A DNA stretch of 64,000 nt, taken from Schaalia hyovaginalis. GTDB lineage: Bacteria > Actinomycetota > Actinomycetes > Actinomycetales > Actinomycetaceae. Where the stretch lies: the NCBI RefSeq assembly GCF_014208035.1, contig NZ_JACHMK010000001.1:620001-684000 (forward strand), given 5' to 3'. The translations under genes and the position numbers were made by a program. Below, piece by piece: positions 1 through 64,000 of this stretch (positions within the stretch are counted from its first letter, which is position 1; each line of letters begins with the position of its first letter). Below the pieces are notes generated by a model. The model did not search any database, had not been told where the DNA came from, and saw only the letters and a list, made by a program, of their open reading frames with translations.

Positions 1-1973
1 AAGAACCCGTTCTTGCCGAGCAGCTTTTGACGCATCACGTCGTCGAAGGTGATGTGGTGCGTGTCGATGTCTGTTTGGACGTAGCCGTCATAGAGTCCAT
101 GGTCGTTGAGGGTCCAGGCGATTCCCTCGATGTGGTCGGCGAGAATGAGGCCCGCCCAGGAGCGCAGGTTCTGGTTGTGGTAGCCGTAGACGTCTTGGCC
201 GTCGATCTTGTCGCTGTCGGAGAACAGCGCGTAGTCGTGGTCCTCTTCGAGAGCGTCTTGGTAGCCGAACATGAAGTTCGCGGCGATATTGGTGATTTTC
301 GCATCGCGTTCTTGCCAGTGGCGCAGCTCTGCCTTGGAGGCGAACCCCCCATCGGGGTAGGGCTCGGGGGTGGTCGCCTGGTCAAGGACCCGCCCGAACT
401 GCTCGCCCCCGTCTTGGAAGCCGTAGTACTCGTTCATAGCGGTGTCCAGTGATGCGGTGCGCCCGCCCGTCAGGTAACGGGTCATGTTCTTCGGCTTGTC
501 ATCACCGGTGATCTCACCATCATGATTGATGTCCATACCGTCGGGAGTGTCAGAATCGAGGAAGCCCCGCACGGCATCGAGGCGCAAACGGTCCCCCGCG
601 ATGAGCGCGGGGTCAGCACAGGAAAGATCGAGGTTTTCGGGCCGGTCCATGAGCGTGTACATGGAGTGCAAAGGATCGCACACCATGTCGCCGGCCTCGC
701 CAAAGAACACATGCGGACTGTCCATATACCCGTGCAGGCCCTTCCAGGTGAGCGTCTGCGAATCCCACAGGACCAGATCCTGTGCCAAAGAGACCCCGGA
801 AGGGGGAGTATCAAAGAAAGCCGGGCCGAGAGCAAGGTTGGGATTCATGACACCGGCCATGCCCATCAATTGGAATATGACCTCATACCCGGACACCTCC
901 TTGTTGTAGGCCGACCGATCATTGATCTCCCAAGCGTTGTATGTAGCCCGGCCCGCAGCCTTGAGATCGTCAATGTATTCGAGCGTATGCTGGCCAAGAC
1001 TCACACCCCCTGTAGTGATCAGGCCGCCCCGGGCGGCCTCAAAGGCCGCAGCCGCCTGAGGATCAGAAGTGTTGATCCCTCCCGTTGCCAAAACTGTGAC
1101 CGCTCCCAGACTCAGCAAAAGCCCCTCGCGCGTCTTTGGAGCAAGAGCAAGATCGGTCCCGACGAATGTACTGAACTCGACCAGGCGGCCCGCACTCACA
1201 TGCTCGCTCAATGCATTGGCGACAAAAGGATTGGCCAACAAGCCCGCGTATTTTTCGTAGAACTCTTCGAGCTGCTCGGGCGTCACAGTGTTCATATTCA
1301 TGAAATGAGCGATCTTCGGCGCGATCTTTTGGGCGTATTCCCATTCGGCCTGTCCGTCAACGAGGGGGATGTCATCGAACAGATGGGCGGCGATTTCGGT
1401 GCGCGAGGAAGCGTGGGACGTGTCGATGATCGACTCGAGGGCGGCACTCAATGCCGTTGCTGCACGCCCAGCTTGGGCGTCCAGCTCACTCATTGCCGTA
1501 CGGTAGTCTCTGAGCGCATCGTCGTAAGCACTATCGCGTTCACCCGCAGCGCGCCCCAGACGCTGGTCGTACTCGTAGTGCTGCATCGGGTCATCAGTGC
1601 CGCTGCGCGTATCCATCTCGGCATCAAGGGAGGCAAGAGCGCGTTCGTAGACCGCACTCGCCTCGTCATAGCGTTCCCACAGTGCCGGGACGGTAGAAGA
1701 GATCGCGACGCTAAGGGCGTCGGCCCAGTCCGCAATCGCCGAGGAGGCCGGCGTGAAGGAATCAGCAAGGGCGCGGGCATGCTCTCCCAGGCGCAGGACC
1801 GAGTCCGTGTACGCGTCGGCGGCCTGACCGATCCACCCGGGGACCTCCTTACCGTGGTGTGAGGCGACCTGGGTGTTCGCGATCGCGGCTCCGATCGCAC
1901 GCAGGCCCTCAGACAAGACACTTGCGCCCGCGTGCGTATCTTCGGGCAAGGGCATGACATCTGAACCTGCCAT
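1..1973 (-). CDS. Large ESX/WXG-type protein with an EF-hand-like loop (3' end outside window)
   Basis: The minus-strand frame opens at ATG 1973 and stays open to base 1, so at least 657 residues are present and the C-terminus is missing. The N-terminal part is helical and carries W47-I-G49 between two helices, as in WXG100/ESX substrates and ESX-fused effectors. Around residues 481-492 the loop DINHDGEITGDD fits the calcium-binding EF-hand pattern, with Asp instead of Glu at the last position. There is no classical signal peptide, which suits type VII secretion. Its start lies 3 nt after the stop of the small helical gene upstream, so the two are co-translated. The rest of the protein matches no domain I recognise; a C-terminal toxin or enzyme domain beyond the window is possible but unseen. 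Base composition is somewhat less GC-biased than in neighbouring metabolic genes. Confidence 0.75.
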   Translation of the reverse strand, partial: MAGSDVMPLPEDTHAGASVLSEGLRAIGAAIANTQVASHHGKEVPGWIGQAADAYTDSVLRLGEHARALADSFTPASSAIADWADALSVAISSTVPALWERYDEASAVYERALASLDAEMDTRSGTDDPMQHYEYDQRLGRAAGERDSAYDDALRDYRTAMSELDAQAGRAATALSAALESIIDTSHASSRTEIAAHLFDDIPLVDGQAEWEYAQKIAPKIAHFMNMNTVTPEQLEEFYEKYAGLLANPFVANALSEHVSAGRLVEFSTFVGTDLALAPKTREGLLLSLGAVTVLATGGINTSDPQAAAAFEAARGGLITTGGVSLGQHTLEYIDDLKAAGRATYNAWEINDRSAYNKEVSGYEVIFQLMGMAGVMNPNLALGPAFFDTPPSGVSLAQDLVLWDSQTLTWKGLHGYMDSPHVFFGEAGDMVCDPLHSMYTLMDRPENLDLSCADPALIAGDRLRLDAVRGFLDSDTPDGMDINHDGEITGDDKPKNMTRYLTGGRTASLDTAMNEYYGFQDGGEQFGRVLDQATTPEPYPDGGFASKAELRHWQERDAKITNIAANFMFGYQDALEEDHDYALFSDSDKIDGQDVYGYHNQNLRSWAGLILADHIEGIAWTLNDHGLYDGYVQTDIDTHHITFDDVMRQKLLGKNGF

Positions 1974-1976
1974 AAT

Positions 1977-2315
1977 TCAGCCTCCCAGCCTGAGCGTGAT
2001 ACGCGAAAGAGCACTACTCGTCTCATACTCGGTCGCGTCGAAGTCTTTGATCGCTTCGGCCTGTCCTGAGCCGAGCGTCGCGCACGCGTCGGAATACTCC
2101 AGGACCACCCACCGCATCTTCTCGACATGATCTGCGACCGCATTGCGCAAGCGGCTGGTTCCTCCCCCCGCAGCTCCCGGAACGTCAGCGGCGACCTGGA
2201 ATCCGCGCGGCAGCGACGTGAAACGAGCCCCGATCGAGGCGAAAGACTCCGCATCACCCCAATCCCGTTTCGCACTCACCCCCACAGCATCACGATCAAA
2301 CTCAAGCCCAACCAT
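1977..2315 (-). CDS. Small helical ESX-associated protein
   Basis: This encodes a 112-residue protein starting at ATG 2315, preceded by GGAAGGGTGGCGTG; longer in-frame starts lack such a ribosome site. It has no signal peptide or membrane segment. Two predicted helical stretches (about residues 18-35 and 55-100) flank a Gly/Pro-rich turn, the layout of WXG100-like partners, although no clear W-x-G is present. It lies directly upstream of the large WXG-containing gene with 3 nt between stop and start, so a partner or chaperone role for that protein is the natural inference. The family is not recognised with certainty. Confidence 0.65.
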   Translation of the reverse strand: MVGLEFDRDAVGVSAKRDWGDAESFASIGARFTSLPRGFQVAADVPGAAGGGTSRLRNAVADHVEKMRWVVLEYSDACATLGSGQAEAIKDFDATEYETSSALSRITLRLGG

Positions 2316-2506
2316 CACGCCACCCTTCCGATACCGCCCTTGTCGAAGTCCCCCCAGGTTAAGCGCTCGACTGTGGATTGAGAAGATACGGGTCATCGAA
2401 GGTGGAAAGTATGCCCGACGCGGATCGAAGACCGGGAAAACAAGGCCCGCAGATCCTCGGAACACCCCCTCTCGTAACAAATGCAAAAATCCAGATTGAC
2501 AAGTTT

Positions 2507-2537
2507 TTGGTGACTTAGGTCCCTTTCTTGCTATCCT
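2507..2537 (+). promoter_or_regulatory. Candidate ppdK promoter
   Basis: TTGGTG (2507-2512) and TATCCT (2532-2537) lie 19 bp apart and about 58 bp before the ppdK start, in an AT-richer stretch between divergent genes. Spacing is long, so this is tentative. Confidence 0.35.
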
Positions 2538-2594
2538 TCGGCTAGCGGCCCGATGGAGGGCCGACTCACGAGATTACGGAAGTTGAGGGCCTCG

Positions 2595-5309
<2,715 letters not shown>

Positions 5310-5346
5310 TCGTGATGTGATCGGACGGCTCTGAAGCCGTATCACG

Positions 5347-5382
5347 CGGGTGCGCCCCAGGCCAAGGCCTGGGGCGCACCCG
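5347..5382 (+). terminator. Rho-independent terminator after ppdK
   Basis: A GC-rich inverted repeat (5347-5363 with 5366-5382, arms CGGGTGCGCCCCAGGCC and its complement) is followed by TTT, 38 nt after the ppdK stop. Confidence 0.85.
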
Positions 5383-5457
5383 TTTCTCGTCGAAAGCCCT
5401 TCTTGGGCACCTCCGGGGTTAAGCAGCGGAGGCGCACGGCCTCGAAAGCCCCCTCCC

Positions 5458-5712
5458 CGCCGAGGTCATCACCTTTCTACGCCGAGGTCATCACCTTTCT
5501 ACGTCGAGGTCATGCAACATTACTCACCGACAAAGGTGTTGCACTCACCGCTTGAACTCACCATGCTCTCGGCGCGCCAACGTGATGATCTCGGCGCGAT
5601 AACGTGATGCTCTCGGCGCATCAACGTGATGCTTTCGGCGCGACAAAGTGATGCTTTCGGTGCGTCAAAGTGATGCTTTCGACGTAGAAAGGTGATGACC
5701 TCGGCGGGGGGA
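5458..5712. repeat. 22-bp degenerate tandem repeat array with inverted left part
   Basis: Six units with the core GTGATGctcTCGGCG start at 5582, 5604, 5626, 5648, 5670 and 5692, exactly 22 bp apart; a decayed seventh starts near 5560. Three units in the opposite orientation (core CGAGGTCATCACCTTTCTAC) start at about 5460, 5482 and 5504, also 22 bp apart. Between the two blocks GCAACA (5514-5519) and TGTTGC (about 5537-5542) can pair. The array fills the space between the ppdK terminator and the convergent lldP gene. No coding potential is evident in it. Confidence 0.85.
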
Positions 5713-5723
5713 GGAGGGGAGGC

Positions 5724-7382
5724 TCAGCTTGCGATGAGGAAGCCGAGCACTCCGACGGAGGCGAGCGTCGTGAGGATCGACAGGAGGAGCACAAGCCCGA
5801 TCGAATAGGGGGCCGCGCGGCGCAGGAGCTCGGGCTCGAGGCCTTCTTGCTTCACCGCGGTCGCCGCGATGGCGAGGTTCTGCGGGCTCACGATCTTCCC
5901 GATGCCGCCGCCGATCTCATTGACGGAGAGGAGGAGCTGGGGGCTGAGGCCGGTCTGGGCGGCGACCGTGGAATGGAGGGAGGCGAAAAGGGCTCCCGCG
6001 GAGGTCGCTGAACCCGTGACCGCGGTGCCGATCCAGCCGAGAATGGGCGCGAAGAAGGCGAAGGCGGTGCCGGTCGCGGCCAGTGCGGTGCCGATCGCGA
6101 CGGTCTGCCCGGAGAAGTTCATCGTGTAGGCGAGCGCCATGACCGTCGTGATCGTGAGGATCGCCATGCGCAGTCCGATCACCGTGCTTCCGAGGGTCGC
6201 GATGCCCTTGGACACGCTGAAGGGGAAGCGGCCGCCGGAGGAATTCACCGAATAGACGATCGTCACGACGAGGGAGGCGAGGACGAGCATCGTGCCGGGA
6301 GAGGCGAGGGTCGAGATCGACAGGACCGTGTCGCCCGAGGCCTCGCCCGCCGGGGTGAGGAGCCGGCCATCGAGGCCGGGCCAGGGGATCTTCAGATCGG
6401 TGGCCTTGAGCGCGGCGGGCAGGTCGAAGCCGATCCGCCAGAGCTTCGCGGTCGCGAAGACGAGGACGACGAACCAGTAGGGCAGGAGTGCGAGGAGGGC
6501 GCGTCCGGCCCCCAGCGACTCGCCCTGGGAGGTGGTGAGCTGGTCCTGAGGGGTCGAGGGCGACCAGAACATGAGGAGGAGCGCGACGAGCGCGAAGGAC
6601 AAGAGCGCGCCGACGACGGCCGTGAGTTCGTAGGAGACGAAATGCGCGGTGAGGAAGTGGCCCGCCGCCATGCCGGCGCCCGAGACGAGTCCGACGGGCC
6701 AGAGCTGCTTCACGGCCCGTTTGCCGTCGAGCATGGCGAGGAGGACCAGGGGGAGCCAGATGAGGAAGAGCGGGGTGATGCGCGCGCCGGTCGAGGTGAG
6801 GAGGGAGGTTTCAGCGCCGCCGAGTCGGGCGGTCGTGATCATCGGGATCGCCATCGCGCCGAAGGCGACGTGGATCGAGTTGGCGACCATCGTGACGAGC
6901 GCGGCCTTGAGGGGTTCGAGGCCGAGGGCGAAGAGCATCGCGCAGGTGATGGCGACGGGGGCGCCGAATCCCGCGAGGCCCTCCATGAGAGCGCAGAAGG
7001 CGGTGGCGATGAGGAGCGCCTGGATGCGCAGGTCGCCCTTTCCGACGCGCGAGAAGATCGCCCGGACGTCATCGCCGCGCCCCGATGCCTCCGACAGGTT
7101 GTAGAGCCAGACGGCGGCGACGACGATGAAGCAGATGACGAGGATGCCGAATGCCGCGCCCTGGGTCGCCGAAAGGAGGGCGAGTCCGAAGGGCATGCGG
7201 AAGCCGAGGGCTGCGATGAGGAGTGCGACGCCGAGGGAGCCGAGGGCGCACCAGTGCGTCGGGATCTTGAAGACGCCGAGCATGACGAAGAAGACGAGCA
7301 GCGGGAGGAGGCCGAAAAGGGCGCTCAGGGGGAGAGAGCCGGCGACAGCGGTCACAGATGGAGTGAATGCACTGGTGAGCAT
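5724..7382 (-). CDS. lldP: L-lactate permease (LctP/LldP family)
   Basis: The 552-residue polytopic membrane protein carries lactate (and probably glycolate) across the cytoplasmic membrane, most likely with protons. The family length is about 540-560 residues. Recognisable features are an N-terminal LLPLLVFFVMLGVFKIP helix, the conserved AFCALMEGLAGFGAPVAI segment near residue 130-150, the VANSIHVAFGA stretch, and the C-terminal NEIGGGIGKIVSPQNLAIA motif, together with twelve or more hydrophobic segments. ATG 7382 has AGGA 8 nt upstream. The gene is divergent from the metal operon starting at 7598, and its 3' end abuts the 22-bp repeat array. A FAD/Fe-S D-lactate-type dehydrogenase is encoded at 27636-30797 in the same window. 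Confidence 0.93.
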   Translation of the reverse strand: MLTSAFTPSVTAVAGSLPLSALFGLLPLLVFFVMLGVFKIPTHWCALGSLGVALLIAALGFRMPFGLALLSATQGAAFGILVICFIVVAAVWLYNLSEASGRGDDVRAIFSRVGKGDLRIQALLIATAFCALMEGLAGFGAPVAITCAMLFALGLEPLKAALVTMVANSIHVAFGAMAIPMITTARLGGAETSLLTSTGARITPLFLIWLPLVLLAMLDGKRAVKQLWPVGLVSGAGMAAGHFLTAHFVSYELTAVVGALLSFALVALLLMFWSPSTPQDQLTTSQGESLGAGRALLALLPYWFVVLVFATAKLWRIGFDLPAALKATDLKIPWPGLDGRLLTPAGEASGDTVLSISTLASPGTMLVLASLVVTIVYSVNSSGGRFPFSVSKGIATLGSTVIGLRMAILTITTVMALAYTMNFSGQTVAIGTALAATGTAFAFFAPILGWIGTAVTGSATSAGALFASLHSTVAAQTGLSPQLLLSVNEIGGGIGKIVSPQNLAIAATAVKQEGLEPELLRRAAPYSIGLVLLLSILTTLASVGVLGFLIAS

Positions 7383-7516
7383 GGGGTTCCTCGCGTCGTT
7401 GCGGATGAAGACGGCTCAGGATAATCCCATCGGGAGCTCCTGCGCCACAGATAGGGGGCCGATCGGCGCGTTGTCGCGGCGGGCGCGGCCTTCGCGCCGC
7501 CCTGCGGGGCCGCGGA

Positions 7517-7546
7517 TTGACAATTAGGTAAGGATGGCCTTATCTA
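7517..7546 (+). promoter_or_regulatory. Promoter overlapped by a DtxR-like metal operator
   Basis: TTGACA (7517-7522) and TATCTA (7541-7546) are 18 bp apart. The interrupted palindrome AGGTAAGG-ATGG-CCTTATCT (7526-7533 and 7538-7545, one mismatch) covers spacer and -10. Its arms resemble the TTAGGTTAG half-site of DtxR/IdeR/MntR-type repressors, so iron- or manganese-dependent repression of the 7598-11986 operon is inferred. Confidence 0.6.
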
Positions 7547-7597
7547 TATTTGGTTCATCTCGCTGGTGGTGAACCTTCTCGAAAAGGAGCCCCTCTC

Positions 7598-8011
7598 GTG
7601 ACGAAGAAAACGCTCATCCCCGCCCTGATCCCCGCGACGCTCGGCCTGCTGCTTGCCCTCGGCGCCTCCACGGCCTTCTCCGCCTGCGATCGTCGCGAGG
7701 ACGGGACGTGGATGCACTGCCATCAGTGTCAGAACTCGGTCGTCGCCGGCGCCGTCGGAGTCGCCGCCGTCTTCGGGGCGAGCGCCTTCGTCCGCAACAG
7801 GACCATGCGGATCGCGATGCAAATCCTCGGCGTGATCGCCTCGATCCTCCTCTTCTTCATCCCCGGCGGCCTGTGCCCCATGTGCATGATGCGCACGATG
7901 CGCTGCTACACGGTGTTCCAGCCCTTCACCCGAGTGATGAGCTCCCTCCTCGCCCTCTCCGGGATCCTCGCCCTCGTCCCCTCCTTCAAGGCGAAGCGGA
8001 TTGACTCCTGA
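7598..8011 (+). CDS. DUF4418 family four-helix membrane protein
   Basis: This 137-residue protein has four hydrophobic segments (about residues 7-27, 45-65, 70-88 and 108-127) and resembles DUF4418 proteins, whose function is unknown. Between helices 1 and 2 lies SACDRREDGTWMHCHQCQN, with a CHQC motif, and between helices 3 and 4 GLCPMCMMRTMRCY; this Cys/His/Met cluster looks suited to metal or thiol chemistry at the outer membrane face. GTG 7598 is preferred because GAAAAGGAG lies 8 nt upstream; the open frame reaches back to 7550 without a ribosome site. It is the first gene of an operon with a DUF6273 protein, two FtsX-type permeases and an ATPase, behind a DtxR-like operator, which points to a metal-related job. 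Confidence 0.7.
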   Translation: MTKKTLIPALIPATLGLLLALGASTAFSACDRREDGTWMHCHQCQNSVVAGAVGVAAVFGASAFVRNRTMRIAMQILGVIASILLFFIPGGLCPMCMMRTMRCYTVFQPFTRVMSSLLALSGILALVPSFKAKRIDS

Positions 8012-8918
8012 AAACCCCGAATCGCCGGCGGATCCCCCTCGCCGCACCCCGATTCCGGGGACGAGGGCGGGGACGCTGGCGATCGTCCTCGTCCTGATCC
8101 TCGTCTCGGTCGCAACGCTCCTCGTCGTGCGCGAGCACCGCAGGGACGAGGAGTACCGGAGCGCCCTGCGACTGGCGCAATCCGGTGACGCGCAGAGCGC
8201 CTATGCGATCTTCAACGGCCTCGGGGGATACTCCGACGCCTCCGAGCGCGCCCGGCGCCTCCTCGAAGACGATCCCTCCCTGCCCCTGCGAAGCGCGGCG
8301 AAGGGCGACCTCGTCTCCTTCGGCTCCTTCGAGCAGGACGGCGACCCGTCGAACGGCCCCGAGCCCCTCCGCTGGATCGTCCTCGACAGGATCGAAGGGC
8401 GCCTTCTCCTCCTCGCCCTCGACTCCATCGCCGCCCGCCCCTACCACCCCGTCCCCTTCCAGGAGGCCTCCTGGGAGACGAGCGATCTGCGGGAGTGGAT
8501 GAACTCCGACTTCCTCGACACCGCCTTCACCGCCCCACAGCGCGCCCTCCTCGTTCCGAGCGGTGCCGCTGACGACGCGGGCGCGCGCCAGGAGGGGGCC
8601 CCCGAGGAGAAGACCCCGAGCGGGGATCTCGTTTTCGCCCTCAGCCGGATCGAGGCCGATATCTACCTGAGCGATGACGTGGAACGCGAACTCATCGGCG
8701 CGGCCCGCATCGCCGAAGCCGCGAAGGACCCGGCGCTGCCCCTCGACGAGGACGGCCGCGCCGACTGGTGGCTGCGCTCCCGGGGCAACTACGGATTCAC
8801 CGCCCAATTCGTCGACAGGAACGGCGCGCCCTACGCGCCCGGCGCCAACGTCGACGCGGTGTACGCGGTCCGACCCGCACTGTGGGTGGATCCCGAACGG
8901 GGAGGCGAAGAACGATGA
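8001..8918 (+). CDS. DUF6273 domain membrane-anchored protein
   Basis: The 305-residue protein has one transmembrane anchor (about residues 25-45) and an outside-facing C-terminal part. Residues about 100-290 look like DUF6273: WIVLDRIEGRLLLLALDSI, then SWETSDLREWMNSDFLDTAF, and WWLRSRGNYG near the end. The biochemical role is unknown. No ATG or GTG fits the N-terminus; TTG 8001 is used, overlapping the stop of the DUF4418 gene by 11 nt, so the start is uncertain. The 3' end overlaps the next gene by ATGA. A short tetratricopeptide-like stretch (SALRLAQSGDAQSAYAIFNG) follows the anchor. Position in the operon suggests an accessory extracytoplasmic component of the ABC system. Confidence 0.65.
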   Translation: MTPENPESPADPPRRTPIPGTRAGTLAIVLVLILVSVATLLVVREHRRDEEYRSALRLAQSGDAQSAYAIFNGLGGYSDASERARRLLEDDPSLPLRSAAKGDLVSFGSFEQDGDPSNGPEPLRWIVLDRIEGRLLLLALDSIAARPYHPVPFQEASWETSDLREWMNSDFLDTAFTAPQRALLVPSGAADDAGARQEGAPEEKTPSGDLVFALSRIEADIYLSDDVERELIGAARIAEAAKDPALPLDEDGRADWWLRSRGNYGFTAQFVDRNGAPYAPGANVDAVYAVRPALWVDPERGGEER

Positions 8919-10096
8919 AAACGGGCGCCTTCTTGCGCAGAGTGCCGCTCAAGAGCATTCTCGCTCGTCCCGGCCGGAGCATGTTCCTCGTCTTCCTCGC
9001 CCTCCTTCAAGCCGCCTGCGCCCTCGTCGCCCTCCTCCTCGTCCAGGGGATCGGGCACGAGCTGCTCCGCGCCGAGCAGCGCCTGGGCGCGGACGTCCTC
9101 GTCTACCCCTCAGCCGGCTTCCTCCAGCTCGACAGCAGTTGCGTGAACATGCTGGGGAGCCCCGTACAGTACTACCGGGACCGCTCGGGTCTCGCCCTCC
9201 TCGCGGAGAACGACGAGATCAACGCGATCTCCCACCAGATCCACGTCTCAGTGCCGAACCCCGGGCGCGAAGGGCCGAAGTGGATCATCGGCTACGACCC
9301 CGAGACCGACTTCGTCATCACCCCCTGGCTCGAGGAGGGGGCGGATGCGGCCGGGGGAGTCGTCCTCGGATCAGCGGTGGGGGCTTCCGCTTCGAACGGG
9401 CTCGAGCTCTTCGGGGAGCGCCTCCCGATCACGGCCCGACTCGCGCGCACGGGCGGGGAGTACGACGACTCGGTGTTCGTGCCGCTCCGGATGCTCGACC
9501 GCCTCCTCGCGCGCGCCCCGCAATACGGGGTGGAAGGGGTTGAGGGCCTCGACCCCCTCAGGGACTACTCGGTGGCGACCATCCGGGTCGGCGACAAATC
9601 CAAGGTCGAATCCGTCGCGAACTGGATCAATCTCTACATCCGCAAGGTGACCGCCGTCCATTCCGAAACCCTCCTGGTCGATACGGCGGGCGCCCTCGGG
9701 GCCCATTCGGCGGGGATCGCCGTTCTGGGAGGGGCCGCCTGGCTCCTCCTCCTCGCGGCCCTCGGCGTCGCGCAGTCGGTGATGATGAACGAAAGGCGCG
9801 GGGAACTGCACATATGGAGGGTCGTCGGAGCCCCGAAAGCGACCGTCAGGAGGATCATGCTCGCGGAATCCCTCATCCTTCAGGCGATCGGGAGCGGGAC
9901 GGGGATCCTCCTGTCCTGGCTCCTCCTCGCCCGCATCAACGGCCCCGTCCGCGCGGAGGCGCTCACCGCCTCCGCGATGGCGCTCACGCTCCTCGCGGCC
10001 TTCGCCGCCTCCCTCCTCGTCGGCTGGGCGAGCGCGCGCTTCGCCCTGAGGAGGGCGATGCGCTCGGCGGACGCGCAGATGCTCCTCACGGTCTAG
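8915..10096 (+). CDS. FtsX/MacB-like ABC transporter permease (DUF4418 operon, first)
   Basis: This 393-residue permease has the MacB/FtsX layout: a first helix (about residues 22-44), a large extracytoplasmic domain, and three C-terminal helices, with NERRGELHIWRVVGAPKATV before the second last segment as the usual coupling region. The external domain contains DSSCVNMLGSPVQYY and GYDPETDFVITPW; the latter recurs almost unchanged in the partner permease. ATG 8915 overlaps the previous stop (ATGA) and has GGGGAGG upstream. Such permeases use ATP for mechanical work or export outside the membrane rather than canonical uptake. Substrate is not determinable; operator and neighbours suggest metal or redox stress. 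Confidence 0.82.
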   Translation: MKTGAFLRRVPLKSILARPGRSMFLVFLALLQAACALVALLLVQGIGHELLRAEQRLGADVLVYPSAGFLQLDSSCVNMLGSPVQYYRDRSGLALLAENDEINAISHQIHVSVPNPGREGPKWIIGYDPETDFVITPWLEEGADAAGGVVLGSAVGASASNGLELFGERLPITARLARTGGEYDDSVFVPLRMLDRLLARAPQYGVEGVEGLDPLRDYSVATIRVGDKSKVESVANWINLYIRKVTAVHSETLLVDTAGALGAHSAGIAVLGGAAWLLLLAALGVAQSVMMNERRGELHIWRVVGAPKATVRRIMLAESLILQAIGSGTGILLSWLLLARINGPVRAEALTASAMALTLLAAFAASLLVGWASARFALRRAMRSADAQMLLTV

Positions 10097-10110
10097 GAAA
10101 AGGGGGAACC

Positions 10111-11316
10111 ATGCTGACGATGTCGAGCCTGCCCGGGAGGAACCTGCGCGCCCACCCGGTGCGCACGGGCTCCCTCCTGCTCTTCGCCGCGCTCATGGCG
10201 GTCGCGACCTTCGGGGGAGCGCTTCTCGTGCAGAGCCTCAGCCACGGGCTCGAAACCGTCGAATCCCGCCTCGGCGCGGACCTCCTCGTCACCCCCGCCG
10301 GGGCCGCTCGGGAGTTCGACGCCCAGAAGTTCCTCATCGAGGCCGAGCCGGCCTACTTCTACATGGACGCCGCGATCCGCGACGAGGTCGCGCGCGTCGA
10401 GGGCGTGGCCGCGGCCAGTCCGCAGCTCTTCCTCGCCTCTGCGAGGTCGAGCTGCTGCTCGGGCCGCTATCAGGTCATCGCCTTCGACCCGAAGACCGAC
10501 TTCGTCATCCGGCCCTGGATCGCAGACGAGGGGGCGCCGATGGTCGGCGCCATGGAGGTCGTCGTAGGGGCGAACGTCGCAGTCGCCGAGGGCGAGGAGT
10601 TCCGGATCTACGGCCAGCGCCTCAAGGTCGTCGGCCGCTTCGCCCCGACGGGCTCCACCCTGGACAACGCGGTCTACGCGGACTTCGACACGGCCAGGGT
10701 CCTCACGGCCTCCTCCGTCGACAAGGGGTTGAACAAGTACGGGGAGGTCGACCCGGAGCGGGTGATCTCCTCGGTGATGGTCGACGTCGAAGACGGGGAG
10801 GACATCGAGGAGGTCGCGGACCGGATCAGGAGCTCGACGCCCGGGGTGAGCGTCGCGACCGCGAAGGACATGGTCAAAGGGCTCGAGTCGACTCTCGCCT
10901 CGACCTCGCGCGCCATCGGCGCCTTCGTCGTCCTCGTGTGGGTGATCGCTCTGGTGATGACCCTCCTCCTCTTCTCCGCCATGCTCAATGAGCGCTCGCG
11001 GGAGTTCGCGCTGTTGAAGACCCTGGGGGCCGATAGGGCGGCGGTGTCGAGGATGGTCGTGACCGAGGCGGCGCTGATCGGCCTGCTGGGGGCCTCGGCG
11101 GGGATCTGCCTGTCGGGCGGGGTGATCGCGGCCTTCCGCGCCCTGCTCGGCCAGTCCTTCGGGGCCGCGCTCGTGCTCCCCTCGGCGCCGGTCGTGGGGA
11201 TCTGGATCCTGGTCTGCCTCGCCTCGGTGCTGTTCGCGGTTCTCGCCTCGGCATTGCTCGCGATGCGCCGCATCGCGCGGGCGGATTCGGGCCTCGTCTT
11301 GAAGGAAGGGGAATGA
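10111..11316 (+). CDS. FtsX/MacB-like ABC transporter permease (DUF4418 operon, second)
   Basis: A 401-residue paralogue of the preceding permease with the same topology: helix at about residues 20-42, external domain, three C-terminal helices with NERSREFALLKTLGADRAAV as coupling motif. The external domain has SARSSCCSGRYQVIAFDPKT with a vicinal Cys pair, then DFVIRPW; the partner lacks the CC pair but keeps DPxTDFVIxPW. ATG 10111 follows AAAAGGGGGAACC. The gene is 14 nt after the first permease and 1 nt before the ATPase, so all three are translated together. The Cys pair could bind metal or form a disulfide; this is inference. Confidence 0.82.
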   Translation: MLTMSSLPGRNLRAHPVRTGSLLLFAALMAVATFGGALLVQSLSHGLETVESRLGADLLVTPAGAAREFDAQKFLIEAEPAYFYMDAAIRDEVARVEGVAAASPQLFLASARSSCCSGRYQVIAFDPKTDFVIRPWIADEGAPMVGAMEVVVGANVAVAEGEEFRIYGQRLKVVGRFAPTGSTLDNAVYADFDTARVLTASSVDKGLNKYGEVDPERVISSVMVDVEDGEDIEEVADRIRSSTPGVSVATAKDMVKGLESTLASTSRAIGAFVVLVWVIALVMTLLLFSAMLNERSREFALLKTLGADRAAVSRMVVTEAALIGLLGASAGICLSGGVIAAFRALLGQSFGAALVLPSAPVVGIWILVCLASVLFAVLASALLAMRRIARADSGLVLKEGE

Positions 11317-11317
11317 G

Positions 11318-11986
11318 ATGGTCATGAGGGCTCAGGAGCTGAGGAAGGACTATCAGCGGGCGGGCAGGAGGGGAGGGCTCTTCACCGCCGTGCAGCCCCT
11401 CGACCTCGAACTGGCCCCCTCGGAGCTGGTGGTGGTCCGGGGGCGTTCGGGCAGCGGGAAGAGCACCCTGCTCGCGATGCTCGCCGGGATGCTCGTCCCG
11501 ACTTCGGGCCGTGTCCTCCTCGGGGAGGAGGACGTGTACGCCCTCGATGAGGCGGCCCTGTCGCGCCTGCGCAATGAGCGCATCGGCGTGATCCCCCAGG
11601 GCAATTCCGCCCTGCGCAGCCTGTCCGTCCTCGAGAACGTCATGCTCCCCTCGATCATCCGGGGCGGGGAGGCGTCGAGGGCGAGGGCGGAGGAGCTTCT
11701 CGATGAGCTCGGCATCGCGCCGCTCGCGGATTCGGCGCCCACGGAGCTCTCCGGCGGGGAGCTGAGGCGGGCGGCGGTGGCCAGGGCGCTGCTCCTGGGG
11801 CCTGAAACCCTCCTGGCCGATGAGCCGACGGCGGGGCTCGACAGTGCGAATGCGAGGGTCGTCCTCGAGGCGATCCGCCGGGCGGCGGATGCGGGCGCGG
11901 CCGTCCTCCTCGTCTCGCATGAGGACGAGGCCCTGCCCTTCGCCGATCGCGTGCTCGCGATGGAGGACGGTGCGCTGCGCGCCTGA
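11318..11986 (+). CDS. ABC transporter ATP-binding protein (MacB/LolD type)
   Basis: The 222-residue ATPase has Walker A GRSGSGKSTLL (about residue 47), Q-loop PQGNS, signature LSGGELRRAAVARALLLGP and Walker B ETLLADEPTAGLD, followed by the H-loop LVSHEDEA. Its size and the ELSGGELRR form fit the LolD/MacB group that partners FtsX-like permeases. It starts 1 nt after the second permease and closes the DUF4418 operon. It would power the two permeases as a heterodimeric complex. About 150 nt separate it from the FTR1 operon, which has its own promoter. Confidence 0.9.
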   Translation: MVMRAQELRKDYQRAGRRGGLFTAVQPLDLELAPSELVVVRGRSGSGKSTLLAMLAGMLVPTSGRVLLGEEDVYALDEAALSRLRNERIGVIPQGNSALRSLSVLENVMLPSIIRGGEASRARAEELLDELGIAPLADSAPTELSGGELRRAAVARALLLGPETLLADEPTAGLDSANARVVLEAIRRAADAGAAVLLVSHEDEALPFADRVLAMEDGALRA

Positions 11987-12013
11987 ACCGCGCCAAGGGG
12001 GCGGTCAATTAAC

Positions 12014-12043
12014 TTAGTTGCGCCTTACTAAAATGAGTATAGA
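12014..12043 (+). promoter_or_regulatory. FTR1 operon promoter with DtxR-like operator
   Basis: TTAGTTGCGCCTTACTAA (12014-12031) is an interrupted palindrome with ends TTAGT/ACTAA, close to DtxR/IdeR boxes, immediately before a -10-like TATAGA (12038-12043). Iron-repressed transcription of the FTR1-P19 operon is inferred; the -35 (TTAGTT, 12014-12019) would lie inside the operator. Confidence 0.5.
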
Positions 12044-12139
12044 CTGTACGCGCGCGTTCCGGCCCGCTGATCGCGCTCGTCATCCCCAACGGCATCGTGC
12101 GCCCTTAGACCCGATGCCCGGCGCGAAGGAGAAAATGAA

Positions 12140-13393
12140 GTGAGAGGCAATGCCCGCCCGATCGCACGGACGACGAAGGGCATCAGGGCCGTCCTGCTGC
12201 TCCTGACCTCCCTCGCGCTTCTCCTCTTCCTCCCCTCGCCCGCGCGCGCCGAGGGCGCCGCATCGACCTGGGATGAGGTCGCCGAGGAAATGGGGCAGAT
12301 CCTCGACCAGGCCGAGCAGGCCTATCTTTCCGGAGACGCCGAGGCCGGAAAAGACGGGGTCAACACCGCCTACTACAGGCGCTACGAGACCCTCGGCTTC
12401 GAGAAGCAGGTGATGGCGCGGATCTCGGGCGAACGGGTATCCGCCGTCGAGATGGAGTTCTCCCTCATCAAGAAGGCGATGACCGATCACGACGACGCCG
12501 CGGTGGCCGAGCACACGCAGATCCTCAAGACCTACCTCCGCGAAGACGCGAAAGCCCTCGACGGCCCCTCGGAGGACACCTCGAACGGCTCGCCCTGGCT
12601 CTCCGGCTTCCTCCCCTCCCTCCTCGTCATCCTCCGAGAGGGGATGGAGGCGATCCTCGTCGTCGCCGCGATCCTCGCCTACCTCGGCAGGGCCGGGCAC
12701 AAGGACAAGAGCCGGATCGTGTGGGCCGGGGTCGTCCTCGCCCTCCTGGCCTCGGTCCTCCTCGCCGTGCTCTTCTCCACCTTCTCGCATCTCGCCGGGG
12801 CGAACCAGGAGCTCCTCGAGGGCGTCGCCGCGCTCTTCGCCGTCGCCATGCTCATCTGGGTCTCGAACTGGATGATCAGCAAGTCCTCGAGCCAAGCCTG
12901 GGACCGGTACATCAAAGAGCAGACCGACGCCTCCTTGAACAGGGGCTCCCTCTTCGGACTGGCCTTCATCGCCTTCCTCGCGGTCCTGCGCGAAGGGGCC
13001 GAGACGATCCTCTTCTACATCCCGGTCATCTCCAACGCGGACGAGGCCGTCGGATACGTCTGGATCGGCCTCGCGGTGGGAGCGGCGATCCTCGTCCTCG
13101 TCTACCTGCTCATCCAATTCGCGGCCCTGCGCATCCCCCTGCGCCCCTTCTTCACCGTCACCTCGCTCCTCCTGGCCCTCATGGCCGTCACCTTCACAGG
13201 CTCGGGGATCAAAGAACTTCAGGAAGCCGACGTCCTGCCGCTCACCTACCTGGACGGCTTCCCGACCATTGACCTCTTGGGGATCTACCCCAGAGTGGAG
13301 AACCTCGCCGGACAGGCCCTGGTTCTCGCCATCATCGTCGGCCTGTACTTCTGGGGATCGCGTCGTCAACGCCGCGACGCCCTCGCGAAGTGA
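12140..13393 (+). CDS. FTR1-family iron permease
   Basis: The 417-residue protein starts with a signal sequence (LLLLTSLALLLFLPSPARA, about residues 19-37) and an extracytoplasmic helical domain, followed by about seven membrane helices. Two REGxE iron-binding motifs, REGME near residue 166 and REGAE near 284, are the hallmark of FTR1/EfeU/FtrC permeases. GTG 12140 is used: AAGGAG lies 8 nt upstream, and an ATG at 12135 runs into a stop after one codon. It leads an operon with a P19 protein, a DUF2318 protein, two ABC permeases, an ATPase, an FMN-binding lipoprotein and ApbE, the same set found around Campylobacter P19. Role: high-affinity iron uptake across the cytoplasmic membrane. Confidence 0.92.
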   Translation: MRGNARPIARTTKGIRAVLLLLTSLALLLFLPSPARAEGAASTWDEVAEEMGQILDQAEQAYLSGDAEAGKDGVNTAYYRRYETLGFEKQVMARISGERVSAVEMEFSLIKKAMTDHDDAAVAEHTQILKTYLREDAKALDGPSEDTSNGSPWLSGFLPSLLVILREGMEAILVVAAILAYLGRAGHKDKSRIVWAGVVLALLASVLLAVLFSTFSHLAGANQELLEGVAALFAVAMLIWVSNWMISKSSSQAWDRYIKEQTDASLNRGSLFGLAFIAFLAVLREGAETILFYIPVISNADEAVGYVWIGLAVGAAILVLVYLLIQFAALRIPLRPFFTVTSLLLALMAVTFTGSGIKELQEADVLPLTYLDGFPTIDLLGIYPRVENLAGQALVLAIIVGLYFWGSRRQRRDALAK

Positions 13394-13432
13394 CGAACCG
13401 TCGATCCCACACACCGACACGGAGAACGATTC

Positions 13433-14056
13433 ATGAAGCGCTCATTCACGCGCGTCGGCGCCCTCGTCGGCGCCCTCGCCCTGATGGCGGGCCTCTCGGC
13501 CTGCTCCTCCTCCACCTCCTCCAAACCCGCCGAATCGATGCAATCCGCCCCGACGGAGGCCGCCGCCCCCGGCGAGGACGCCGGATTCGACGAATTCCCC
13601 CTCGGCGATGACGTCTTCTCGGGCCCCCTGAAGATCTCGGGCGTCTACTTCCAGCCGGTCGACATGGACCCCCAGGTCCAGACCCCGGCCTCCGAGGCCT
13701 CGATGCACATCGAGGCGGACATCTCCGCCGTCGAGGGCAACGACCTCGGCTACGGCGTCGGCGACTTCATCCCCGGCCTCACCGTCGAGTACAAGATCCT
13801 CGGCGAAGACGGCAAAGCCGTCCTCGAGGGCACCTTCATGCCGATGAACGCCTCCGACGGCCCCCACTACGGCCTCAACCTCCCCAAGCTGGACGCCGGA
13901 ACCTACACGGTCCAATTCATCGTCCACTCCCCGGAGGAGAACGGCTGGCTCCTCCACACCGATGAGACCACCGGTGTCAAGGGCCGCTTCTGGACCGAGC
14001 CGATCACGGCCGAATTCACGAACTGGAAGTGGGATCCCAGCGCCGTCGAGTGGTGA
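13433..14056 (+). CDS. P19/Tp34-family iron-binding lipoprotein
   Basis: This 207-residue protein has a lipoprotein signal (lipobox LSAC, Cys 24) and then an acidic beta-sandwich domain of the P19/Tp34 family (iron transport protein, Pfam Tp34). In that family a Cu site with Met/His ligands and an iron site at the dimer interface are known; here Met residues in PVDMDPQVQ and SMHIEADIS and His residues in GPHYGLN and VHSPEENG are candidate ligands. It sits 39 nt after the FTR1 gene and should deliver iron from the cell surface to the permease. As a Gram-positive version it is tethered by lipid instead of being periplasmic. Confidence 0.88.
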   Translation: MKRSFTRVGALVGALALMAGLSACSSSTSSKPAESMQSAPTEAAAPGEDAGFDEFPLGDDVFSGPLKISGVYFQPVDMDPQVQTPASEASMHIEADISAVEGNDLGYGVGDFIPGLTVEYKILGEDGKAVLEGTFMPMNASDGPHYGLNLPKLDAGTYTVQFIVHSPEENGWLLHTDETTGVKGRFWTEPITAEFTNWKWDPSAVEW

Positions 14057-14134
14057 GACGAAGCGCGGGCCGGAGGCGGCTCCGGCCCGCGCGCCCCGCC
14101 CGATGAGCCGCAGCGAGCACAAGGAGGACGAGTC

Positions 14135-15397
14135 ATGATCGAGCAGATGGGGCAGACGACTCTCGTCCTGCTCCTCAGCGCGCTCGCCGTCGCAGTGGTC
14201 GTCCCCGCCGTCCCCGCGGGCGGGCGCGGGCGCTCGGCCCGGCGCATCCGGACATGGACGATCGGAAGCGGTCTCGCGCTCGGCCTCCTCGCCTCCCTCC
14301 TCCTCACCGTCGTCAACACCCTCGCCCCGAAAGCCGTCAATCGGCAGACCGTCGCCCTGTGGAGCCTCCCTCTCGCGATCGGCCTCGCGATCGCGGTGGT
14401 CGTCCTCGTCCTCCTGCGGGCGCGCCGCCCCGGGGGCGCGCCGATCCTCGACACCCCGCTGCGCCTCCTCATCGCCGCCTACATCGCCCTCGTGCTCTTC
14501 CGGAGCGCGCCGAGCGCGATGGCCCAGGCCGTCATGCTGGTGCCCGCGGGAAGCGGGACGCCCTCCACCCAAACGGTCCTCGCCTTCACCGGATACGTCC
14601 TCGGCTGGGCGGCGGCCGCCCTCCTCGGCGCCCTCGCATGGAAGCTCACCTCCCTCGCGCACAGGCGCTGGCCCACGGTCCTCGTCCCCGCCGTCCTCGC
14701 CCTCACCCACGCGCTCCTCATCATCCGCATCCTCCAGGCCCAGCGGGTCATCGAGATGTCCAACTCGGCCTTCAAGGCCCTCTCGTGGTTCATCAACCAC
14801 GAAGCCGTCTTCCCGCTCGCGGGCATGTCCGTCCTCCTCGTCCTCGCCGCCCTCACCTGGGCCGAGGGGAGGACGATGCCCAGGAGCGGGGCCAACCCCG
14901 CCGAAGGGCGCCTCAACCGCGCGCGGGCCAGGCTCTGGAAGACGATCGCCGGGGCCGCCGCGGGGGGCTACCTGTGCGGGGCCCTCCTCATCACCCTGGG
15001 CGTGGTGGTCGGATCCGCCGAGGTCGAACTCTCCGAACCGGAGTCCTACTCGGTCGTCGAGGAGCAGGCCGTGATCGATATCGCCAAGATCTCCGACGGG
15101 CATCTCCACCGCTTCGTCTACACGACGAAGTCGGGGGTCGAAGTCCGCTTCATCGTCATCCAAAAAGCCGGATCCTCCTTCGGGGTCGGCCTCGACGCCT
15201 GCGAGATCTGCGGTCCGAGCGGCTACTACGAGAAGGACGGGAAGATCATCTGCAAGCTCTGCGAAGTCGCCATGAACATCGCGACGATCGGCTTCAAAGG
15301 CGGATGCAACCCCATCCCCATCGAATACACGGTCTCGAACGGCTCGCTGACCGTGCCGTTGAGCGTCCTGGAGGCGAGTGAAGGGGTCTTCGCATGA
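14135..15397 (+). CDS. DUF2318 Fe-S-type membrane protein of the FTR1-P19 operon
   Basis: The 420-residue protein has about eight hydrophobic segments in its first 290 residues and a C-terminal DUF2318 domain. There CEIC and CKLC motifs (about residues 356-380) and GFKGGCNPIPIEY (about 387-399) form the conserved cysteine set, likely for an Fe-S or other metal centre outside or at the membrane. ATG 14135 follows AAGGAGGACGAGTC. In Campylobacter the homologous gene follows p19 and is thought to pass electrons or metal to the system. It is 78 nt after the P19 gene and 49 nt before the first permease of this operon. Confidence 0.88.
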   Translation: MIEQMGQTTLVLLLSALAVAVVVPAVPAGGRGRSARRIRTWTIGSGLALGLLASLLLTVVNTLAPKAVNRQTVALWSLPLAIGLAIAVVVLVLLRARRPGGAPILDTPLRLLIAAYIALVLFRSAPSAMAQAVMLVPAGSGTPSTQTVLAFTGYVLGWAAAALLGALAWKLTSLAHRRWPTVLVPAVLALTHALLIIRILQAQRVIEMSNSAFKALSWFINHEAVFPLAGMSVLLVLAALTWAEGRTMPRSGANPAEGRLNRARARLWKTIAGAAAGGYLCGALLITLGVVVGSAEVELSEPESYSVVEEQAVIDIAKISDGHLHRFVYTTKSGVEVRFIVIQKAGSSFGVGLDACEICGPSGYYEKDGKIICKLCEVAMNIATIGFKGGCNPIPIEYTVSNGSLTVPLSVLEASEGVFA

Positions 15398-15446
15398 GGC
15401 GGAACGAACGCCGCATCCTTGTCGCCGTGCGACGGGGGCGGCGCTG

Positions 15447-16718
15447 ATGTTCATCAGGATGCTCTCGCGCGCCCTCGTGCGGCGCGGAAACCGTCATCTC
15501 CTCATCGCCCTGACCGTCGCCCTGGGGGCCGCGGTCGCAGCCTCCATGCTCTCGGTCATGTTCGACGTCGGGGACAAGGTCAATCAGGAGCTCAAGTCCT
15601 ACGGGGCGAACATCGTCGTCCGCCCGCGCGGAGCCGCCGTCCTCGAAGACCTCTACGGCGCGCAGGGGGCCGGCGAGTCCTATCTGCGCGAAGACGAGCT
15701 CCAGAACATCAAGACGATCTTCTGGACCTACAACATCCTCGACTTCGCGCCCCTCCTGCCCGTCGAGGCCCTCGACGCCGAGGGCGGGCCCGTCACCGTC
15801 ACGGGCACGTGGTTCTCCCACCATCTCGACCTGGCGACCGGGGAGAGCGTCGACACGGGCCTGGACCGTCTGCGCGGATGGTGGACCATCGAGGGGGAGT
15901 GGGCCTCGCAGTCCGATCCCGCGGGCGTCATGGTCGGTTCCTCCTACGCGGCGAAGCGCTCCTTGAAAGCCGGCGATCCCCTCGTCCTCAGCCGCGGGGA
16001 GGAGAGGATCGAAACCGTCATCACGGGCGTGTTCGATTCCGGGGACGAGGCCGACGAAGGGGTCTACGCCCCTCTCGCCCTCGCGCAGCGGCTCCTCGGG
16101 CGCCCCGGGGCCGTCGGGTCCGTCGAAGTCTCCGCGCTGACGACCCCGGACAACGATCTCGCCCGCAAGGCGGCGAGGAACCCCGGTTCGCTGTCGGTCT
16201 CCGAACGCGAAACCTGGTACTGCACCGCCTACGTCTCATCGATCGCCTACCAGATCGAAGAAGTGATGACGGACTCCGTGGCGAGGCCCGTCCGCCTGAT
16301 CGCCGAATCCGAGGGCACGATCCTGTCCAAGACCCAGCTCCTCATGATGCTCGTCACCCTCCTGGCCCTCGCCTCCTCGGCCCTGGCCATCGCGAACCTC
16401 GTCACCGCGAACGTCATGGAGCGCTCCTCCGAGATCGGGCTCATGAAAGCCATCGGGGCGAAGAACGGCTCGATCATCGCCCTCTTCCTCGCTGAGATCT
16501 CCCTCGTGGGCGGCGTCGGCGGCCTGATCGGCTACGGGGCGGGGATCGGCCTCGCCCAGATCATCGGGAAGGCGGTCTTCGGCTCGGCGATCGCCTTCGC
16601 CCCGATCGTCATCGTCCTCGTCGCCGTCCTCGTCCTCCTCGTCGTCCTCGGCGCCTCGGTCCCCGCAATCCGCTACCTGCTGCGCCTCAACGCGGCGGAA
16701 GTCCTCCACGGAAGGTGA
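15447..16718 (+). CDS. FtsX/MacB-like ABC permease (FTR1 operon, first)
   Basis: A 423-residue permease: N-terminal helix (about residues 20-40), large external domain and three C-terminal helices with ERSSEIGLMKAIGAKNGSI as coupling segment. GANIVVRPRG at the start of the external domain parallels GADVLVYPSA in the DUF4418 operon, showing the two systems belong to one broad family. ATG 15447 is preferred (GGGGG about 8 nt upstream); an in-frame start at 15378 would overlap the DUF2318 gene and add an unlikely polar stretch. The homologues in Campylobacter (Cj1661/Cj1662) are needed with P19, but their substrate is unsettled. Confidence 0.87.
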   Translation: MFIRMLSRALVRRGNRHLLIALTVALGAAVAASMLSVMFDVGDKVNQELKSYGANIVVRPRGAAVLEDLYGAQGAGESYLREDELQNIKTIFWTYNILDFAPLLPVEALDAEGGPVTVTGTWFSHHLDLATGESVDTGLDRLRGWWTIEGEWASQSDPAGVMVGSSYAAKRSLKAGDPLVLSRGEERIETVITGVFDSGDEADEGVYAPLALAQRLLGRPGAVGSVEVSALTTPDNDLARKAARNPGSLSVSERETWYCTAYVSSIAYQIEEVMTDSVARPVRLIAESEGTILSKTQLLMMLVTLLALASSALAIANLVTANVMERSSEIGLMKAIGAKNGSIIALFLAEISLVGGVGGLIGYGAGIGLAQIIGKAVFGSAIAFAPIVIVLVAVLVLLVVLGASVPAIRYLLRLNAAEVLHGR

Positions 16719-16720
16719 GC

Positions 16721-17890
16721 ATGAGCCGTCGCACGATGTTCTGGCGGATGGTCATGTCCTCGATCATCCGTAGGCGCTCCCGGGTCCTCATCGCGATCCT
16801 CGCGGTCGCGATCGGCGCGACCACCCTGTCGGGCCTGGCGACGATCGCCATCGACGTCCCCGCGCAGATGGCCCGGGAAGTCCGCTCCTACGGGGCGAAT
16901 CTCGTCGTCTCCCCGGGCCCGGGCGCCGCCTCGCTCGACGAAGCGGCCCTGGCCGCGGTCGAGCGCGCCGTCCCGAAGGACCTCCTCGTCGGCTCCGCCG
17001 CCTTCGAATACGCGACCGTTCTCATCAACGACCAGCCCTTCATCGCCGCGGGGAGCGACCTGGCCTCGGTCCGCGCCATGAACCCCTACTGGTTCGTCGA
17101 GGGCGCCTGGCCCGGCGGCGACGGGGAAGTCCTCATCGGGGAGGAGATCGCGCAGACCATCGGCGCGAACCCCGGCGACCGGATCCTCGTCTCCGCCCTC
17201 CTCGACCCGAAGCGGGACCCGGCCGGGCAGTCATCGCGGGCCCAGAAGGACGAGCCCCTCTCCCTCCTGGTCTCCGGCGTCCTCAAAACCGGCGGCAACG
17301 AGGACGGCTACATGTACACGGGCTCCGCCGACATTCAAGGGATCACCGGGGCCGAACCCGCCCCGAGCATCGTCGAGTACTCGATCGCCGCGGAGTCCGA
17401 GCGCCTCGCCCAGATCGCCCAGTCCATCGAGAGCGGGGCGCAGGACGTCTCGGCGCGCGTCGTCAAACGCCTCGCCGCCTCCGACTCGGGGGTGCTCGAC
17501 ATGCTGCGCTCCCTGCTCGCGATCATCACGGGAATCGTCCTCGCCCTCACGATGATCGGCGTCTCGACGACGATGGTCGCCGTCGTCGCCGAACGCCGGA
17601 CCGAGATCGGCCTCCGCAAGGCCCTCGGCGCCTCGTCGCGCTCCGTCATCGTCGAATTCGTCGGGGAGAGCGCGCTGCTCGGACTCGTAGGGGGCTGCTT
17701 CGGCGCCCTGTTCGGCTACGCCCTCGCATCCGGCGTCGCCCTCAACGTGTTCCACCGCAGCGTCGACGCGCCGGTCCTGATCCTCGTCATCACCGTCCTC
17801 GCCTCCATCGGCGTCTCCGTCCTCGCCTGCCTGCCCCCGGTGAGACGGGCCGCCGCCATCGATCCGGCCCTCGTCCTGCGCGGAGAATGA
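16721..17890 (+). CDS. FtsX/MacB-like ABC permease (FTR1 operon, second)
   Basis: A 389-residue partner of the preceding permease with the same topology; the coupling region reads ERRTEIGLRKALGASSRSV and the external domain begins GANLVVSPGPG. Two starts are possible: GTG 16715, overlapping the previous stop as GTGA, or ATG 16721 with GGAAGG 5 nt upstream; the ATG is preferred. A 10-nt gap leads to the ATPase. It lacks the vicinal cysteines present in the second permease of the DUF4418 operon, so the two ABC systems are probably not interchangeable. Confidence 0.87.
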   Translation: MSRRTMFWRMVMSSIIRRRSRVLIAILAVAIGATTLSGLATIAIDVPAQMAREVRSYGANLVVSPGPGAASLDEAALAAVERAVPKDLLVGSAAFEYATVLINDQPFIAAGSDLASVRAMNPYWFVEGAWPGGDGEVLIGEEIAQTIGANPGDRILVSALLDPKRDPAGQSSRAQKDEPLSLLVSGVLKTGGNEDGYMYTGSADIQGITGAEPAPSIVEYSIAAESERLAQIAQSIESGAQDVSARVVKRLAASDSGVLDMLRSLLAIITGIVLALTMIGVSTTMVAVVAERRTEIGLRKALGASSRSVIVEFVGESALLGLVGGCFGALFGYALASGVALNVFHRSVDAPVLILVITVLASIGVSVLACLPPVRRAAAIDPALVLRGE

Positions 17891-17900
17891 AGGAAGAAGC

Positions 17901-18632
17901 ATGACTGAAGAAGAACGGACTCGTCCCCTCCTCGACCTGCGGGGGGTGTCGAAGATCTACGGGGACCTCCACGCGATCGACGAGATCAGCCTGCAGGTCC
18001 CCCGGGGCCAATGGCTCTCGATCGTCGGCCCCTCGGGCTCGGGGAAGACGACCTTGATGAACATCGTCGGCTGCATGGACACCCCCTCGCGGGGGACGGT
18101 CCTGCTCGACGGGCACGACATCTCCGACCTCACCCGCGATGAGCTCACCGAGATCCGGCGCGACACGATCGGCCTCGTCTTCCAGCAGTTCCATCTCATC
18201 GGCCACCTCAGCGCCCTCGAGAACGTCATGGTCGCCCAGTACTACCACTCGATGCCCGACGAGGCCGAGGCCATGGAGGCCCTCGACCGAGTCGGCCTGG
18301 CCGATCGGGCCTCCCATCTTCCCCGTCAGCTCTCCGGCGGCGAGCAGCAGCGGGTGTGCGTCGCGCGCGCCCTCATCAACTACCCGAAGCTCATCCTCGC
18401 CGACGAACCGACCGGCAACCTCGACGAGAGGAACGAGGAGATCGTCCTCGACCTCTTCGGCCAGCTCCACCGCGAGGGGACGACCCTCATGGTCGTCACC
18501 CACGACGCCCGGGTCGCGGGCTGCGGCCAGCGGGAGATCGCCCTCGAGCACGGCAGGGTCCTCAAGGAGACTCTGCACGAGCAGGACCGCCCCTTCAGGG
18601 CGACCGGAAAGGACAAGGCCGCACTGCGATGA
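17901..18632 (+). CDS. ABC transporter ATP-binding protein of the FTR1 operon
   Basis: This 243-residue ATPase has Walker A GPSGSGKTTLMN (about residue 43), Q-loop FQQFHLI, signature QLSGGEQQRVCVARAL and Walker B LILADEPTGNLD with the H-loop VVTHDAR. It is of MacB/LolD type and would energise the two permeases just upstream. ATG 17901 follows GAAGGAAGAAGC. Its last codons overlap the FMN-binding lipoprotein gene by ATGA, tying energy supply and the flavin protein to one translational unit. Confidence 0.92.
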   Translation: MTEEERTRPLLDLRGVSKIYGDLHAIDEISLQVPRGQWLSIVGPSGSGKTTLMNIVGCMDTPSRGTVLLDGHDISDLTRDELTEIRRDTIGLVFQQFHLIGHLSALENVMVAQYYHSMPDEAEAMEALDRVGLADRASHLPRQLSGGEQQRVCVARALINYPKLILADEPTGNLDERNEEIVLDLFGQLHREGTTLMVVTHDARVAGCGQREIALEHGRVLKETLHEQDRPFRATGKDKAALR

Positions 18633-19177
18633 GGAACGCTTTGGGGATCGGGGCCGTCGGACTGGGCGCGATGATGCTCGCGGCCTGCTCGCCCTCGTAC
18701 ACGATCGACATGTCGGTGCCGATGAGGGACGGGGAGTGGAGCGCGCGTTCGAATCCGGACGATCAGGGCGCCGTCGGGGTCATCACGATCAGCGTCGAGG
18801 GCGGCGACATCACGAAGACCGTCTACGAGACGAAGCGCGCCGACGGCTCGGACAAGGACGGCGAGTACGGGAAGGACTCGTCGGGCCAGGTGTTCAACGA
18901 GGACTATTACGCCCGGGCGCAGAAGGCGGTCGAGTCCTTCGCCCGCTACTCCCAGCAGCTCACCGATGAGGACGACCCCTCGAAGGTTGATGTCATCTCC
19001 GGTGCGACCGTCGCGCACAGCCAGTTCATGCAGGCCGCAATCCGGGCGATCAGCGCCGCCCAGGGGGTCGAGGACGCCGGCGCCGACCGCATCGACATCC
19101 CCGGTCTGAAGGACTCGACGGGCGAGGGGGACCCGGGGCTCGACGAGGACCTCGGCGGGACCGGGAAGCAGGGGTGA
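18629..19177 (+). CDS. FMN-binding domain lipoprotein
   Basis: The 182-residue protein has a lipobox MLAAC (Cys 20) and then an FMN-binding domain like that of NqrC/RnfG. DVISGATVAHS (about residues 121-131) contains the D-x-x-S-G-A-T flavinylation motif in which Thr is esterified to FMN by ApbE; the following Ser/Thr is one residue further away than usual. ApbE is the very next gene, overlapping by one base, which strongly supports covalent flavinylation at the cell surface. Role: extracytoplasmic electron carrier, presumably ferric reduction for the FTR1-P19 pathway; this is inferred from context. Confidence 0.88.
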   Translation: MRNALGIGAVGLGAMMLAACSPSYTIDMSVPMRDGEWSARSNPDDQGAVGVITISVEGGDITKTVYETKRADGSDKDGEYGKDSSGQVFNEDYYARAQKAVESFARYSQQLTDEDDPSKVDVISGATVAHSQFMQAAIRAISAAQGVEDAGADRIDIPGLKDSTGEGDPGLDEDLGGTGKQG

Positions 19178-20193
19178 TGGGGGCGCTCATCGATCTGTCC
19201 CTCCCCCTGGCGGGGGGCGAGTCCGATTGGCGATTCTCCTTCCCCGCGATGGGGACGCGCATCGATGTTGCGGGCCGGGGCGGTGATCCCGCCGCGATCG
19301 CCCGCGACTCCTGCGCGCTCGTCGCCGAACTGGAATCCCTGTGGTCCGTCTTCCGCAGTGATTCGGATGTCTCCCGCATCAATGCGAGTACCGACTGGTG
19401 CCCGGTGGACCGGCGCAGCGACGCGCTCCTCCGTGACGCCGTGGAGCTGTCGGAGGCGAGCGGCGGCGCCTTCTCGCCCCTGGTCGGAGCGCTCGTCGAG
19501 CTCTGGGGCCTCAAAGGAGCGCGGAGCCCCGGGGCCGGGGGTGCCCGGCCCGCGCCGACGCCCTCGGATGAGGAGGTCGAGCGGGCCGTGCGGGCCTGCG
19601 ATCCCTCGCGTCTTCACAGGGATTCGAGGGGGCGTTGGCGCATCGCCGGGGATGAGGGGCCGCGGCCCCGCCTCGATCTGGGCGGCATCGCGAAGGGGGA
19701 GACGGCTGATCGTCTCCGGGACGCGGCGGCGAGTGCGGGCGCGGAGGGGGTCCTCGTCTCCGTGGGCACCTCCTCGATCGCGGTTCACGGCTCGCGCAGG
19801 GACGGGTCCGCCTGGCGCGTGGGCCTGCGCGATCCCGAAGGGCCCGAGGATTCATGGGGCAGTCGTGTCGATCTCGCCCGGGGCTCCCTGTCCACTTCGG
19901 GAGCACTGCTCCCCGGGGCCGCCTCCCCCTTCGCCCGGCACATCCTCGATCCGCGCTCGGGGCGTTTCGCGTCTTCGGGGATCCGCCAGGCGACGGTGAT
20001 GTGCGCCTCGGGGGTTCTGGCGGAGGTGCTCTCGACGGCCCTCGTCGTCGGGGGCGCCGATTGCGTCGATGAGGAGGCGGTCCGCCGCTGGGCGCAGGAG
20101 CGGGGGGTCGGGTGCGGATGGGAGTTCGTCCTCATGACCTCCGAAGGCCCCGTGCGCTCCGGCGGGGCGCCTTGGGCTCCTCGGAGCGACTGA
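19177..20193 (+). CDS. apbE: FAD:protein FMN transferase
   Basis: ApbE transfers FMN from FAD to a threonine in target proteins. The 338-residue sequence shows MGTRID near the N-terminus, the LDLGGIAKGETAD motif (about residues 166-178), HILDPRSG (about 251) and the C-terminal ASGVLAEVLSTAL, where most family members have Asp in place of this Glu. SVGTSSIAVHG replaces the usual NLGGNI stretch. No obvious lipobox is present, so it may act inside or be anchored otherwise. ATG 19177 overlaps the stop of the FMN-binding lipoprotein gene; GTG 19174 is an alternative. It closes the FTR1 operon; target and enzyme are adjacent. Confidence 0.9.
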   Translation: MGALIDLSLPLAGGESDWRFSFPAMGTRIDVAGRGGDPAAIARDSCALVAELESLWSVFRSDSDVSRINASTDWCPVDRRSDALLRDAVELSEASGGAFSPLVGALVELWGLKGARSPGAGGARPAPTPSDEEVERAVRACDPSRLHRDSRGRWRIAGDEGPRPRLDLGGIAKGETADRLRDAAASAGAEGVLVSVGTSSIAVHGSRRDGSAWRVGLRDPEGPEDSWGSRVDLARGSLSTSGALLPGAASPFARHILDPRSGRFASSGIRQATVMCASGVLAEVLSTALVVGGADCVDEEAVRRWAQERGVGCGWEFVLMTSEGPVRSGGAPWAPRSD

Positions 20194-20267
20194 TGCCCCT
20201 GAGTCGAGGGCGGGGCCGGCGGGGCCGAGGGGGGGAGATTGTTTATCAAGGATTAGAAAACAAAGTG

Positions 20268-20273
20268 TAGTCT
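20268..20273 (+). promoter_or_regulatory. -10 box of the feo operon, leaderless start
   Basis: TAGTCT fits TANNNT and ends 7 nt before GTG 20281, with no ribosome site in between, so feoA is probably translated from a leaderless mRNA. The AT-rich stretch 20239-20280 is unlike its GC-rich surroundings. No clear iron box is seen. Confidence 0.5.
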
Positions 20274-20280
20274 TACCTTC

Positions 20281-20505
20281 GTGATGCTCTCGAAGTGCCC
20301 CAGGAACAGCCACGGCCGTCTCGTGCGGATCGACGTCGACCCCGCGCACAGGCTCCGCCTCCAGGAACTCGGACTGCGACCGGGCACGGAGTTCTACCTC
20401 GCCAACCGCGCCGCCTTCGGCGGCGTCGTCCTCAACATCGCCGGCACCCGCGTCGCGGTCGATGCACGCTCCGCGAAGCGCATCGACGTGGAGGTCGCCG
20501 CATGA
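20281..20505 (+). CDS. feoA: FeoA-like ferrous iron transport protein
   Basis: The 74-residue SH3-like protein (GRLVRIDVDPAHRLRLQELG then RPGTEFYLANRAAFGGVVLN) is a FeoA domain that modulates FeoB in the cytoplasm. The start is GTG 20281, immediately followed by an ATG at 20284; both are close to the predicted transcript 5' end. Four-base overlap (ATGA) with feoB shows translational coupling. It begins the third iron-related unit of this stretch, after the DUF4418 and FTR1 operons. Confidence 0.9.
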   Translation: MMLSKCPRNSHGRLVRIDVDPAHRLRLQELGLRPGTEFYLANRAAFGGVVLNIAGTRVAVDARSAKRIDVEVAA

Positions 20506-22700
20506 GCTGCCCGAAATGCGCACCCTCATCGGCCCCGTCCGCCGTGGCGAACCCGGTGCCCGAAGAGCACGCAGAACGCCTCAGGGTCGATCCGACGATC
20601 GTCCTCGTCGGCAACCCGAACGTCGGCAAGTCGACCCTCTTCAACCTCGTCACCGGCGCCCGCCAGGCCGTCGTCAACGCGCCCGGCACGACCGTCGAGG
20701 TCATGGCCGGCGCATGGACCGCCGTCGGCGCCCGCATCCTCGACCTGCCCGGCACCTACTCCCTCATCGCGAACTCCCTCGACGAGCAGGTCGTCGTCGA
20801 CACCCTCGCCGGAGCGCCCGGATCCTTCACCGACCCCGCTCGGGGCCGGGGCATCGACCTCGTCCTCGTCCTCCTCGATGCGACGGCCCTCACGCGCTCG
20901 CTCTACCTGCTCGCGCAGGTCGCGCGCACGGGCCGCCCCGTCGCCGCAGTCGTCACCCTCTCCGACGTCACCGCCCACGAGGGCGAGACGACCGACGTCG
21001 CCTCGCTCGGCCGCGCCCTCGGCGTCCCCGTCATGGCGATCGACCCCCGCTCGCACAAGGGCCTCGACGCCCTTGAAGACATGGTCCGCGCCGCCCTGCG
21101 GACGCGGCCGCGCGTCGCGGGCATCGAGCCCGATCCCGCGGCCCCCGGGTACAGCGCGACCGCCGCCCTCGGCGCCCTCGAGATGGCGCAGGAGGAGCGC
21201 GGCGCCGACGAGGCCCTCGACCCCGAATGCGGCTGCGGGCGCGGCCTCGACTGCCTCATGCGCGAGCCCGCCCCCGATTCCTCGGCCGCGGCCGCCGCGG
21301 CGAAGATGCGCGAGAAGGATCCCCTCGCCGTGGCCGACGACCTCTTCGCCTGGGTCGAGGGGGTCGAGGCCGACGCCTTCGGCGCGCGCGCCGACCAGGC
21401 GAAGCCGTCGCGATCGGACAGGATCGATCGGCTCCTCCTCCATCCGGTCGTGGGGATCCCCGTGTTCTTCGCGCTCATGTGGTTCCTCTTCAAAGTCGCG
21501 GGCGAATGGGTCGGGCCCGTCCAGGACTTCTTCGATGCGCTCTTCACCTCCGAGGACCCGGGGGCCGTCTCCCTCGCCAACCTCATCAACGCCGGCCTTG
21601 CGGCCCTCGGCTGGCAGGGGACCTGGCTCCACGGGCTCCTCGTCGGGGGGCTCGCGACCGGCCTCGGCGTCGTCGCCTCCTTCCTCCCGCTGATGTTCGT
21701 CATCTTCCTCCTCATCTCGATCCTCGAGGACTCCGGGTACATGGCCCGCGCGGCCTTCCTCGGCGACCGGGTGATGCGGGCGATCGGGCTCGACGGGCGC
21801 GTCATCATGCCGCTCATCATGGGCTTCGGCTGCAACCTCCCCTCCCTCGCCGCGGTGCGCACCCTGTCGAACGCGCGCCAGCGCCTCATCACGGTGCTCA
21901 TCACCCCCTACACCTCCTGCGCCGCGCGGCTCACGATCTACCTCATGATCGCCAGGATCTTCTTCCCCGTTCATGCGGGGACGGTGATCTTCGCGATGTA
22001 CGTCCTGTCGATCCTGCTCGTCATCATCGCGGCCCTCGTCCTGCGCCCCTTCCTCAACAGGAACGCGAGCGAGGCCCCCCTCATGCTCGTCCTGCCCGCC
22101 TATCAGATGCCGCGACTGCTCGTCACGCTCAAATCCACGTGGCTGCGCGCCTGGGCCTTCGTCAAGGGCGCGGGCAAGGTGATCGTCCTCATGACCCTCG
22201 TCGTGTGGCTCATGTCGGCGATCCCCGTCGCGGGCGGCTACTCCTTCGCCGATGAGGAGCTCCCGATGGAGGACTCCGTTTACGGAGCGACCGCCCAGCT
22301 GCTCGTGCCCGCCTTCGAACCGGCGGGCTTCGGGGACTGGCACATGACGGGCGCCCTCATGACGGGCTTCGTCGCCAAGGAGACCCTGATCTCCTCGATC
22401 GTCACCTCCTACAACCTCGACCCGGCGACGGCGGGCGATGCGGAGGAGGGCGGCTCCGACCTCGGCTCGCTGCCCGAACTCATCACCTCTACCTTCCAAG
22501 GCACGGCGGGGGACGCCGCGCCCCTGGCGGCCTTCGCCTTCATGGTCTTCGTGCTCGCCTACACGCCCTGCCTCGCGACCGTCGCCGAGCAGGCGCGACA
22601 GGTCGGCGGGCGGATCACCGCGGGTGCCGTCGGCGTGCAGCTGGTGGCGGCCTGGCTGTTGGCGGTCGCGATCTTCCAGATCGGAAGACTCTTCCTGTGA
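20502..22700 (+). CDS. feoB: Ferrous iron transporter FeoB
   Basis: The 732-residue protein has a cytosolic G domain and a C-terminal membrane channel. G1 GNPNVGKSTLFN is at about residues 36-47 and G3 DLPGTYS at about 80-86. The usual G4 (N-x-x-D) reads TLSD (VVTLSDVT, about 153-160), so the guanine-contacting Asn is missing. A Cys-rich insertion ECGCGRGLDCLM lies at about 243-254, and the N-terminus itself starts MSCPKC. The membrane part has two Gate-type regions (SILEDSGYMARAAF and GFVAKETLISSIV). Function: Fe(II) uptake under low oxygen. The 3' end overlaps the FeoC-like gene by GTGA. Confidence 0.93.
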   Translation: MSCPKCAPSSAPSAVANPVPEEHAERLRVDPTIVLVGNPNVGKSTLFNLVTGARQAVVNAPGTTVEVMAGAWTAVGARILDLPGTYSLIANSLDEQVVVDTLAGAPGSFTDPARGRGIDLVLVLLDATALTRSLYLLAQVARTGRPVAAVVTLSDVTAHEGETTDVASLGRALGVPVMAIDPRSHKGLDALEDMVRAALRTRPRVAGIEPDPAAPGYSATAALGALEMAQEERGADEALDPECGCGRGLDCLMREPAPDSSAAAAAAKMREKDPLAVADDLFAWVEGVEADAFGARADQAKPSRSDRIDRLLLHPVVGIPVFFALMWFLFKVAGEWVGPVQDFFDALFTSEDPGAVSLANLINAGLAALGWQGTWLHGLLVGGLATGLGVVASFLPLMFVIFLLISILEDSGYMARAAFLGDRVMRAIGLDGRVIMPLIMGFGCNLPSLAAVRTLSNARQRLITVLITPYTSCAARLTIYLMIARIFFPVHAGTVIFAMYVLSILLVIIAALVLRPFLNRNASEAPLMLVLPAYQMPRLLVTLKSTWLRAWAFVKGAGKVIVLMTLVVWLMSAIPVAGGYSFADEELPMEDSVYGATAQLLVPAFEPAGFGDWHMTGALMTGFVAKETLISSIVTSYNLDPATAGDAEEGGSDLGSLPELITSTFQGTAGDAAPLAAFAFMVFVLAYTPCLATVAEQARQVGGRITAGAVGVQLVAAWLLAVAIFQIGRLFL

Positions 22701-23017
22701 AGCTGCTGGGGCGCGGGCGGGGCGCGTCCTCGGGGAGCGCGCGGCAGCTGCCCGCGCCGCGTCCCATCGGGGTGCGTCAGCGCCTGTTCCTCGCCTTGAG
22801 CCGAGGGGCGACGGTGAACGCAGCGGCGGCTGAGGCGGGGATGCCCGCTCAGATGGCGGCGCTCATGGTCGATGAGATGCAGCGTCAGGGGCTGCTCGGC
22901 AGGGCCGAGAGCCTGTGCGCCTCGGGATTGGGCGCCTGCGGCGCAGGCGCGGGGGAGGAGGCGCGCCTGCATTGCGCGGGGTGCCCGCTCCTGCCCGTCG
23001 GCTTCGCGAGTCGGTGA
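22697..23017 (+). CDS. FeoC-like winged-helix protein
   Basis: The 106-residue protein starts at GTG 22697, overlapping the feoB stop. Residues about 25-65 (IGVRQRLFLALSRGATVNAA then MVDEMQRQGLLGR) look like a small winged helix, and the tail has five cysteines (CASGLGAC ... HCAGC), as in FeoC-like proteins that hold a labile Fe-S cluster and regulate FeoB turnover or transcription. The assignment rests mainly on position, size and the cysteines, so it is moderately sure. Confidence 0.7.
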   Translation: MKLLGRGRGASSGSARQLPAPRPIGVRQRLFLALSRGATVNAAAAEAGMPAQMAALMVDEMQRQGLLGRAESLCASGLGACGAGAGEEARLHCAGCPLLPVGFASR

Positions 23018-23133
23018 CCCGGAGGGCGCGCGCATCGCTCAGGAGGCGTGTGCGCGGAGGGCGCGCACCGAGGGCGGTCCGGGCTGAACGGATGGGCGAG
23101 TCCGCCGCGCATTCTTGCGAGAGGTAACAATTT

Positions 23134-23147
23134 GGGACCGAAGTCCC
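23134..23147. promoter_or_regulatory. DosR/DevR-type box 1
   Basis: TTTGGGACCGAAGTCCC (23131-23147) matches the mycobacterial DosR box TTSGGGACTWWAGTCCCSAA with a perfect GGGAC/GTCCC pair. It lies 85 bp before the DASS transporter start. Confidence 0.55.
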
Positions 23148-23161
23148 ACCTTCGCAAAAGT

Positions 23162-23175
23162 AGGACTTAAGTCTC
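23162..23175. promoter_or_regulatory. DosR/DevR-type box 2
   Basis: AGGACTTAAGTCTC contains the full core GGACTTAAGTC of the DosR consensus and a perfect 10-bp palindrome GACTTAAGTC. Its centre is 28 bp from box 1. Paired boxes are usual at DosR-controlled promoters. Confidence 0.55.
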
Positions 23176-23231
23176 ATTTATGGTGGCCGAGTCCCCGTCC
23201 TCTCCTCAAGGCAGCCCGAAGGAGTGCAGCC

Positions 23232-24827
23232 ATGAGCGTTCCCATCACGCACGCATCGACATCAACGCCACGCGCCCTCGACGAAGAAGCGCCCAAGGCG
23301 AGTCAGTGGAGGCGGCAGGTCATCGGCATCGTCGGCGGCCTCGCCCTGGCCCTCCTCGCCTTCTTCCTCTTCCCCGCCTCGGGCGTCGATCAGGTCAATG
23401 AAGTCGCCGCCGCTTCGGCGGGCGAAGACTTCGTCCCCTTCACCGACCTCGGTCTGCGGGTCGTCGTCTTCGCGGCGGTCCTCCTCGGAGTCTGGTGGAT
23501 GACCGAAGCGATCCCCCTCGCCGCCACGGCCCTCCTCCCGCTCGTCATCTTTCCGGCCTTCCAGGTGGCGAGCTTCAAAGAAGTCGCCGCCCCCTACGCC
23601 TCGGACACGATCTTCCTCTTCATGGGCGGATTCATGCTCGCCCTCGCGATGCAGAAGTGGAACCTCCATCGCAGGATCGCCCTCGGGGTCGTCCTCCTCG
23701 TCGGCGCCCAGCCCAGGCGCCTCGTCCTCGGATTCATGATCGCGACGGGCTTCGTCTCCATGTGGGTCTCCAACACGGCGACCGCGGTCGTCATGCTCCC
23801 GATCGGCCTGTCCGTCCTCAACCTCGTCGCCGGGCTCGTGGGCGGGATCGAGAAGGTGAAGAAGTTCGCGACCGGCCTCATGCTCGGCATCGCCTACGCG
23901 GCCTCGATCGGCTCGGTCGCCACCATCATCGGCACCCCCCCGAACGCCCTCCTCGTCGCGACCCTCTCGGAGAACTACGGGATCGACATCGGCTTCGGCC
24001 AGTGGATGCTCGTCGGCGCCCCGCTCGCCATCGTCTTCATGGCTTTCGCGTGGTGGCTCATGGTCTACGTCCTCTTCCGGCCCGAGATCTCCGAGATCCC
24101 GGGCGGGCGCGAACTCATCGAGGGCCAGTGGAAGGAGCTCGGCCGGATGAGCCGCGGTGAAGTCATCGTCGCCGTCGTCTTCGTCCTCGCCGCGCTGTCC
24201 TGGGTCTTCGTCCCGATCGTCCTCGACTTCACCGGATCCGAGCTCAACATCTCCGACTCCCTCATCGCGATGGTCACCGCCGCAGTCCTCTTCCTCATCC
24301 CCGCCGACGTCCGAACGGGCACGAGGATCCTCGACTGGAAGACCGCGAACGACCTCCCGTGGGACGTCCTCCTCCTCTTCGGCGGCGGCCTGTCCCTCTC
24401 CGCGATGTTCTCCAAACTCGGACTCTCCCTCTGGATCGGCGAGCAGGCGAAGGGGCTGGGCGCCTTCCCGATCGTCGTCATCATCGCCGCAGTCGCGGCG
24501 CTCGTCATCTTCCTCACCGAGCTCACCTCGAACACCGCGACGGCCGCGGCCTTCCTCCCGATCATGGGCGGGGTCGCCACGGGAATCGGCATCACCGCGG
24601 ACAATCCCATGAACGTCATGCTGCTCGTCGTCCCCGTGGCGCTGGCCGCGACCTTCGCCTTCATGCTCCCGGTGGCCACCCCGCCGAACGCGGTCGCCTA
24701 CGGCTCCGGCTACATCAAGATCGGCGACATGGCGAAGACCGGCCTGTGGCTCAACCTCGGGGGCATCGTCCTCATCACCCTCGCCGTGTACTTCATCGGC
24801 GTTCCCGTCTTCGGGCTCACCCTCTGA
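23232..24827 (+). CDS. SLC13/DASS family carboxylate:sodium symporter
   Basis: The 531-residue transporter has about twelve helices and the two signature helix-hairpin motifs of the DASS family: WVSNTATAVVMLP (about residue 178) and TSNTATAAAFLP (about 436), each carrying SNT, plus TEAIPLAATALLPLV near residue 93. These coordinate Na+ and di- or tricarboxylates. ATG 23232 has AAGGAG 7 nt upstream. The two DosR-like boxes just upstream suggest induction under hypoxia or redox stress, fitting export or uptake of succinate, fumarate or malate in fermentation; the substrate is not fixed by sequence. Confidence 0.9.
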   Translation: MSVPITHASTSTPRALDEEAPKASQWRRQVIGIVGGLALALLAFFLFPASGVDQVNEVAAASAGEDFVPFTDLGLRVVVFAAVLLGVWWMTEAIPLAATALLPLVIFPAFQVASFKEVAAPYASDTIFLFMGGFMLALAMQKWNLHRRIALGVVLLVGAQPRRLVLGFMIATGFVSMWVSNTATAVVMLPIGLSVLNLVAGLVGGIEKVKKFATGLMLGIAYAASIGSVATIIGTPPNALLVATLSENYGIDIGFGQWMLVGAPLAIVFMAFAWWLMVYVLFRPEISEIPGGRELIEGQWKELGRMSRGEVIVAVVFVLAALSWVFVPIVLDFTGSELNISDSLIAMVTAAVLFLIPADVRTGTRILDWKTANDLPWDVLLLFGGGLSLSAMFSKLGLSLWIGEQAKGLGAFPIVVIIAAVAALVIFLTELTSNTATAAAFLPIMGGVATGIGITADNPMNVMLLVVPVALAATFAFMLPVATPPNAVAYGSGYIKIGDMAKTGLWLNLGGIVLITLAVYFIGVPVFGLTL

Positions 24828-25183
24828 GGGGAGGGCTTCGAAGGGATCCGGATCCCGGAACGAAGGCGATGCGGGTGGGCGGGTCGAGCGCTGCGGCGAG
24901 CAGCGGCGCTCGACCCGCTCCGTGCGTCGAAGGGACCCTACGCTGCCCCTATTTCGGAAACCGAGTTGAATGAGAAGAGTTTCTTCCTTGGTGTCGACCC
25001 AGCTCGCCGCCCCAGCCCCGCCCTCGTGGCGGAAACCCTGAAATCGCCGACAAAATGCCTCGCCACCTGCGCTGATAGAGGCGCATGCGGACGTAGACTT
25101 ATGCCGTTCCACAGGGCGGCAACGGGCGAAGGAGCCCCCGCCGAGCACGGAGGCGACAGCCCGATGACGAGGAGGTCATGCGC
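24828..25183. other. Intergenic region with two hairpins
   Basis: No convincing gene is seen. It holds a 14-bp perfect palindrome GGGATCCGGATCCC (24843-24856) and a 13-bp-arm hairpin (24879-24891 with 24906-24918, arms GCGGGTCGAGCGC and complement) that may end the transporter transcript although no T-run follows. TAGACT at 25094-25099 is a possible -10 for the next gene. Short open frames here lack ribosome sites. Confidence 0.5.
24879..24918 (+). terminator. Probable terminator hairpin after the DASS transporter
   Basis: Perfect 13-bp arms GCGGGTCGAGCGC / GCGCTCGACCCGC enclose a 14-nt loop that can itself pair (GCTGC/GCAGC). There is no T-run, so efficiency is uncertain. Confidence 0.5.
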
Positions 25184-26410
25184 ATGAGCGACGAGGCTGC
25201 GAAGACCGGCAGGGAGAATGTCGGACGCGAATGGTTGATCCCCTACGGACTCCTCTACACCGGTCAGAACCTCGCATGGTCCGGCCCGGTCCAAGTCCTC
25301 ATCGCCCTCCAAGTCCTCGCATTCCGCCCGGAGGACAAAGAGACGTCCTTCGCCCTCCTCATGACCATCGGCGGCGCCTGCCAAGTCATCGGATCCCTCC
25401 TCGGCGGCATCCTGTCCGACCGGACCCGCTCGCGCTGGGGCAAGAGACTGCCCTGGATCCTCATCGGCAACGCAGTCGCAGCCGCCTGCCTCGTCATCCA
25501 AGCCTTCGCGCCCTCGTACGCGCTCCTCTTCGCAACCTGGTCCATCTTCCAGATCTTCCTCGCGATCGCCGGATCCTCAACCCTCTCACTGCCCCCGGAC
25601 GCGGTGCCGAGGCGCCAATTCGGCCTCGTCTCCGGGGTGCAAGGGGCGACCTACACGCTCGGCGTCGTCGGAGGAACCCTCATCGCGGCCCTCGCAGGGG
25701 TCGAGCTCGGCTACCTCATCTCCGCAGGCATCGTCGTGCTCTTCGTCGCGATCTTCGCGGCATCCGGCGCGTGGAAGCGCGGCCTCGTCGGCACCGGATC
25801 AACCACCGACATGCTCCTCGCCGAGGGCGAGGAATCCCTCGCCAAGGGATACTCCGACTTCATCTGGGTCTTCATCGCACGCTTCGCCATCAACCTCGGC
25901 AACTACGTCGCCCTCTTCTACCTCCTCTACTTCCTGCGCGACCGCATCAGACTCGCGGATCCGGAGACCGGGGTCCTCATCCTCACCGGCGTCTACGCCC
26001 TCTTCGTCATCATCTCGACGATCATCGGCGGCATGTGGTCGGACAGGGTCGGGCGCCGCAAGCCCTTCTACCTCGCCGCAGGAGTCGGCATCGCCCTCGC
26101 CTGCGTCCTCATGGCCATCGCCACCACCTTCCCCGCGGCGATTGCCGGCGCGATCATGCTCGGACTCGTCTGGGGACTGTTCACCGCGGTCGACCAGGCC
26201 CTCGTCAACTCCGTCCTGCCCGTGCCCGGCAAGCGCGCCAGGGACGTGGGCGTCATGACCGTCGCCATCGCGGCCGCGAACATCGCCTCCCCGCTCTTCG
26301 CCGCCTTCTCCCTCGGACACCTCGGGGGCTACCCCGGCCTCTACCTCGCCTCGGGGGCCCTGGTCCTCGTCGGATCACTCGCGATCCTCCCCGTCCGCTC
26401 CGTCCGCTGA
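25184..26410 (+). CDS. MFS transporter, GPH/sugar-like
   Basis: This 408-residue twelve-helix transporter has SDRTRSRWGKRLPW after helix 2 and the repeated motif SDRVGRRKPFY after helix 8, typical of major facilitator carriers related to the glycoside-pentoside-hexuronide and sucrose groups. GQNLAWSGPVQVLIALQV in helix 1 resembles actinobacterial sugar carriers. ATG 25184 is preferred over ATG 25178 because AGGAGG (25170-25175) is then 8 nt away. Substrate is unknown. Its last codons (RSVR-stop) form the left copy of a 39-bp direct repeat whose right copy ends the small gene at 27578. Confidence 0.85.
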   Translation: MSDEAAKTGRENVGREWLIPYGLLYTGQNLAWSGPVQVLIALQVLAFRPEDKETSFALLMTIGGACQVIGSLLGGILSDRTRSRWGKRLPWILIGNAVAAACLVIQAFAPSYALLFATWSIFQIFLAIAGSSTLSLPPDAVPRRQFGLVSGVQGATYTLGVVGGTLIAALAGVELGYLISAGIVVLFVAIFAASGAWKRGLVGTGSTTDMLLAEGEESLAKGYSDFIWVFIARFAINLGNYVALFYLLYFLRDRIRLADPETGVLILTGVYALFVIISTIIGGMWSDRVGRRKPFYLAAGVGIALACVLMAIATTFPAAIAGAIMLGLVWGLFTAVDQALVNSVLPVPGKRARDVGVMTVAIAAANIASPLFAAFSLGHLGGYPGLYLASGALVLVGSLAILPVRSVR

Positions 26411-26432
26411 GCGCAGCGGCGAGGGCGGGGCG
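26394..26432 (+). repeat. 39-bp direct repeat, left copy
   Basis: This covers the last codons and stop of the MFS gene plus the following CGGCGAGGGCGGGGCG. It is identical to 27562-27600 at 38 of 39 positions (A26415 versus G27583). The two copies are 1168 bp apart and bracket the RelA/SpoT module. Confidence 0.85.
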
Positions 26433-26536
26433 GATGCATGTGTGCGGGGCGAGAGGGTGTGACACCGCCCTCCGGGGATCCGGGACCCGTTAGTCTGCGG
26501 GCGGGGAAAAACAGGTCCGGCGAGGGAGAGAAGAAC

Positions 26537-27100
26537 ATGTCCGTTCAGGCGAGAGGGCCGTCAAAGAACTCGGTGCGCAAGGCCGGCTCCACGATCCGGA
26601 GGTACGCCCGAGGAGACAGCAGCGCGGACGAGTTCCATGCGGCCCTCGAAGTCGTTTCGGACTATCGGGCGACCTTCTCAGCTCCTCTCGTGAAGGTGAA
26701 CAACGGCCTGCGAGGATTCCTCCGCACACTCGGAATCCATGCAGAGGTGACGCAACGCCTCAAGCGAATGGACACGATCGTCGAGAAGATTTCGGAGCGG
26801 GAGACGGGACTCTCCCTCGATCGAATGGGAGACATCGGAGGGTGCAGGGTCGTGCTCAAGGATGATGAGATCTCCGCCCTCTACGATCTCGACGAGCACA
26901 TCCGCCTCCGATGGAGCGACGCCTTCGTGCACAAGAAGGACTACATCGCCGCACCGCGAGAATCCGGGTACCGTGCGATTCACCTGCTCGTCAAACGCGA
27001 TGGTCGCCTCATTGAAATCCAACTCCGCACGGCCAACATGCACATCTGGGCCGAACTCGTCGAAGCGATGAGCCAGCAGTTCGGAAGGAACTTCAAGTAG
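26537..27100 (+). CDS. RelA/SpoT-domain (alarmone synthetase-like) protein, cut by an in-frame amber codon
   Basis: The 187-residue product has the motifs of a (p)ppGpp-type synthetase: RLKRMDTIVEK (Arg 74, Lys 76), RMGDIGGCRVV (Asp 99), KDYIAAPRESGYRAIH (about 134-149) and IEIQLRT with Glu 160. There is no HD hydrolase, TGS or ACT domain, so it is a small synthetase, possibly of the toxSAS toxin kind. A TAG at 27098-27100 stops it right after QFGRNFK, where relatives usually continue K-Y-G-G-G; the same frame stays open for 62 more codons and ends in an 11-bp overlap with the next gene. The codon looks like a Tyr (TAC/TAT) changed to TAG. The gene may thus be inactivated, read through, or an assembly error. 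Confidence 0.8.
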   Translation: MSVQARGPSKNSVRKAGSTIRRYARGDSSADEFHAALEVVSDYRATFSAPLVKVNNGLRGFLRTLGIHAEVTQRLKRMDTIVEKISERETGLSLDRMGDIGGCRVVLKDDEISALYDLDEHIRLRWSDAFVHKKDYIAAPRESGYRAIHLLVKRDGRLIEIQLRTANMHIWAELVEAMSQQFGRNFK

Positions 27101-27289
27101 GACGGCGGGCATCACCCGGTCGATGAATTCGCGCGATCGCTCTCGGAGGTCTATCAGGCGATCGACCGCGGCGAGGACCCCTCGGAGGAGATCATCGCGG
27201 ATCTCACTCGGTGGCAAGCGGTGCTCGACGATATGCTGCCGGTGAATGCTCGAGACGACGATGAAACGGAGGCGAACAATGGCGGATGA
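27101..27289 (+). pseudogene. In-frame continuation of the RelA/SpoT-domain gene after the amber codon
   Basis: These 62 sense codons follow the TAG in frame (DGGHHPVDEFARSLSEVYQA at the start) and end at TGA 27287-27289. They look coding: amphipathic, acidic, helical, and joined to the next gene by an 11-bp overlap. They would form the C-terminal helices of a 250-codon protein. Confidence 0.7.
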
Positions 27290-27578
27290 GCCCGACTCGA
27301 TTCACCAGTACCTCCTCGTCTACGACCGTGAGCTCGACCGCCTCGTCGAACAGCGCGACTTCATCGACGACGCCGATTCAGCGGTCGCCGAATATCGGGA
27401 GGCGGAACGCCTATACCGCGACAACCCCCGGATGGATGTCGTCCTTGTCGGATCGGATTCGATTGCGACGGTGAAACGCACCCATTCGACCTATTTCCGC
27501 AGTGTGACGCGTGGAGACCTCGACGACCTCGTCGCCTCCGTGGCGCCGAAAGTACGGGCCTTCCGCTCCGTCCGCTGA
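27279..27578 (+). CDS. Small acidic protein partnered with the RelA/SpoT-domain gene
   Basis: The 99-residue acidic protein (MADEPDSIHQYLLVYDRELD at the start) has no signal or membrane segment and no family I recognise. ATG 27279 is chosen because GGAGG lies 6 nt upstream; the frame opens earlier at 27246 without a good site. Its start overlaps the restored 3' end of the RelA/SpoT-domain gene by 11 bp, the tight order seen in toxin-antitoxin pairs, so an antitoxin or regulator role is possible but unproven. Its last codons are the right copy of the 39-bp direct repeat, ending FRSVR as the MFS protein ends VRSVR. Confidence 0.65.
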   Translation: MADEPDSIHQYLLVYDRELDRLVEQRDFIDDADSAVAEYREAERLYRDNPRMDVVLVGSDSIATVKRTHSTYFRSVTRGDLDDLVASVAPKVRAFRSVR

Positions 27579-27600
27579 GCGCGGCGGCGAGGGCGGGGCG
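27562..27600 (+). repeat. 39-bp direct repeat, right copy
   Basis: This is the partner of 26394-26432 (38/39 identical). It covers the final codons of the small acidic gene and the GC-rich sequence after its stop, 36 nt from the end of the convergent dehydrogenase gene. Confidence 0.85.
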
Positions 27601-27635
27601 CAGTCGACGACACCGCCGAGACAAGAGCCAGCCTC

Positions 27636-30600
27636 TCACGACGCCCCGCCGAGCAGCGTCGCGAGGTGGACGCCCCCGCGCCCTGCCAGCTGAGCCGCCT
27701 GCGTGCGGCATGAGAAGCCGTCCGCGAGGTAGACCGCGTCGGGATGCTCCTCGAGCGCGGGCAGGAGCGACTGGTCGGCGACAGCCGCCGACACTTCGTA
27801 GTGCCCCTTCTCCATGCCGAAGTTCCCCGCGAGTCCGCAGCAGCCCGACAATTCGGTGACGCTCGCGCCGAGGCGCGTGAGGAGCGTGCGATCCGCCGCC
27901 CAGCCCATCACCGAGTAGTGGTGGCAGTGCGGCTGCGCCACGACCTCCACCCCCGACAGATCCGGGAGCGACAGCTCGTCCTCGGGAACCAGCGCGAGAA
28001 GCTCGGCCAGCGTGAACGTCCTGCCCGACACGAGGGACGAGCGCGGATCCTCGGGAAGAAGATCGAGGAGATCGTCCCTCAGCACGGCCGTGCACGAGGG
28101 CTCCACACCCACGATCGGGATCCCGTTCGCCGCGAAAGGAGCGAGCGCCCCGAGCAGCTTCCCGAGCCGCTTCTTCGCCCCGGCGAGCTGACCGGTCGTG
28201 ATCCACGTGAGCCCGCAACACACATCCGAAGCCACGATGACCGCGAAGCCGTTCGCCTCCAGCAGCTCCACGAGGGCGCGGGCGCCTGTGTCATCGAGCG
28301 TCTGCGAGAAGGAATCCGCCCAGACGAGCACATAGGGGCGCCCCTGCGGATCCCGGGGCCCGAAGCCGCCCGCAGTCGTCGAAGGAGCCGCGCCCTCGGC
28401 GAGGGGAGGCACGGGGGCGACGGAGCCGCGGCGCCTCGCCCAACGCGCGAAGGTCCCCGATTGCAAAGGCAGCATCGGGCGACGGGCATCAAGGCCGATG
28501 AGGGAGAAGAGGGCCCTGCGAAGCGCCCCGACGCCGAGCACCGCGTTGGCGATCCTCGCCGCGCCCGGGATCCTCGCCGACAGGCGCGTCCAGCGCGGCA
28601 GCATCCCGAGCGCGTAGTGCGACAGAGGGCGCAAGCGGCCCCGATACCGGCGGAAGAAAGCCTCCGAACGGTACTTCGCCATGTCGACGCCCGCCGGGCA
28701 ATCCGAAGAGCACGCCTTGCATGCGAGGCACAGGTCGAGCGCCTCAAGAACCTCGGGCGACTCGATCGAGGTGACGAGGGCGCCGTTCGCCGCCTCCTGC
28801 AAGATGCGCGCGCGCCCGCGGGTCACGTCCTTCTCGTCCTTCGTCGCCTTCCAACTCGGACACATGAAGGCGCCGGACACCCCCGCCCGGCACTTGCCCA
28901 CCCCCGTGCAGCGGTGGATCGCATTCGCGAAATCGCCGTGGTCCTCGCGGAAGGCGAAACCGCCCGCGGCGGGCAGGCTGCGCGAAGCCGGGCGGCGGAG
29001 GAACTCATCGACGAGGTCGACGCCGGGCTGCGGGTCGGGGACGAGGTCCCAATCGATCGCCTCACCCGGCAGGATCCATAAATCCGGCCGAATCCCCGCC
29101 GCCATCGCGCGTCTGAGCGACTCGCGCGAAGTCGCCAACACCGGGGCGATCGGCGAGGCGAGCACCCCGGGATTGAGGAGGTTGTTCGGGTCGAAGAGGT
29201 GCTTGACCTGCCCGAAGAGGTCGAGCATCTCACGCGAGTACATGAAGCGGAGGAGCTCGGTGCGCGCCCGCCCATCCCCGTGCTCGCCCGACACCGAACC
29301 CCCGTGCGAAGCGCAGCACGCCGCCGCCCGCTCGAGGAAGCGACACGAATGCGCCACGCCCTCGTCCGTGTCGAGCGGCATGTCGAGGCGCACGTGGACG
29401 CAGCCGTCGCCGAAATGCCCGTAGAGGAGCCCGTCGATGTCGAACTCCTTCATGAGGGCGGTGAAATCGCGCAGGTAGGCGCCGAGATTCGCCGGCGGCA
29501 CCGCCGCATCCTCGAAGCCGGGCCACCCCTGCTCATTGCCCTTCCCCGTCGCCGGGTCATACGGGGTCCTCCCGCCCAGCCCCGCGCCGTCGGCCCGGAT
29601 CCGCCACAGCCGCGCCGCATCCTCACCGGGCGGGTAGATCCCGACCGCCTCCGTGTGCGCCGCGGCGGCGAGCGCCCGGGCCCGTTCGAGAGAATCCTCC
29701 GGGGAATCGCCCCCGACCTCGCACATCATCCAGCCCTCGCCCTCGGGCAGCTCGGGCACGGCCCCGGGGCCGTTGTGGCGGCGAACGACGTCGACGAGCC
29801 GGGAATCCAGGCCCTCCACGGCGAGGGGCCGGTGCTCGAGGAGGGCGGGGACGTCGTCTGCGGCCCGAATCATGTCGGGGTAGCCGAGGACCACGAGGAC
29901 CGGGGAGGCGGGGATCGGCACGAGCCGCACGGTGATCGACAGGATCGTCACGAGCGTGCCCTCGGTGCCGACGAGCATCGCCGCGAGATTCCGGTGCCTC
30001 TCCGGCGTGAGGTGCTCGAGCGAGTAGCCGGACACCTGCCGACCGAAGGTGCCGAGCTCGGTGCGGATGATCGCGAGGTGCTCGTCGATCAGGGCGGCCA
30101 GGCCGGGCACTTCGGGAAGCTCCGGGTCGTGCTCGCGCCGCGCGGTGAAGCGGCGGCCGAGACCATCCACGCAGTCGAGCTCGACGATGTTGTCGGCCGT
30201 TCGCCCCCACGCGGTCGCATGGGGCCCGCAGGCGTTGTTCCCGACCATTCCGGCGATCGTCGCCCTGTTCTGACTCGAAGGATCGGGGCCGAATCGCAGC
30301 CCGTAGGGGGCGGCTGCGGCCTGGAGGGCCGCCGCGATGCAGCCCGGCTCGACCACGGCGGTGCTCGCTTCGGGGTCGATCGACACGACCCTGTTGAGGT
30401 GCCGCGTGGATTCAAGGACGATGCCCGGGCCGATCGCATTGCCCGAGCAGGAGGTCCCGCCTCCCCGGTTCGTCACCGGGACGCCGTGCTCGCGCGCGAG
30501 CTCGAGGGTCGTGAGGACGTCCTCGGTCGAGGCGGGGAAGACGACGGCGAGCGGCGGGATCCGGTAGAGGCCCGCATCGCTCGAGTACCGGGCGCGCGTG

Positions 30601-30797
30601 CCCCTCGTCGCGTCGAGCTCGCCTTCGAGGCGCTCGGCGAGGGCGTCGAGGAAGGCTCGGGCCCCGTCCTCCCTGAAAGGATCGGCCGGTGAGGCGGCTT
30701 GAAGCGCCGTCGTCCCATTGACGGGGTCCTGATCCACCGGCGCACCGCTGTGCGATGCGCGAAGCCCGACGATCTCCGAGGCGAATTCAACGCTCAT
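27636..30797 (-). CDS. FAD/Fe-S D-lactate-type dehydrogenase (GlcD-GlcF fusion)
   Basis: The 1053-residue protein joins a GlcD-like flavoprotein to a GlcF-like Fe-S part, as in YdiJ/Dld-type D-2-hydroxyacid dehydrogenases. The N-terminal half has the PCMH FAD motif NRGGGTSCSGNAIGPGIV (about residue 96) and the C-terminal FAD-oxidase signature with GHFGDGCVHVRLD and SGEHGDGRAR. The second half has CTGVGKCR and the ferredoxin motif CLACKACSSDCPAGVDM, then two CCG-type cysteine modules (DVCCGLTW and SGCCGLAGNFG). It would oxidise D-lactate or another D-2-hydroxyacid and pass electrons to menaquinone at the membrane. ATG 30797 has GGAAAGA upstream; the frame opens much earlier but that part overlaps the divergent gene. 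Confidence 0.9.
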   Translation of the reverse strand: MSVEFASEIVGLRASHSGAPVDQDPVNGTTALQAASPADPFREDGARAFLDALAERLEGELDATRGTRARYSSDAGLYRIPPLAVVFPASTEDVLTTLELAREHGVPVTNRGGGTSCSGNAIGPGIVLESTRHLNRVVSIDPEASTAVVEPGCIAAALQAAAAPYGLRFGPDPSSQNRATIAGMVGNNACGPHATAWGRTADNIVELDCVDGLGRRFTARREHDPELPEVPGLAALIDEHLAIIRTELGTFGRQVSGYSLEHLTPERHRNLAAMLVGTEGTLVTILSITVRLVPIPASPVLVVLGYPDMIRAADDVPALLEHRPLAVEGLDSRLVDVVRRHNGPGAVPELPEGEGWMMCEVGGDSPEDSLERARALAAAAHTEAVGIYPPGEDAARLWRIRADGAGLGGRTPYDPATGKGNEQGWPGFEDAAVPPANLGAYLRDFTALMKEFDIDGLLYGHFGDGCVHVRLDMPLDTDEGVAHSCRFLERAAACCASHGGSVSGEHGDGRARTELLRFMYSREMLDLFGQVKHLFDPNNLLNPGVLASPIAPVLATSRESLRRAMAAGIRPDLWILPGEAIDWDLVPDPQPGVDLVDEFLRRPASRSLPAAGGFAFREDHGDFANAIHRCTGVGKCRAGVSGAFMCPSWKATKDEKDVTRGRARILQEAANGALVTSIESPEVLEALDLCLACKACSSDCPAGVDMAKYRSEAFFRRYRGRLRPLSHYALGMLPRWTRLSARIPGAARIANAVLGVGALRRALFSLIGLDARRPMLPLQSGTFARWARRRGSVAPVPPLAEGAAPSTTAGGFGPRDPQGRPYVLVWADSFSQTLDDTGARALVELLEANGFAVIVASDVCCGLTWITTGQLAGAKKRLGKLLGALAPFAANGIPIVGVEPSCTAVLRDDLLDLLPEDPRSSLVSGRTFTLAELLALVPEDELSLPDLSGVEVVAQPHCHHYSVMGWAADRTLLTRLGASVTELSGCCGLAGNFGMEKGHYEVSAAVADQSLLPALEEHPDAVYLADGFSCRTQAAQLAGRGGVHLATLLGGAS

Positions 30798-30918
30798 GGC
30801 CCGATCTTTCCACGTGTCGCGACGATCGACACGGGACGTCCAGGGCGCAGGCTTGGGTTTCGCGCCTTCAACTGTGGAACAATGGGGTGAGCGTGTGCGG
30901 TGAGTGGAAGGACGGCCG

Positions 30919-32094
30919 GTGGCCCTTTTCGAGTTCGAGGACGGACGGCTCATCCCCGCGCAGTTCGGACGGCCCGTCCCCTCGGGCATCACCGCTGAGA
31001 TCATCGACGCGATCTGCTCGCAGGTCCTCGAGATCGTGTCGCGCCCGCTTTTCCCCATCACCTGGAACGACATCGTCCGGACCCAGGACGCCGGGGAGGC
31101 ACCGCGGCTCACCGCCCTCGATGCGACGGGGCAGGTCGTCTCCGTCGAGGTCGTCCCGCGTCTCGACTCCGATACGCTCATCACCTCCCTCTCGCGGCTC
31201 GCCGACGCCGCGGCCCTGTCGTGGTCCGACCTCGCCCGCGAGTACGAGGGCGGCGTCGAAGCCTTCAAAGCGGGGTGGCTGCTCTTCCGCGACTCGATGC
31301 CGCCCTCCCCCGGGGCGGGTCCCCGACTCGTCATGGTCGTAGGGGCGATCGATCCGCAGGTCCGTCCCGCGCTCGACGTCCTGTCCACCTCGGGCGTGGA
31401 GGTGCACGAGGTGAACCTGCGCCGCATGTCCAACGGCCGGACCTTCCTCGAAGTCGTCCCCGTGGGGCCGCGCCTCTACGGGCACGCGCCCCAGGTCCTC
31501 ATCGGCCAGGCGGCGGCCGTCCAGGAGATCGAGGCCCGTCAGAAGGGGGCCGCCGCGCCCGCCGCGGAGCCGACCCCTGCCGCAGCCCCCGGCCCTTCGG
31601 ATCCGATTCCGTCTCATCCCGGGCCTGAGTCTGCATCCGGGCCTGAACCCGAACCCCAGACCGAGCCCGAACCCCAGATCGAACCCCAGACCCAGCCCCG
31701 GCTCGACCCCGCTGAACCGGAGGTCCCGTCTGACATCCTCCGCGCCCGCGAACAGGGGATCCCCCTGCTCGCCAACGATGCCGAGGGATTGAAGGTCCTC
31801 GCCCAGATCATCGGGGAGGAGGTCCCACTGGTCGCGCATCCGGATTGCCACGCGCCGGACGGCCTGATCCTCGGCCGCGATGGACTCGTCCGATCGACCG
31901 GTTGGGTGTGGGCCTCCCTTCACGACCTCGAACAGACGGCGCCCGCCCTCGTCCCCGCGTGGGAGCACCTGCGCATCAACGACCTCAGAGGCCCTTCGCT
32001 CGCGGAATCCGTTGCCGAGATCAACAGGGAGATCGCGCGCGAATACGCCCACGCCCCCGCAGGCGCATCGAGCCGCAGGCACGCGCGCGACTGA
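30919..32094 (+). CDS. Conserved-looking protein of unknown function with Pro/Glu linker
   Basis: The 391-residue protein is soluble. Residues about 1-190 form one domain (starts MALFEFEDGRLIPAQFG; SWSDLAREY and LVMVVGAIDP are central), residues about 205-270 are a low-complexity Pro/Glu/Gln linker (PEPEPQTEPEPQIEPQTQP), and a second alpha/beta part follows. LDATGQVVSVEVV is faintly like the core of PD-(D/E)XK nucleases but lacks the Lys, so no activity is claimed. GTG 30919 is favoured (GGAAGGA 6 nt upstream); GTG 30904 is possible. It is divergent from the dehydrogenase and stands alone. Confidence 0.6.
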   Translation: MALFEFEDGRLIPAQFGRPVPSGITAEIIDAICSQVLEIVSRPLFPITWNDIVRTQDAGEAPRLTALDATGQVVSVEVVPRLDSDTLITSLSRLADAAALSWSDLAREYEGGVEAFKAGWLLFRDSMPPSPGAGPRLVMVVGAIDPQVRPALDVLSTSGVEVHEVNLRRMSNGRTFLEVVPVGPRLYGHAPQVLIGQAAAVQEIEARQKGAAAPAAEPTPAAAPGPSDPIPSHPGPESASGPEPEPQTEPEPQIEPQTQPRLDPAEPEVPSDILRAREQGIPLLANDAEGLKVLAQIIGEEVPLVAHPDCHAPDGLILGRDGLVRSTGWVWASLHDLEQTAPALVPAWEHLRINDLRGPSLAESVAEINREIAREYAHAPAGASSRRHARD

Positions 32095-32234
32095 CCCCTC
32101 CCCGGCGGGTCCATCACCCCCTGCGCCGAGGGCCCGGAGGGAGGGTCTTTGAGAGGATCTTCTAGGGCCCTCGCGCGTCGGCACCGTACCGTGCGGGCGC
32201 CGTCCGGCGCCGCATTCAAGACCCCGTCCGGCGC

Positions 32235-33389
32235 CTAGCTGATGAAAGCGCCGATCCAGCGCCGCATCGTCGAGAACACCTCGGCGCGCACACCGGGATC
32301 GGAGAGGAAGAGGTCGTGCTTTCCCGGGAAACGCGCGATCGTCACCTGATCCGAAAGATTCGACGACCGCGCGGCGACGATGTCGACGTCGAGGACGACG
32401 TCGGAGCTGAACACCCGGGGCGACCACTCCTCCTCCGTGTAAGAGGCCTTCGACACCATCGAGAGCACCGGGCAATCCAGATGCGCCTCGGACTCGATGA
32501 TCTCGTGACCGGCCATGATGGCCTCCAGCCACTTCGCGGGCACCGGATAGGAGCCCGGGCGCTTCCACTCGAGGGCGTATTCCCAGCCCTTCACAGCGGG
32601 ATCACCCTCGAAACCCTTCAATTCCGGGGGGAGCGGCAGGCCCGAACCCGCCCACCCGTCCTTGAGCGAGCGCGCGTAATGATCGGGCCCGGAGCCGAGC
32701 GGCACCTCCCAATGCGGGTTCCGCTGGGCGATCCTGCCCAGAACCGGCTGCATGGCCGGGCGCAGATTCGCCATGGTCTGCATCTCGAGCCACGCCGAAT
32801 TGAGGATGAGGCCGGCGGCGGCGCCCGGGTGACGATGCGACCACACGGTCGCGATCAGGCCGCCGGTCGAATGGGCGACGAGGATGAGCGGAAGGTCGCC
32901 CTGCTCGGTGCGGATGATGTCCAGGGCCTCGCCGATCTCCTCGTCGTAGACGCTGATGTCGTCGACGTAGCCGACCGACTGCCAGGGGCGCAGTGAGCGC
33001 CCGTATTTGCGCAGGTCCAGAGCGTAGAAGGCGGAGCCCGCCTCCGCCATTGAACGCGCGAGTTCGGTCTGGAAGAAGTAGTCGTTGCGGCCGTGCAGAT
33101 AGAGGGCGGCCGAGGTCGGGAAGGCCTTGGCCTCCGGGCCCGCGAGCGGATCGCGGTGGGGGAGGTAGCGGATGAGGGTGGCGACGGCCTCGCCCTCCTC
33201 ATCGGGCAGGAGGGGGATCGTCCTCGACTCGTAGGCGCTGCCGAGGATGTCTTCGCGCCATTCGTCTTCGGGCGCGGGACCGGCCGGTCCCCAGGGGGCC
33301 AGGACGTCGATCTGCGGGGCCGAGGGGGCCTCGCCCTCGTGGTCGAGGGGTGAGGATGTGGCTGCGGGTTCATTCGGCCGATCGGTCAT
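32235..33389 (-). CDS. Alpha/beta hydrolase (serine aminopeptidase/lysophospholipase-like)
   Basis: The 384-residue enzyme has an alpha/beta-hydrolase core: oxyanion region YLHGRNDYFFQTELAR (about residue 97), nucleophile elbow VAHSTGGL (about 169, G-x-S-x-G variant with Ala first) and the late GKHDLFLSD with the catalytic His. It has no signal peptide, so it is probably a cytosolic esterase or lysophospholipase of the S33/Hydrolase_4 type; the substrate is unknown. The start ATG 33389 lies exactly 6 nt after the -10-like TACACT, without a ribosome site, so translation is likely leaderless. Confidence 0.82.
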   Translation of the reverse strand: MTDRPNEPAATSSPLDHEGEAPSAPQIDVLAPWGPAGPAPEDEWREDILGSAYESRTIPLLPDEEGEAVATLIRYLPHRDPLAGPEAKAFPTSAALYLHGRNDYFFQTELARSMAEAGSAFYALDLRKYGRSLRPWQSVGYVDDISVYDEEIGEALDIIRTEQGDLPLILVAHSTGGLIATVWSHRHPGAAAGLILNSAWLEMQTMANLRPAMQPVLGRIAQRNPHWEVPLGSGPDHYARSLKDGWAGSGLPLPPELKGFEGDPAVKGWEYALEWKRPGSYPVPAKWLEAIMAGHEIIESEAHLDCPVLSMVSKASYTEEEWSPRVFSSDVVLDVDIVAARSSNLSDQVTIARFPGKHDLFLSDPGVRAEVFSTMRRWIGAFIS

Positions 33390-33395
33390 GACCCG

Positions 33396-33401
33396 AGTGT
33401 A
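33396..33401 (-). promoter_or_regulatory. -10 box of the alpha/beta hydrolase gene (leaderless)
   Basis: TACACT on the minus strand ends 6 nt before ATG 33389, placing the transcript start on or next to the A of the start codon. Confidence 0.55.
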
Positions 33402-33537
33402 GTGAATCCGCCCCGCCCTCGACTCCCACTGCTTGCTTCGCGGCGGTTTTCGACAGATTCCTGTGAAAAAGGGGCGTGAAGCAGGCAGCGGGACGAGGAG
33501 CGGCGGAGAGGGGCGGAATCAGCCGACGGTGCGGGGA

Positions 33538-34284
33538 TCAGCCGACGGTGCGGATCGGCCCGCGTTCGGCGAGGACCCAGGCGAGGGGGATCGAGACGAT
33601 CGGGACGACGAGCGCGATGATGAGGATCGCGGCTTCGAGCGCTCCGCTGGCGGCGGACGTCGACACGGAGGCGAGCACCATCCCGCAGCCGAACAGCCAT
33701 GCGACGTAGACGCCGATCGCGACGACACCGCCCCTCGCCCGTCCGACGCGGAAGGCGTGGCCGATCACCGAGCCGATGGCGCCGACTCCGAGCAGTGCGA
33801 GGAAGAGCGCAAGGGCCTCGAGGGGGACGAGGGCCCCGGAACCCGCATCGAATGCGGAGTGCCCGCCGAGGGCGTGAGCGATTCCGAGCCCATCGGATCC
33901 GGGGATCGTCGAGCGGCCGACGGCCCAGACCGCTGCGGCGATGAAGGCGTACACGAGGTGGACCGTCCACGAGACCCGGTTCTGGAGTCTCAGGCCCGCA
34001 CCGGCGAGGGCGGTCGAGGCCGTCGACTCGGCGGCCTCGGTGATCCGCGCGATGACCAGGAAGATCGCCCAGGTTAAGGCCCAGTTGAGGGGGATGCCCT
34101 GCAGAAGCTCCGGGAAGTCGACGGGCTCATTGACGAAGGTGGCGATGAGCGCACCGGTGGCGAGGTTCGCGCCGGAGACGCCGATGACGAGGGGCCAGGC
34201 GAAGCGGGTCTCGGCGAAGGACGCGGCGATGAGGGCGCGTGCGGGCGCGCGGAGGGCGGTGGGGCGGGTCCGTTGGGTGCTCAT
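33538..34284 (-). CDS. ABC-2-like membrane permease of the YtrA-type operon
   Basis: The 248-residue protein has six hydrophobic segments and short loops, as in ABC-2-type permeases. ATG 34284 (MSTQRTRPTAL) has AAGGAGAAGTGAC upstream; the longer frame is not needed. It starts 1 nt after the ATPase stop, and GntR-ATPase-permease form one operon. Substrate unknown; YtrA-type systems often respond to cell-envelope antibiotics. The stop region is duplicated: a 17-bp sequence carrying the last codons and stop recurs 19 bp further on (33518-33534 and 33537-33553). Confidence 0.8.
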   Translation of the reverse strand: MSTQRTRPTALRAPARALIAASFAETRFAWPLVIGVSGANLATGALIATFVNEPVDFPELLQGIPLNWALTWAIFLVIARITEAAESTASTALAGAGLRLQNRVSWTVHLVYAFIAAAVWAVGRSTIPGSDGLGIAHALGGHSAFDAGSGALVPLEALALFLALLGVGAIGSVIGHAFRVGRARGGVVAIGVYVAWLFGCGMVLASVSTSAASGALEAAILIIALVVPIVSIPLAWVLAERGPIRTVG

Positions 34285-34285
34285 G

Positions 34286-35158
34286 TCACTTCTCCTTGGA
34301 GATGAGGGAGACGAAGGCGTCCTGGAAGGACAGCGGCTGGATCTCGATGCCGCGGGCGCGCGCGGCATCGACCAGTGCGCGGGAGTGGCCGGTGATGCGG
34401 AGCTCGGCGAGGCGCCCGAGGGGCCGTTCCTCGAGGATCTGGACCTCCGCTTCGGCCCTGAGGAGTTCGCGGATCGCCTGCGGGTCGCCGACGAGGGCGA
34501 GCACCGCCGATCTGAGCTCCTCGGCGGGCATCGCGCTCAGGATGCGCCCCCGGTCGAGGACGACGACGCGCTCGATGAGGGATTCGAGCTCGGACACGAG
34601 GTGGCTCGAGATGAGGATCGTGCGTTCGCCGTCGGACTGGGCCGACACGGCGATGATCTCCTCGGCGAGGGCGAGGCGCGTCGGAACGTCGAGGTTGGCG
34701 AAGGGCTCGTCGAGCAGTGTGATCGGGGCGCCCGCGGCGAGGGCGAGGCAGCTGGTGAATGCGCTGCGCTGGCCGAGTGAGCGGCGCCCGAGCGAGCCCT
34801 TGAGGGAGAGGGCGAAACGGTCGATGAGGCGCGCGAAGGCCGTTTCGTCCCAGGTGGGGCGCAAGCGCGCGTAGCGCAGCGCGTTCTTCGCGGTCGTCGA
34901 TTGGAGGTCGCGATCGTCGCCGGCGTAGAGGCAGTGGGCGACGAGGTCTTCGCGCGTCGCCGCTTCGCCTTCGAGGAGGATCGTGCCGGAATCGGGCGAG
35001 ATCCGTCCGCCGATGGTTTTGAGGAGAGTGGTCTTGCCGGAGCCGTTCGGGCCGATGACTCCGGTGATCGATCCGGCGCGCAGCTCGAGGCTCAGGTCGT
35101 TCAGGGCTTTGGAGTGCTGGCCGGGGTAGGCGTGGCTGAGGGAATCAATGCGGATCAT
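34286..35158 (-). CDS. ABC transporter ATP-binding protein of the YtrA-type operon
   Basis: The 290-residue ATPase has Walker A GPNGSGKTTLLK (about residue 37), a signature reduced to RSLGQRSAFTSCLALAAG in place of LSGGQ, Walker B ITLLDEPFANLD and the H-loop ISSHLVSE. The degenerate signature is common in the YtrB/EcsA-like group. A roughly 90-residue C-terminal extension follows the ATPase core. The ATG at 35158 overlaps the stop of the GntR gene by four bases, and the permease follows after one base. Confidence 0.9.
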   Translation of the reverse strand: MIRIDSLSHAYPGQHSKALNDLSLELRAGSITGVIGPNGSGKTTLLKTIGGRISPDSGTILLEGEAATREDLVAHCLYAGDDRDLQSTTAKNALRYARLRPTWDETAFARLIDRFALSLKGSLGRRSLGQRSAFTSCLALAAGAPITLLDEPFANLDVPTRLALAEEIIAVSAQSDGERTILISSHLVSELESLIERVVVLDRGRILSAMPAEELRSAVLALVGDPQAIRELLRAEAEVQILEERPLGRLAELRITGHSRALVDAARARGIEIQPLSFQDAFVSLISKEK

Positions 35159-35544
35159 CGGTGCTCCTCGGGGGCGTGCGCGCGCGGGGCGGCGAGTGTG
35201 CGGATGGCGTTGATGAGTTCCTCGGGGTCCAGGCCGAGGGCGAGCGCCTCTTCGACGAGGGGGGTGAGGCGCGCGTCGATGAAGTCGCTGCGGCGTTGCG
35301 CGATGAGTCGCGCGTGGGCGCCGTGGGCGATGAACATGCCGATGCCGCGTCGTTTGACGAGGAGTCCGTCGTCGACGAGGGCGGAGAAGGCCTTCGCCGC
35401 AGTCGCGGGGTTGATGCGGTAGGTCGTCGCGTATTGGGTCGTCGACATCACCTGGTCGCCGTCGAGGAGATCGCCGATGAGGATCCTGCGGCGGATGTCC
35501 TCGGCGATCTGGATGTAGATCGGGGTTGTGGCGTCGAGGTCCAT
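35155..35544 (-). CDS. GntR-family (YtrA type) transcriptional regulator
   Basis: The 129-residue protein has the N-terminal winged helix of GntR regulators (PIYIQIAEDIRRRILIGDLL, then TTYRINPATAAKAFSALVDD and GLLVKRRGIGMFI) and only a short helical C-terminal part, the mark of the YtrA subfamily that controls an adjacent ABC transporter. ATG 35544 follows GAGGAGGAGGTGTCGC. A perfect inverted repeat with 16-bp arms lies 12 bp upstream and is the obvious autoregulatory operator. Confidence 0.92.
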   Translation of the reverse strand: MDLDATTPIYIQIAEDIRRRILIGDLLDGDQVMSTTQYATTYRINPATAAKAFSALVDDGLLVKRRGIGMFIAHGAHARLIAQRRSDFIDARLTPLVEEALALGLDPEELINAIRTLAAPRAHAPEEHR

Positions 35545-35556
35545 GCGACACCTCCT

Positions 35557-35594
35557 CCTCTCTGGTTCATTACATGACTAATGAACCAGAGAGG
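35557..35594. promoter_or_regulatory. Operator-like perfect inverted repeat upstream of gntR/ytrA
   Basis: CCTCTCTGGTTCATTA (35557-35572) and its exact complement (35579-35594) flank the 6-bp CATGAC. GGTTCATTA/TAATGAACC resembles sites of YtrA-type regulators. Position 12 bp before the start codon implies autorepression. Confidence 0.8.
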
Positions 35595-35697
35595 CGAAGG
35601 GTTGTCAAGAGGGGCCATCGGGTTCGCGAGCGCGCCCGTGCGCCGAGGCCGGAAGAAGCCGAATGCACGGCGCCCGTGCCTTCGGCGGGGTCGGAGA

Positions 35698-35785
35698 TGG
35701 ATGCTTTCGATGGGCGAAGGTGATGCTTTCGGCGCAGAAAGGTGATGACCTCGGCGGAGAAAGGTGATGACCTCGGCGGAGGGGG
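35698..35785. repeat. 22-bp tandem repeat array, second locus
   Basis: Four units start at 35698 (decayed), 35720, 35742 and 35764, exactly 22 bp apart, with the core GTGATGnnnTCGGCG and spacer agaaag. The last two read AAAGGTGATGACCTCGGCGG and closely match the last unit of the 5458-5712 array. The array touches the stop codon of metX (35786-35788), as the first array touches lldP. Confidence 0.85.
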
Positions 35786-36955
35786 TCAGGGGGCGAACAT
35801 CGAGGCGCGCGAGGGGATGCGGTGCCGGAGGAACTCGTCGAGGAGCGCGGTGAGCTGATCGCCCTCGATGAGGAAGCCGTCGTGCCCGTGATCGGAGTGG
35901 ATCTCGCGGTAGTAGGCGCCCTTGATGCCATCGGCCATCTGCCAGACCTGCTCGGGGTAGAAGAGCCGGTCGGAGTCGACGGCGATGACGAGCGTCTGCG
36001 CGGTGACGCGCGCGAGCGCCTCCTTCACCCCGCCGCGGTCGCGGCCGATGTCGTGGGAGAGCATGGAGCGCGAGAGCGCGACGTAGGAACCGGCGTCGAA
36101 GCGGCGGACGATCTTCTCGCCGTGGTAGTCGAGGTAGGACTCCACGGCGAGGCGCCCGCCGTGGAGCGGGTCCTCCTCGCGCTGGGGGAGGCGCCCGAAG
36201 CGGGTGTCGAGCTCGGCGGGGGAGCGGTAGGTCGTATGCGCGATCTGGCGGGCGAGCGCGAGGCCCCGGGTCGGCCCCTCCGCCTCGAGGTGGTAGTCGC
36301 CGCCCCTCCAGGCGGGGTCGAGTTCGATCGCGCGGATCTGCGTGTGGGCCCAGGCGGCCTGCTCGGCCGTCGTCTGAGCCCCGGAGGCGACGACGATGAG
36401 ACGGGCGAGGCGATCGGGGAAGGAGACCGCCCATTCGATCGCGCGGTGCCCGCCGAGCGAAGCGCCGATCACCAGGCTCCAGACCTCGACGCCGAGGAGT
36501 TCGGCGAGCCGCGCCTCCGCCCGCACCTGGTCGCGCGTCGACACGACCGGGAAGCGGGAGCCCCAGGGCGCGCCGTCGGGGGCCGGCGAGGAGGGGCCGG
36601 TCGAGCCCTGGCACCCGCCGAGGACGTTCACCGCGACGACGTAGTGCGTCTCGGTGTCGATGATCCTGCCCGGGCCGACGATCTGGGGCCACCACCCCGG
36701 CGTCGCCTGTCCGGGGCCCGCCTCCCCGAGGACGTGCGCGTCGCCCGTGAGGGCGTGGAGGACGAGGACGGCGTTCGACTTCGACTCGTCGAGTTCGCCC
36801 CAGGTCTCGTAGGCGAGGCGCACCCCCGGCAGGACCGCCCCGTTCTCCAGGCGCAGGTCCCCCAGGTCGGCGAAGCGGCGCTCGCCGACGGGATCGCCCT
36901 CCTTCCAGGCGCCGCTCACCGGGGCGGCGGGGGAGGTGGAGTCGCTGGCGGACAT
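35786..36955 (-). CDS. metX: Homoserine O-acetyltransferase
   Basis: MetX acetylates (or succinylates) L-homoserine for direct sulfhydrylation to homocysteine. The 389-residue alpha/beta-hydrolase-fold protein has NAVLVLHALTGDAH, the nucleophile elbow VIGASLGGHRAIEW (about residues 147-160), and the late Asp (VIAVDSDRLFYP) and His (SDHGHDGFLIE) of the triad. ATG 36955 was chosen with GAAAGG upstream; the N-terminal MSASDSTSPAAP tail is short. It follows metY by 88 nt containing a strong hairpin, so the two are probably one operon with reduced metX readthrough. Confidence 0.95.
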   Translation of the reverse strand: MSASDSTSPAAPVSGAWKEGDPVGERRFADLGDLRLENGAVLPGVRLAYETWGELDESKSNAVLVLHALTGDAHVLGEAGPGQATPGWWPQIVGPGRIIDTETHYVVAVNVLGGCQGSTGPSSPAPDGAPWGSRFPVVSTRDQVRAEARLAELLGVEVWSLVIGASLGGHRAIEWAVSFPDRLARLIVVASGAQTTAEQAAWAHTQIRAIELDPAWRGGDYHLEAEGPTRGLALARQIAHTTYRSPAELDTRFGRLPQREEDPLHGGRLAVESYLDYHGEKIVRRFDAGSYVALSRSMLSHDIGRDRGGVKEALARVTAQTLVIAVDSDRLFYPEQVWQMADGIKGAYYREIHSDHGHDGFLIEGDQLTALLDEFLRHRIPSRASMFAP

Positions 36956-37009
36956 GGCGGGCCTTTCGCGTCGGCGGGTGCGGGGACGAGGGCGGGGCGG
37001 GTGTTCGTG

Positions 37010-37041
37010 CCCGGGGGGGCGGGCGCGCCCGCCCCCCGGGG
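37010..37041 (-). terminator. Strong GC hairpin between metY and metX
   Basis: A near-perfect palindrome (left CCCGGGGGGGCGGGC, right GCCCGCCCCCCGGGG, one bulge) begins right after the metY stop in reading direction. It lacks a T-run and may attenuate metX or protect the metY 3' end. Confidence 0.6.
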
Positions 37042-37043
37042 TC

Positions 37044-38381
37044 TTAATCGGCGCTGACGGCCTTCGCCGCGGCGAAGCCGATCTCGAGGTCGGCGAGGAT
37101 GTCGTCGATGTGCTCGATGCCGATGGAGAGGCGCACCGTCCCGGGTTCGATGCCCGCCGCCTTGAGCTCGGCGGGCGTGAGCTGGGAGTGGGTCGTCGAG
37201 GCCGGGTGGATGACGAGCGACTTCGCATCCCCGATGTTCGCCACCGTCGGGAGGAGCTCGAGCGAATCGGCGAAGGCCCTGCCGGCTTGAGCGCCGCCCG
37301 CGATCACGAAGGAGAGCAGGCCGCCGGCGCCTCGGGGGGCGTACTTCTTCTGCAGCTCGTGGTAGGGGGAGGACTCGAGGCCGGCGTAGGAGACCGATTC
37401 GACCTGCCGGTGGGCCTCGAGGTGCTTCGCGACGGCCAGGGCGTTGTCGACGTGGCGCTCGACGCGCAAGGAGAGGGTCTGGATGCCCTGCTCGATGAGG
37501 AAGGCGTTGAAGGGGGAGGTGACGGCGCCAAGGTCGCGGTTGATGAGGGTCTGGATCCGCAGGAGGAAGGCGAGGTTCGCGCCGAGCGCCCCGCCGACGC
37601 CGAGGTCCCTGGCGAAGACGAGGCCGTGGTAGGACTCGTCGGGCGTGTTGAAGAGGGGGAAGCGTTCGGGCTGGGAGGCGAAATCGAAGTTGCCGGAGTC
37701 GATGACGGCGCCGGCGATGGCGGCGCCGTGCCCTCCGAGGTACTTCGTCGCCGAGTGGACGACGATGTCGGCGCCCCATTCGATCGGGCGGACGAGGTAG
37801 GGGGTCGCGACGGTGTTGTCGACGATGAGCGGGACCCCGATCTCGTGCGCGACGGCGGCGATGGGCTCGATGTCGAAGATGTCGCCCTGCGGGTTGGGGA
37901 TCGTCTCCCCGTAGAAGGCGATGGTCTTCTCGTCGGCGAGGGCGCGCCACTGCTCGGGATCGCGGGGGTCGGCGACGAAGCGGGCCTCGATGCCGAGGCG
38001 CCCGAGCGTCGTCTTGAGGAGGGTGACCGAGCCGCCGTAGAGGGAGGGGGAGGCGATGACGTTGTTGCCGGCGGTGCCGAGCGCGAGGATCGTGAGCGCC
38101 GATGCGGATTGCCCCGAGGAGACGAGGAGTCCGCCGACCCCGCCTTCGAGGGCCGCGATGCGGTTGGCGACGGCGTCGGTCGTCGGATTGGTGAGGCGCG
38201 TGTAGATCGGTCCGAGCTCGTTGAGCGCGAAACGGGCTGCGGCCTGGTCGGCGTCCTCGAAGGCGTAGGAGGAGGTCGCGTAGATCGGCAGGGCGGTCGC
38301 GCCGGTTGCGGGATCGCGATCCCAGGCGGCGTGGATCTGCTTGGTCTCGAATTTCCAGTCGGTGGCGTTCGTCGAGGTCAT
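37044..38381 (-). CDS. metY: O-acetylhomoserine aminocarboxypropyltransferase
   Basis: MetY makes L-homocysteine from O-acetyl-L-homoserine and sulfide with PLP. The 445-residue Cys/Met-metabolism enzyme contains SSGQSASALTIL, IVDNTVATPYL and the PLP lysine in VVHSATKYLGGHG (about residue 210), with the C-terminal PASTTHSQLTP and VRLSIGIEHIDDILADL. ATG 38381 follows CTGGAGCACCCC. It is the first gene of a metYX operon behind a 198-nt leader that holds a 13-codon ORF and attenuator-like pairing (see those entries). Confidence 0.95.
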   Translation of the reverse strand: MTSTNATDWKFETKQIHAAWDRDPATGATALPIYATSSYAFEDADQAAARFALNELGPIYTRLTNPTTDAVANRIAALEGGVGGLLVSSGQSASALTILALGTAGNNVIASPSLYGGSVTLLKTTLGRLGIEARFVADPRDPEQWRALADEKTIAFYGETIPNPQGDIFDIEPIAAVAHEIGVPLIVDNTVATPYLVRPIEWGADIVVHSATKYLGGHGAAIAGAVIDSGNFDFASQPERFPLFNTPDESYHGLVFARDLGVGGALGANLAFLLRIQTLINRDLGAVTSPFNAFLIEQGIQTLSLRVERHVDNALAVAKHLEAHRQVESVSYAGLESSPYHELQKKYAPRGAGGLLSFVIAGGAQAGRAFADSLELLPTVANIGDAKSLVIHPASTTHSQLTPAELKAAGIEPGTVRLSIGIEHIDDILADLEIGFAAAKAVSAD

Positions 38382-38494
38382 GGGGTGCTCCAGTCTGATC
38401 GTGAGTGGAGCGGGGAGTGCGTGCCGGAACGGCGGCCCGGTGTCGAGCCCGGTCTCCCCGCGAGGATGCGGCATGGCCGCGGGGCTGGGGTTCT

Positions 38495-38550
38495 CGACTG
38501 CGCGTCGGCGCGGGTCGCGTGCGCTGGGGTCAGCGGCCGACGTGCAGTCG
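38495..38550 (-). promoter_or_regulatory. Attenuator-like inverted repeat in the metYX leader
   Basis: On the transcript, CGACTGCACGTCGGC (38550-38536, inside the leader ORF) can pair with GCCGACGCGCAGTCG (38509-38495) at 14 of 15 positions. A competing shorter hairpin GCCGAC/GTCGGC lies wholly inside the ORF, so the two folds exclude each other and ribosome position could choose between them. Confidence 0.55.
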
Positions 38551-38571
38551 GCTCGGCATTCGCTTGCTCAT
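38530..38571 (-). CDS. 13-residue leader peptide of metYX
   Basis: The ORF encodes MSKRMPSRLHVGR. Its ATG lies 7 nt after the -10 box TAGGCT, so it would be the very first thing read on the transcript (leaderless). The RLHV stretch recalls short actinobacterial leader peptides placed before sulfur-metabolism genes; two Met codons are present, but no Cys run. The following sequence can fold into alternative hairpins involving its codons. Assigned by context; no homologue search was possible. Confidence 0.5.
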   Translation of the reverse strand: MSKRMPSRLHVGR

Positions 38572-38578
38572 GGTGGAG

Positions 38579-38584
38579 AGCCTA
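38579..38584 (-). promoter_or_regulatory. -10 box of metYX
   Basis: TAGGCT (TANNNT) on the minus strand, 7 nt before the leader-peptide ATG and about 205 nt before metY. No clear -35 is seen. Confidence 0.5.
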
Positions 38585-38790
38585 TGGGGGAGCCCCGCGA
38601 TGGGGGAGACGGGCCGCGATGCGGACGCTTGTGACATCCGCTGCTCGGCCCGGGCGCTTCCGGCTGCTGCCTCCGGTGCGGCTCGTCGGGGACGAGGGCG
38701 GTCCTCCGGGAGGAGAGGGGATGGACGGCGCCCCGTGGTGGATGGGGCGAATGTTGCATGTGTGTCGACTGATGATCACTGTGAAACCTG

Positions 38791-38819
38791 TTGCGTATTG
38801 TCATTCGAGTGACTAGTCT
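38791..38819 (+). promoter_or_regulatory. Promoter of the NlpC/P60 hydrolase gene
   Basis: TTGCGT (38791-38796) and TAGTCT (38814-38819) are 17 bp apart; the start should fall near 38826, giving a leader of about 53 nt. Confidence 0.65.
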
Positions 38820-38878
38820 CGCCGGGAGGAGCACCGTTTTCGCGGTGCGCGCCCTTGGCCCCGACGACAGGTGGAGCA

Positions 38879-40156
38879 GTGCCCATTCCGATCACGCGGA
38901 CGAAGTCCCGGCGAGTCGCCCTCGCCGCCATCCTCGCGACTGCGGCCCTCGTCGCCCCCAATCTCGCATTCGCCGCGACCTCGGAAGCCGATATCGCCCG
39001 GGCGAAAGCCGAAGAGGAAGCGGCGAAGATGTCGGTCGCCCAGATCGAGGTGCGACTGGCCTCCGTCGCCTCCGACGCGGAAGCCGCGCGCCGGGCCGCT
39101 CAAATCGCCGCCGAGGAGCTCAACGTCGCGAGCGTCGCGCTCGATGAGGCGAAGGCGACCGCGGCGTCCGCCCAGAAGGACGCCGATAAGGCGCTGGCCG
39201 ACTTCAACGAGGGGAAGAAGGAGATCGCCTCCGTCGCCCAGACGGCCTACCGCGAGGGGGCCGCGACTCTTGACACGCTCGCCCCCTACCTCAACGCCGA
39301 TGGCCTGAGGACCGTCGAGACGAAGCAGACCTCGCTCGCGACCTTCTCCAACTCCGCCGACGCGAAGATGCAGCGCGTCGCCGCGCTCGAACAGGTCGCC
39401 TCCGTCATGCAGAAGGCGGCCGATGAGGCGGTCGCCGCTCAGGAGAGCGCCACGCAGAAGGTCGCTCAGCGCGCAGAAGCAGCCGAGAACGCCGCCCGCA
39501 ATGCGCTCACCCTGGAGGAGACGACTGCTGCGGAGAAGGAGGCGTACATCGCCGAACTCGCCAAGAAGCAGAACACGACCGTCGAACTCATCCAGGCCCG
39601 CGCGGCCGAACTGGAAGCGCAGCGCCAGGCCGCGGCTGAAGCCGCAGCGCGCGCAGCCGCGGAGCGCGCGGCGCAGCAGGCGGCCGCTGAAGAGGCCGCG
39701 GCGCAAGCGGCGACCCCGGCCCCCGCGCCGACGCCCACATGGACTCCCGCGCCCGCACCGACCCCGGCACCGGCTCCCGCCCCCGCGGGCTCCGGGCGCG
39801 GAGCGGCGGCGGTGGCCGCGGCTCGCACCTTCCTCGGCATCCCCTACGTGTGGGGCGGCACCTCCTACGCGGGCGTCGACTGCTCCGGCCTCGTCCTCCT
39901 CGCCTGGGGCCAGGCGGGAGTGTCCCTCCCGCGCGTCGCCTCCTCGCAGTACGGAGTCGGTGCGAAGGTCTCGATCAACGCCCTCGAACCGGGCGACCTC
40001 GTCTTCTGGAGTTCGAACGGAACCCAGTGGGGGATCTACCACGTCGCCATGTACATCGGCGGCGGGCAGATCATCGAAGCCCCCTATCCGGGCGCGAGCG
40101 TCCACGTCGCCCCGCTCTACTGGAACGGGCTCATGCCCTTCGGCACGAGGCTCTGA
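38879..40156 (+). CDS. Secreted NlpC/P60 peptidoglycan hydrolase with coiled coil (RipA/PcsB-like)
   Basis: The 425-residue protein has a signal peptide (LAAILATAALVAPNLAFA, cleavage near residue 32), a long Ala/Glu-rich coiled coil (about 35-265), a Pro/Ala linker (PAPTPTWTPAPAPTPAPAPA) and a C-terminal NlpC/P60 domain of about 110 residues. The catalytic Cys is in GVDCSGLVLLAWGQAG and the His in IYHVAMYIGGG. It would cut stem peptides during cell separation, activated through the coiled coil. GTG 38879 is preferred; TTG 38855 would add eight residues. A strong bidirectional terminator follows. Confidence 0.9.
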   Translation: MPIPITRTKSRRVALAAILATAALVAPNLAFAATSEADIARAKAEEEAAKMSVAQIEVRLASVASDAEAARRAAQIAAEELNVASVALDEAKATAASAQKDADKALADFNEGKKEIASVAQTAYREGAATLDTLAPYLNADGLRTVETKQTSLATFSNSADAKMQRVAALEQVASVMQKAADEAVAAQESATQKVAQRAEAAENAARNALTLEETTAAEKEAYIAELAKKQNTTVELIQARAAELEAQRQAAAEAAARAAAERAAQQAAAEEAAAQAATPAPAPTPTWTPAPAPTPAPAPAPAGSGRGAAAVAAARTFLGIPYVWGGTSYAGVDCSGLVLLAWGQAGVSLPRVASSQYGVGAKVSINALEPGDLVFWSSNGTQWGIYHVAMYIGGGQIIEAPYPGASVHVAPLYWNGLMPFGTRL

Positions 40157-40188
40157 CCCGGCCTGCGCCGCTCATCGGCCGAAGCTGA

Positions 40189-40232
40189 AACGCCTGTGGG
40201 GGCGGTTCTTCAGAACCGCCCCCACAGGCGTT
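40189..40232. terminator. Bidirectional terminator between the wall hydrolase and ppa
   Basis: A 21-bp perfect inverted repeat (40189-40209 with 40212-40232, arms beginning AACGCCTGTGGGGGCGG) lies between convergent genes and ends in TT on one side and AA on the other. Confidence 0.88.
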
Positions 40233-40240
40233 CCGCCATA

Positions 40241-40277
40241 TCGGGGGCCTCGCGACGCGCAGCCGCGAGGCCCCCGA
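40241..40277. terminator. Second hairpin near the ppa 3' end
   Basis: Perfect 14-bp arms TCGGGGGCCTCGCG (40241-40254) and its complement (40264-40277) with a 9-nt loop lie 28 nt past the ppa stop in the minus direction. Probably acts with the neighbouring 21-bp hairpin. Confidence 0.65.
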
Positions 40278-40304
40278 TGACGCGGGTGCTTCCGATCCCG
40301 GAAC

Positions 40305-40811
40305 TCAGCCCTCGCGGTGCTTGGCCGCCTCGTGCTCCTTGAGGCGCTCGTAGGAGCGGCGGATCTCCGCCTCGGCCTCCTCGCGACCGACCCAGTGCGC
40401 ACCCTCGACCGACTTGCCGGGCTCGAGGTCCTTGTAAACCTCGAAGAAGTGCTGGATCTCGAGGCGGTGGAACTCCGAGACGTCCTCGATCTCCGTGCGC
40501 CACGAGGCCCGCTGGTCCGAAGCCGGCACGCAGAGCACCTTGTCGTCGCCGCCCTTCTCATCGGCCATGCGGAACATGCCGAGCGCCCGGCAGCGGATCA
40601 CGCAGCCCGGGAAGGTCGGCTCCTCCAGCAGGACGAGCGCGTCGAGCGGGTCGCCGTCCTCGCCGAGGGTGTCGTCGATGAAGCCGTAGTCGTCCGGGTA
40701 GCGGGTCGAGGTGAAGAGCATGCGATCCAGGCGGATGCGGCCCGTCTCATGGTCGATCTCGTACTTGTTCCGATTCCCCTTGGGGATCTCGATCGTGACA
40801 TCGAATTCCAC
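40305..40811 (-). CDS. ppa: Inorganic pyrophosphatase
   Basis: The 168-residue family I pyrophosphatase hydrolyses PPi in the cytosol. It has [17 protein letters not shown] (about residues 7-23) and the signature [20 protein letters not shown] with the D-x-D-P-x-D metal site (about 40-60), and the late [14 protein letters not shown]. The start is GTG 40811 with AAGGAGG close upstream; the frame opens far earlier but that overlaps the divergent dacB. With a PPi-linked dikinase also in the window, PPi turnover matters in this organism. Confidence 0.95.
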
Positions 40812-40910
40812 CGCGTCCTCCTTGTTCTGGCCCGCGGAGCGCGGGTGTCGGATCAGTCCATTCGTGCCTGTGCCGCTAGTGTGTTGGTGATGAACCCCGG
40901 AAGGAGGCCC

Positions 40911-42287
40911 ATGCGGCGCAGAACTGCTGGTGCGATTGTAGGCACTTCGGTCCTCGCTCTGGGACTTATGGGGTATGGCGCGGCTGACTTCGCGGGTAAG
41001 GTCCCGGGTTTCCTCTCGCCTTCCCGGGCCCCGGTCCTGAGCGCCCCGCCCGCCTTCCCGAAGGCCTCGCCCCTCGAAGGCGCGGGGATGAGGATCCCCG
41101 AGGGGACCCCCGTCGATCCGGGGACGATCGCCCCGCTCTGGACGCCCGTTCGTGAAGCCGCGGCCGGCGGCGGCTGGTCCTCGTGGGGCGTCGTCCTCGA
41201 CGCGGCAACGGGCGAAGTGCTCTTCGAGGAGGCCGCAGCGGACGCGCATACTCCCGCATCGACCGCGAAGACGCTGACCGCATTTGCGGCCCTGAGCTCA
41301 CTGAACCCCTCGGACGTCCTGTCGACCTCGCTCCTCGCTTCGGGATCATCACTGCACCTGACCTCCGAGGGCGACCTCCTCCTGGGCAGCGGGGCGTCCG
41401 ACCCCGATTCCGTTCCCGGGCGCGCGGGCATCGCCGACCTCGCGCAGAAGGCCGCCGCCGCCCTGAGCGCAGCGGGAGTCTCCTCGGCGAGCCTGTCATG
41501 GGACGCCCCGCCCTTCGCGGGCGAGGACCGCCTGAGCGCGCTCATCGCCCAGGAGACCCGCGACTACGTCGGGCCGACGGCCTCCATGGCGATCGGGGCG
41601 GGCCGTGCGGGCGATTCGGACGTCGGATTCCTCGACGACCCCGCCCGCGCAGTCGCCGCGACCCTCGCTAAGGCCCTCGCCGCGCACGGCGTCGCGGTGA
41701 GCCTGACGGGTCCGGCGCCGACGCCCGAGGGATTCGAAACGCTCGCCACGATCGAATCGGCGACGGTCGCCGAACAGCTCCGCTGGATGCTCCACACCTC
41801 GGACAACACCCTGGCCGAGCAGTACTGCCGCCTCGCGGCCCGCGCCGGCGGCGCCGAGCCCTCCTTCGACGGGGCGACCGCATTCATCCGTCAGACCCTG
41901 GAGGGCGCGGGCGTATCAACCGGGGGCCTCGCCCTTGAGGACTGCTCGGGACTGTCGACCAACGATCGGGTGAGCGGGAGAACCCTCGCCGAAGCGCTGC
42001 GGACGGCGGCAGCATCCGCCGGCGCCCTTGCGGATCTCCCGCGCTCCCTGCCCTGGGCGGGCCTGAACGGCACGATGACGACGCGGATGCTCGAGGGCCC
42101 GGCCTTCGCGAATGCGCAGGCGAAGACCGGGTCCCTCGGAGCGGTGTCGAGCCTTGCGGGGATCGTTGAAACGACGACGGGCCGTCTCCTGGTCTTCGCA
42201 GTGGGCGCGGACGGCGTTCCCGATCAGGGCGCCGCATCGACGAGGCCGATCCTGGACGGCTTCATCGCCTCGCTCGCGGCCCTGTGA
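40911..42287 (+). CDS. dacB: D-alanyl-D-alanine carboxypeptidase/endopeptidase (PBP4, family S13)
   Basis: The 458-residue protein has an N-terminal signal or anchor ([16 protein letters not shown]) and the S13 penicillin-binding fold: S-x-x-K in [12 protein letters not shown] (about residue 115), S-x-N in [10 protein letters not shown] (about 296) and K-T-G in AKTGSLGAV (about 405). It would trim or cut peptidoglycan cross-links outside the membrane. ATG 40911 has GGAAGGAGG 3-6 nt upstream; ATG 40890 lies 7 nt after a -10-like TAGTGT and would be a leaderless start adding seven residues, so the start is open. The order ppa-dacB-(DUF2342)-tilS-hpt-ftsH is typical for actinobacteria. Confidence 0.92.
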
Positions 42288-42404
42288 CCGCCCCTCCGGG
42301 CCGCAGCGAGCCCGGAGCGACGGCCGGCCGACCGGGTCCGCTGGACGGCCGGCGGCCTCCCGGAATCCTCAAGCGCACGGGTGCCGCGCCCAGCCCGCGC
42401 TTTG

Positions 42405-42410
42405 TAAGCT
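42405..42410 (+). promoter_or_regulatory. -10 box 6 nt before the DUF2342-like gene (leaderless)
   Basis: TAAGCT fits TANNNT and ends exactly 6 nt before ATG 42417. It would start the tilS-side transcript. Confidence 0.5.
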
Positions 42411-42416
42411 AGGGCC

Positions 42417-43223
42417 ATGCCGATCCCGATGACCACAACCGCCATGGCCAAGGCCATGAACGCCGTGTCGTACGCGGGGCCGCAGACCTCGCCCGCCTCG
42501 GCATCAGGCATGTCGAAGCGCCTCCTTAGGGCCGCTGCGTGGTCCGCTCCGCGGCTCACGGGCCTCTCCGGCCTCGACGAGGCCGACCTCGTCGCGGACT
42601 CCAGGGTCGTCCTGCTCGATCGGCACGCCCTCGCGATCCGCCTGGCGCGCATCCTGGATGCGGCGGCCCCCCTCGAGTCCGTCGACCATGCCCGCAAGCG
42701 CCTGCGCGTCCTGCGCCTCGTCGCCACGCGCGCGACGGGCCTGTGGGACCCCTCGACGCGCACGCGGATCCTGGTGCCGCCGAACGCCCTGGCCGCCGCG
42801 CACCGCTATTCGCTGGATCAAGCGGATTGGTCGAAGTGGGTGGCCCTGAGGACGGGACTGCTCGGCGCGCTCGTCCTGCGCGCCCCCTTCCTCGTCGACC
42901 CCGGTGCGAGGGTCGAATCCCTGCTGGAGCGACTGGTGCTGGCCGAGGCCCTCGTCGACGCGATGATGGCGTCGATCACCCCGGCTCGCCTGCCTTCCGT
43001 GGAATGGCTCCGCCACCACGGGCCCTCCCCCTCGCTCGCGGGCTCCGTGGCGACGAGGATCGGGGTGTCGAGCCCCCTCCTGGATGAGCGCCACCGGATC
43101 CCCTCCTTCGCCCTCGACGTCGTGCGCTCCGGGCGGCTCGATCTCCTGCTCGCGGCCCCCGAGAAGCTGCCCGACGCGGCCGAACTCGTCCGGCCCGATG
43201 CTTGGGCCGCGCGTGCCTCCTGA
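42417..43223 (+). CDS. DUF2342-like protein lacking the zinc-binding motif
   Basis: The 268-residue protein occupies the place, between dacB and tilS, where actinobacteria normally encode the DUF2342 'zinc-dependent metalloprotease/F420-associated' protein. The start (RVVLLDRHALAIRLARIL), the middle (RILVPPNALAA, DWSKWVALRTGLLGALVLRA) and the end (APEKLPDAAELVRPDAW) line up with that family from memory, but where members have an H-E-x-x-H stretch after W-V-x-L this one reads RTGLLG. It is shorter than usual and has no HExxH anywhere, so it is probably a non-catalytic derivative. Start ATG 42417 is leaderless-like. It overlaps tilS by 11 nt. Confidence 0.65.
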   Translation: MPIPMTTTAMAKAMNAVSYAGPQTSPASASGMSKRLLRAAAWSAPRLTGLSGLDEADLVADSRVVLLDRHALAIRLARILDAAAPLESVDHARKRLRVLRLVATRATGLWDPSTRTRILVPPNALAAAHRYSLDQADWSKWVALRTGLLGALVLRAPFLVDPGARVESLLERLVLAEALVDAMMASITPARLPSVEWLRHHGPSPSLAGSVATRIGVSSPLLDERHRIPSFALDVVRSGRLDLLLAAPEKLPDAAELVRPDAWAARAS

Positions 43224-44289
43224 ATCCCCGGCGTCCCGGATCGTCGGCCCGAATCCGCGCGGTGCGATCGGGAGGGTCTCGCTCGCCGTCCGCCGAGCGC
43301 TGAAAGGCTGCGCCGCAGGGGGGAGTGCGGTGGTCGCCCTGTCCGGCGGCGCGGATTCCCTCGCGCTCGCGCTCGCGGTCATCGACGCGGGGACGAGGGC
43401 CGGGCTGCGCGTCGTCACGGTGACCGTGGATCACGCCCTCAGGCCCGATTCCGCTCGTGAAGCCGCCCGGGCCGCCGAGATCGCCGAGCGGCTCGGCGCA
43501 CGGGCCAGGGTGGTTCGCGTCGAGGTCGGGGATGAGGGCGGGCCCGAGGGGGCCGCCCGCTCGGCGCGCTTGGCCGCCCTTTCGCAGTGCGCCCGCGACG
43601 AGGGCGCGCCGGTCCTGCTCGGCCACACCATGGACGATCAGGCGGAGACGGTGCTGCTCAGGCTCGCTCGCGGTTCCGGCGCCTCGAGCCTGAGGGCGAT
43701 GAGCGCCGACACCACCGATGAAGACGGCGTCCGATGGATCCGGCCGCTGCTCGGGGTGCGCCGGGCCGACACCCGGGGGGCGTGCGCGCAAGCGGGCCTG
43801 ACATGGATCGAGGACCCGTCGAACGAGCCCGAGGGCCCCTGGCGCGCCGAAGACGGTTCGCCCCTGCGCAGGGCGGCCGTGCGTGCGCGCGCGATCCCGA
43901 TGCTCGCCGAGGCTCTCAGGATCGATCCGATCCCCGCACTGGCCAGAAGCGCTGAGCTCGCTTCACGGGACGACGAGGCGCTCGAGCTGTGGGCGTCCCG
44001 GGAGTGGGAGCGGGCCAGGCGCGTGCTCCGCGCCGTCGACGCTAAAGCGCCCGCCCTGTCGCTTCACGCCCTCGAAGGCCTTCCCCGTGCCGTGCGGACC
44101 CGGATCGAACGCCGCTTCGCCCTCGAAGCCGGAGCGAGGCCCTCGGCGCTGTCCTCCATCCACATCGACGCCCTCGACGCGCTCGTGACCGACTGGCACG
44201 GCCAGGGGCCGCTGGACCTGCCGGGGGTCATGGTGAAGCGGACGCGCGACCCCCGGGGCCTGCCCGTCCTCGTGGCCGTGCGCACCTGA
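43213..44289 (+). CDS. tilS: tRNA(Ile)-lysidine synthetase
   Basis: TilS modifies C34 of the tRNA(Ile) CAU anticodon to lysidine, letting it read AUA. The 358-residue protein has the ATP-pyrophosphatase P-loop ALSGGADSLALA (about residue 43), VTVDHALRPDSAREA and LLGHTMDDQAETVLLRLARG with the DDQ motif, then WIEDPSNEP and a C-terminal substrate domain. GTG 43213 or ATG 43198 can start it; both overlap the DUF2342-like gene and neither has a good ribosome site, consistent with translational coupling. It precedes hpt by 134 nt. Confidence 0.93.
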   Translation: MPPESPASRIVGPNPRGAIGRVSLAVRRALKGCAAGGSAVVALSGGADSLALALAVIDAGTRAGLRVVTVTVDHALRPDSAREAARAAEIAERLGARARVVRVEVGDEGGPEGAARSARLAALSQCARDEGAPVLLGHTMDDQAETVLLRLARGSGASSLRAMSADTTDEDGVRWIRPLLGVRRADTRGACAQAGLTWIEDPSNEPEGPWRAEDGSPLRRAAVRARAIPMLAEALRIDPIPALARSAELASRDDEALELWASREWERARRVLRAVDAKAPALSLHALEGLPRAVRTRIERRFALEAGARPSALSSIHIDALDALVTDWHGQGPLDLPGVMVKRTRDPRGLPVLVAVRT

Positions 44290-44423
44290 GGCGCCGCGCG
44301 GCGCGTCCGGGCCCGCTCCGCGCCCCGGGAGGGGGCCTCGCGTCGCCCCCGTGCGGGCAAGTGTGGCAGTCTTGACCGTAGGGCCCTCGTGATGAGGGCG
44401 CACGACCGGAAAGAGGGGACCGC

Positions 44424-44978
44424 GTGGACACCACGGATATGGGAGACGAGCTCAAGGACGTCCTCATCACCGCCGATCAGCTCGATCAGCGCCTCCAGGA
44501 GATGGCCGCGGACATCGACAGGGACTACGCGGGCAAGGAGCTCCTCCTCGTCGGCGTCCTGCGCGGAGCGGTCATGGTGATGGCCGATCTGTCGCGGAAG
44601 ATCCACACTCCTTCGCAGATGGACTGGATGGCCGTCTCCTCGTACGGCTCGGGGACGAAGTCCTCGGGGGTCGTGCGCATCCTCAAGGACCTCGATCAGG
44701 ACGTGACCGGCCGTGACGTGCTCATCGTCGAAGACATCATCGATTCCGGTCTGACGCTCTCCTGGCTCCGGGCGAACCTCTTGTCGAGGGGCGCGAACTC
44801 GGTGAGGATCGCGACCGCGCTGCGCAAGCCCGCCGCCGCGAAGGTCGATGTCGATGTCGCGTACGTCGGCTTCGAGATCCCCGACGAGTTCGTCGTCGGT
44901 TACGGCCTCGACTACGCCGAGAAGTATCGGAACCTGCCCTTCGTCGGGACGCTCGCCCCGCACGTCTACGCGCACTGA
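44424..44978 (+). CDS. hpt: Hypoxanthine phosphoribosyltransferase
   Basis: The 184-residue purine salvage enzyme converts hypoxanthine or guanine and PRPP to nucleotides. It has the PRPP loop VLIVEDIIDSGLTLSWL (about residues 97-113), the early LLVGVLRGAVMVMADL and late YVGFEIPDEFVVGYGLDY, all standard for HPRT. GTG 44424 follows GAGGGG. It is 13 nt before ftsH, forming the usual tilS-hpt-ftsH cluster. Confidence 0.95.
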   Translation: MDTTDMGDELKDVLITADQLDQRLQEMAADIDRDYAGKELLLVGVLRGAVMVMADLSRKIHTPSQMDWMAVSSYGSGTKSSGVVRILKDLDQDVTGRDVLIVEDIIDSGLTLSWLRANLLSRGANSVRIATALRKPAAAKVDVDVAYVGFEIPDEFVVGYGLDYAEKYRNLPFVGTLAPHVYAH

Positions 44979-44991
44979 AAGGCCTTGCCGG

Positions 44992-46997
<2,006 letters not shown>

Positions 46998-47001
<4 letters not shown>

Positions 47002-47573
47002 CCTACGACCTGCAGGCTGTCGAGAAGGCGACCGCCGACCTGCTCGCAGCGATCGGCGAGGATCCGACCCGGGAGGGCCTCGTCGACACCCCCGCGCGCG
47101 TGGCGCGCGCCTGGCGTGAAATGCTCGTCGGCCTCGAGGAGGATCCGAAGGAGTACCTGAGGACGCAGTTCACCGCGGGCACGGACGAGCTCGTCCTCGT
47201 CCGCGACATCGTCTTCCACTCGGTGTGCGAGCACCACCTGCTGCCCTTCCACGGGCGTGCGCACGTCGGGTACATCCCGCGCGGCGGTCGCGTGACCGGC
47301 CTGTCGAAGCTCGCGCGCGTCGTCGAGGGCTACGCCCGTCGTCCCCAGGTCCAGGAACGCCTCACGGCTCAGATCGCCGATGCGATCGACGAGGTCCTCC
47401 ATCCCCAGGGCGTCACCGTGGTCATCGAGGCCGAGCACATGTGCATGTCCATGCGCGGCGTGTCCAAGCCGGGATCCTCCACCGTGACCTCGGCCCTGCG
47501 GGGCATCATGAACGACGGGACGACGCGCGCCGAGATGATGGCCCTCGTCCTGGGGGGACGGCGAGAACGGTGA
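46998..47573 (+). CDS. folE: GTP cyclohydrolase I
   Basis: The 191-residue enzyme opens GTP to dihydroneopterin triphosphate, the first step of folate synthesis. Zinc ligands are in [19 protein letters not shown] (about residues 74-92) and HMCMSMRGV (about 148-156); [19 protein letters not shown] is the conserved central helix. It overlaps ftsH upstream (ATGA) and folP downstream (GTGA), so the whole fol cluster is translationally chained. Confidence 0.96.
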
Positions 47574-48394
47574 GGATCGGCGGACCGCGGCTCCCCTCGG
47601 GACTCGTGCTTCCCGAGGATCGGACCCTCATCATGGGCATCCTCAACGTCACCCCCGATTCCTTCTCCGACGGGGGCCGTTTCTCGACGGTCGAGGCCGC
47701 CCTCGCCCACGCGCGCGGCATGATCGCCGAGGGCGCCCGCATCGTCGACGTGGGCGGGGAATCCACGCGGCCCGGCTCGACGAGGATCGATGCTGACGAG
47801 GAGTGGGCGCGCATCGGGACGGTGGTCGCCGAGCTCGCCGCGGAGGGGGTCGTCGTGTCCGTTGACACGCTCCACGCCTCCACGGCCCGCAGGGCGGCCG
47901 ATGTCGGAGCCGCGATCATCAACGACGTCTCGGGCGGCCGCTGGGACCCGGACATGTTCGACGTGGTCGCGGATTCGGACTGCGCCTGCATCGTCCAGCA
48001 CTTCCGGGCGCTGCCGGGGCCGGAGGAGGACTTCGACTACGGGGACGACCTCATGGGCGCGCTTTCGGAGCGTTTGAGCGTCCAGGTCGAGGACGCCCTG
48101 AGCAGGGGGATCGACGAGGAGAGGATCGTCATCGATCCGGGATTGGGATTCTCCCTGACCGACGCCCAATGCGCGGAGATCCTCGATAACCTGGGCCGCT
48201 TGAAGGACCTCGGCTACCCTGTCCTCATCGGAGCCTCCCGCAAGCGCTTCGTCAAGGCGATGGGCGGTGACCGCGACGAGCGGACCGCCGAGATCACCGT
48301 GAAGTGCGCGCGGGCGGGCATATGGGCGGTCCGCGTACACGAGATCGTCGGGAACGCGCGTGCCGCACGGGAAGGGAATGGGGACCTGGGATGA
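47570..48394 (+). CDS. folP: Dihydropteroate synthase
   Basis: The 274-residue TIM-barrel enzyme joins p-aminobenzoate to the pterin pyrophosphate and is the sulfonamide target. Signatures: [17 protein letters not shown] (about residues 22-38), [15 protein letters not shown] (about 60-74), IINDVSGG and DPGLGFSLT, with the C-terminal [11 protein letters not shown] 47570 overlaps the folE stop; the 3' end overlaps folB-folK by ATGA. Confidence 0.95.
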
Positions 48395-50322
48395 GCCGTC
48401 CACTCGACGTCATCGCTCTGCGCGGGCTATCGGCGAGGGCGGTCCACGGCGTACTTCCCGAGGAGCACGTGGCGCCCCAGCCCTTCGTCGTCGACCTCGC
48501 CCTGTGGGTCGACGGCCGCGATGCCGCGCGCAGCGACGATATCGCCGAAACGGTCTCCTACGCCGAAGTCGCCGATGTCGTCTCGACGATCGTGAAGGGG
48601 CCCGCGGTCCGTCTCATCGAGACCCTCGCCCACAGGATCGCCGATGCGATCGTCTCCATGGAGCGCGTCCACGGGGTCGAGGTGACCGTCCACAAGCCGG
48701 AGGCCCCGATCCGTCAGGCCTTCGCCGACGTGTCCGTCACGGTCCGTGCGGGTCGCTGCGGTGAAGCCGGGGGCGCCGTGGAATTGACCCGAGACGTCCC
48801 CGAGGCCCCCGCGCGTCCCGAGGCCCGGGCCGTCCCCGAGATCCCCGCGCGTCCCGGGGCCCGGGTTGTACCCGAAGCCCGCCTCCCCGAGGCCCCCGCC
48901 CGTCCCGCGGTTCGCGTCGTGCTCGCCCTCGGCGGCAATATCGGCGACGCCCCGAAGACCCTGGCCGATGCGGTCGAGCGCCTCATCGACGACCCGCGCA
49001 TCGACGTGCTCGACGTTTCGCCCCTCCTGAGGACGATGCCGGTCCTCGCCCCGGGGCAGGCGCCCCAGGACGACTACTGGAACGCCGTCGTACTCGCATC
49101 GACCGCCCTCGCTCCGCGCGAAGTGCTCGCACTCGCGCACGAACTCGAGGCCTCGGCGAAGCGCGAACGCCTCGAGCGCTGGGGCGCGAGGACCCTCGAC
49201 GTCGACCTCATCGACTACGCGGGGATCGTCATGTCCGATGCGGATCTCACCCTCCCGCACCCGCGCGCCCGCGTTCGGGCCTTCGTGCTGGCGCCCTGGT
49301 CCATCATCGATCCGCAGGCCCGACTCGGCGGGGAGCAGGTCGCCGAACTCCTCGCGCAGGCCCCCGATATCGAGGGCATCATCGACGCGGTCGACGATTG
49401 GCTCGGCGATCCCGGGACGATCATGGCGGAGTCGGACGCCCTCATCGCTCAGGCCCTGGAGGAGAACGCGGTCCCGGCGCCGCCGGTCGCCCACCCCCCG
49501 GCGCCACCGCTCGGCTTCCCCCGTGACAGGACGGTCCAGAAGTCGCGTCTCGATCTCGTGCCCGAAGAGTCCCGACTGGGCCTCGCGCCCTCGGAGGGCT
49601 CCCTGGACCTCGTATGGCGGCAGCTGTGGGAACGCTGGTCGGCCCCGATCGACGTGACGCAAACGCGGGCGAGCACCGCCCCTGCGCTCACCGGACCGAC
49701 CGCATCCCCTCGCTTCACGGGGTCGACCGCGCCCCGTCCCCTCGCCGCATCGGCCGTGTCGCCTCAGCTGGCCGCATCGGCCGCCGAAGGGGCGACTCGC
49801 ACCTACGAAGACGCGGGATCGCGGGCCGAGCCCGCATTCGAGGAAGCGCCGACGACCACCGCCGCGCCCGCCGAAGGGGCCGAGGCCGACGCGCCGAAGC
49901 GGCGCCCGCGCTGGCTCCCCCTCCTCGGGCACAGGGAGGAGCACGCCGACGCGCGGGCATCGGCGAGCGCTGGCGCCGAGACGCCGGTGCCGAGCGGGAC
50001 TCGCACCGCCTCGACGGCCCCGGGCCGGGCCGGGGAGCCCCCGGCTGCGCCACACCCTTCGCGCACCCTTCCCACCTGGGACTTCGCCGGTGCGTGCGTG
50101 CGGATCGTCGATGAGGCCTCGGCGTTAGACGCGCCCGCTGAGCAGACGAGCGGCTCCCACCCGCTGAGGCGCTCCATCGTCGATCCGGGCCTGCCCGAAG
50201 ACGCGCTCCGCGGCCCCGTCGCGGATTCAGAACTCACGCGGACCGGCTTGCTGCGCAAGGTGGTCGTCCGGCCCTCCGTTTCAGGCCCGATCACCGTGAC
50301 GAGGGAGCAGGAAGGCCGATGA
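48391..50322 (+). CDS. folB-folK: Fused dihydroneopterin aldolase / HPPK with long C-terminal extension
   Basis: The 643-residue protein carries two consecutive folate steps. Residues about 1-120 are FolB (DVIALRGLSARAVHGVLPEE, VSYAEVADVV, LIETLAHRIAD). A repetitive linker of P-E-A-P-A-R-P units (about 135-170, a roughly 33-bp DNA repeat at 48798-48910) leads to FolK at about 172-330 (VVLALGGNIGDAPKTL, RWGARTLDVDLIDY, LPHPRARVRAFVLAPW). The last 300 residues are low-complexity Ala/Pro/Thr-rich with a charged patch (APKRRPRWLPLLGHREE) and an ordered-looking LPTWDFAGACVRIVDE near the end; no domain is recognised there. ATG 48391 overlaps folP. Confidence 0.92.
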   Translation: MSRPLDVIALRGLSARAVHGVLPEEHVAPQPFVVDLALWVDGRDAARSDDIAETVSYAEVADVVSTIVKGPAVRLIETLAHRIADAIVSMERVHGVEVTVHKPEAPIRQAFADVSVTVRAGRCGEAGGAVELTRDVPEAPARPEARAVPEIPARPGARVVPEARLPEAPARPAVRVVLALGGNIGDAPKTLADAVERLIDDPRIDVLDVSPLLRTMPVLAPGQAPQDDYWNAVVLASTALAPREVLALAHELEASAKRERLERWGARTLDVDLIDYAGIVMSDADLTLPHPRARVRAFVLAPWSIIDPQARLGGEQVAELLAQAPDIEGIIDAVDDWLGDPGTIMAESDALIAQALEENAVPAPPVAHPPAPPLGFPRDRTVQKSRLDLVPEESRLGLAPSEGSLDLVWRQLWERWSAPIDVTQTRASTAPALTGPTASPRFTGSTAPRPLAASAVSPQLAASAAEGATRTYEDAGSRAEPAFEEAPTTTAAPAEGAEADAPKRRPRWLPLLGHREEHADARASASAGAETPVPSGTRTASTAPGRAGEPPAAPHPSRTLPTWDFAGACVRIVDEASALDAPAEQTSGSHPLRRSIVDPGLPEDALRGPVADSELTRTGLLRKVVVRPSVSGPITVTREQEGR

Positions 50323-50807
50323 CGCCGATCTCGAGGCTCCGCCTCCTCGGCCTCGGCGTCGGAGCCGCGGTCCTCACCGGGGCCGCCAGTCTCGCCCTCG
50401 TCTCCTCGGGCGGGTCGCCGCTGCTCATCGCCCCGCTTCTCGCCCCGCTCTTCGCCGTCTTCGGCCTCGTGCTCGGCTGGGCGGGCCTTCATGTCCGGCG
50501 CTTCAAGGACCGTAAGCGGACCTGGGTGACGCCGCTCGCCGCGATGCGCATCGCGATCGCCGCGCGGGCCTCCGGCTACGTCGCCTCCGCGGCGGCGGGC
50601 GTGCTGGCGGGCGTGCTGGTCGCCAGCCTGGGACGCATCGAGGCGCCGCTCATGGCCTCGAACGCCCTCGCGGCGGGCTTCGCCTGCGCGGGCGCCCTCT
50701 GGTGGTGCGTCGTCGCCGTGGTCGTGGAACGCTGGTGCATCGCGGACATCGATGACGACTCGAAGGACCCCGGCGAGGTCGCGCGTCCGAGCGCCAGCCC
50801 CGCATAG
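50319..50807 (+). CDS. DUF3180 membrane protein
   Basis: The 162-residue protein has four hydrophobic segments (about residues 8-27, 33-52, 82-100 and 110-130) and the DUF3180 core RRFKDRKRTWVTPLAAMRIA then LAKASG-like ARASGYVASAAAGVLAG. The function is unknown, but the family regularly follows folK in actinobacteria, as here, with an ATGA overlap. Confidence 0.85.
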   Translation: MTPISRLRLLGLGVGAAVLTGAASLALVSSGGSPLLIAPLLAPLFAVFGLVLGWAGLHVRRFKDRKRTWVTPLAAMRIAIAARASGYVASAAAGVLAGVLVASLGRIEAPLMASNALAAGFACAGALWWCVVAVVVERWCIADIDDDSKDPGEVARPSASPA

Positions 50808-50896
50808 GGCCCTGCGGAGTCCCCGGGCCACTTCCCCGGTCCCGACTCCGTCAGTCCCGCTCACGACCCTTCAGCCAGTATTTCGAGGAGGCGATC

Positions 50897-51580
50897 ATGA
50901 CTCGAGGATCAGGCCGTTCCCCTTCACCGTCGGTGCGCAAGCGCCCCAACCTGTGGCCCCGGCGCATCATCACGGGAACGGGCCTCCTGGCGGTCGTGGC
51001 CCTGCTCGTCTGGGGGATCGTCAGCATCGTCGGCCTCGTCTCAGGCGATGCGCCCGCCGAGGAGGAGCCCCAATCGCTCGCGATCCGCAAGGCGGAGACC
51101 ATCCAATCGGGGGATTCCGTCATCGAGCTCCGTGCGGATCAGACGGCCACCCGTGACGGGATCGTCTCGGAGAGCGAAGGGGTCACCATTCCCGCCTGCG
51201 CGCCCGACGCCCTGCGCTACACGGCCGAAGCCGCCCAGGCGAAGGTCGGCGCGGGTGAAACGGTGTCCGTGTCGGTCGAGAACACGGGCGCGATCGCCTG
51301 CACGACCCGTGCGGGGGCATTGGGGCTTCGCGTCATCTCCGGCGAGCAGACCATGTACGACTCGACGGCCTGCGAGGGCTACGCCCCCGATGCCACGCCC
51401 CTCCTGCTGGCGCCGGGCGCCTCCTGGAGCGGAACGCTCGGCTGGGACGGCCGCGTCTACTCCGAGGGCTGCGTCGCCCCCGCTGAGGCCCTGAACGCCG
51501 AAGCCGGGACCTACCGCGCGGTCGTCGTGGTCGGGGGCGAGGCGGTCACGGGGGAAGCGGTCTTCGAGATCGTCCCCTGA
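50897..51580 (+). CDS. Membrane-anchored extracytoplasmic protein of unknown function
   Basis: The 227-residue protein has a short basic N-terminus, one anchor helix (about residues 27-48) and an outside beta-rich domain with four cysteines (at IPACAP, IACTTR, TACEGY and EGCVAP) that could make two disulfides. VSVENTGAIACTTRAGALGL recalls DUF4232-like or other immunoglobulin-type folds, without certainty. GGAGG precedes ATG 50897. The stop is 2 nt from the end of convergent disA, leaving no room for a separate terminator. Confidence 0.7.
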   Translation: MTRGSGRSPSPSVRKRPNLWPRRIITGTGLLAVVALLVWGIVSIVGLVSGDAPAEEEPQSLAIRKAETIQSGDSVIELRADQTATRDGIVSESEGVTIPACAPDALRYTAEAAQAKVGAGETVSVSVENTGAIACTTRAGALGLRVISGEQTMYDSTACEGYAPDATPLLLAPGASWSGTLGWDGRVYSEGCVAPAEALNAEAGTYRAVVVVGGEAVTGEAVFEIVP

Positions 51581-51582
51581 GG

Positions 51583-52653
51583 TCACCAGCCGACGATGCC
51601 GCTGGCCGCCATCTGGGCCTGATGATCGAGGTTCTCGCGGATGAGCTTGGCCCGGTAGGGGCCGATGCCCTCGATGCCCTGGAGGTCCTCGACGCTCGCG
51701 GCGCGCAGCTCCTGGAAGGTCGGCCAGTGGGAGGAGACCTCCTTGATGACGCTCCACGGAAGGTGGGGGACGAGCGAGAGCGCGCGAATGCCGCGCGGCT
51801 GGATATCGCGATCGAGGTCGGCGACCTCGAACACGCCCAGTCCCAGCACATTCGCGATCGCGCTGAGATCGACGAGCTTGTCGCCGCCGAGCTCGGACAG
51901 GTGCTGATCGACCGACGCGATCGACGAGGCGGAGCGGATGTAGTCGCGCAGGACGAGCGCCCGCTCCGAGGCGGAGCCGCGAACGAGATCATCGACCTGA
52001 AGGGCCAGGAGGCGGCCTTCGGAGCCGAGCTCCTCGAGGTAGCCGTTGATCTCAGAAGTGATGCGCCTGATCATCTCCATCCGCTGGACGACCGTCGCGA
52101 CGTCGCGGATCGTCGCGGAATCGCGCATCTCCAGAACGGTGAGAGTCTGAAGCACCTCGTCGAGTCGCTGCGAATAGCGGTCGAGCGTGTCGACCGCGAG
52201 ATTCGCGCGTGAGAGCAGGGACTCGGGCTCCTCGACGAGGCGATGGCATTCGCCGACGTAGACGGAGATCATCCTCATCGAGGCGGAAAGGGACAGGACC
52301 GGGAGGTGGGTCTGGCGCGCCGTCCTCTGAGCCGTTCGGTGGCGCATCCCGGATTCATCCGTGGGGATCGTCGGATCGGGCAGGAGCTGAACGTTCGCCT
52401 TGCGGATCCTCATGTTCTCGATATCGAGGACGACCGCCCCGTCCATCTTGCACAGTTCGCGCAGGCGCGAGGCCGTGAAGTCCACATCGAGGTCGAAGCC
52501 GCCCGAGCAGATCGCCTCGACCTCCGGCGTGTAACCGAGGACGATGAGGCCGCCCGTGTGCGAACGCTGAATCCGCTCAAGGCCCTCGCGCAGGGCGGTA
52601 CCGGGGGCGACGGCCGCGAGGGCCTCCCTGAGGATCACCGAATCGGATGTCAC
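51583..52653 (-). CDS. disA: Diadenylate cyclase DisA
   Basis: DisA makes c-di-AMP from two ATP and scans DNA for damage. The 356-residue protein has the DAC domain with MDGAVVLD (about residues 69-76) and GMRHRTAQR (about 104-112), a helical spine, and a C-terminal helix-hairpin-helix (LQGIEGIGPYRAKLIRENL). GTG 52653 starts it, 37 nt after radA, the order found in actinobacteria and firmicutes. c-di-AMP usually controls potassium and wall homeostasis, and a Trk/Ktr pair is encoded next door. Confidence 0.96.
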   Translation of the reverse strand: MTSDSVILREALAAVAPGTALREGLERIQRSHTGGLIVLGYTPEVEAICSGGFDLDVDFTASRLRELCKMDGAVVLDIENMRIRKANVQLLPDPTIPTDESGMRHRTAQRTARQTHLPVLSLSASMRMISVYVGECHRLVEEPESLLSRANLAVDTLDRYSQRLDEVLQTLTVLEMRDSATIRDVATVVQRMEMIRRITSEINGYLEELGSEGRLLALQVDDLVRGSASERALVLRDYIRSASSIASVDQHLSELGGDKLVDLSAIANVLGLGVFEVADLDRDIQPRGIRALSLVPHLPWSVIKEVSSHWPTFQELRAASVEDLQGIEGIGPYRAKLIRENLDHQAQMAASGIVGW

Positions 52654-52690
52654 AATCCCGCCTTCCTACGCACCGGCTTCGATTCGAAGT

Positions 52691-54061
52691 TTACGGCAGC
52701 GCCGCGCGGATCGCGGTCGCGAGGTCGGAAACGGTCAGCACTGTGAGACTGTCGATCCGCGGAAGATCCTCCGAACCCTTCGCCGGCACGATCGCCCGAG
52801 TGAATCCCAGACGGGCGGCCTCCTGCAGGCGGCGGCCCACGCCGGTCGATGCGCGGATCTCCCCGGTCAATCCGATCTCGCCGATCGCGACCGTTCCCGG
52901 CCGGGGGACGATCTGCTCATGAGCCGTGACGATGGCGATCGCCATCGCGAGATCGATCGCCGGTTCGGCGCTCCTCGCGCCGCCGACGGTCGACACGTAC
53001 ACGTCGTAGGAGGACAGGTCGACATCGAGCCGGGCCTGGAGGACCGCGAGGATCATGGCGACCCGGGAATGATCGACGCCCGAGGTCGTCCGCCTGGGCG
53101 ATCCCGCGGCGCTCGAGGCGACGAGGGCCTGGACCTCGGTCGGCATCGGGCGGCGCCCCTCGAGCGAGACCGTCACGCAGGTCCCCGGGACATTCGCCGA
53201 GGACTCCGAGAGGAACAGGCCGGAAGGATCGGGGACCTCGCGGATCCCGGATTCCACGAGCTCGAAGCAGCCGACCTCGTCGGTCGGCCCGTAGCGGTTC
53301 TTCACGGCCCGCAAGAGGCGCAGACGCGAATGGCGGTCCCCCTCGAATTGGCAGACGACATCCACGAGGTGCTCCAGGACCCGCGGACCCGCGATGCCCC
53401 CGTCCTTCGTCACATGGCCGACGAGGAGCACCGGCAGATCGCGCTCCTTCGCGGCGCGGATGAGGCCGGCCGCGACGGCGCGCACCTGTGCGACGCCCCC
53501 GGCCCCGCCCTCGACCTGGCCCGATGAGACGGTCTGCACGGAATCGACGATGAGGAGCGAAGGGGAGACCGCGTCGACGTGCCCGAGCACTGAGGCGAGG
53601 TCGTTGTCATCGGCGAGGAGGAGGCGGTCGTCCAAGGCGCCGATGCGCATCGCCCGCGCCTTGACCTGCGAGGAGGATTCCTCACCGGTCACGTAGAGGA
53701 CCGGGCCATGGTCCCCGGTCCCGCGGGCGGCGCGCGCCGCCACATCGAGGAGGAGGGTCGATTTGCCCACCCCGGGTTCGCCGGCGAGCAGGACGACGGC
53801 GCCCGGGACGACGCCCCCGCCGAGGACGCGATCCAGCTCCCCTACACCGGTCGGGCGCGAGCGCGCACGTTCGCCGTCGACATCCCCGATGGGGAGCGCC
53901 GGTCGACGGGGCGCAACCGCAGCGGTGCCCCCCGCGATCGCGCCGCCGGGCGCGGCCTCCTCCAGGGTGCCCCATGCGGAGCAGTCCCGGCACTGGCCCG
54001 CCCACTTCGGGCTCGTCCAGCCGCACTCCGTGCAGCGGTAGATCGTCTTCGCCTTCACCAT
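52691..54061 (-). CDS. radA: DNA repair protein RadA
   Basis: RadA/Sms is a RecA-like helicase that processes recombination intermediates. The 456-residue protein has the N-terminal C4 zinc finger (CTECGWTSPKWAGQCRDCSAW, split CxxC...CxxC), Walker A AGEPGVGKSTLLLD (about residue 94), the RadA-specific KNRYG (AVKNRYGPTDEVG) and the C-terminal Lon-like domain. ATG 54061 lies exactly 6 nt after the -10-like TAGGCT, so the message is probably leaderless. disA follows. Confidence 0.96.
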   Translation of the reverse strand: MVKAKTIYRCTECGWTSPKWAGQCRDCSAWGTLEEAAPGGAIAGGTAAVAPRRPALPIGDVDGERARSRPTGVGELDRVLGGGVVPGAVVLLAGEPGVGKSTLLLDVAARAARGTGDHGPVLYVTGEESSSQVKARAMRIGALDDRLLLADDNDLASVLGHVDAVSPSLLIVDSVQTVSSGQVEGGAGGVAQVRAVAAGLIRAAKERDLPVLLVGHVTKDGGIAGPRVLEHLVDVVCQFEGDRHSRLRLLRAVKNRYGPTDEVGCFELVESGIREVPDPSGLFLSESSANVPGTCVTVSLEGRRPMPTEVQALVASSAAGSPRRTTSGVDHSRVAMILAVLQARLDVDLSSYDVYVSTVGGARSAEPAIDLAMAIAIVTAHEQIVPRPGTVAIGEIGLTGEIRASTGVGRRLQEAARLGFTRAIVPAKGSEDLPRIDSLTVLTVSDLATAIRAALP

Positions 54062-54067
54062 GCTCGA

Positions 54068-54073
54068 AGCCTA
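54068..54073 (-). promoter_or_regulatory. -10 box of radA (leaderless)
   Basis: TAGGCT on the minus strand, then 6 nt (TCGAGC), then ATG 54061; no ribosome site. Confidence 0.6.
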
Positions 54074-54125
54074 ACGGCGGGCATGGGCATGTGCGGCACT
54101 GCTTAGAGCGCCGCGGGCGCGCCGT

Positions 54126-54800
54126 CTAGGGGCGGTTCGCGAAGTACTCGAGCAGGCGGGCGTCGCCGGACACGATGATGATGTCCTCGGGGTTGATGCG
54201 CGTCTTCGAGGTCGCGTACTCGAAGGGCGTTCCCGGGCGCAGGACGCCGAGCAGATTCACGCCGTAGCGCCCTCGCAGATCCAGGTCCTCCACCGTGAAG
54301 CCGTGCACCTCTTTGGGGGGGCGCAGCTTCATGATCGCGAAGCCGTCCTTCTCCATCTCGATGTAGTCGATCATCCGGCCGCCGACGAGGTGGGCCGTGC
54401 GCTGACCCGCGTCGAATTCCGGATAGATGACGTGGTGGGCGCCGATCCTCCTCAGGATCCGGCCGTGCTCCCGGGAGATCGCCTTCGCCCAGATCGAGGG
54501 CATCCCCATGTCGACGAGATTCGCGGTGATGAGCACCGAGGACTCGAGCGATGATCCGGCGCCGACCACTGCGGCGCGGAATTCGCGGGCCCCGAGCTGC
54601 TCGAGGGCCTCCATCGAGGTCGCATCCGCTTCGACGAGGGGGAAGCGCCCCGCGAAGGCCTGAACGCGCGCGGGGTTCTTCTCGATCGCGAGGATCTCGT
54701 ACCCCAGTTTGTCGAGCGTCACGGCCACAGCCGAACCGAAACGACCGAGTCCGATGACGAGTGTTCCGGAGGCGAGTTCGCGTGCATCCTCGTGAGCCAT
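54126..54800 (-). CDS. Trk/Ktr-type potassium uptake regulatory subunit (RCK protein)
   Basis: The 224-residue cytosolic ring-forming subunit gates the partner potassium channel. It has an RCK N domain with the NAD-binding VIGLGRFGSAVA (about residues 15-26) and the acidic AIEKNPARV that binds the ribose, then an RCK C domain after about residue 140. ATG 54800 is preferred: it lies 7 nt after CATAAT (leaderless pattern); ATG 54809 would add MAS. The partner gene lies 108 nt upstream, separated by a hairpin. Confidence 0.9.
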   Translation of the reverse strand: MAHEDARELASGTLVIGLGRFGSAVAVTLDKLGYEILAIEKNPARVQAFAGRFPLVEADATSMEALEQLGAREFRAAVVGAGSSLESSVLITANLVDMGMPSIWAKAISREHGRILRRIGAHHVIYPEFDAGQRTAHLVGGRMIDYIEMEKDGFAIMKLRPPKEVHGFTVEDLDLRGRYGVNLLGVLRPGTPFEYATSKTRINPEDIIIVSGDARLLEYFANRP

Positions 54801-54848
54801 GCTCGCCATTATGCCCCGAAGAGCCCGATCTCGGGGACGCGGTCTGCC

Positions 54849-54880
54849 GGGCGCCCCGCGCCGGCCGGGGCCGGGCGCCC
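54849..54880 (-). terminator. Hairpin between the potassium channel gene and its regulator
   Basis: GGGCGCC (54849-54855) pairs with GGCGCCC (54874-54880) and the inner CCCCG with CGGGG. No T-run. It lies just after the stop of the channel gene. Confidence 0.5.
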
Positions 54881-54908
54881 CTCGTCGATCAGCGGAGCCT
54901 CGCGTCCT

Positions 54909-56432
54909 CTAACCGATGATCGGGCGCTCCTCGGGCATGCGGATCACGCGCGAACGGTCCCGCAGCGCAAGAGCCGCGGCCATGGTCATCGAGCCGGTCC
55001 GCCCGGCGAACATGAGGATGATGAGCACGTACTTGCCCAGGGGCGGCAGCGTCGCGGTGATGCCGGTCGACAGGCCGACCGTCGCGAAGGCGGAGATCGT
55101 CTCGAAGAGGATCGTGTCGAGCGAGTAGTTCGTGAGCGACAGCAGGACCACCACGGACACGGCGACGAGCGTCAGGCCCAGCAGGGACACCGCGACCGAA
55201 AGGCGCACGACCGAGGGCGGGATCCGTCGCCCGAAGGTCTCGATGTCCTGATCGCCCCTCGCCTCGGCGATCACCGCGAGGACGAGCACCGCGAAAGTCG
55301 TGACCTTGATGCCGCCCGCGGTCGACGCCGAGCCGCCGCCGATCATCATGAGGACGTCCTGGACGAAGTGCGTCTGCGGCCGCATGACGCCGACATCGAG
55401 GGCCGACAGCCCCGAGGAGCGCGAGTTCACGCCCGCGAGCAGGATGTTGAGCAGGCACGTCGAGGTGTCGAGCGACCCCAGTGTGAGCGGATTAGTCCAT
55501 TCGGTGAGGGCGAGCATCACCGTCCCCACGAGCGCGAGGATCGCGTAGACCGACAGTGTGAGCTTCGTGTGCAGCGCCCACTTGCTCGGGGTGCGCCACC
55601 GGGCGGCGAGGTCCTGAATGACGGGGAAGCCGATCGCGCCCACGAAGGTCCCCAGGACGATCGGTGCGAGGAGCCACCAATCGGAGACGTGCGGGGCGAG
55701 GCCGCCGACGAGGATGACGAAGCCCGCGTTGTTGAAGACGGAGATCGCCATGAACATGGCCTCCCAGACCGCCCTGCCCAGGGTTTCGCCCATCGTGAGG
55801 AACCGGGGGAGGAAGATGAGGAAGAGGAGGGATTCAGCGGTGAGCGAGGTCGCGATGACCGCTTTCAGGAGGCCGGAGATCTGGCCCAGCCCGTCCGACT
55901 TCGTCTCCTGGGCGGCGAGCATCCGCTGGGTCAGGCCGAGGTGGCGCGAAACCGCGAAGCCGAGGATCGAGGCGAGGGTCATCACGCCCAGGCCGCCGAT
56001 CATGATGCCGAGGGCGATGACGCCCTGACCGAAGGGCGTCCAGCTCGTCGCCGTCTCCACCGTGGTCAGGCCCGTGACGCACACCGCGGAAACAGCGGTG
56101 AAGAGGATGTCGACGAAGGAGACCGGGCGCTGGGGGATCGTCGCGATCGGCAGGCTGAGGAGTGCGGTGATGACCGCGATGATGAGCGCGAAGACGCCGA
56201 GGGCGAGGCGCGCGGGCGCGTAGCGGGCCTGGCGGACGAACCACGCCTTGAAGCGGTCGACGGGGGTGTCCTCCGGGGCGGGATCCGTGCGGCCCACCCG
56301 GCGGACGAGGGGCGAGGGGGCCGCATCGAACTCCTCCGCGGATGCCGGGGAGGGGGCTCGTCGGCCCGAAGCCCCCATCGCGCGGGCCGTCGTGCCGAGG
56401 GGCAGGTCGATCGGCTTCTCGTGGTGCGCCAC
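54909..56432 (-). CDS. TrkH/KtrB-family potassium channel subunit
   Basis: The 507-residue membrane protein has four pore-loop repeats with filter glycines at VCVTGLTTV, FNNAGFVIL, NSRSSGLSAL and FATVGLSTGI, as in TrkH/KtrB. An unusually long (about 70-residue) cytosolic N-terminus precedes the first helix. GTG 56432 has GGAAGGA upstream; the frame opens earlier without a site. With the RCK subunit downstream it forms a K+ uptake complex, plausibly a c-di-AMP target given disA nearby; that link is inference. Confidence 0.92.
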   Translation of the reverse strand: MAHHEKPIDLPLGTTARAMGASGRRAPSPASAEEFDAAPSPLVRRVGRTDPAPEDTPVDRFKAWFVRQARYAPARLALGVFALIIAVITALLSLPIATIPQRPVSFVDILFTAVSAVCVTGLTTVETATSWTPFGQGVIALGIMIGGLGVMTLASILGFAVSRHLGLTQRMLAAQETKSDGLGQISGLLKAVIATSLTAESLLFLIFLPRFLTMGETLGRAVWEAMFMAISVFNNAGFVILVGGLAPHVSDWWLLAPIVLGTFVGAIGFPVIQDLAARWRTPSKWALHTKLTLSVYAILALVGTVMLALTEWTNPLTLGSLDTSTCLLNILLAGVNSRSSGLSALDVGVMRPQTHFVQDVLMMIGGGSASTAGGIKVTTFAVLVLAVIAEARGDQDIETFGRRIPPSVVRLSVAVSLLGLTLVAVSVVVLLSLTNYSLDTILFETISAFATVGLSTGITATLPPLGKYVLIILMFAGRTGSMTMAAALALRDRSRVIRMPEERPIIG

Positions 56433-56540
56433 GGGCCCGTCCTTCCTCCGATCGGGAGCGCTTGATCGGCACAAGACTACGGATAGTGAGCGAGGGGGTG
56501 CGCTCGGCCGTCCGGGGAGAAGGATTCTCCTCCTCCGAAG

Positions 56541-56571
56541 TTGCCGACAAGGCGCCCTCAACCACTAGTAT
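56541..56571 (+). promoter_or_regulatory. Candidate promoter of the bldC-like gene
   Basis: TTGCCG (56541-56546) and TAGTAT (56566-56571), 19 bp apart; the transcript would carry a leader of about 62 nt with AGGAG before the start. Confidence 0.45.
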
Positions 56572-56639
56572 GGCCCTGAAGCGGGTGAATCATAGGACGC
56601 AGGGTTCCGGGTCCCGCTTTGATGAGCTCAGGAGTCTTC

Positions 56640-56858
56640 ATGGATCAGAAGTCCGCACCCCGTTTCATGACGGTGTCCGAGGTGGCGGAACTCATGCGCG
56701 TGTCGAAAATGACCGTGTATCGCCTGATCCACTCCGGAGAAATGCCCGCGATCAGGGTCGGGAAGAGCTTCCGCGTCCCCGAGGCCGCCGTCGGCGCGCT
56801 CATCGCGTCGGGTCTCGCCGATCACACAGATGGGCGTGCGGCCGGGATCGGCGGCTGA
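56640..56858 (+). CDS. BldC/excisionase-type helix-turn-helix regulator
   Basis: The 72-residue protein is essentially one winged helix-turn-helix (FMTVSEVAELMRVSKMTVYR, then LIHSGEMPAIRVGKSFRVPE) of the MerR-like excisionase family to which actinobacterial BldC belongs. It binds DNA without an effector domain. ATG 56640 has AGGAG 8 nt upstream. bS22 follows after about 100 nt, the usual actinobacterial order. Confidence 0.88.
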   Translation: MDQKSAPRFMTVSEVAELMRVSKMTVYRLIHSGEMPAIRVGKSFRVPEAAVGALIASGLADHTDGRAAGIGG

Positions 56859-56957
56859 AGCGGGTAGAATGGTCGCTGCTGTGCCCGCTCGGGCATGAAC
56901 GACGAGCGGTGGTAACCTCCGCCGCGCATCTTTTTTCATACACGAGGGAGGAACCCC

Positions 56958-57056
56958 ATGGGCTCCGTGATCAAGAAGCGCCGCAAGCGCATGGCGAAGA
57001 AGAAGCACCGCAAGCTGCTGCGCAAGACGCGTCACCAGCGTCGCAACAAGAAGTGA
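56958..57056 (+). CDS. Small basic ribosomal protein bS22 (AURKAIP1/COX24 domain)
   Basis: This 32-residue, very basic protein begins [20 protein letters not shown] and matches the tiny bS22 protein of actinobacterial 30S subunits, formerly called AURKAIP1/COX24-domain protein. ATG 56958 follows GAGGGAGGA. It is followed directly by a strong terminator, so it is expressed as a short monocistronic or bldC-linked message. Confidence 0.93.
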
Positions 57057-57063
57057 GTGTTGA

Positions 57064-57087
57064 GGGCCCGGCCGATCGGCCGGGCCC
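57064..57087 (+). terminator. Terminator after bS22
   Basis: Perfect 10-bp arms GGGCCCGGCC / GGCCGGGCCC with loop GATC, 7 nt after the stop, followed by TTCGCTT. Confidence 0.85.
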
Positions 57088-57141
57088 TTCGCTTCGCCCC
57101 GCGGCGGCGCGCGCCTCGTCGAAGCGTGGGAGACTGGGGGC

Positions 57142-57810
57142 ATGATTTCGACGAAGATCCACGTGATGCGCCACGGCGAGGTCGACAATCCTGAAGGCGT
57201 GCTCTACGGCCGCCTCCCCGGTTTCGCCCTCACCGAGCTCGGCGGGGCGATGGCCCGAAGAGTCGCGGATCACCTGGTCGCAGAGGGCGCGGACATCAGC
57301 GCGGTGATCGCCTCCCCGCTCCTGCGCGCCCAGCTCACCGCGGCGCCCACGGCCCGCGCCTACGGCCTGCCGATCCTCTCGGATCCGCGTCTCATCGAAG
57401 CGGGCAACGTCTTCGAGGGCGAAGCGGTCAATTCCGATCGCGCGATCTTCTTCAAGCCCGGGAACCTCAGGTACTACACGAACCCGCTGCGGCCGAGCTG
57501 GGGCGAGCCCTACGCGCAGATCGCCGCGCGGATGAGCGCGGCGCTCTCCTCCGCCCTGCGGATCGCCGAGGGGCGCGAGGCCCTCGTCGTCTCGCATCAG
57601 AGCCCGATCACGGTCCTCACCCGATTCGCGCGCAAGCAGCCCCTCGCCCACGCGCCCTGGTCGAGGCGCTGCTCGCTCGCATCGCTCACGACATTCGAGT
57701 TCGTCGGCTCGACCCTCGTGGCGATCGGGTACTCCGAACCGGCGGCGGACCTGGTCGCCGAGGCCCAGGACATGACCCCGGGCGATTCGGCGGCCGCCCT
57801 CAAACGCTGA
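57142..57810 (+). CDS. Histidine phosphatase family protein
   Basis: The 222-residue enzyme has the phosphoglycerate-mutase-like signature VMRHGEVDNPEG (about residues 8-19) with the catalytic His in RHG, the second Arg/Glu region and the late EALVVSHQSPITVL with the second His. It is a cytosolic phosphatase of unknown substrate. The stretch before it has no clear ribosome site apart from GGGGG. It is convergent to the PLDc_N-type gene. Confidence 0.88.
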   Translation: MISTKIHVMRHGEVDNPEGVLYGRLPGFALTELGGAMARRVADHLVAEGADISAVIASPLLRAQLTAAPTARAYGLPILSDPRLIEAGNVFEGEAVNSDRAIFFKPGNLRYYTNPLRPSWGEPYAQIAARMSAALSSALRIAEGREALVVSHQSPITVLTRFARKQPLAHAPWSRRCSLASLTTFEFVGSTLVAIGYSEPAADLVAEAQDMTPGDSAAALKR

Positions 57811-57843
57811 GGGCCCCGAGCGCTGAGGGTCCGGTCGGCCCGC

Positions 57844-58290
57844 CTACTCGCGCGGACCGCCCTCGGCCCCCTCGCCTTCGCCCTCGTCGCGCGTCTCGGG
57901 CTGCGCCGCCGGGGATTCGTCCGCTCCGTCCCCGCCACCCGCTTCGGCGCTGCGCCGCTTCTCGCGCTGAATGTCGCGCTCGATCCTGAAGAGGAACTCG
58001 GGGTCGTCATCCGGCGCGAGCGGACGGGGCTTCTCGGGCCGAGCTTGCGCGGGGCGCTGCATGGGGAGCGGGGGCAGGGGCGACTGCCCGGCTTCGGCGC
58101 GCGAAACGGCGCGGAGGACGATCCAGGCGATGGAGCCCAGGGAGAAGGAGGGGATCGTGATGAGGATGAGGACGAGCCACATCGCTTTGGGCATCCGCGC
58201 CCAGAGCTCCTCCTCGGGCGTGCGGAACCAGTCGGCGATCGCGTACACGGTGACGGCGATCCAGGCAATGGCGATGAGAATCCTCAGCAT
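57844..58290 (-). CDS. PLDc_N domain membrane protein
   Basis: The 148-residue protein has two hydrophobic segments (about residues 3-20 and 38-60) with the PLDc_N pattern (ADWFRTPEEELWARMPKAMW between them) and a charged Pro/Glu-rich cytosolic tail. It lacks any phospholipase D catalytic domain. ATG 58290 lies exactly 6 nt after the -10-like TAAAAT, so translation is probably leaderless. It is downstream of menA, whose stop is 63 nt away. Confidence 0.82.
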   Translation of the reverse strand: MLRILIAIAWIAVTVYAIADWFRTPEEELWARMPKAMWLVLILITIPSFSLGSIAWIVLRAVSRAEAGQSPLPPLPMQRPAQARPEKPRPLAPDDDPEFLFRIERDIQREKRRSAEAGGGDGADESPAAQPETRDEGEGEGAEGGPRE

Positions 58291-58296
58291 CCGGCA

Positions 58297-58302
58297 ATTT
58301 TA
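58297..58302 (-). promoter_or_regulatory. -10 box of the PLDc_N gene (leaderless)
   Basis: TAAAAT on the minus strand, 6 nt (TGCCGG), then ATG 58290. Confidence 0.6.
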
Positions 58303-58353
58303 TCCCTCGGGGGCCCTGACGCCCCTGCGGGAGTTGCGCCCTCGGCGAAGCGC

Positions 58354-59247
58354 TCAGGCGATGAGGAGGAGGATGCTCGCGAGGACGGCGTAGGCGAGCG
58401 TGAACAGGCCCGTGTTGCGCAGCGCGGGGATGAGGGCCGCGCCCGCGGCGCCCGTGGAGACGGGGAGCACGGCCGGTGCGGCGCCGAGGGCGGTGAGGAG
58501 CATGAGGCAGACCGAGGTGAAGACCGTGAAGCCCAGCGCGTGGAGCGCGGTTCCCAGGATGACGACGGCGATCGTGAAGCAGGCGGAGAAGACGCTCCGG
58601 GAGGCGCCGTCGCCGAGGCGCACCGCGAGGGTCCGCTTCCCGGACTCGGTGTCGGAGGGGATGTCCCGGATGTTGTTCACCATGAGGAGGGCCACGGACT
58701 CCAGTCCGAGGGCCGAGGCGAGCCCCCACAGCCAGGCCGGCGCCTCCTGGATCTGCGTCCACGTGGTTCCGACGCAGGCCATGAGGCCGAAGAAGACGAA
58801 GACGAAGAGTTCGGACAAGCCGATGCCCATGTATCCGTAGGGGGTCCGTCCGCCCGTGTAGAACCATCCGGCGAGCACCGCGAGGATTCCGGGGATGAGG
58901 AGGAGCCACTGCCCGGAAAGGGCGAGGAGGGCCAGTCCGGCGAACCCTGCGAACGCGTAGAAGCCCAGGGCGGCGCCGAGGACGGACTTCGGTGCGGCCA
59001 GGCCCGAACCGGTCAGGCGCAGGGGCCCCTTCCGCTCCGCGTCGGTGCCCCTGATCCCGTCGGAGTAGTCGTTCGAGTAGTTGACGCCGATCTGCAGGGC
59101 GAGGGCGACGACGAGGGCGAGCAGCGCGCGCAGCGGGTCGAATCCGCCGAGGTGGTGGGCCGCCGCCGATCCGAGGATCACGGGGGAGGCGGCTGCGGGA
59201 AGGGTGCGCGGGCGAGCGCCTTCGATCCACTGGGGTAGGGTCGCCAT
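58354..59247 (-). CDS. menA: 1,4-dihydroxy-2-naphthoate polyprenyltransferase
   Basis: MenA adds the isoprenoid tail to DHNA in menaquinone synthesis, in the membrane. The 297-residue UbiA-type protein has the Asp-rich NYSNDYSDGIRGTDAER (about residues 57-73) for the diphosphate and the second motif NNIRDIPSDTESGKRT (about 190-205), with eight or nine helices. ATG 59247 has GGAG upstream. menE lies directly upstream and menB a few kb away. Confidence 0.95.
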   Translation of the reverse strand: MATLPQWIEGARPRTLPAAASPVILGSAAAHHLGGFDPLRALLALVVALALQIGVNYSNDYSDGIRGTDAERKGPLRLTGSGLAAPKSVLGAALGFYAFAGFAGLALLALSGQWLLLIPGILAVLAGWFYTGGRTPYGYMGIGLSELFVFVFFGLMACVGTTWTQIQEAPAWLWGLASALGLESVALLMVNNIRDIPSDTESGKRTLAVRLGDGASRSVFSACFTIAVVILGTALHALGFTVFTSVCLMLLTALGAAPAVLPVSTGAAGAALIPALRNTGLFTLAYAVLASILLLIA

Positions 59248-59302
59248 CTCTCAAACTCCTTGCCGTTCCGGGCGATTCACAAGCGGGGGCGGTCTTGGCG
59301 GG

Positions 59303-60625
59303 TCACCTGCGCCAGTCGCGTTCGGGCCGGTCCTCGTCCTCGGCGATCCTGCGCGCGCCGATCCTGTCGATCTTCACTCCGTTGAGGGAGGGCAGGGCAT
59401 CGGCGGCCACGACGCGCCGGGGCGCGTAGGCGCGGCCGATGCGGGACCCGACGTGGTCGCGGATCGCGCGCCCCAGGCCCGCCATCTGCTCGGGCGAGGT
59501 CGGCATCTGAGCGGGGACCACGATCGCGGTGACGAGCTCCCCCCACTTGTCGTCAGGGGTCGAGGTCACCCACGCGTCCGCGATCCCGGGCGCCGACAGG
59601 AGCGCGGACAGGACCTGCCCCGGTGCGACCGAGAGCCCTCCGGTGACGATCACGTCGTCGGCCCTGCCCTCGACGCGCACCAGACCGCCGCCGGTGATGA
59701 CTCCGAGGTCGCCCGTCAGGAGCCAGGTGCTCCCGCCCTCGTCGAAGAAGGGGGAATCGGCGTCGAGATAGCGGGTCATGAGGACCGGGCCTGCGATCGC
59801 CAAGCGGCTCGAGCCGTCACGGTCGACCGCGCGGACCTGGACGCCCTCGAGGGGCACGCCGTCGTAGACGCACCCGCCGCAGGTCTCCGTCATTCCGTAG
59901 GTGGTCACGATCTTGAGACCGGCGTGCTCGGCGCGTTCGAGCAGGCCGTTGCGGGCCGCCGCCCCGCCGACGAGGATCGCGGCCAGGGCCCGCATCGGGG
60001 CGAGCACCTCCTCGCCCGCCTCGAGGCAGGCGGCGAGCTGCGTGGGGACGAGCGACAGGTAGCCGGGCACGTCGCGCTCCTGGGTCGCGCCCGCGATCGC
60101 CGGCAGGAGGGCCCTCGGATCGAAGGCGCCCGGGCTGTCGACGATGAGGGGGGCGGTGTCGGCGACGGCGGCCCGCACGAGGACCATCGCCCCCGCGATG
60201 TGGTGCGCGGGGAGTGCGAGGATCCAGCGGCCGGGGCCCTCCAGCGCACGATGGGTGGCATTCGCGGAGGCCACGAGGGATTCGATCGAGAGGCCGACGA
60301 GGCGGGGCGATCCTGAGGTCGAACCGGAGGTCGAGACGATGAGGTCCACGCCCTCGAAGAAGGAGGGGTCGTCGATCCGCTCCGCCAGGGCGGGGAAGCG
60401 ATCCGCGGGGAAGGCCTGCGCGGGCGTCGCCGTGCTCTGCCTGAGCGACGAGGGCGGCACCTCGCCGGGATCACGCAGGGCGACGAGCGTGCGGGGCGCC
60501 GGATGCCCGGGGTCCGCGAGGCGCTCCTCGTGGAGTTCGACGAGCTTGTGGATCGCCGCATTCGCGAGGGCGACGGCCCCGATCTGCGTGCCGCCGGGGA
60601 CGACGAGGATGCGCGCTGGGGACAT
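59303..60625 (-). CDS. menE: o-succinylbenzoate-CoA ligase
   Basis: The 440-residue ANL-superfamily enzyme activates o-succinylbenzoate in menaquinone synthesis. It has the AMP/ATP loop STSGSTSGSPRLVG (about residues 98-111), TYGMTETCGG (about 252), WLLTGDLG (about 329), and the late SLNGVKIDR containing the catalytic Lys. ATG 60625 follows GCCCAGGAGGTCCCG. It is shorter than generic acyl-CoA ligases, as is normal for actinobacterial MenE. It forms a pair with menA downstream. Confidence 0.92.
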   Translation of the reverse strand: MSPARILVVPGGTQIGAVALANAAIHKLVELHEERLADPGHPAPRTLVALRDPGEVPPSSLRQSTATPAQAFPADRFPALAERIDDPSFFEGVDLIVSTSGSTSGSPRLVGLSIESLVASANATHRALEGPGRWILALPAHHIAGAMVLVRAAVADTAPLIVDSPGAFDPRALLPAIAGATQERDVPGYLSLVPTQLAACLEAGEEVLAPMRALAAILVGGAAARNGLLERAEHAGLKIVTTYGMTETCGGCVYDGVPLEGVQVRAVDRDGSSRLAIAGPVLMTRYLDADSPFFDEGGSTWLLTGDLGVITGGGLVRVEGRADDVIVTGGLSVAPGQVLSALLSAPGIADAWVTSTPDDKWGELVTAIVVPAQMPTSPEQMAGLGRAIRDHVGSRIGRAYAPRRVVAADALPSLNGVKIDRIGARRIAEDEDRPERDWRR

Positions 60626-60812
60626 CGGGACCTCCTGGGCGATGAACGTGGAGCGGATGGTGAGGACCGGACCGGCCCTCCGATTCGACCCGAACAGCCT
60701 AGGCCGTCCGCTGAGGAACTGCGAAGTTGCGGTCCTCCTCCGGGCCGCTGTGGCGCGCGCCCCATGGTGAAAACGAGGACCTTGTGGGCGCGCGCAGTCA
60801 CAGCGGGATACC

Positions 60813-62261
60813 ATGAGCCCGATGATTACGCGAATTTCGACAAAGATGAAGGTGGCGATCGCCTCGGTCGCCGCTTTGGTTGTCGTCCTCGTCGGCGCCA
60901 CCGCCGCCTACGCCCTCTCCTACGCCGACCGGGCGCTTCCCGGCGTCGCGGTCGCGGGTGAATCCGTGACCGGCATGTCCCGCGACGAAGTCGTCTCCCT
61001 GATCGAGCGGCGCGCCGCGGCCACGAAGGTCACCTTCGACATCAACGGCACCGCGACCGAGACGAGCCTCGCCGACGCGGGCGTCACGGTGGACGCGGAG
61101 AAGACCGCTGATGCCGTCTTCGCGCCCAATGCGGGATTCGGCTCGAAGATCGGCGCCCTCTTCAATTCGCAGGATGTGACTCCGGTCCTCAAGACGGATG
61201 AGAAGGCCCTCGCCTCCTTCGCGACCGAGCTCGCCACCACCACGGGCACCCCCGTCATAGAGGCGGAGGTGGCCCTCGGCGAAGACGGCGTGACCTTCAC
61301 CGCGACGCAGTCCGCTTCCGGATCGCTGGTCGATGAGGAGGCGGTCAAGAAGGCCGTGATGGCCCAGGGCGCCGCCCTCGCCTCGGGATCCCATTCGCTC
61401 GAGGCCCGCGAGGTGAGCCCGAAGGTGACGAGCGAAGCGGCCTCGGCCGCCGCCGACGCCGCGAACGCGATCGTCGCGCTCGAGGTCGTCCTCACCGACG
61501 GCGTTGACGCCTTCAAGGCCTCCGCCGCCGACAAGGCCTCGTGGGTCAAGACCGATCCGCAGGACGACGGCAGCGTGAAGGTGTCGGTCGACGCCGCGAA
61601 ATCGGACGCCTGGGTCAAGTCCACCGTCGAGGGCACGAACATCGAAGTCGTCAACGGCATCCACAACGTCAACACCCAGGGCACGGTGCTGACCGTCGCG
61701 AAGGAGGGCGTCGCCGGCAGGACCGCCAACAACGTGGACGCCCTCGGGGACGCCCTGGTCTCGGCGCTCGACTCGGGGCGGGCCTACTCGGGCGAGATCA
61801 CCTACGACGAAGTCGCCCCGACCTACGAGGAGCGCCTCGTCGCGGAGGGCGCGGAGAACCTCGTCTACCAGGCGGCCCCCGGTGAGAAGTGGGTCGATAT
61901 CAACCTCTCGACCGCGACCATCACCGCGTACGAGGGCGCCACCGTCGTGGGCGGTCCTTACTACATGGTTCCGGGCGCTCCGGATACGCCGACCGTGACG
62001 GGCACTTACCACGTCTACCTCAAGTATGCTTCGCAGACGATGCGCGGCCTCAACTCCGACGGGACGAAGTACGAGACTCCGGACGTTCCCTGGGTCACCT
62101 ACTTCACCGGCTCCTACGCTTTCCACGGTGCACCGTGGCGCTCCTCCTTCGGCTGGTCCGGACCGGGCGGCTCGCACGGCTGCGTGAACATGCCGGTGAC
62201 CGCTGCGAAGTTCATCTACGACTGGTCGGAGATCGGTACGACGGTGGTCTCGCACTACTGA
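60813..62261 (+). CDS. L,D-transpeptidase with YoaR-like/peptidoglycan-binding repeats
   Basis: The 482-residue protein has one N-terminal anchor (about residues 13-34), two peptidoglycan-binding PG_binding_4/YoaR-like modules, and a C-terminal YkuD domain with the active site SHGCVNMP (Cys about 460) and the upstream His in AFHGAPW. It would make 3-3 cross-links or attach proteins to the wall outside the cell. ATG 60813 is used; ATG 60822 is possible. It is divergent from menE and followed by a strong terminator. Confidence 0.92.
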   Translation: MSPMITRISTKMKVAIASVAALVVVLVGATAAYALSYADRALPGVAVAGESVTGMSRDEVVSLIERRAAATKVTFDINGTATETSLADAGVTVDAEKTADAVFAPNAGFGSKIGALFNSQDVTPVLKTDEKALASFATELATTTGTPVIEAEVALGEDGVTFTATQSASGSLVDEEAVKKAVMAQGAALASGSHSLEAREVSPKVTSEAASAAADAANAIVALEVVLTDGVDAFKASAADKASWVKTDPQDDGSVKVSVDAAKSDAWVKSTVEGTNIEVVNGIHNVNTQGTVLTVAKEGVAGRTANNVDALGDALVSALDSGRAYSGEITYDEVAPTYEERLVAEGAENLVYQAAPGEKWVDINLSTATITAYEGATVVGGPYYMVPGAPDTPTVTGTYHVYLKYASQTMRGLNSDGTKYETPDVPWVTYFTGSYAFHGAPWRSSFGWSGPGGSHGCVNMPVTAAKFIYDWSEIGTTVVSHY

Positions 62262-62297
62262 GGCCGATCCCTTCGACGGGGGCGCGATCGGCGGAAC

Positions 62298-62337
62298 GCG
62301 GGTGGGGGCGGACTCTTCGGAGTCCGCCCCCACCCGC
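62298..62337 (+). terminator. Terminator with UUCG tetraloop
   Basis: Perfect 18-bp arms (GCGGGTGGGGGCGGACTC and complement) enclose TTCG, between convergent L,D-transpeptidase and menB. It should stop both. Confidence 0.88.
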
Positions 62338-62346
62338 ATCCGCGTC

Positions 62347-63327
62347 TCAGTAGTAATACGGGTGCCCGCTCCAGTCGGGCGCGCGGTGCTCGAGGAAGGC
62401 GTCGCGGCCCTCCTGGGCCTCGGGCGTCATGTACGCCATGCGCGTCGCCTCCCCCGCGAAGACCTGCTGGCCCGCCATTCCGTCGTCGGCGAGATTGAAG
62501 GCGAACTTCAGCATGCGGATCGCCTGCGGGGACTTGGAGGCGATCGTGGCGGCCCATTCGAGCGCCGTCTCCTCGAGACGGGAATGGGGGACCGCGGCGT
62601 TGACCACCCCCCAGCGTTCGGCCGTTTCGGCGTCGTAGCGGTGCGCCAGGAAGAAGATCTCGCGCGCCCGCTTGTCCCCGACCTGGCGGGCGAGCAGGGC
62701 CGAGCCGTAGCCCGCATCGAAGGATCCGACGTTCGCGTCGGTCTGCATGAAGGCCGCGTGCTCCTTAGAGGCGATCGACAGGTCGCAGACCACGTTGAGG
62801 GAGTGCCCGCCGCCCGCCGCCCAACCGGGCACCGCCGCGATGACGACCTTCGGCATCTGCCGGATCAAACGCTGCACCTCGAGGATGTGCAGGCGGCCGG
62901 CGCGCGCGGGGTCGACCTGCTCGCGCCGGGTCGCGGTGTCGGCCTGCGAGTCGGCACCCTCGACCTCGTAGCGATAGCCGTCGGCGCCGCGCACCCTCTG
63001 GTCGCCGCCCGAGCAGAAGGAATAACCGCCGTCCTTCGCGCTCGGGCCGTTGCCGGTGAGGATGACTGCCGCCACGTCGCTCGTCTGGCGCGCGTGGTCG
63101 AGGCAGCGGTACAGCTCGTCGACGGTCGTCGGCCGGAAGGCGTTGCGGATATCGGGCCGGTCGAAGGCGATGCGCACGACCGGCATGTCCTCGCCCGCGG
63201 GGCGGCCGTCCGCCTCCGCCCCGCGCGAGATCCCGCGGTGGTACGTGAGGTCGTGGAGGTCGAAGCCTGCGACTTCGCGCCACCGGCTCGGATCGAAGGT
63301 GTCGGAGATGAAGGAAAGCGCGCTCAT
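62347..63327 (-). CDS. menB: 1,4-dihydroxy-2-naphthoyl-CoA synthase
   Basis: MenB closes the naphthoquinone ring from o-succinylbenzoyl-CoA. The 326-residue crotonase-fold enzyme has the oxyanion and active-site stretches AKDGGYSFCSGGDQRVRG (about residues 96-113), VIAAVPGWAAGGGHSLNVV (about 160-178) and the C-terminal EGRDAFLEHRAPDWS typical of MenB. The start ATG 63327 lies exactly 6 nt after TAGGCT, so it is probably leaderless. The gene is divergent from the incomplete gene at 63510. Confidence 0.95.
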   Translation of the reverse strand: MSALSFISDTFDPSRWREVAGFDLHDLTYHRGISRGAEADGRPAGEDMPVVRIAFDRPDIRNAFRPTTVDELYRCLDHARQTSDVAAVILTGNGPSAKDGGYSFCSGGDQRVRGADGYRYEVEGADSQADTATRREQVDPARAGRLHILEVQRLIRQMPKVVIAAVPGWAAGGGHSLNVVCDLSIASKEHAAFMQTDANVGSFDAGYGSALLARQVGDKRAREIFFLAHRYDAETAERWGVVNAAVPHSRLEETALEWAATIASKSPQAIRMLKFAFNLADDGMAGQQVFAGEATRMAYMTPEAQEGRDAFLEHRAPDWSGHPYYY

Positions 63328-63333
63328 GCCGCA

Positions 63334-63339
63334 AGCCTA
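63334..63339 (-). promoter_or_regulatory. -10 box of menB (leaderless)
   Basis: TAGGCT on the minus strand, 6 nt (TGCGGC), then ATG 63327. Confidence 0.6.
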
Positions 63340-63497
63340 CGCAAGGAGGGGCTCCTCCTGCGCCGCAAGGCCTTCGTCCGCCTCCCCGAGACCCCGCGCC
63401 CGCCGCGCCCCCGTCACCGGGGGAGCGGCGGGGAGGCCGGGTCGTTCCTCGCCGACCGCTCCGCGTCCGCGCGGATGGAGACGCCCGTGAGGCCGGG

Positions 63498-63503
63498 TAG
63501 TCT
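63498..63503 (+). promoter_or_regulatory. -10 box before the incomplete gene at the right edge (leaderless)
   Basis: TAGTCT, then 6 nt (TCGGGC), then ATG 63510; no ribosome site. Confidence 0.55.
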
Positions 63504-63509
63504 TCGGGC

Positions 63510-64000
63510 ATGACCGAGATGCCCGTCTTCACGATCCCTCCGGCATCCGCGCACGGCCTCGCCTTCGCCCTGGACTGCGCGCGCGCCGAAGCGGGTGCGC
63601 GCTCCTGGATCGCCCGATTCGAGGACGCTGCGCGGATGAGCGAGTCCGAACGATCCGGGCGGGCGGTCCTCGCCGCCGCCCACGGAGCCGCGGGTGCGCA
63701 GGGCGGCGCGGGCGAGAGCCTCGTCGCCGCGGGGAGCGAACTCGACGAGGCGCTGGGCTCCCTCGCGGCCCGCGACGATGAACTCGCCGGGATCGTTCTC
63801 CTCTGCGCGGATCCGGAAGGATCCGGGCCGCTCAGGGCCTGGCACCGAAGCGCCTGGGAGGCGGGGTACGCTCCCCGGATCCTGCGGCCCGATGAACGGG
63901 GGCTCGCGCTGACGCGGGCGTGCCGTCTTGCGATCGTCGAGGGAGGGCTCGGGTGCGAGCTCATCGAGGACCTGTGCGGGCGGGGCCTCCAGGTGATCCG
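63510..64000 (+). CDS. Incomplete gene of unknown function
   Basis: The frame opens at ATG 63510 (MTEMPVFTIPPASAHGLAFA) and runs past base 64000; 163 residues are visible. They are alanine- and glycine-rich, without signal peptide or membrane segment, and no known domain is recognised. Third-position GC bias and the leaderless-type promoter support a real gene. Context is menaquinone biosynthesis (menB divergent), so another men gene or a conserved neighbour is possible, but nothing in the sequence proves it. Confidence 0.55.
   Translation, partial: MTEMPVFTIPPASAHGLAFALDCARAEAGARSWIARFEDAARMSESERSGRAVLAAAHGAAGAQGGAGESLVAAGSELDEALGSLAARDDELAGIVLLCADPEGSGPLRAWHRSAWEAGYAPRILRPDERGLALTRACRLAIVEGGLGCELIEDLCGRGLQVI

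Follow-up and report, generated by a model that had tools for sequence, protein, structure and literature searches.

A DUF4418 protein, a cysteine-pair permease and an ATPase as a conserved gene module associated with Fet/Sif iron uptake

Results

The window analysed here, a stretch of 64,000 nucleotides of Schaalia hyovaginalis DNA, contains on its forward strand a five-gene operon (7598-11986), preceded by a DtxR-like palindrome and encoding a DUF4418 protein, a DUF6273 protein, two FtsX/MacB-type permeases and an ATPase. The DUF4418 gene (7598..8011, GTG start, 137 aa) matches PF14387 with an E-value of 8.1e-20 (71.7 bits, curated cut-off 27) and overlaps by 11 bases the DUF6273 gene (8001..8918; PF19789, E 2.4e-16, 60.5 bits against a curated cut-off of 23.5), whose product is extracytoplasmic with an N-terminal anchor. 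The latter overlaps by 4 bases the gene of permease A (8915..10096), an FtsX-type protein devoid of a cysteine pair (PF02687, E 3.1e-11), which is followed by permease B (10111..11316; PF12704 and PF02687), of the MacB/FtsX type and type VII ABC fold, and by an ATPase of the LolD/FtsE-like class (11318..11986; PF00005, E 5.4e-30), starting one base past the end of permease B. Overlaps and spacings refer to the ORFs as called. The FtsX domain is thus common to both permeases, MacB_PCD is found in permease B only and ABC_tran in the ATPase. Gene order, overlaps, palindrome and residues had all been described in a previous sequence-only reading of this DNA, and are borne out by the ORFs and Pfam matches of the window. 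A MacAB efflux pump was considered and rejected, the ATPase not being fused to the permease: the two are separate ORFs, 10111-11316 and 11318-11986. Neither an Rfam scan at gathering thresholds nor a tRNA scan of the 64-kb window produced any match.

Downstream on the same strand lie two operons for iron uptake, as the sequence-only reading had proposed. The first (12140-20193) contains, by Pfam, FTR1 (12140-13393), P19 (13433-14056), FtrD (14135-15397), FetB (15450-16718), FetC (16715-17890), FetD (17901-18632), an FMN-binding lipoprotein (about 18623-19177, FMN_bind 21.0 bits with a cut-off of 22) and ApbE (19174-20193). This is the Fet/Sif order of FTR1, P19, FtrD (DUF2318), two FtsX permeases, ATPase and FMN-binding gene, the last of which is placed next in Gram-positives in the available part of PMC6083913. 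The second operon is represented by a feoB-type ferrous iron transporter (20295..22700; PF02421, PF07670, PF07664); this ORF, as called, includes upstream sequence, which may be feoA, and its first 102 aa have no Pfam match.

The promoter region (7517..7550) features a palindrome, TAGGTAAGG-atgg-CCTTATCTA at 7525-7546, between a TTGACA (7517-7522) and TATCTA (7541-7546) or TATATT (7545-7550) hexamers; a promoter scanner reported no promoter at its threshold, and these hexamers were left unscored. The 19-base box at 7524-7542 agrees at 14/19 bases with the DtxR/IdeR consensus (p 0.002 in 1000 dinucleotide shuffles of 200 upstream bases), while none of 876 control windows of 200 bases, between 20000 and 63800, reaches 13 of 19. 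The DtxR-like palindrome recognised at first reading is borne out in the window; among the 13 relatives tested at DUF4418 (L033 and L037 dropped out by ORF choice) the box is significant in only 5. FTR1 of the neighbouring operon has its own upstream box (13/19, p 0.011); the feo promoter reaches only 11/19, and no DtxR control is claimed for it. A DtxR-family regulator (PF01325) scores over the cut-off at 5 places in the genome, a weak indication, since 13 of 14 control genomes also match. A degenerate box pattern, designed with knowledge of the window site, is not enriched genome-wide (3 strand-wise matches, versus 8 for the reversed control); apart from that site it matches at one place, upstream of a FecCD permease. 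By score, the palindrome could also be a terminator-like hairpin, a reading set aside because no gene of the + strand seems to end before it and TTGACA adjoins it.

As judged by sequence comparison, the conserved core is smaller than the five-gene operon, and consists of DUF4418, the Cys-pair permease and the ATPase, hereafter the triad. The conserved linkage looked for on the basis of the sequence-only reading was near-complete for the first two, 60 of the 62 loci fetched having a Cys-pair permease on the DUF4418 strand, and 54 the ATPase directly after it, but DUF6273 and permease A fall outside the conserved unit. In the two exceptions, G144 and G210, the permease is found elsewhere in the same genome. 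The count leaves out L108-L110, L113 and L114, apparent repeats of other loci, and L043, the same as L078; genus members G011, G019, G022, G025 and G028 are outside the long-stretch set, and some fetched stretches are short (L050, 6.5 kb; L116, 5.0 kb). The permease truly lies upstream of DUF4418 in L046, L047 and L116; the remaining negative gaps between the two genes probably come from over-extended ORF starts. Among 296 genomes of the phylum, DUF4418 was over the cut-off in 8 and permease B matched at E < 1e-50 in 9, all 8 being shared. Not included in these figures are DUF4418 matches under the cut-off in G189 and G100, which have no permease match, and partial permease matches (E about 1e-31 to 1e-32) in G099 and G114, which have no DUF4418. 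G156 has the permease, and no DUF4418 was found there at E 0.1.

Of the loci annotated with the window query, 10 of the 11 from the genus have a recognisable DUF6273 and those from elsewhere have none; L035 shows a stretch of N at the expected place. Both DUF6273 and permease A were seen in this genus only. Permease A is placed in the tree as sister to the permease B of the genus (support 99/96), and has no CC at the motif in 12 of 12 rows; on this evidence it is a duplicate of permease B, arisen in the lineage of the genus, whose Cys pair has since been lost.

As first described, the two permeases share the DPxTDFVIxPW motif and one of them has a vicinal Cys pair; it is the second. In the permease B ectodomain, the pair C115-C116 is followed by D130-F131 and P135-W136. 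Both cysteines are invariant in 28 of 28 rows, and in 62 of 63 rows of a wider alignment, where the single miss is a 111-aa ORF, probably spurious. The pair sits in a low-confidence loop of the predicted structure. The fold of permease B matches LolCDE, HrtB and MacB and, along with its FtsX and MacB-like extracytoplasmic domains, assigns it to the type VII ABC transporters. The best NCBIfam model for the ATPase is TIGR02211, below its cut-off.

For the DUF4418 protein, the proposed four helices appear in the AlphaFold model (pLDDT 83.5), and a positive-inside reading places the loops outside the membrane. C30, C41, C96, M101 and C103 are kept family-wide, in alignments of 19 and 93 rows, with the four cysteines near-invariant and spaced, in the window protein, as C-x10-C and C-x6-C. 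Two CXXC motifs, C41-C44 and C93-C96, are present in 9 of 9 genus-type rows of the 19-row alignment and in none of the 10 others. The 93-row profile matched no PDB sequence; a fold search of the model gave generic four-helix bundles among the matches listed, DsbB and VKOR not being among these, which does not count against either. The window protein as query matched 656 proteins, of which the best 120 were listed, and the G336 DUF4418 only 3; an alignment of distant DUF4418 proteins matched 162, Bifidobacterium, Gardnerella and Gleimia appearing among the best 120. ResB and 4Fe-4S proteins adjoin distant DUF4418 genes.

In the distant genome G156, the permease gene has an in-frame TGA in place of the codon for the pair's first Cys, with an open frame after it, and the genome encodes SelB (TIGR00475, 380.8 bits against a cut-off of 242.25). 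A hairpin of 7 pairs follows the TGA, yet 61 of 200 shuffled sequences do no worse in folding. This TGA is a candidate selenocysteine codon, in a single case.

Genes of the fet type were recognised in 9 of the 62 DUF4418 stretches, and none in the other 53. Fusion of the two gene sets is seen in Frischella japonica and Oxalobacter, in the order FetB-FetC-FetD-DUF4418-permease-ATPase, and in a Lactobacillales MAG, arranged as in F. japonica with the FMN gene in between; in G336 the triad is nested between FetC and FetD. Going by the record names, such fusions presumably belong to three phyla, Actinomycetota, Pseudomonadota and Bacillota. FtrD scores over the cut-off in 29 of 29 DUF4418 genomes of two draws, and in only 7/78 and 27/378 of the genomes devoid of DUF4418; within the genus, the figures are 18/18 with DUF4418 versus 2/17 without. 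Fisher tests on these counts treat genomes as independent, kinship being ignored. Two distant genomes, G331 and G125, have the triad genes and no FtrD; since, in addition, the G156 permease occurs with no DUF4418, dependence on either protein is not absolute. Nor is the triad essential to Fet, because many FtrD genomes (the 7 and 27 of the two draws) do without DUF4418.

In Bifidobacteriaceae, 29 of the 37 triad loci have, close to the start of DUF4418, a site that resembles the published bfeUO operator at 13/18 bases or more, with 27 other sites in 746 kb. This background was counted over whole loci, less AT-rich than promoters; shuffles, which allow for base composition, give p < 0.05 for a bfeUO-like site in 27 of the 37. 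The match is inexact, 13-15/18, while upstream of FTR1 in all six Bifidobacterium-type fet loci (L160-L165) it is 16-18/18. No site of at least 13/18 lies in the counted stretch of the Gardnerella-type L100-L102 and of L115. L071, L090 and L115 carry a bfe-like site beyond the counted interval and were kept as misses, the first two probably through an over-extended ORF start. Ahead of FTR1, with the ORF start as called, L166 and L167 have no such site, and L168 has none; in L167, a 14/18 site lies 336 bases inside this ORF.

Discussion

Fusion with the fet operon, co-occurrence with FtrD and the presence of two unrelated operator types support a link of the triad to iron uptake. With slightly better than even confidence, we propose that DUF4418, permease B and the ATPase make up a module that is repressed by iron and assists Fet/Sif uptake, acting by extracytoplasmic thiol chemistry or by transfer of a thiol-bound metal. 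The metal or thiol homeostasis under iron control suggested by the sequence-only reading is thus retained in part: near-complete linkage of the core and the connection with iron uptake speak for it, while DUF6273 and permease A are not included and the box is significant in 5 of 13 relatives only.

To the observed operon, conservation, co-occurrence and operator-like sites this proposal adds a biochemistry, namely the contact between subunits, the direction of transfer and the choice of thiol redox over metal carriage, which we infer. The triad would be an ABC complex of type VII (MacB/LolCDE/HrtBA-like) that includes a four-helix membrane partner, is produced under iron shortage and serves Fet/Sif (FTR1-P19) uptake. 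Driven by the ATPase, the permease ectodomain would bring its vicinal Cys pair to the DUF4418 cysteines that face outward; reducing equivalents from thiols, or a metal ion bound to thiols, would then pass to the extracytoplasmic iron chain (FtrD, P19, FMN protein), and ferric iron or its carriers would thereby be held in a state that FTR1 can import. In the genus, the permease probably became a heterodimer, one half of which lacks the Cys pair; both external loops of DUF4418 would have acquired a CXXC, and DUF6273 would have joined as an external subunit.

The same residues may serve a soft metal, an alternative that we consider possible, if rather improbable: DUF4418, with its C, MxC, His and Met residues, would bind Cu(I), Fe(II) or Zn(II), and the ABC unit would move the metal, for example copper into P19, or deliver or extract Fe(II). 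However, both the Cys pair, in which Sec may replace Cys, and the CXXC motifs gained in the genus are no less characteristic of redox sites, and the partners in the same operons are electron carriers (FtrD, FMN/ApbE); distant DUF4418 genes have ResB and 4Fe-4S proteins beside them. A stronger form of the redox proposal, which we put forward as speculative and on the whole unlikely, would have the Cys-pair permease (Sec-Cys in one lineage) and DUF4418 use ATP to carry reducing equivalents of thiols or selenols through the membrane. Together they would be an ABC-driven reductase acting outside the cytoplasm in iron acquisition, and the permeases would include a new family of selenoproteins; if true, this would be an ABC function of which no description was found in the literature consulted.

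Still less probable is an ordinary type VII exporter or extractor of peptides, lipids, lipoproteins or heme (as MacB, LolCDE, HrtBA or Bce), merely iron-regulated, whose cysteines would be joined in structural disulfides: such a role would be unusual for an invariant vicinal pair that lies in a low-confidence loop, the possible Sec exchange speaks for a reactive pair, and the near-complete partnership with a four-Cys membrane protein is against it. That triad and fet genes are chance neighbours, having only an iron regulator in common, would agree with the 53 of 62 stretches with no recognised fet gene and with G331 and G125, but is very improbable in the face of fusions in three phyla and of the 29/29 co-occurrence.

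The literature search found neither a biochemical or genetic test of the triad nor a printed description of the module. A role in iron uptake would give DUF4418 its first function, and partly explain why P19-type iron systems carry so many membrane proteins; the exact residues concerned are C115-C116 of permease B and C30, C41, C96 and C103 of DUF4418. In the accessible parts of these reports, the role of the ABC components of P19-type systems is called unclear (PMC10783030), and Bifidobacterium mutants for work under iron limitation already exist (PMC5449479). Strains of this genus that carry the triad include B. merycicum DSM 6492 (locus L069) and the B. longum strain of PMC7701253.

Comparison with known systems

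The thiol-quinone enzymes DsbB and VKOR have four helices and conserved cysteines in each of two external loops. DUF4418 is likewise predicted to have four helices, with conserved cysteines in both external loops, and the genus proteins also have one CXXC per loop (CHQC-type and CPMC/CPLC), not conserved outside the genus. Bifidobacteria are not known to contain quinones.

With MacB, LolCDE, HrtBA, FtsEX and BceAB the triad shares the fold, the FtsX domain, the MacB core domain and a separate LolD-like ATPase; it differs from them in its vicinal Cys pair and in having, almost always, a membrane partner with four Cys, and its sequences score far below the curated NCBIfam cut-offs for these transporters. 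Selenocysteine in an ABC permease has likewise been predicted for SaoP and other transporter selenoproteins (PMC13188914); in the part of that source available, 'MacB' and 'DUF4418' are absent from the main text and no FtsX-type permease is among the Table 1 entries listed.

The operon at 12140-20193 has the gene content and order of FetMP-FetABCDEF of Campylobacter jejuni and BfeUO-SifABCDE of Bifidobacterium breve, as far as these are described in the available portions of PMC6083913, PMC10783030 and PMC5449479, where the triad, a separate ABC unit, is not named. Fet/Sif operons, like the triad, hold FtsX-type permeases, there as a pair, and an ATPase. The Cys pair is absent from FetB and FetC of the window and from 11 FetB/FetC-type ORFs, unlike the triad permease, which forms its own clade apart from FetB/FetC with 100/100 support.

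Results

The five-gene operon of the window (7598-11986, plus strand) encodes, with overlaps or short gaps, a DUF4418 protein (7598-8011), a DUF6273 protein (8001-8918), permease A (8915-10096), permease B, which carries a vicinal Cys pair (10111-11316), and an ATPase (11318-11986). An L-lactate permease gene (5724-7382, minus strand) is divergent from it; on the 3' side lie an operon for FTR1, P19, FtrD (the DUF2318 protein of Fet/Sif iron uptake), two FtsX permeases, an ATPase, an FMN-binding lipoprotein and ApbE, and then feoB. Close relatives of the DUF4418 protein, among the matches listed by a protein search, carry names that include Schaalia cardiffensis, Schaalia sp. 19OD2882, Isoptericola variabilis and Actinomyces MAGs, which points to a probable Schaalia/Actinomyces-like actinomycete as the source of the window.

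DUF4418, permease B and the ATPase form a triad conserved across 62 DUF4418 loci (L031-L050 minus L043, L069-L107, L111, L112, L115 and L116). A permease with the CC...D[FV]...PW motif is found on the DUF4418 strand in 60 of them, and an ATPase starts -60 to +100 bases after the Cys-pair permease in 54; in the two exceptions, G144 and G210, the Cys-pair permease lies elsewhere in the genome. Among the loci examined, DUF6273 and permease A were recognised in the genus only: of 11 long genus loci (L031-L041), permease A is present in all, DUF6273 was recognised in 10, the eleventh (L035) having a run of N at that spot, and the triad ATPase in nine. L042, whose genome (G003) bears the label of this genus, contains the triad only, not the five-gene operon; its permease clusters with those of Bifidobacterium (support 90/97, below the tool's firm-support mark), and this Bifidobacterium-type triad was perhaps acquired by horizontal transfer.

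In a tree of 49 permeases, FetB and FetC are separate from the triad permeases (support 100/100). Since permease A is the sister, on a long stem, of the genus' permease B (99/96), and CC is found at the motif in 0 of 12 permease A rows, tree and alignment together indicate that the permease was duplicated in the genus' lineage, one copy then losing the Cys pair.

In DUF4418, C30, C41, C96, M101 and C103 are invariant across 19 diverse rows; over 93 rows C96, M101 and C103 stay invariant, and C30 and C41 are at least 90% conserved. The nine genus-type rows of the smaller alignment, and none of its 10 others, have two extra Cys that give each loop a CXXC; in the window protein these motifs are C41-x-x-C44 and C93-x-x-C96. 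The modelled helices span residues 3-26, 40-64, 68-87 and 102-136, and the conserved Cys are therefore located at the same end, which by a positive-inside reading would be the outer face. C115 and C116 of permease B, invariant in 28 of 28 rows, are modelled in a loop between two ectodomain strands, where residues 113-115 have pLDDT < 50.

In G156, a genome of the same phylum, a MacB/FtsX-type permease (L131, minus strand) is open save for a single TGA, which falls exactly where the pair's first Cys codon is expected (TGA-TGC), and the genome encodes SelB (380.8 bits, over the cut-off). Cys-pair permeases were found in 6 of 36 genomes searched of the class of G156, and no TGA was found in the permeases of the other five. 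In the G295 permease a single TAA occupies codon 3 of the match, ahead of the likely start, and the G347 gene is cut by a contig end. A hairpin 3' of the G156 TGA is not stronger than in shuffles. Being a single case, the TGA is only a candidate selenocysteine, and the permease a candidate new selenoprotein family; if true, Sec at this position suggests that the Cys pair is chemically reactive.

Genes of the fet type were found in 9 of the 62 DUF4418 stretches. They accompany the triad in three genus loci (L032-L034); in G056 the triad is placed 3' of the ApbE of the fet genes, in G336 it is nested between FetC and FetD, and the order fet-DUF4418-permease-ATPase recurs in four records (L103-L106): one of Frischella japonica, two of Oxalobacter and one of a Lactobacillales MAG. 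Co-occurrence was evaluated in two draws, one of 98 relatives and the other of 396 genomes from the order, which contain 20 and 18 DUF4418 genomes, 29 combined. FtrD is over the cut-off in all 29, whereas among genomes without DUF4418 it is so in 7 of 78 in the first draw and in 27 of 378 in the second; within the genus the figures are 18 of 18 versus 2 of 17. Five of seven distant DUF4418 genomes also have FtrD; no match was found in G331 and G125, which counts against the co-occurrence. Loci of G125 and G331 (L046, 4742-9619; L047, 10092-12569) contain large Big_13-domain proteins between the Cys-pair permease/ATPase and DUF4418.

A 19-base DtxR-like box (7524-7542) precedes the window operon, with a 14/19 match to the DtxR/IdeR consensus (p 0.002, against shuffles of upstream sequence). 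Boxes at p < 0.02 precede DUF4418 in relatives L031, L032, L035, L042 and L044, and not in L034, L036, L038-L041, L043 and L107. The window FTR1 has an upstream box (13/19, p 0.011), as have three of four relatives at p < 0.03, and a DtxR-type domain is encoded at five places in the window genome. The box lies in an intergenic region (7383-7597) that also precedes the divergent L-lactate permease gene, and this gene too might be controlled through it. Elsewhere in the genome the box pattern has a single near-match (L123, 1501-1704), upstream of a FecCD iron-siderophore permease, with a 43-aa ORF (about 1573-1704) intervening.

For Bifidobacterium, another motif, distinct from the DtxR box, has been published for bfeUO and further iron genes, with no regulator assigned to it (PMC5449479). 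It matches at 16-18 of 18 positions upstream of FTR1 in all six fet loci of Bifidobacterium-type genomes (L160-L165), in neither of two Gardnerella-type loci, taking the FTR1 ORF as called (L166-L167), and not in L168. Sites matching at least 13 of 18 lie by the DUF4418 start in 29 of 37 Bifidobacteriaceae loci, where 27 other such sites in the same 746 kb imply about 0.4 expected in the counted intervals; 27 of the 37 reach p < 0.05 against shuffles of each upstream region. Because fet genes were not recognised beside the triad in these stretches, this operator evidence is independent of position.

Discussion

We propose that the triad would add a second ATP-driven, thiol-based step to the extracytoplasmic chain of Fet/Sif (FTR1-P19) iron uptake. 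Deletion of each of fetA-fetD in C. jejuni impairs growth iron-dependently, and FetBCD function is called unclear (PMC10783030). For P19 clusters, the presence of partner proteins of FMN-binding or thioredoxin-like type points to redox steps outside the cytoplasm (PMC8238504). The main rival is that the triad performs thiol-bound metal transfer instead.

One distant DUF4418 gene adjoins an Rrf2 regulator (L048), and another has both FtrD and a ResB-like protein as neighbours (L045). A further one (L049, 9954-11682), with no adjoining ABC genes, is preceded by a gene for a membrane 4Fe-4S protein and by a small Cys-rich ORF. These neighbours are consistent with a redox setting for DUF4418, and the last context suggests a redox role beyond the triad.

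Among the open-access papers listed by the searches made, none was found to describe the triad, nor, judging by title and abstract, does any DUF6273 paper deal with this module; a published B. longum transcriptome table has DUF4418 and the next permease together. Permease B has the fold of LolCDE, HrtBA and MacB, and the FTR1-P19-FtrD operon of the window shares gene content and order with FetMP-FetABCD and BfeUO-SifABCDE as reported in PMC6083913 and PMC5449479.
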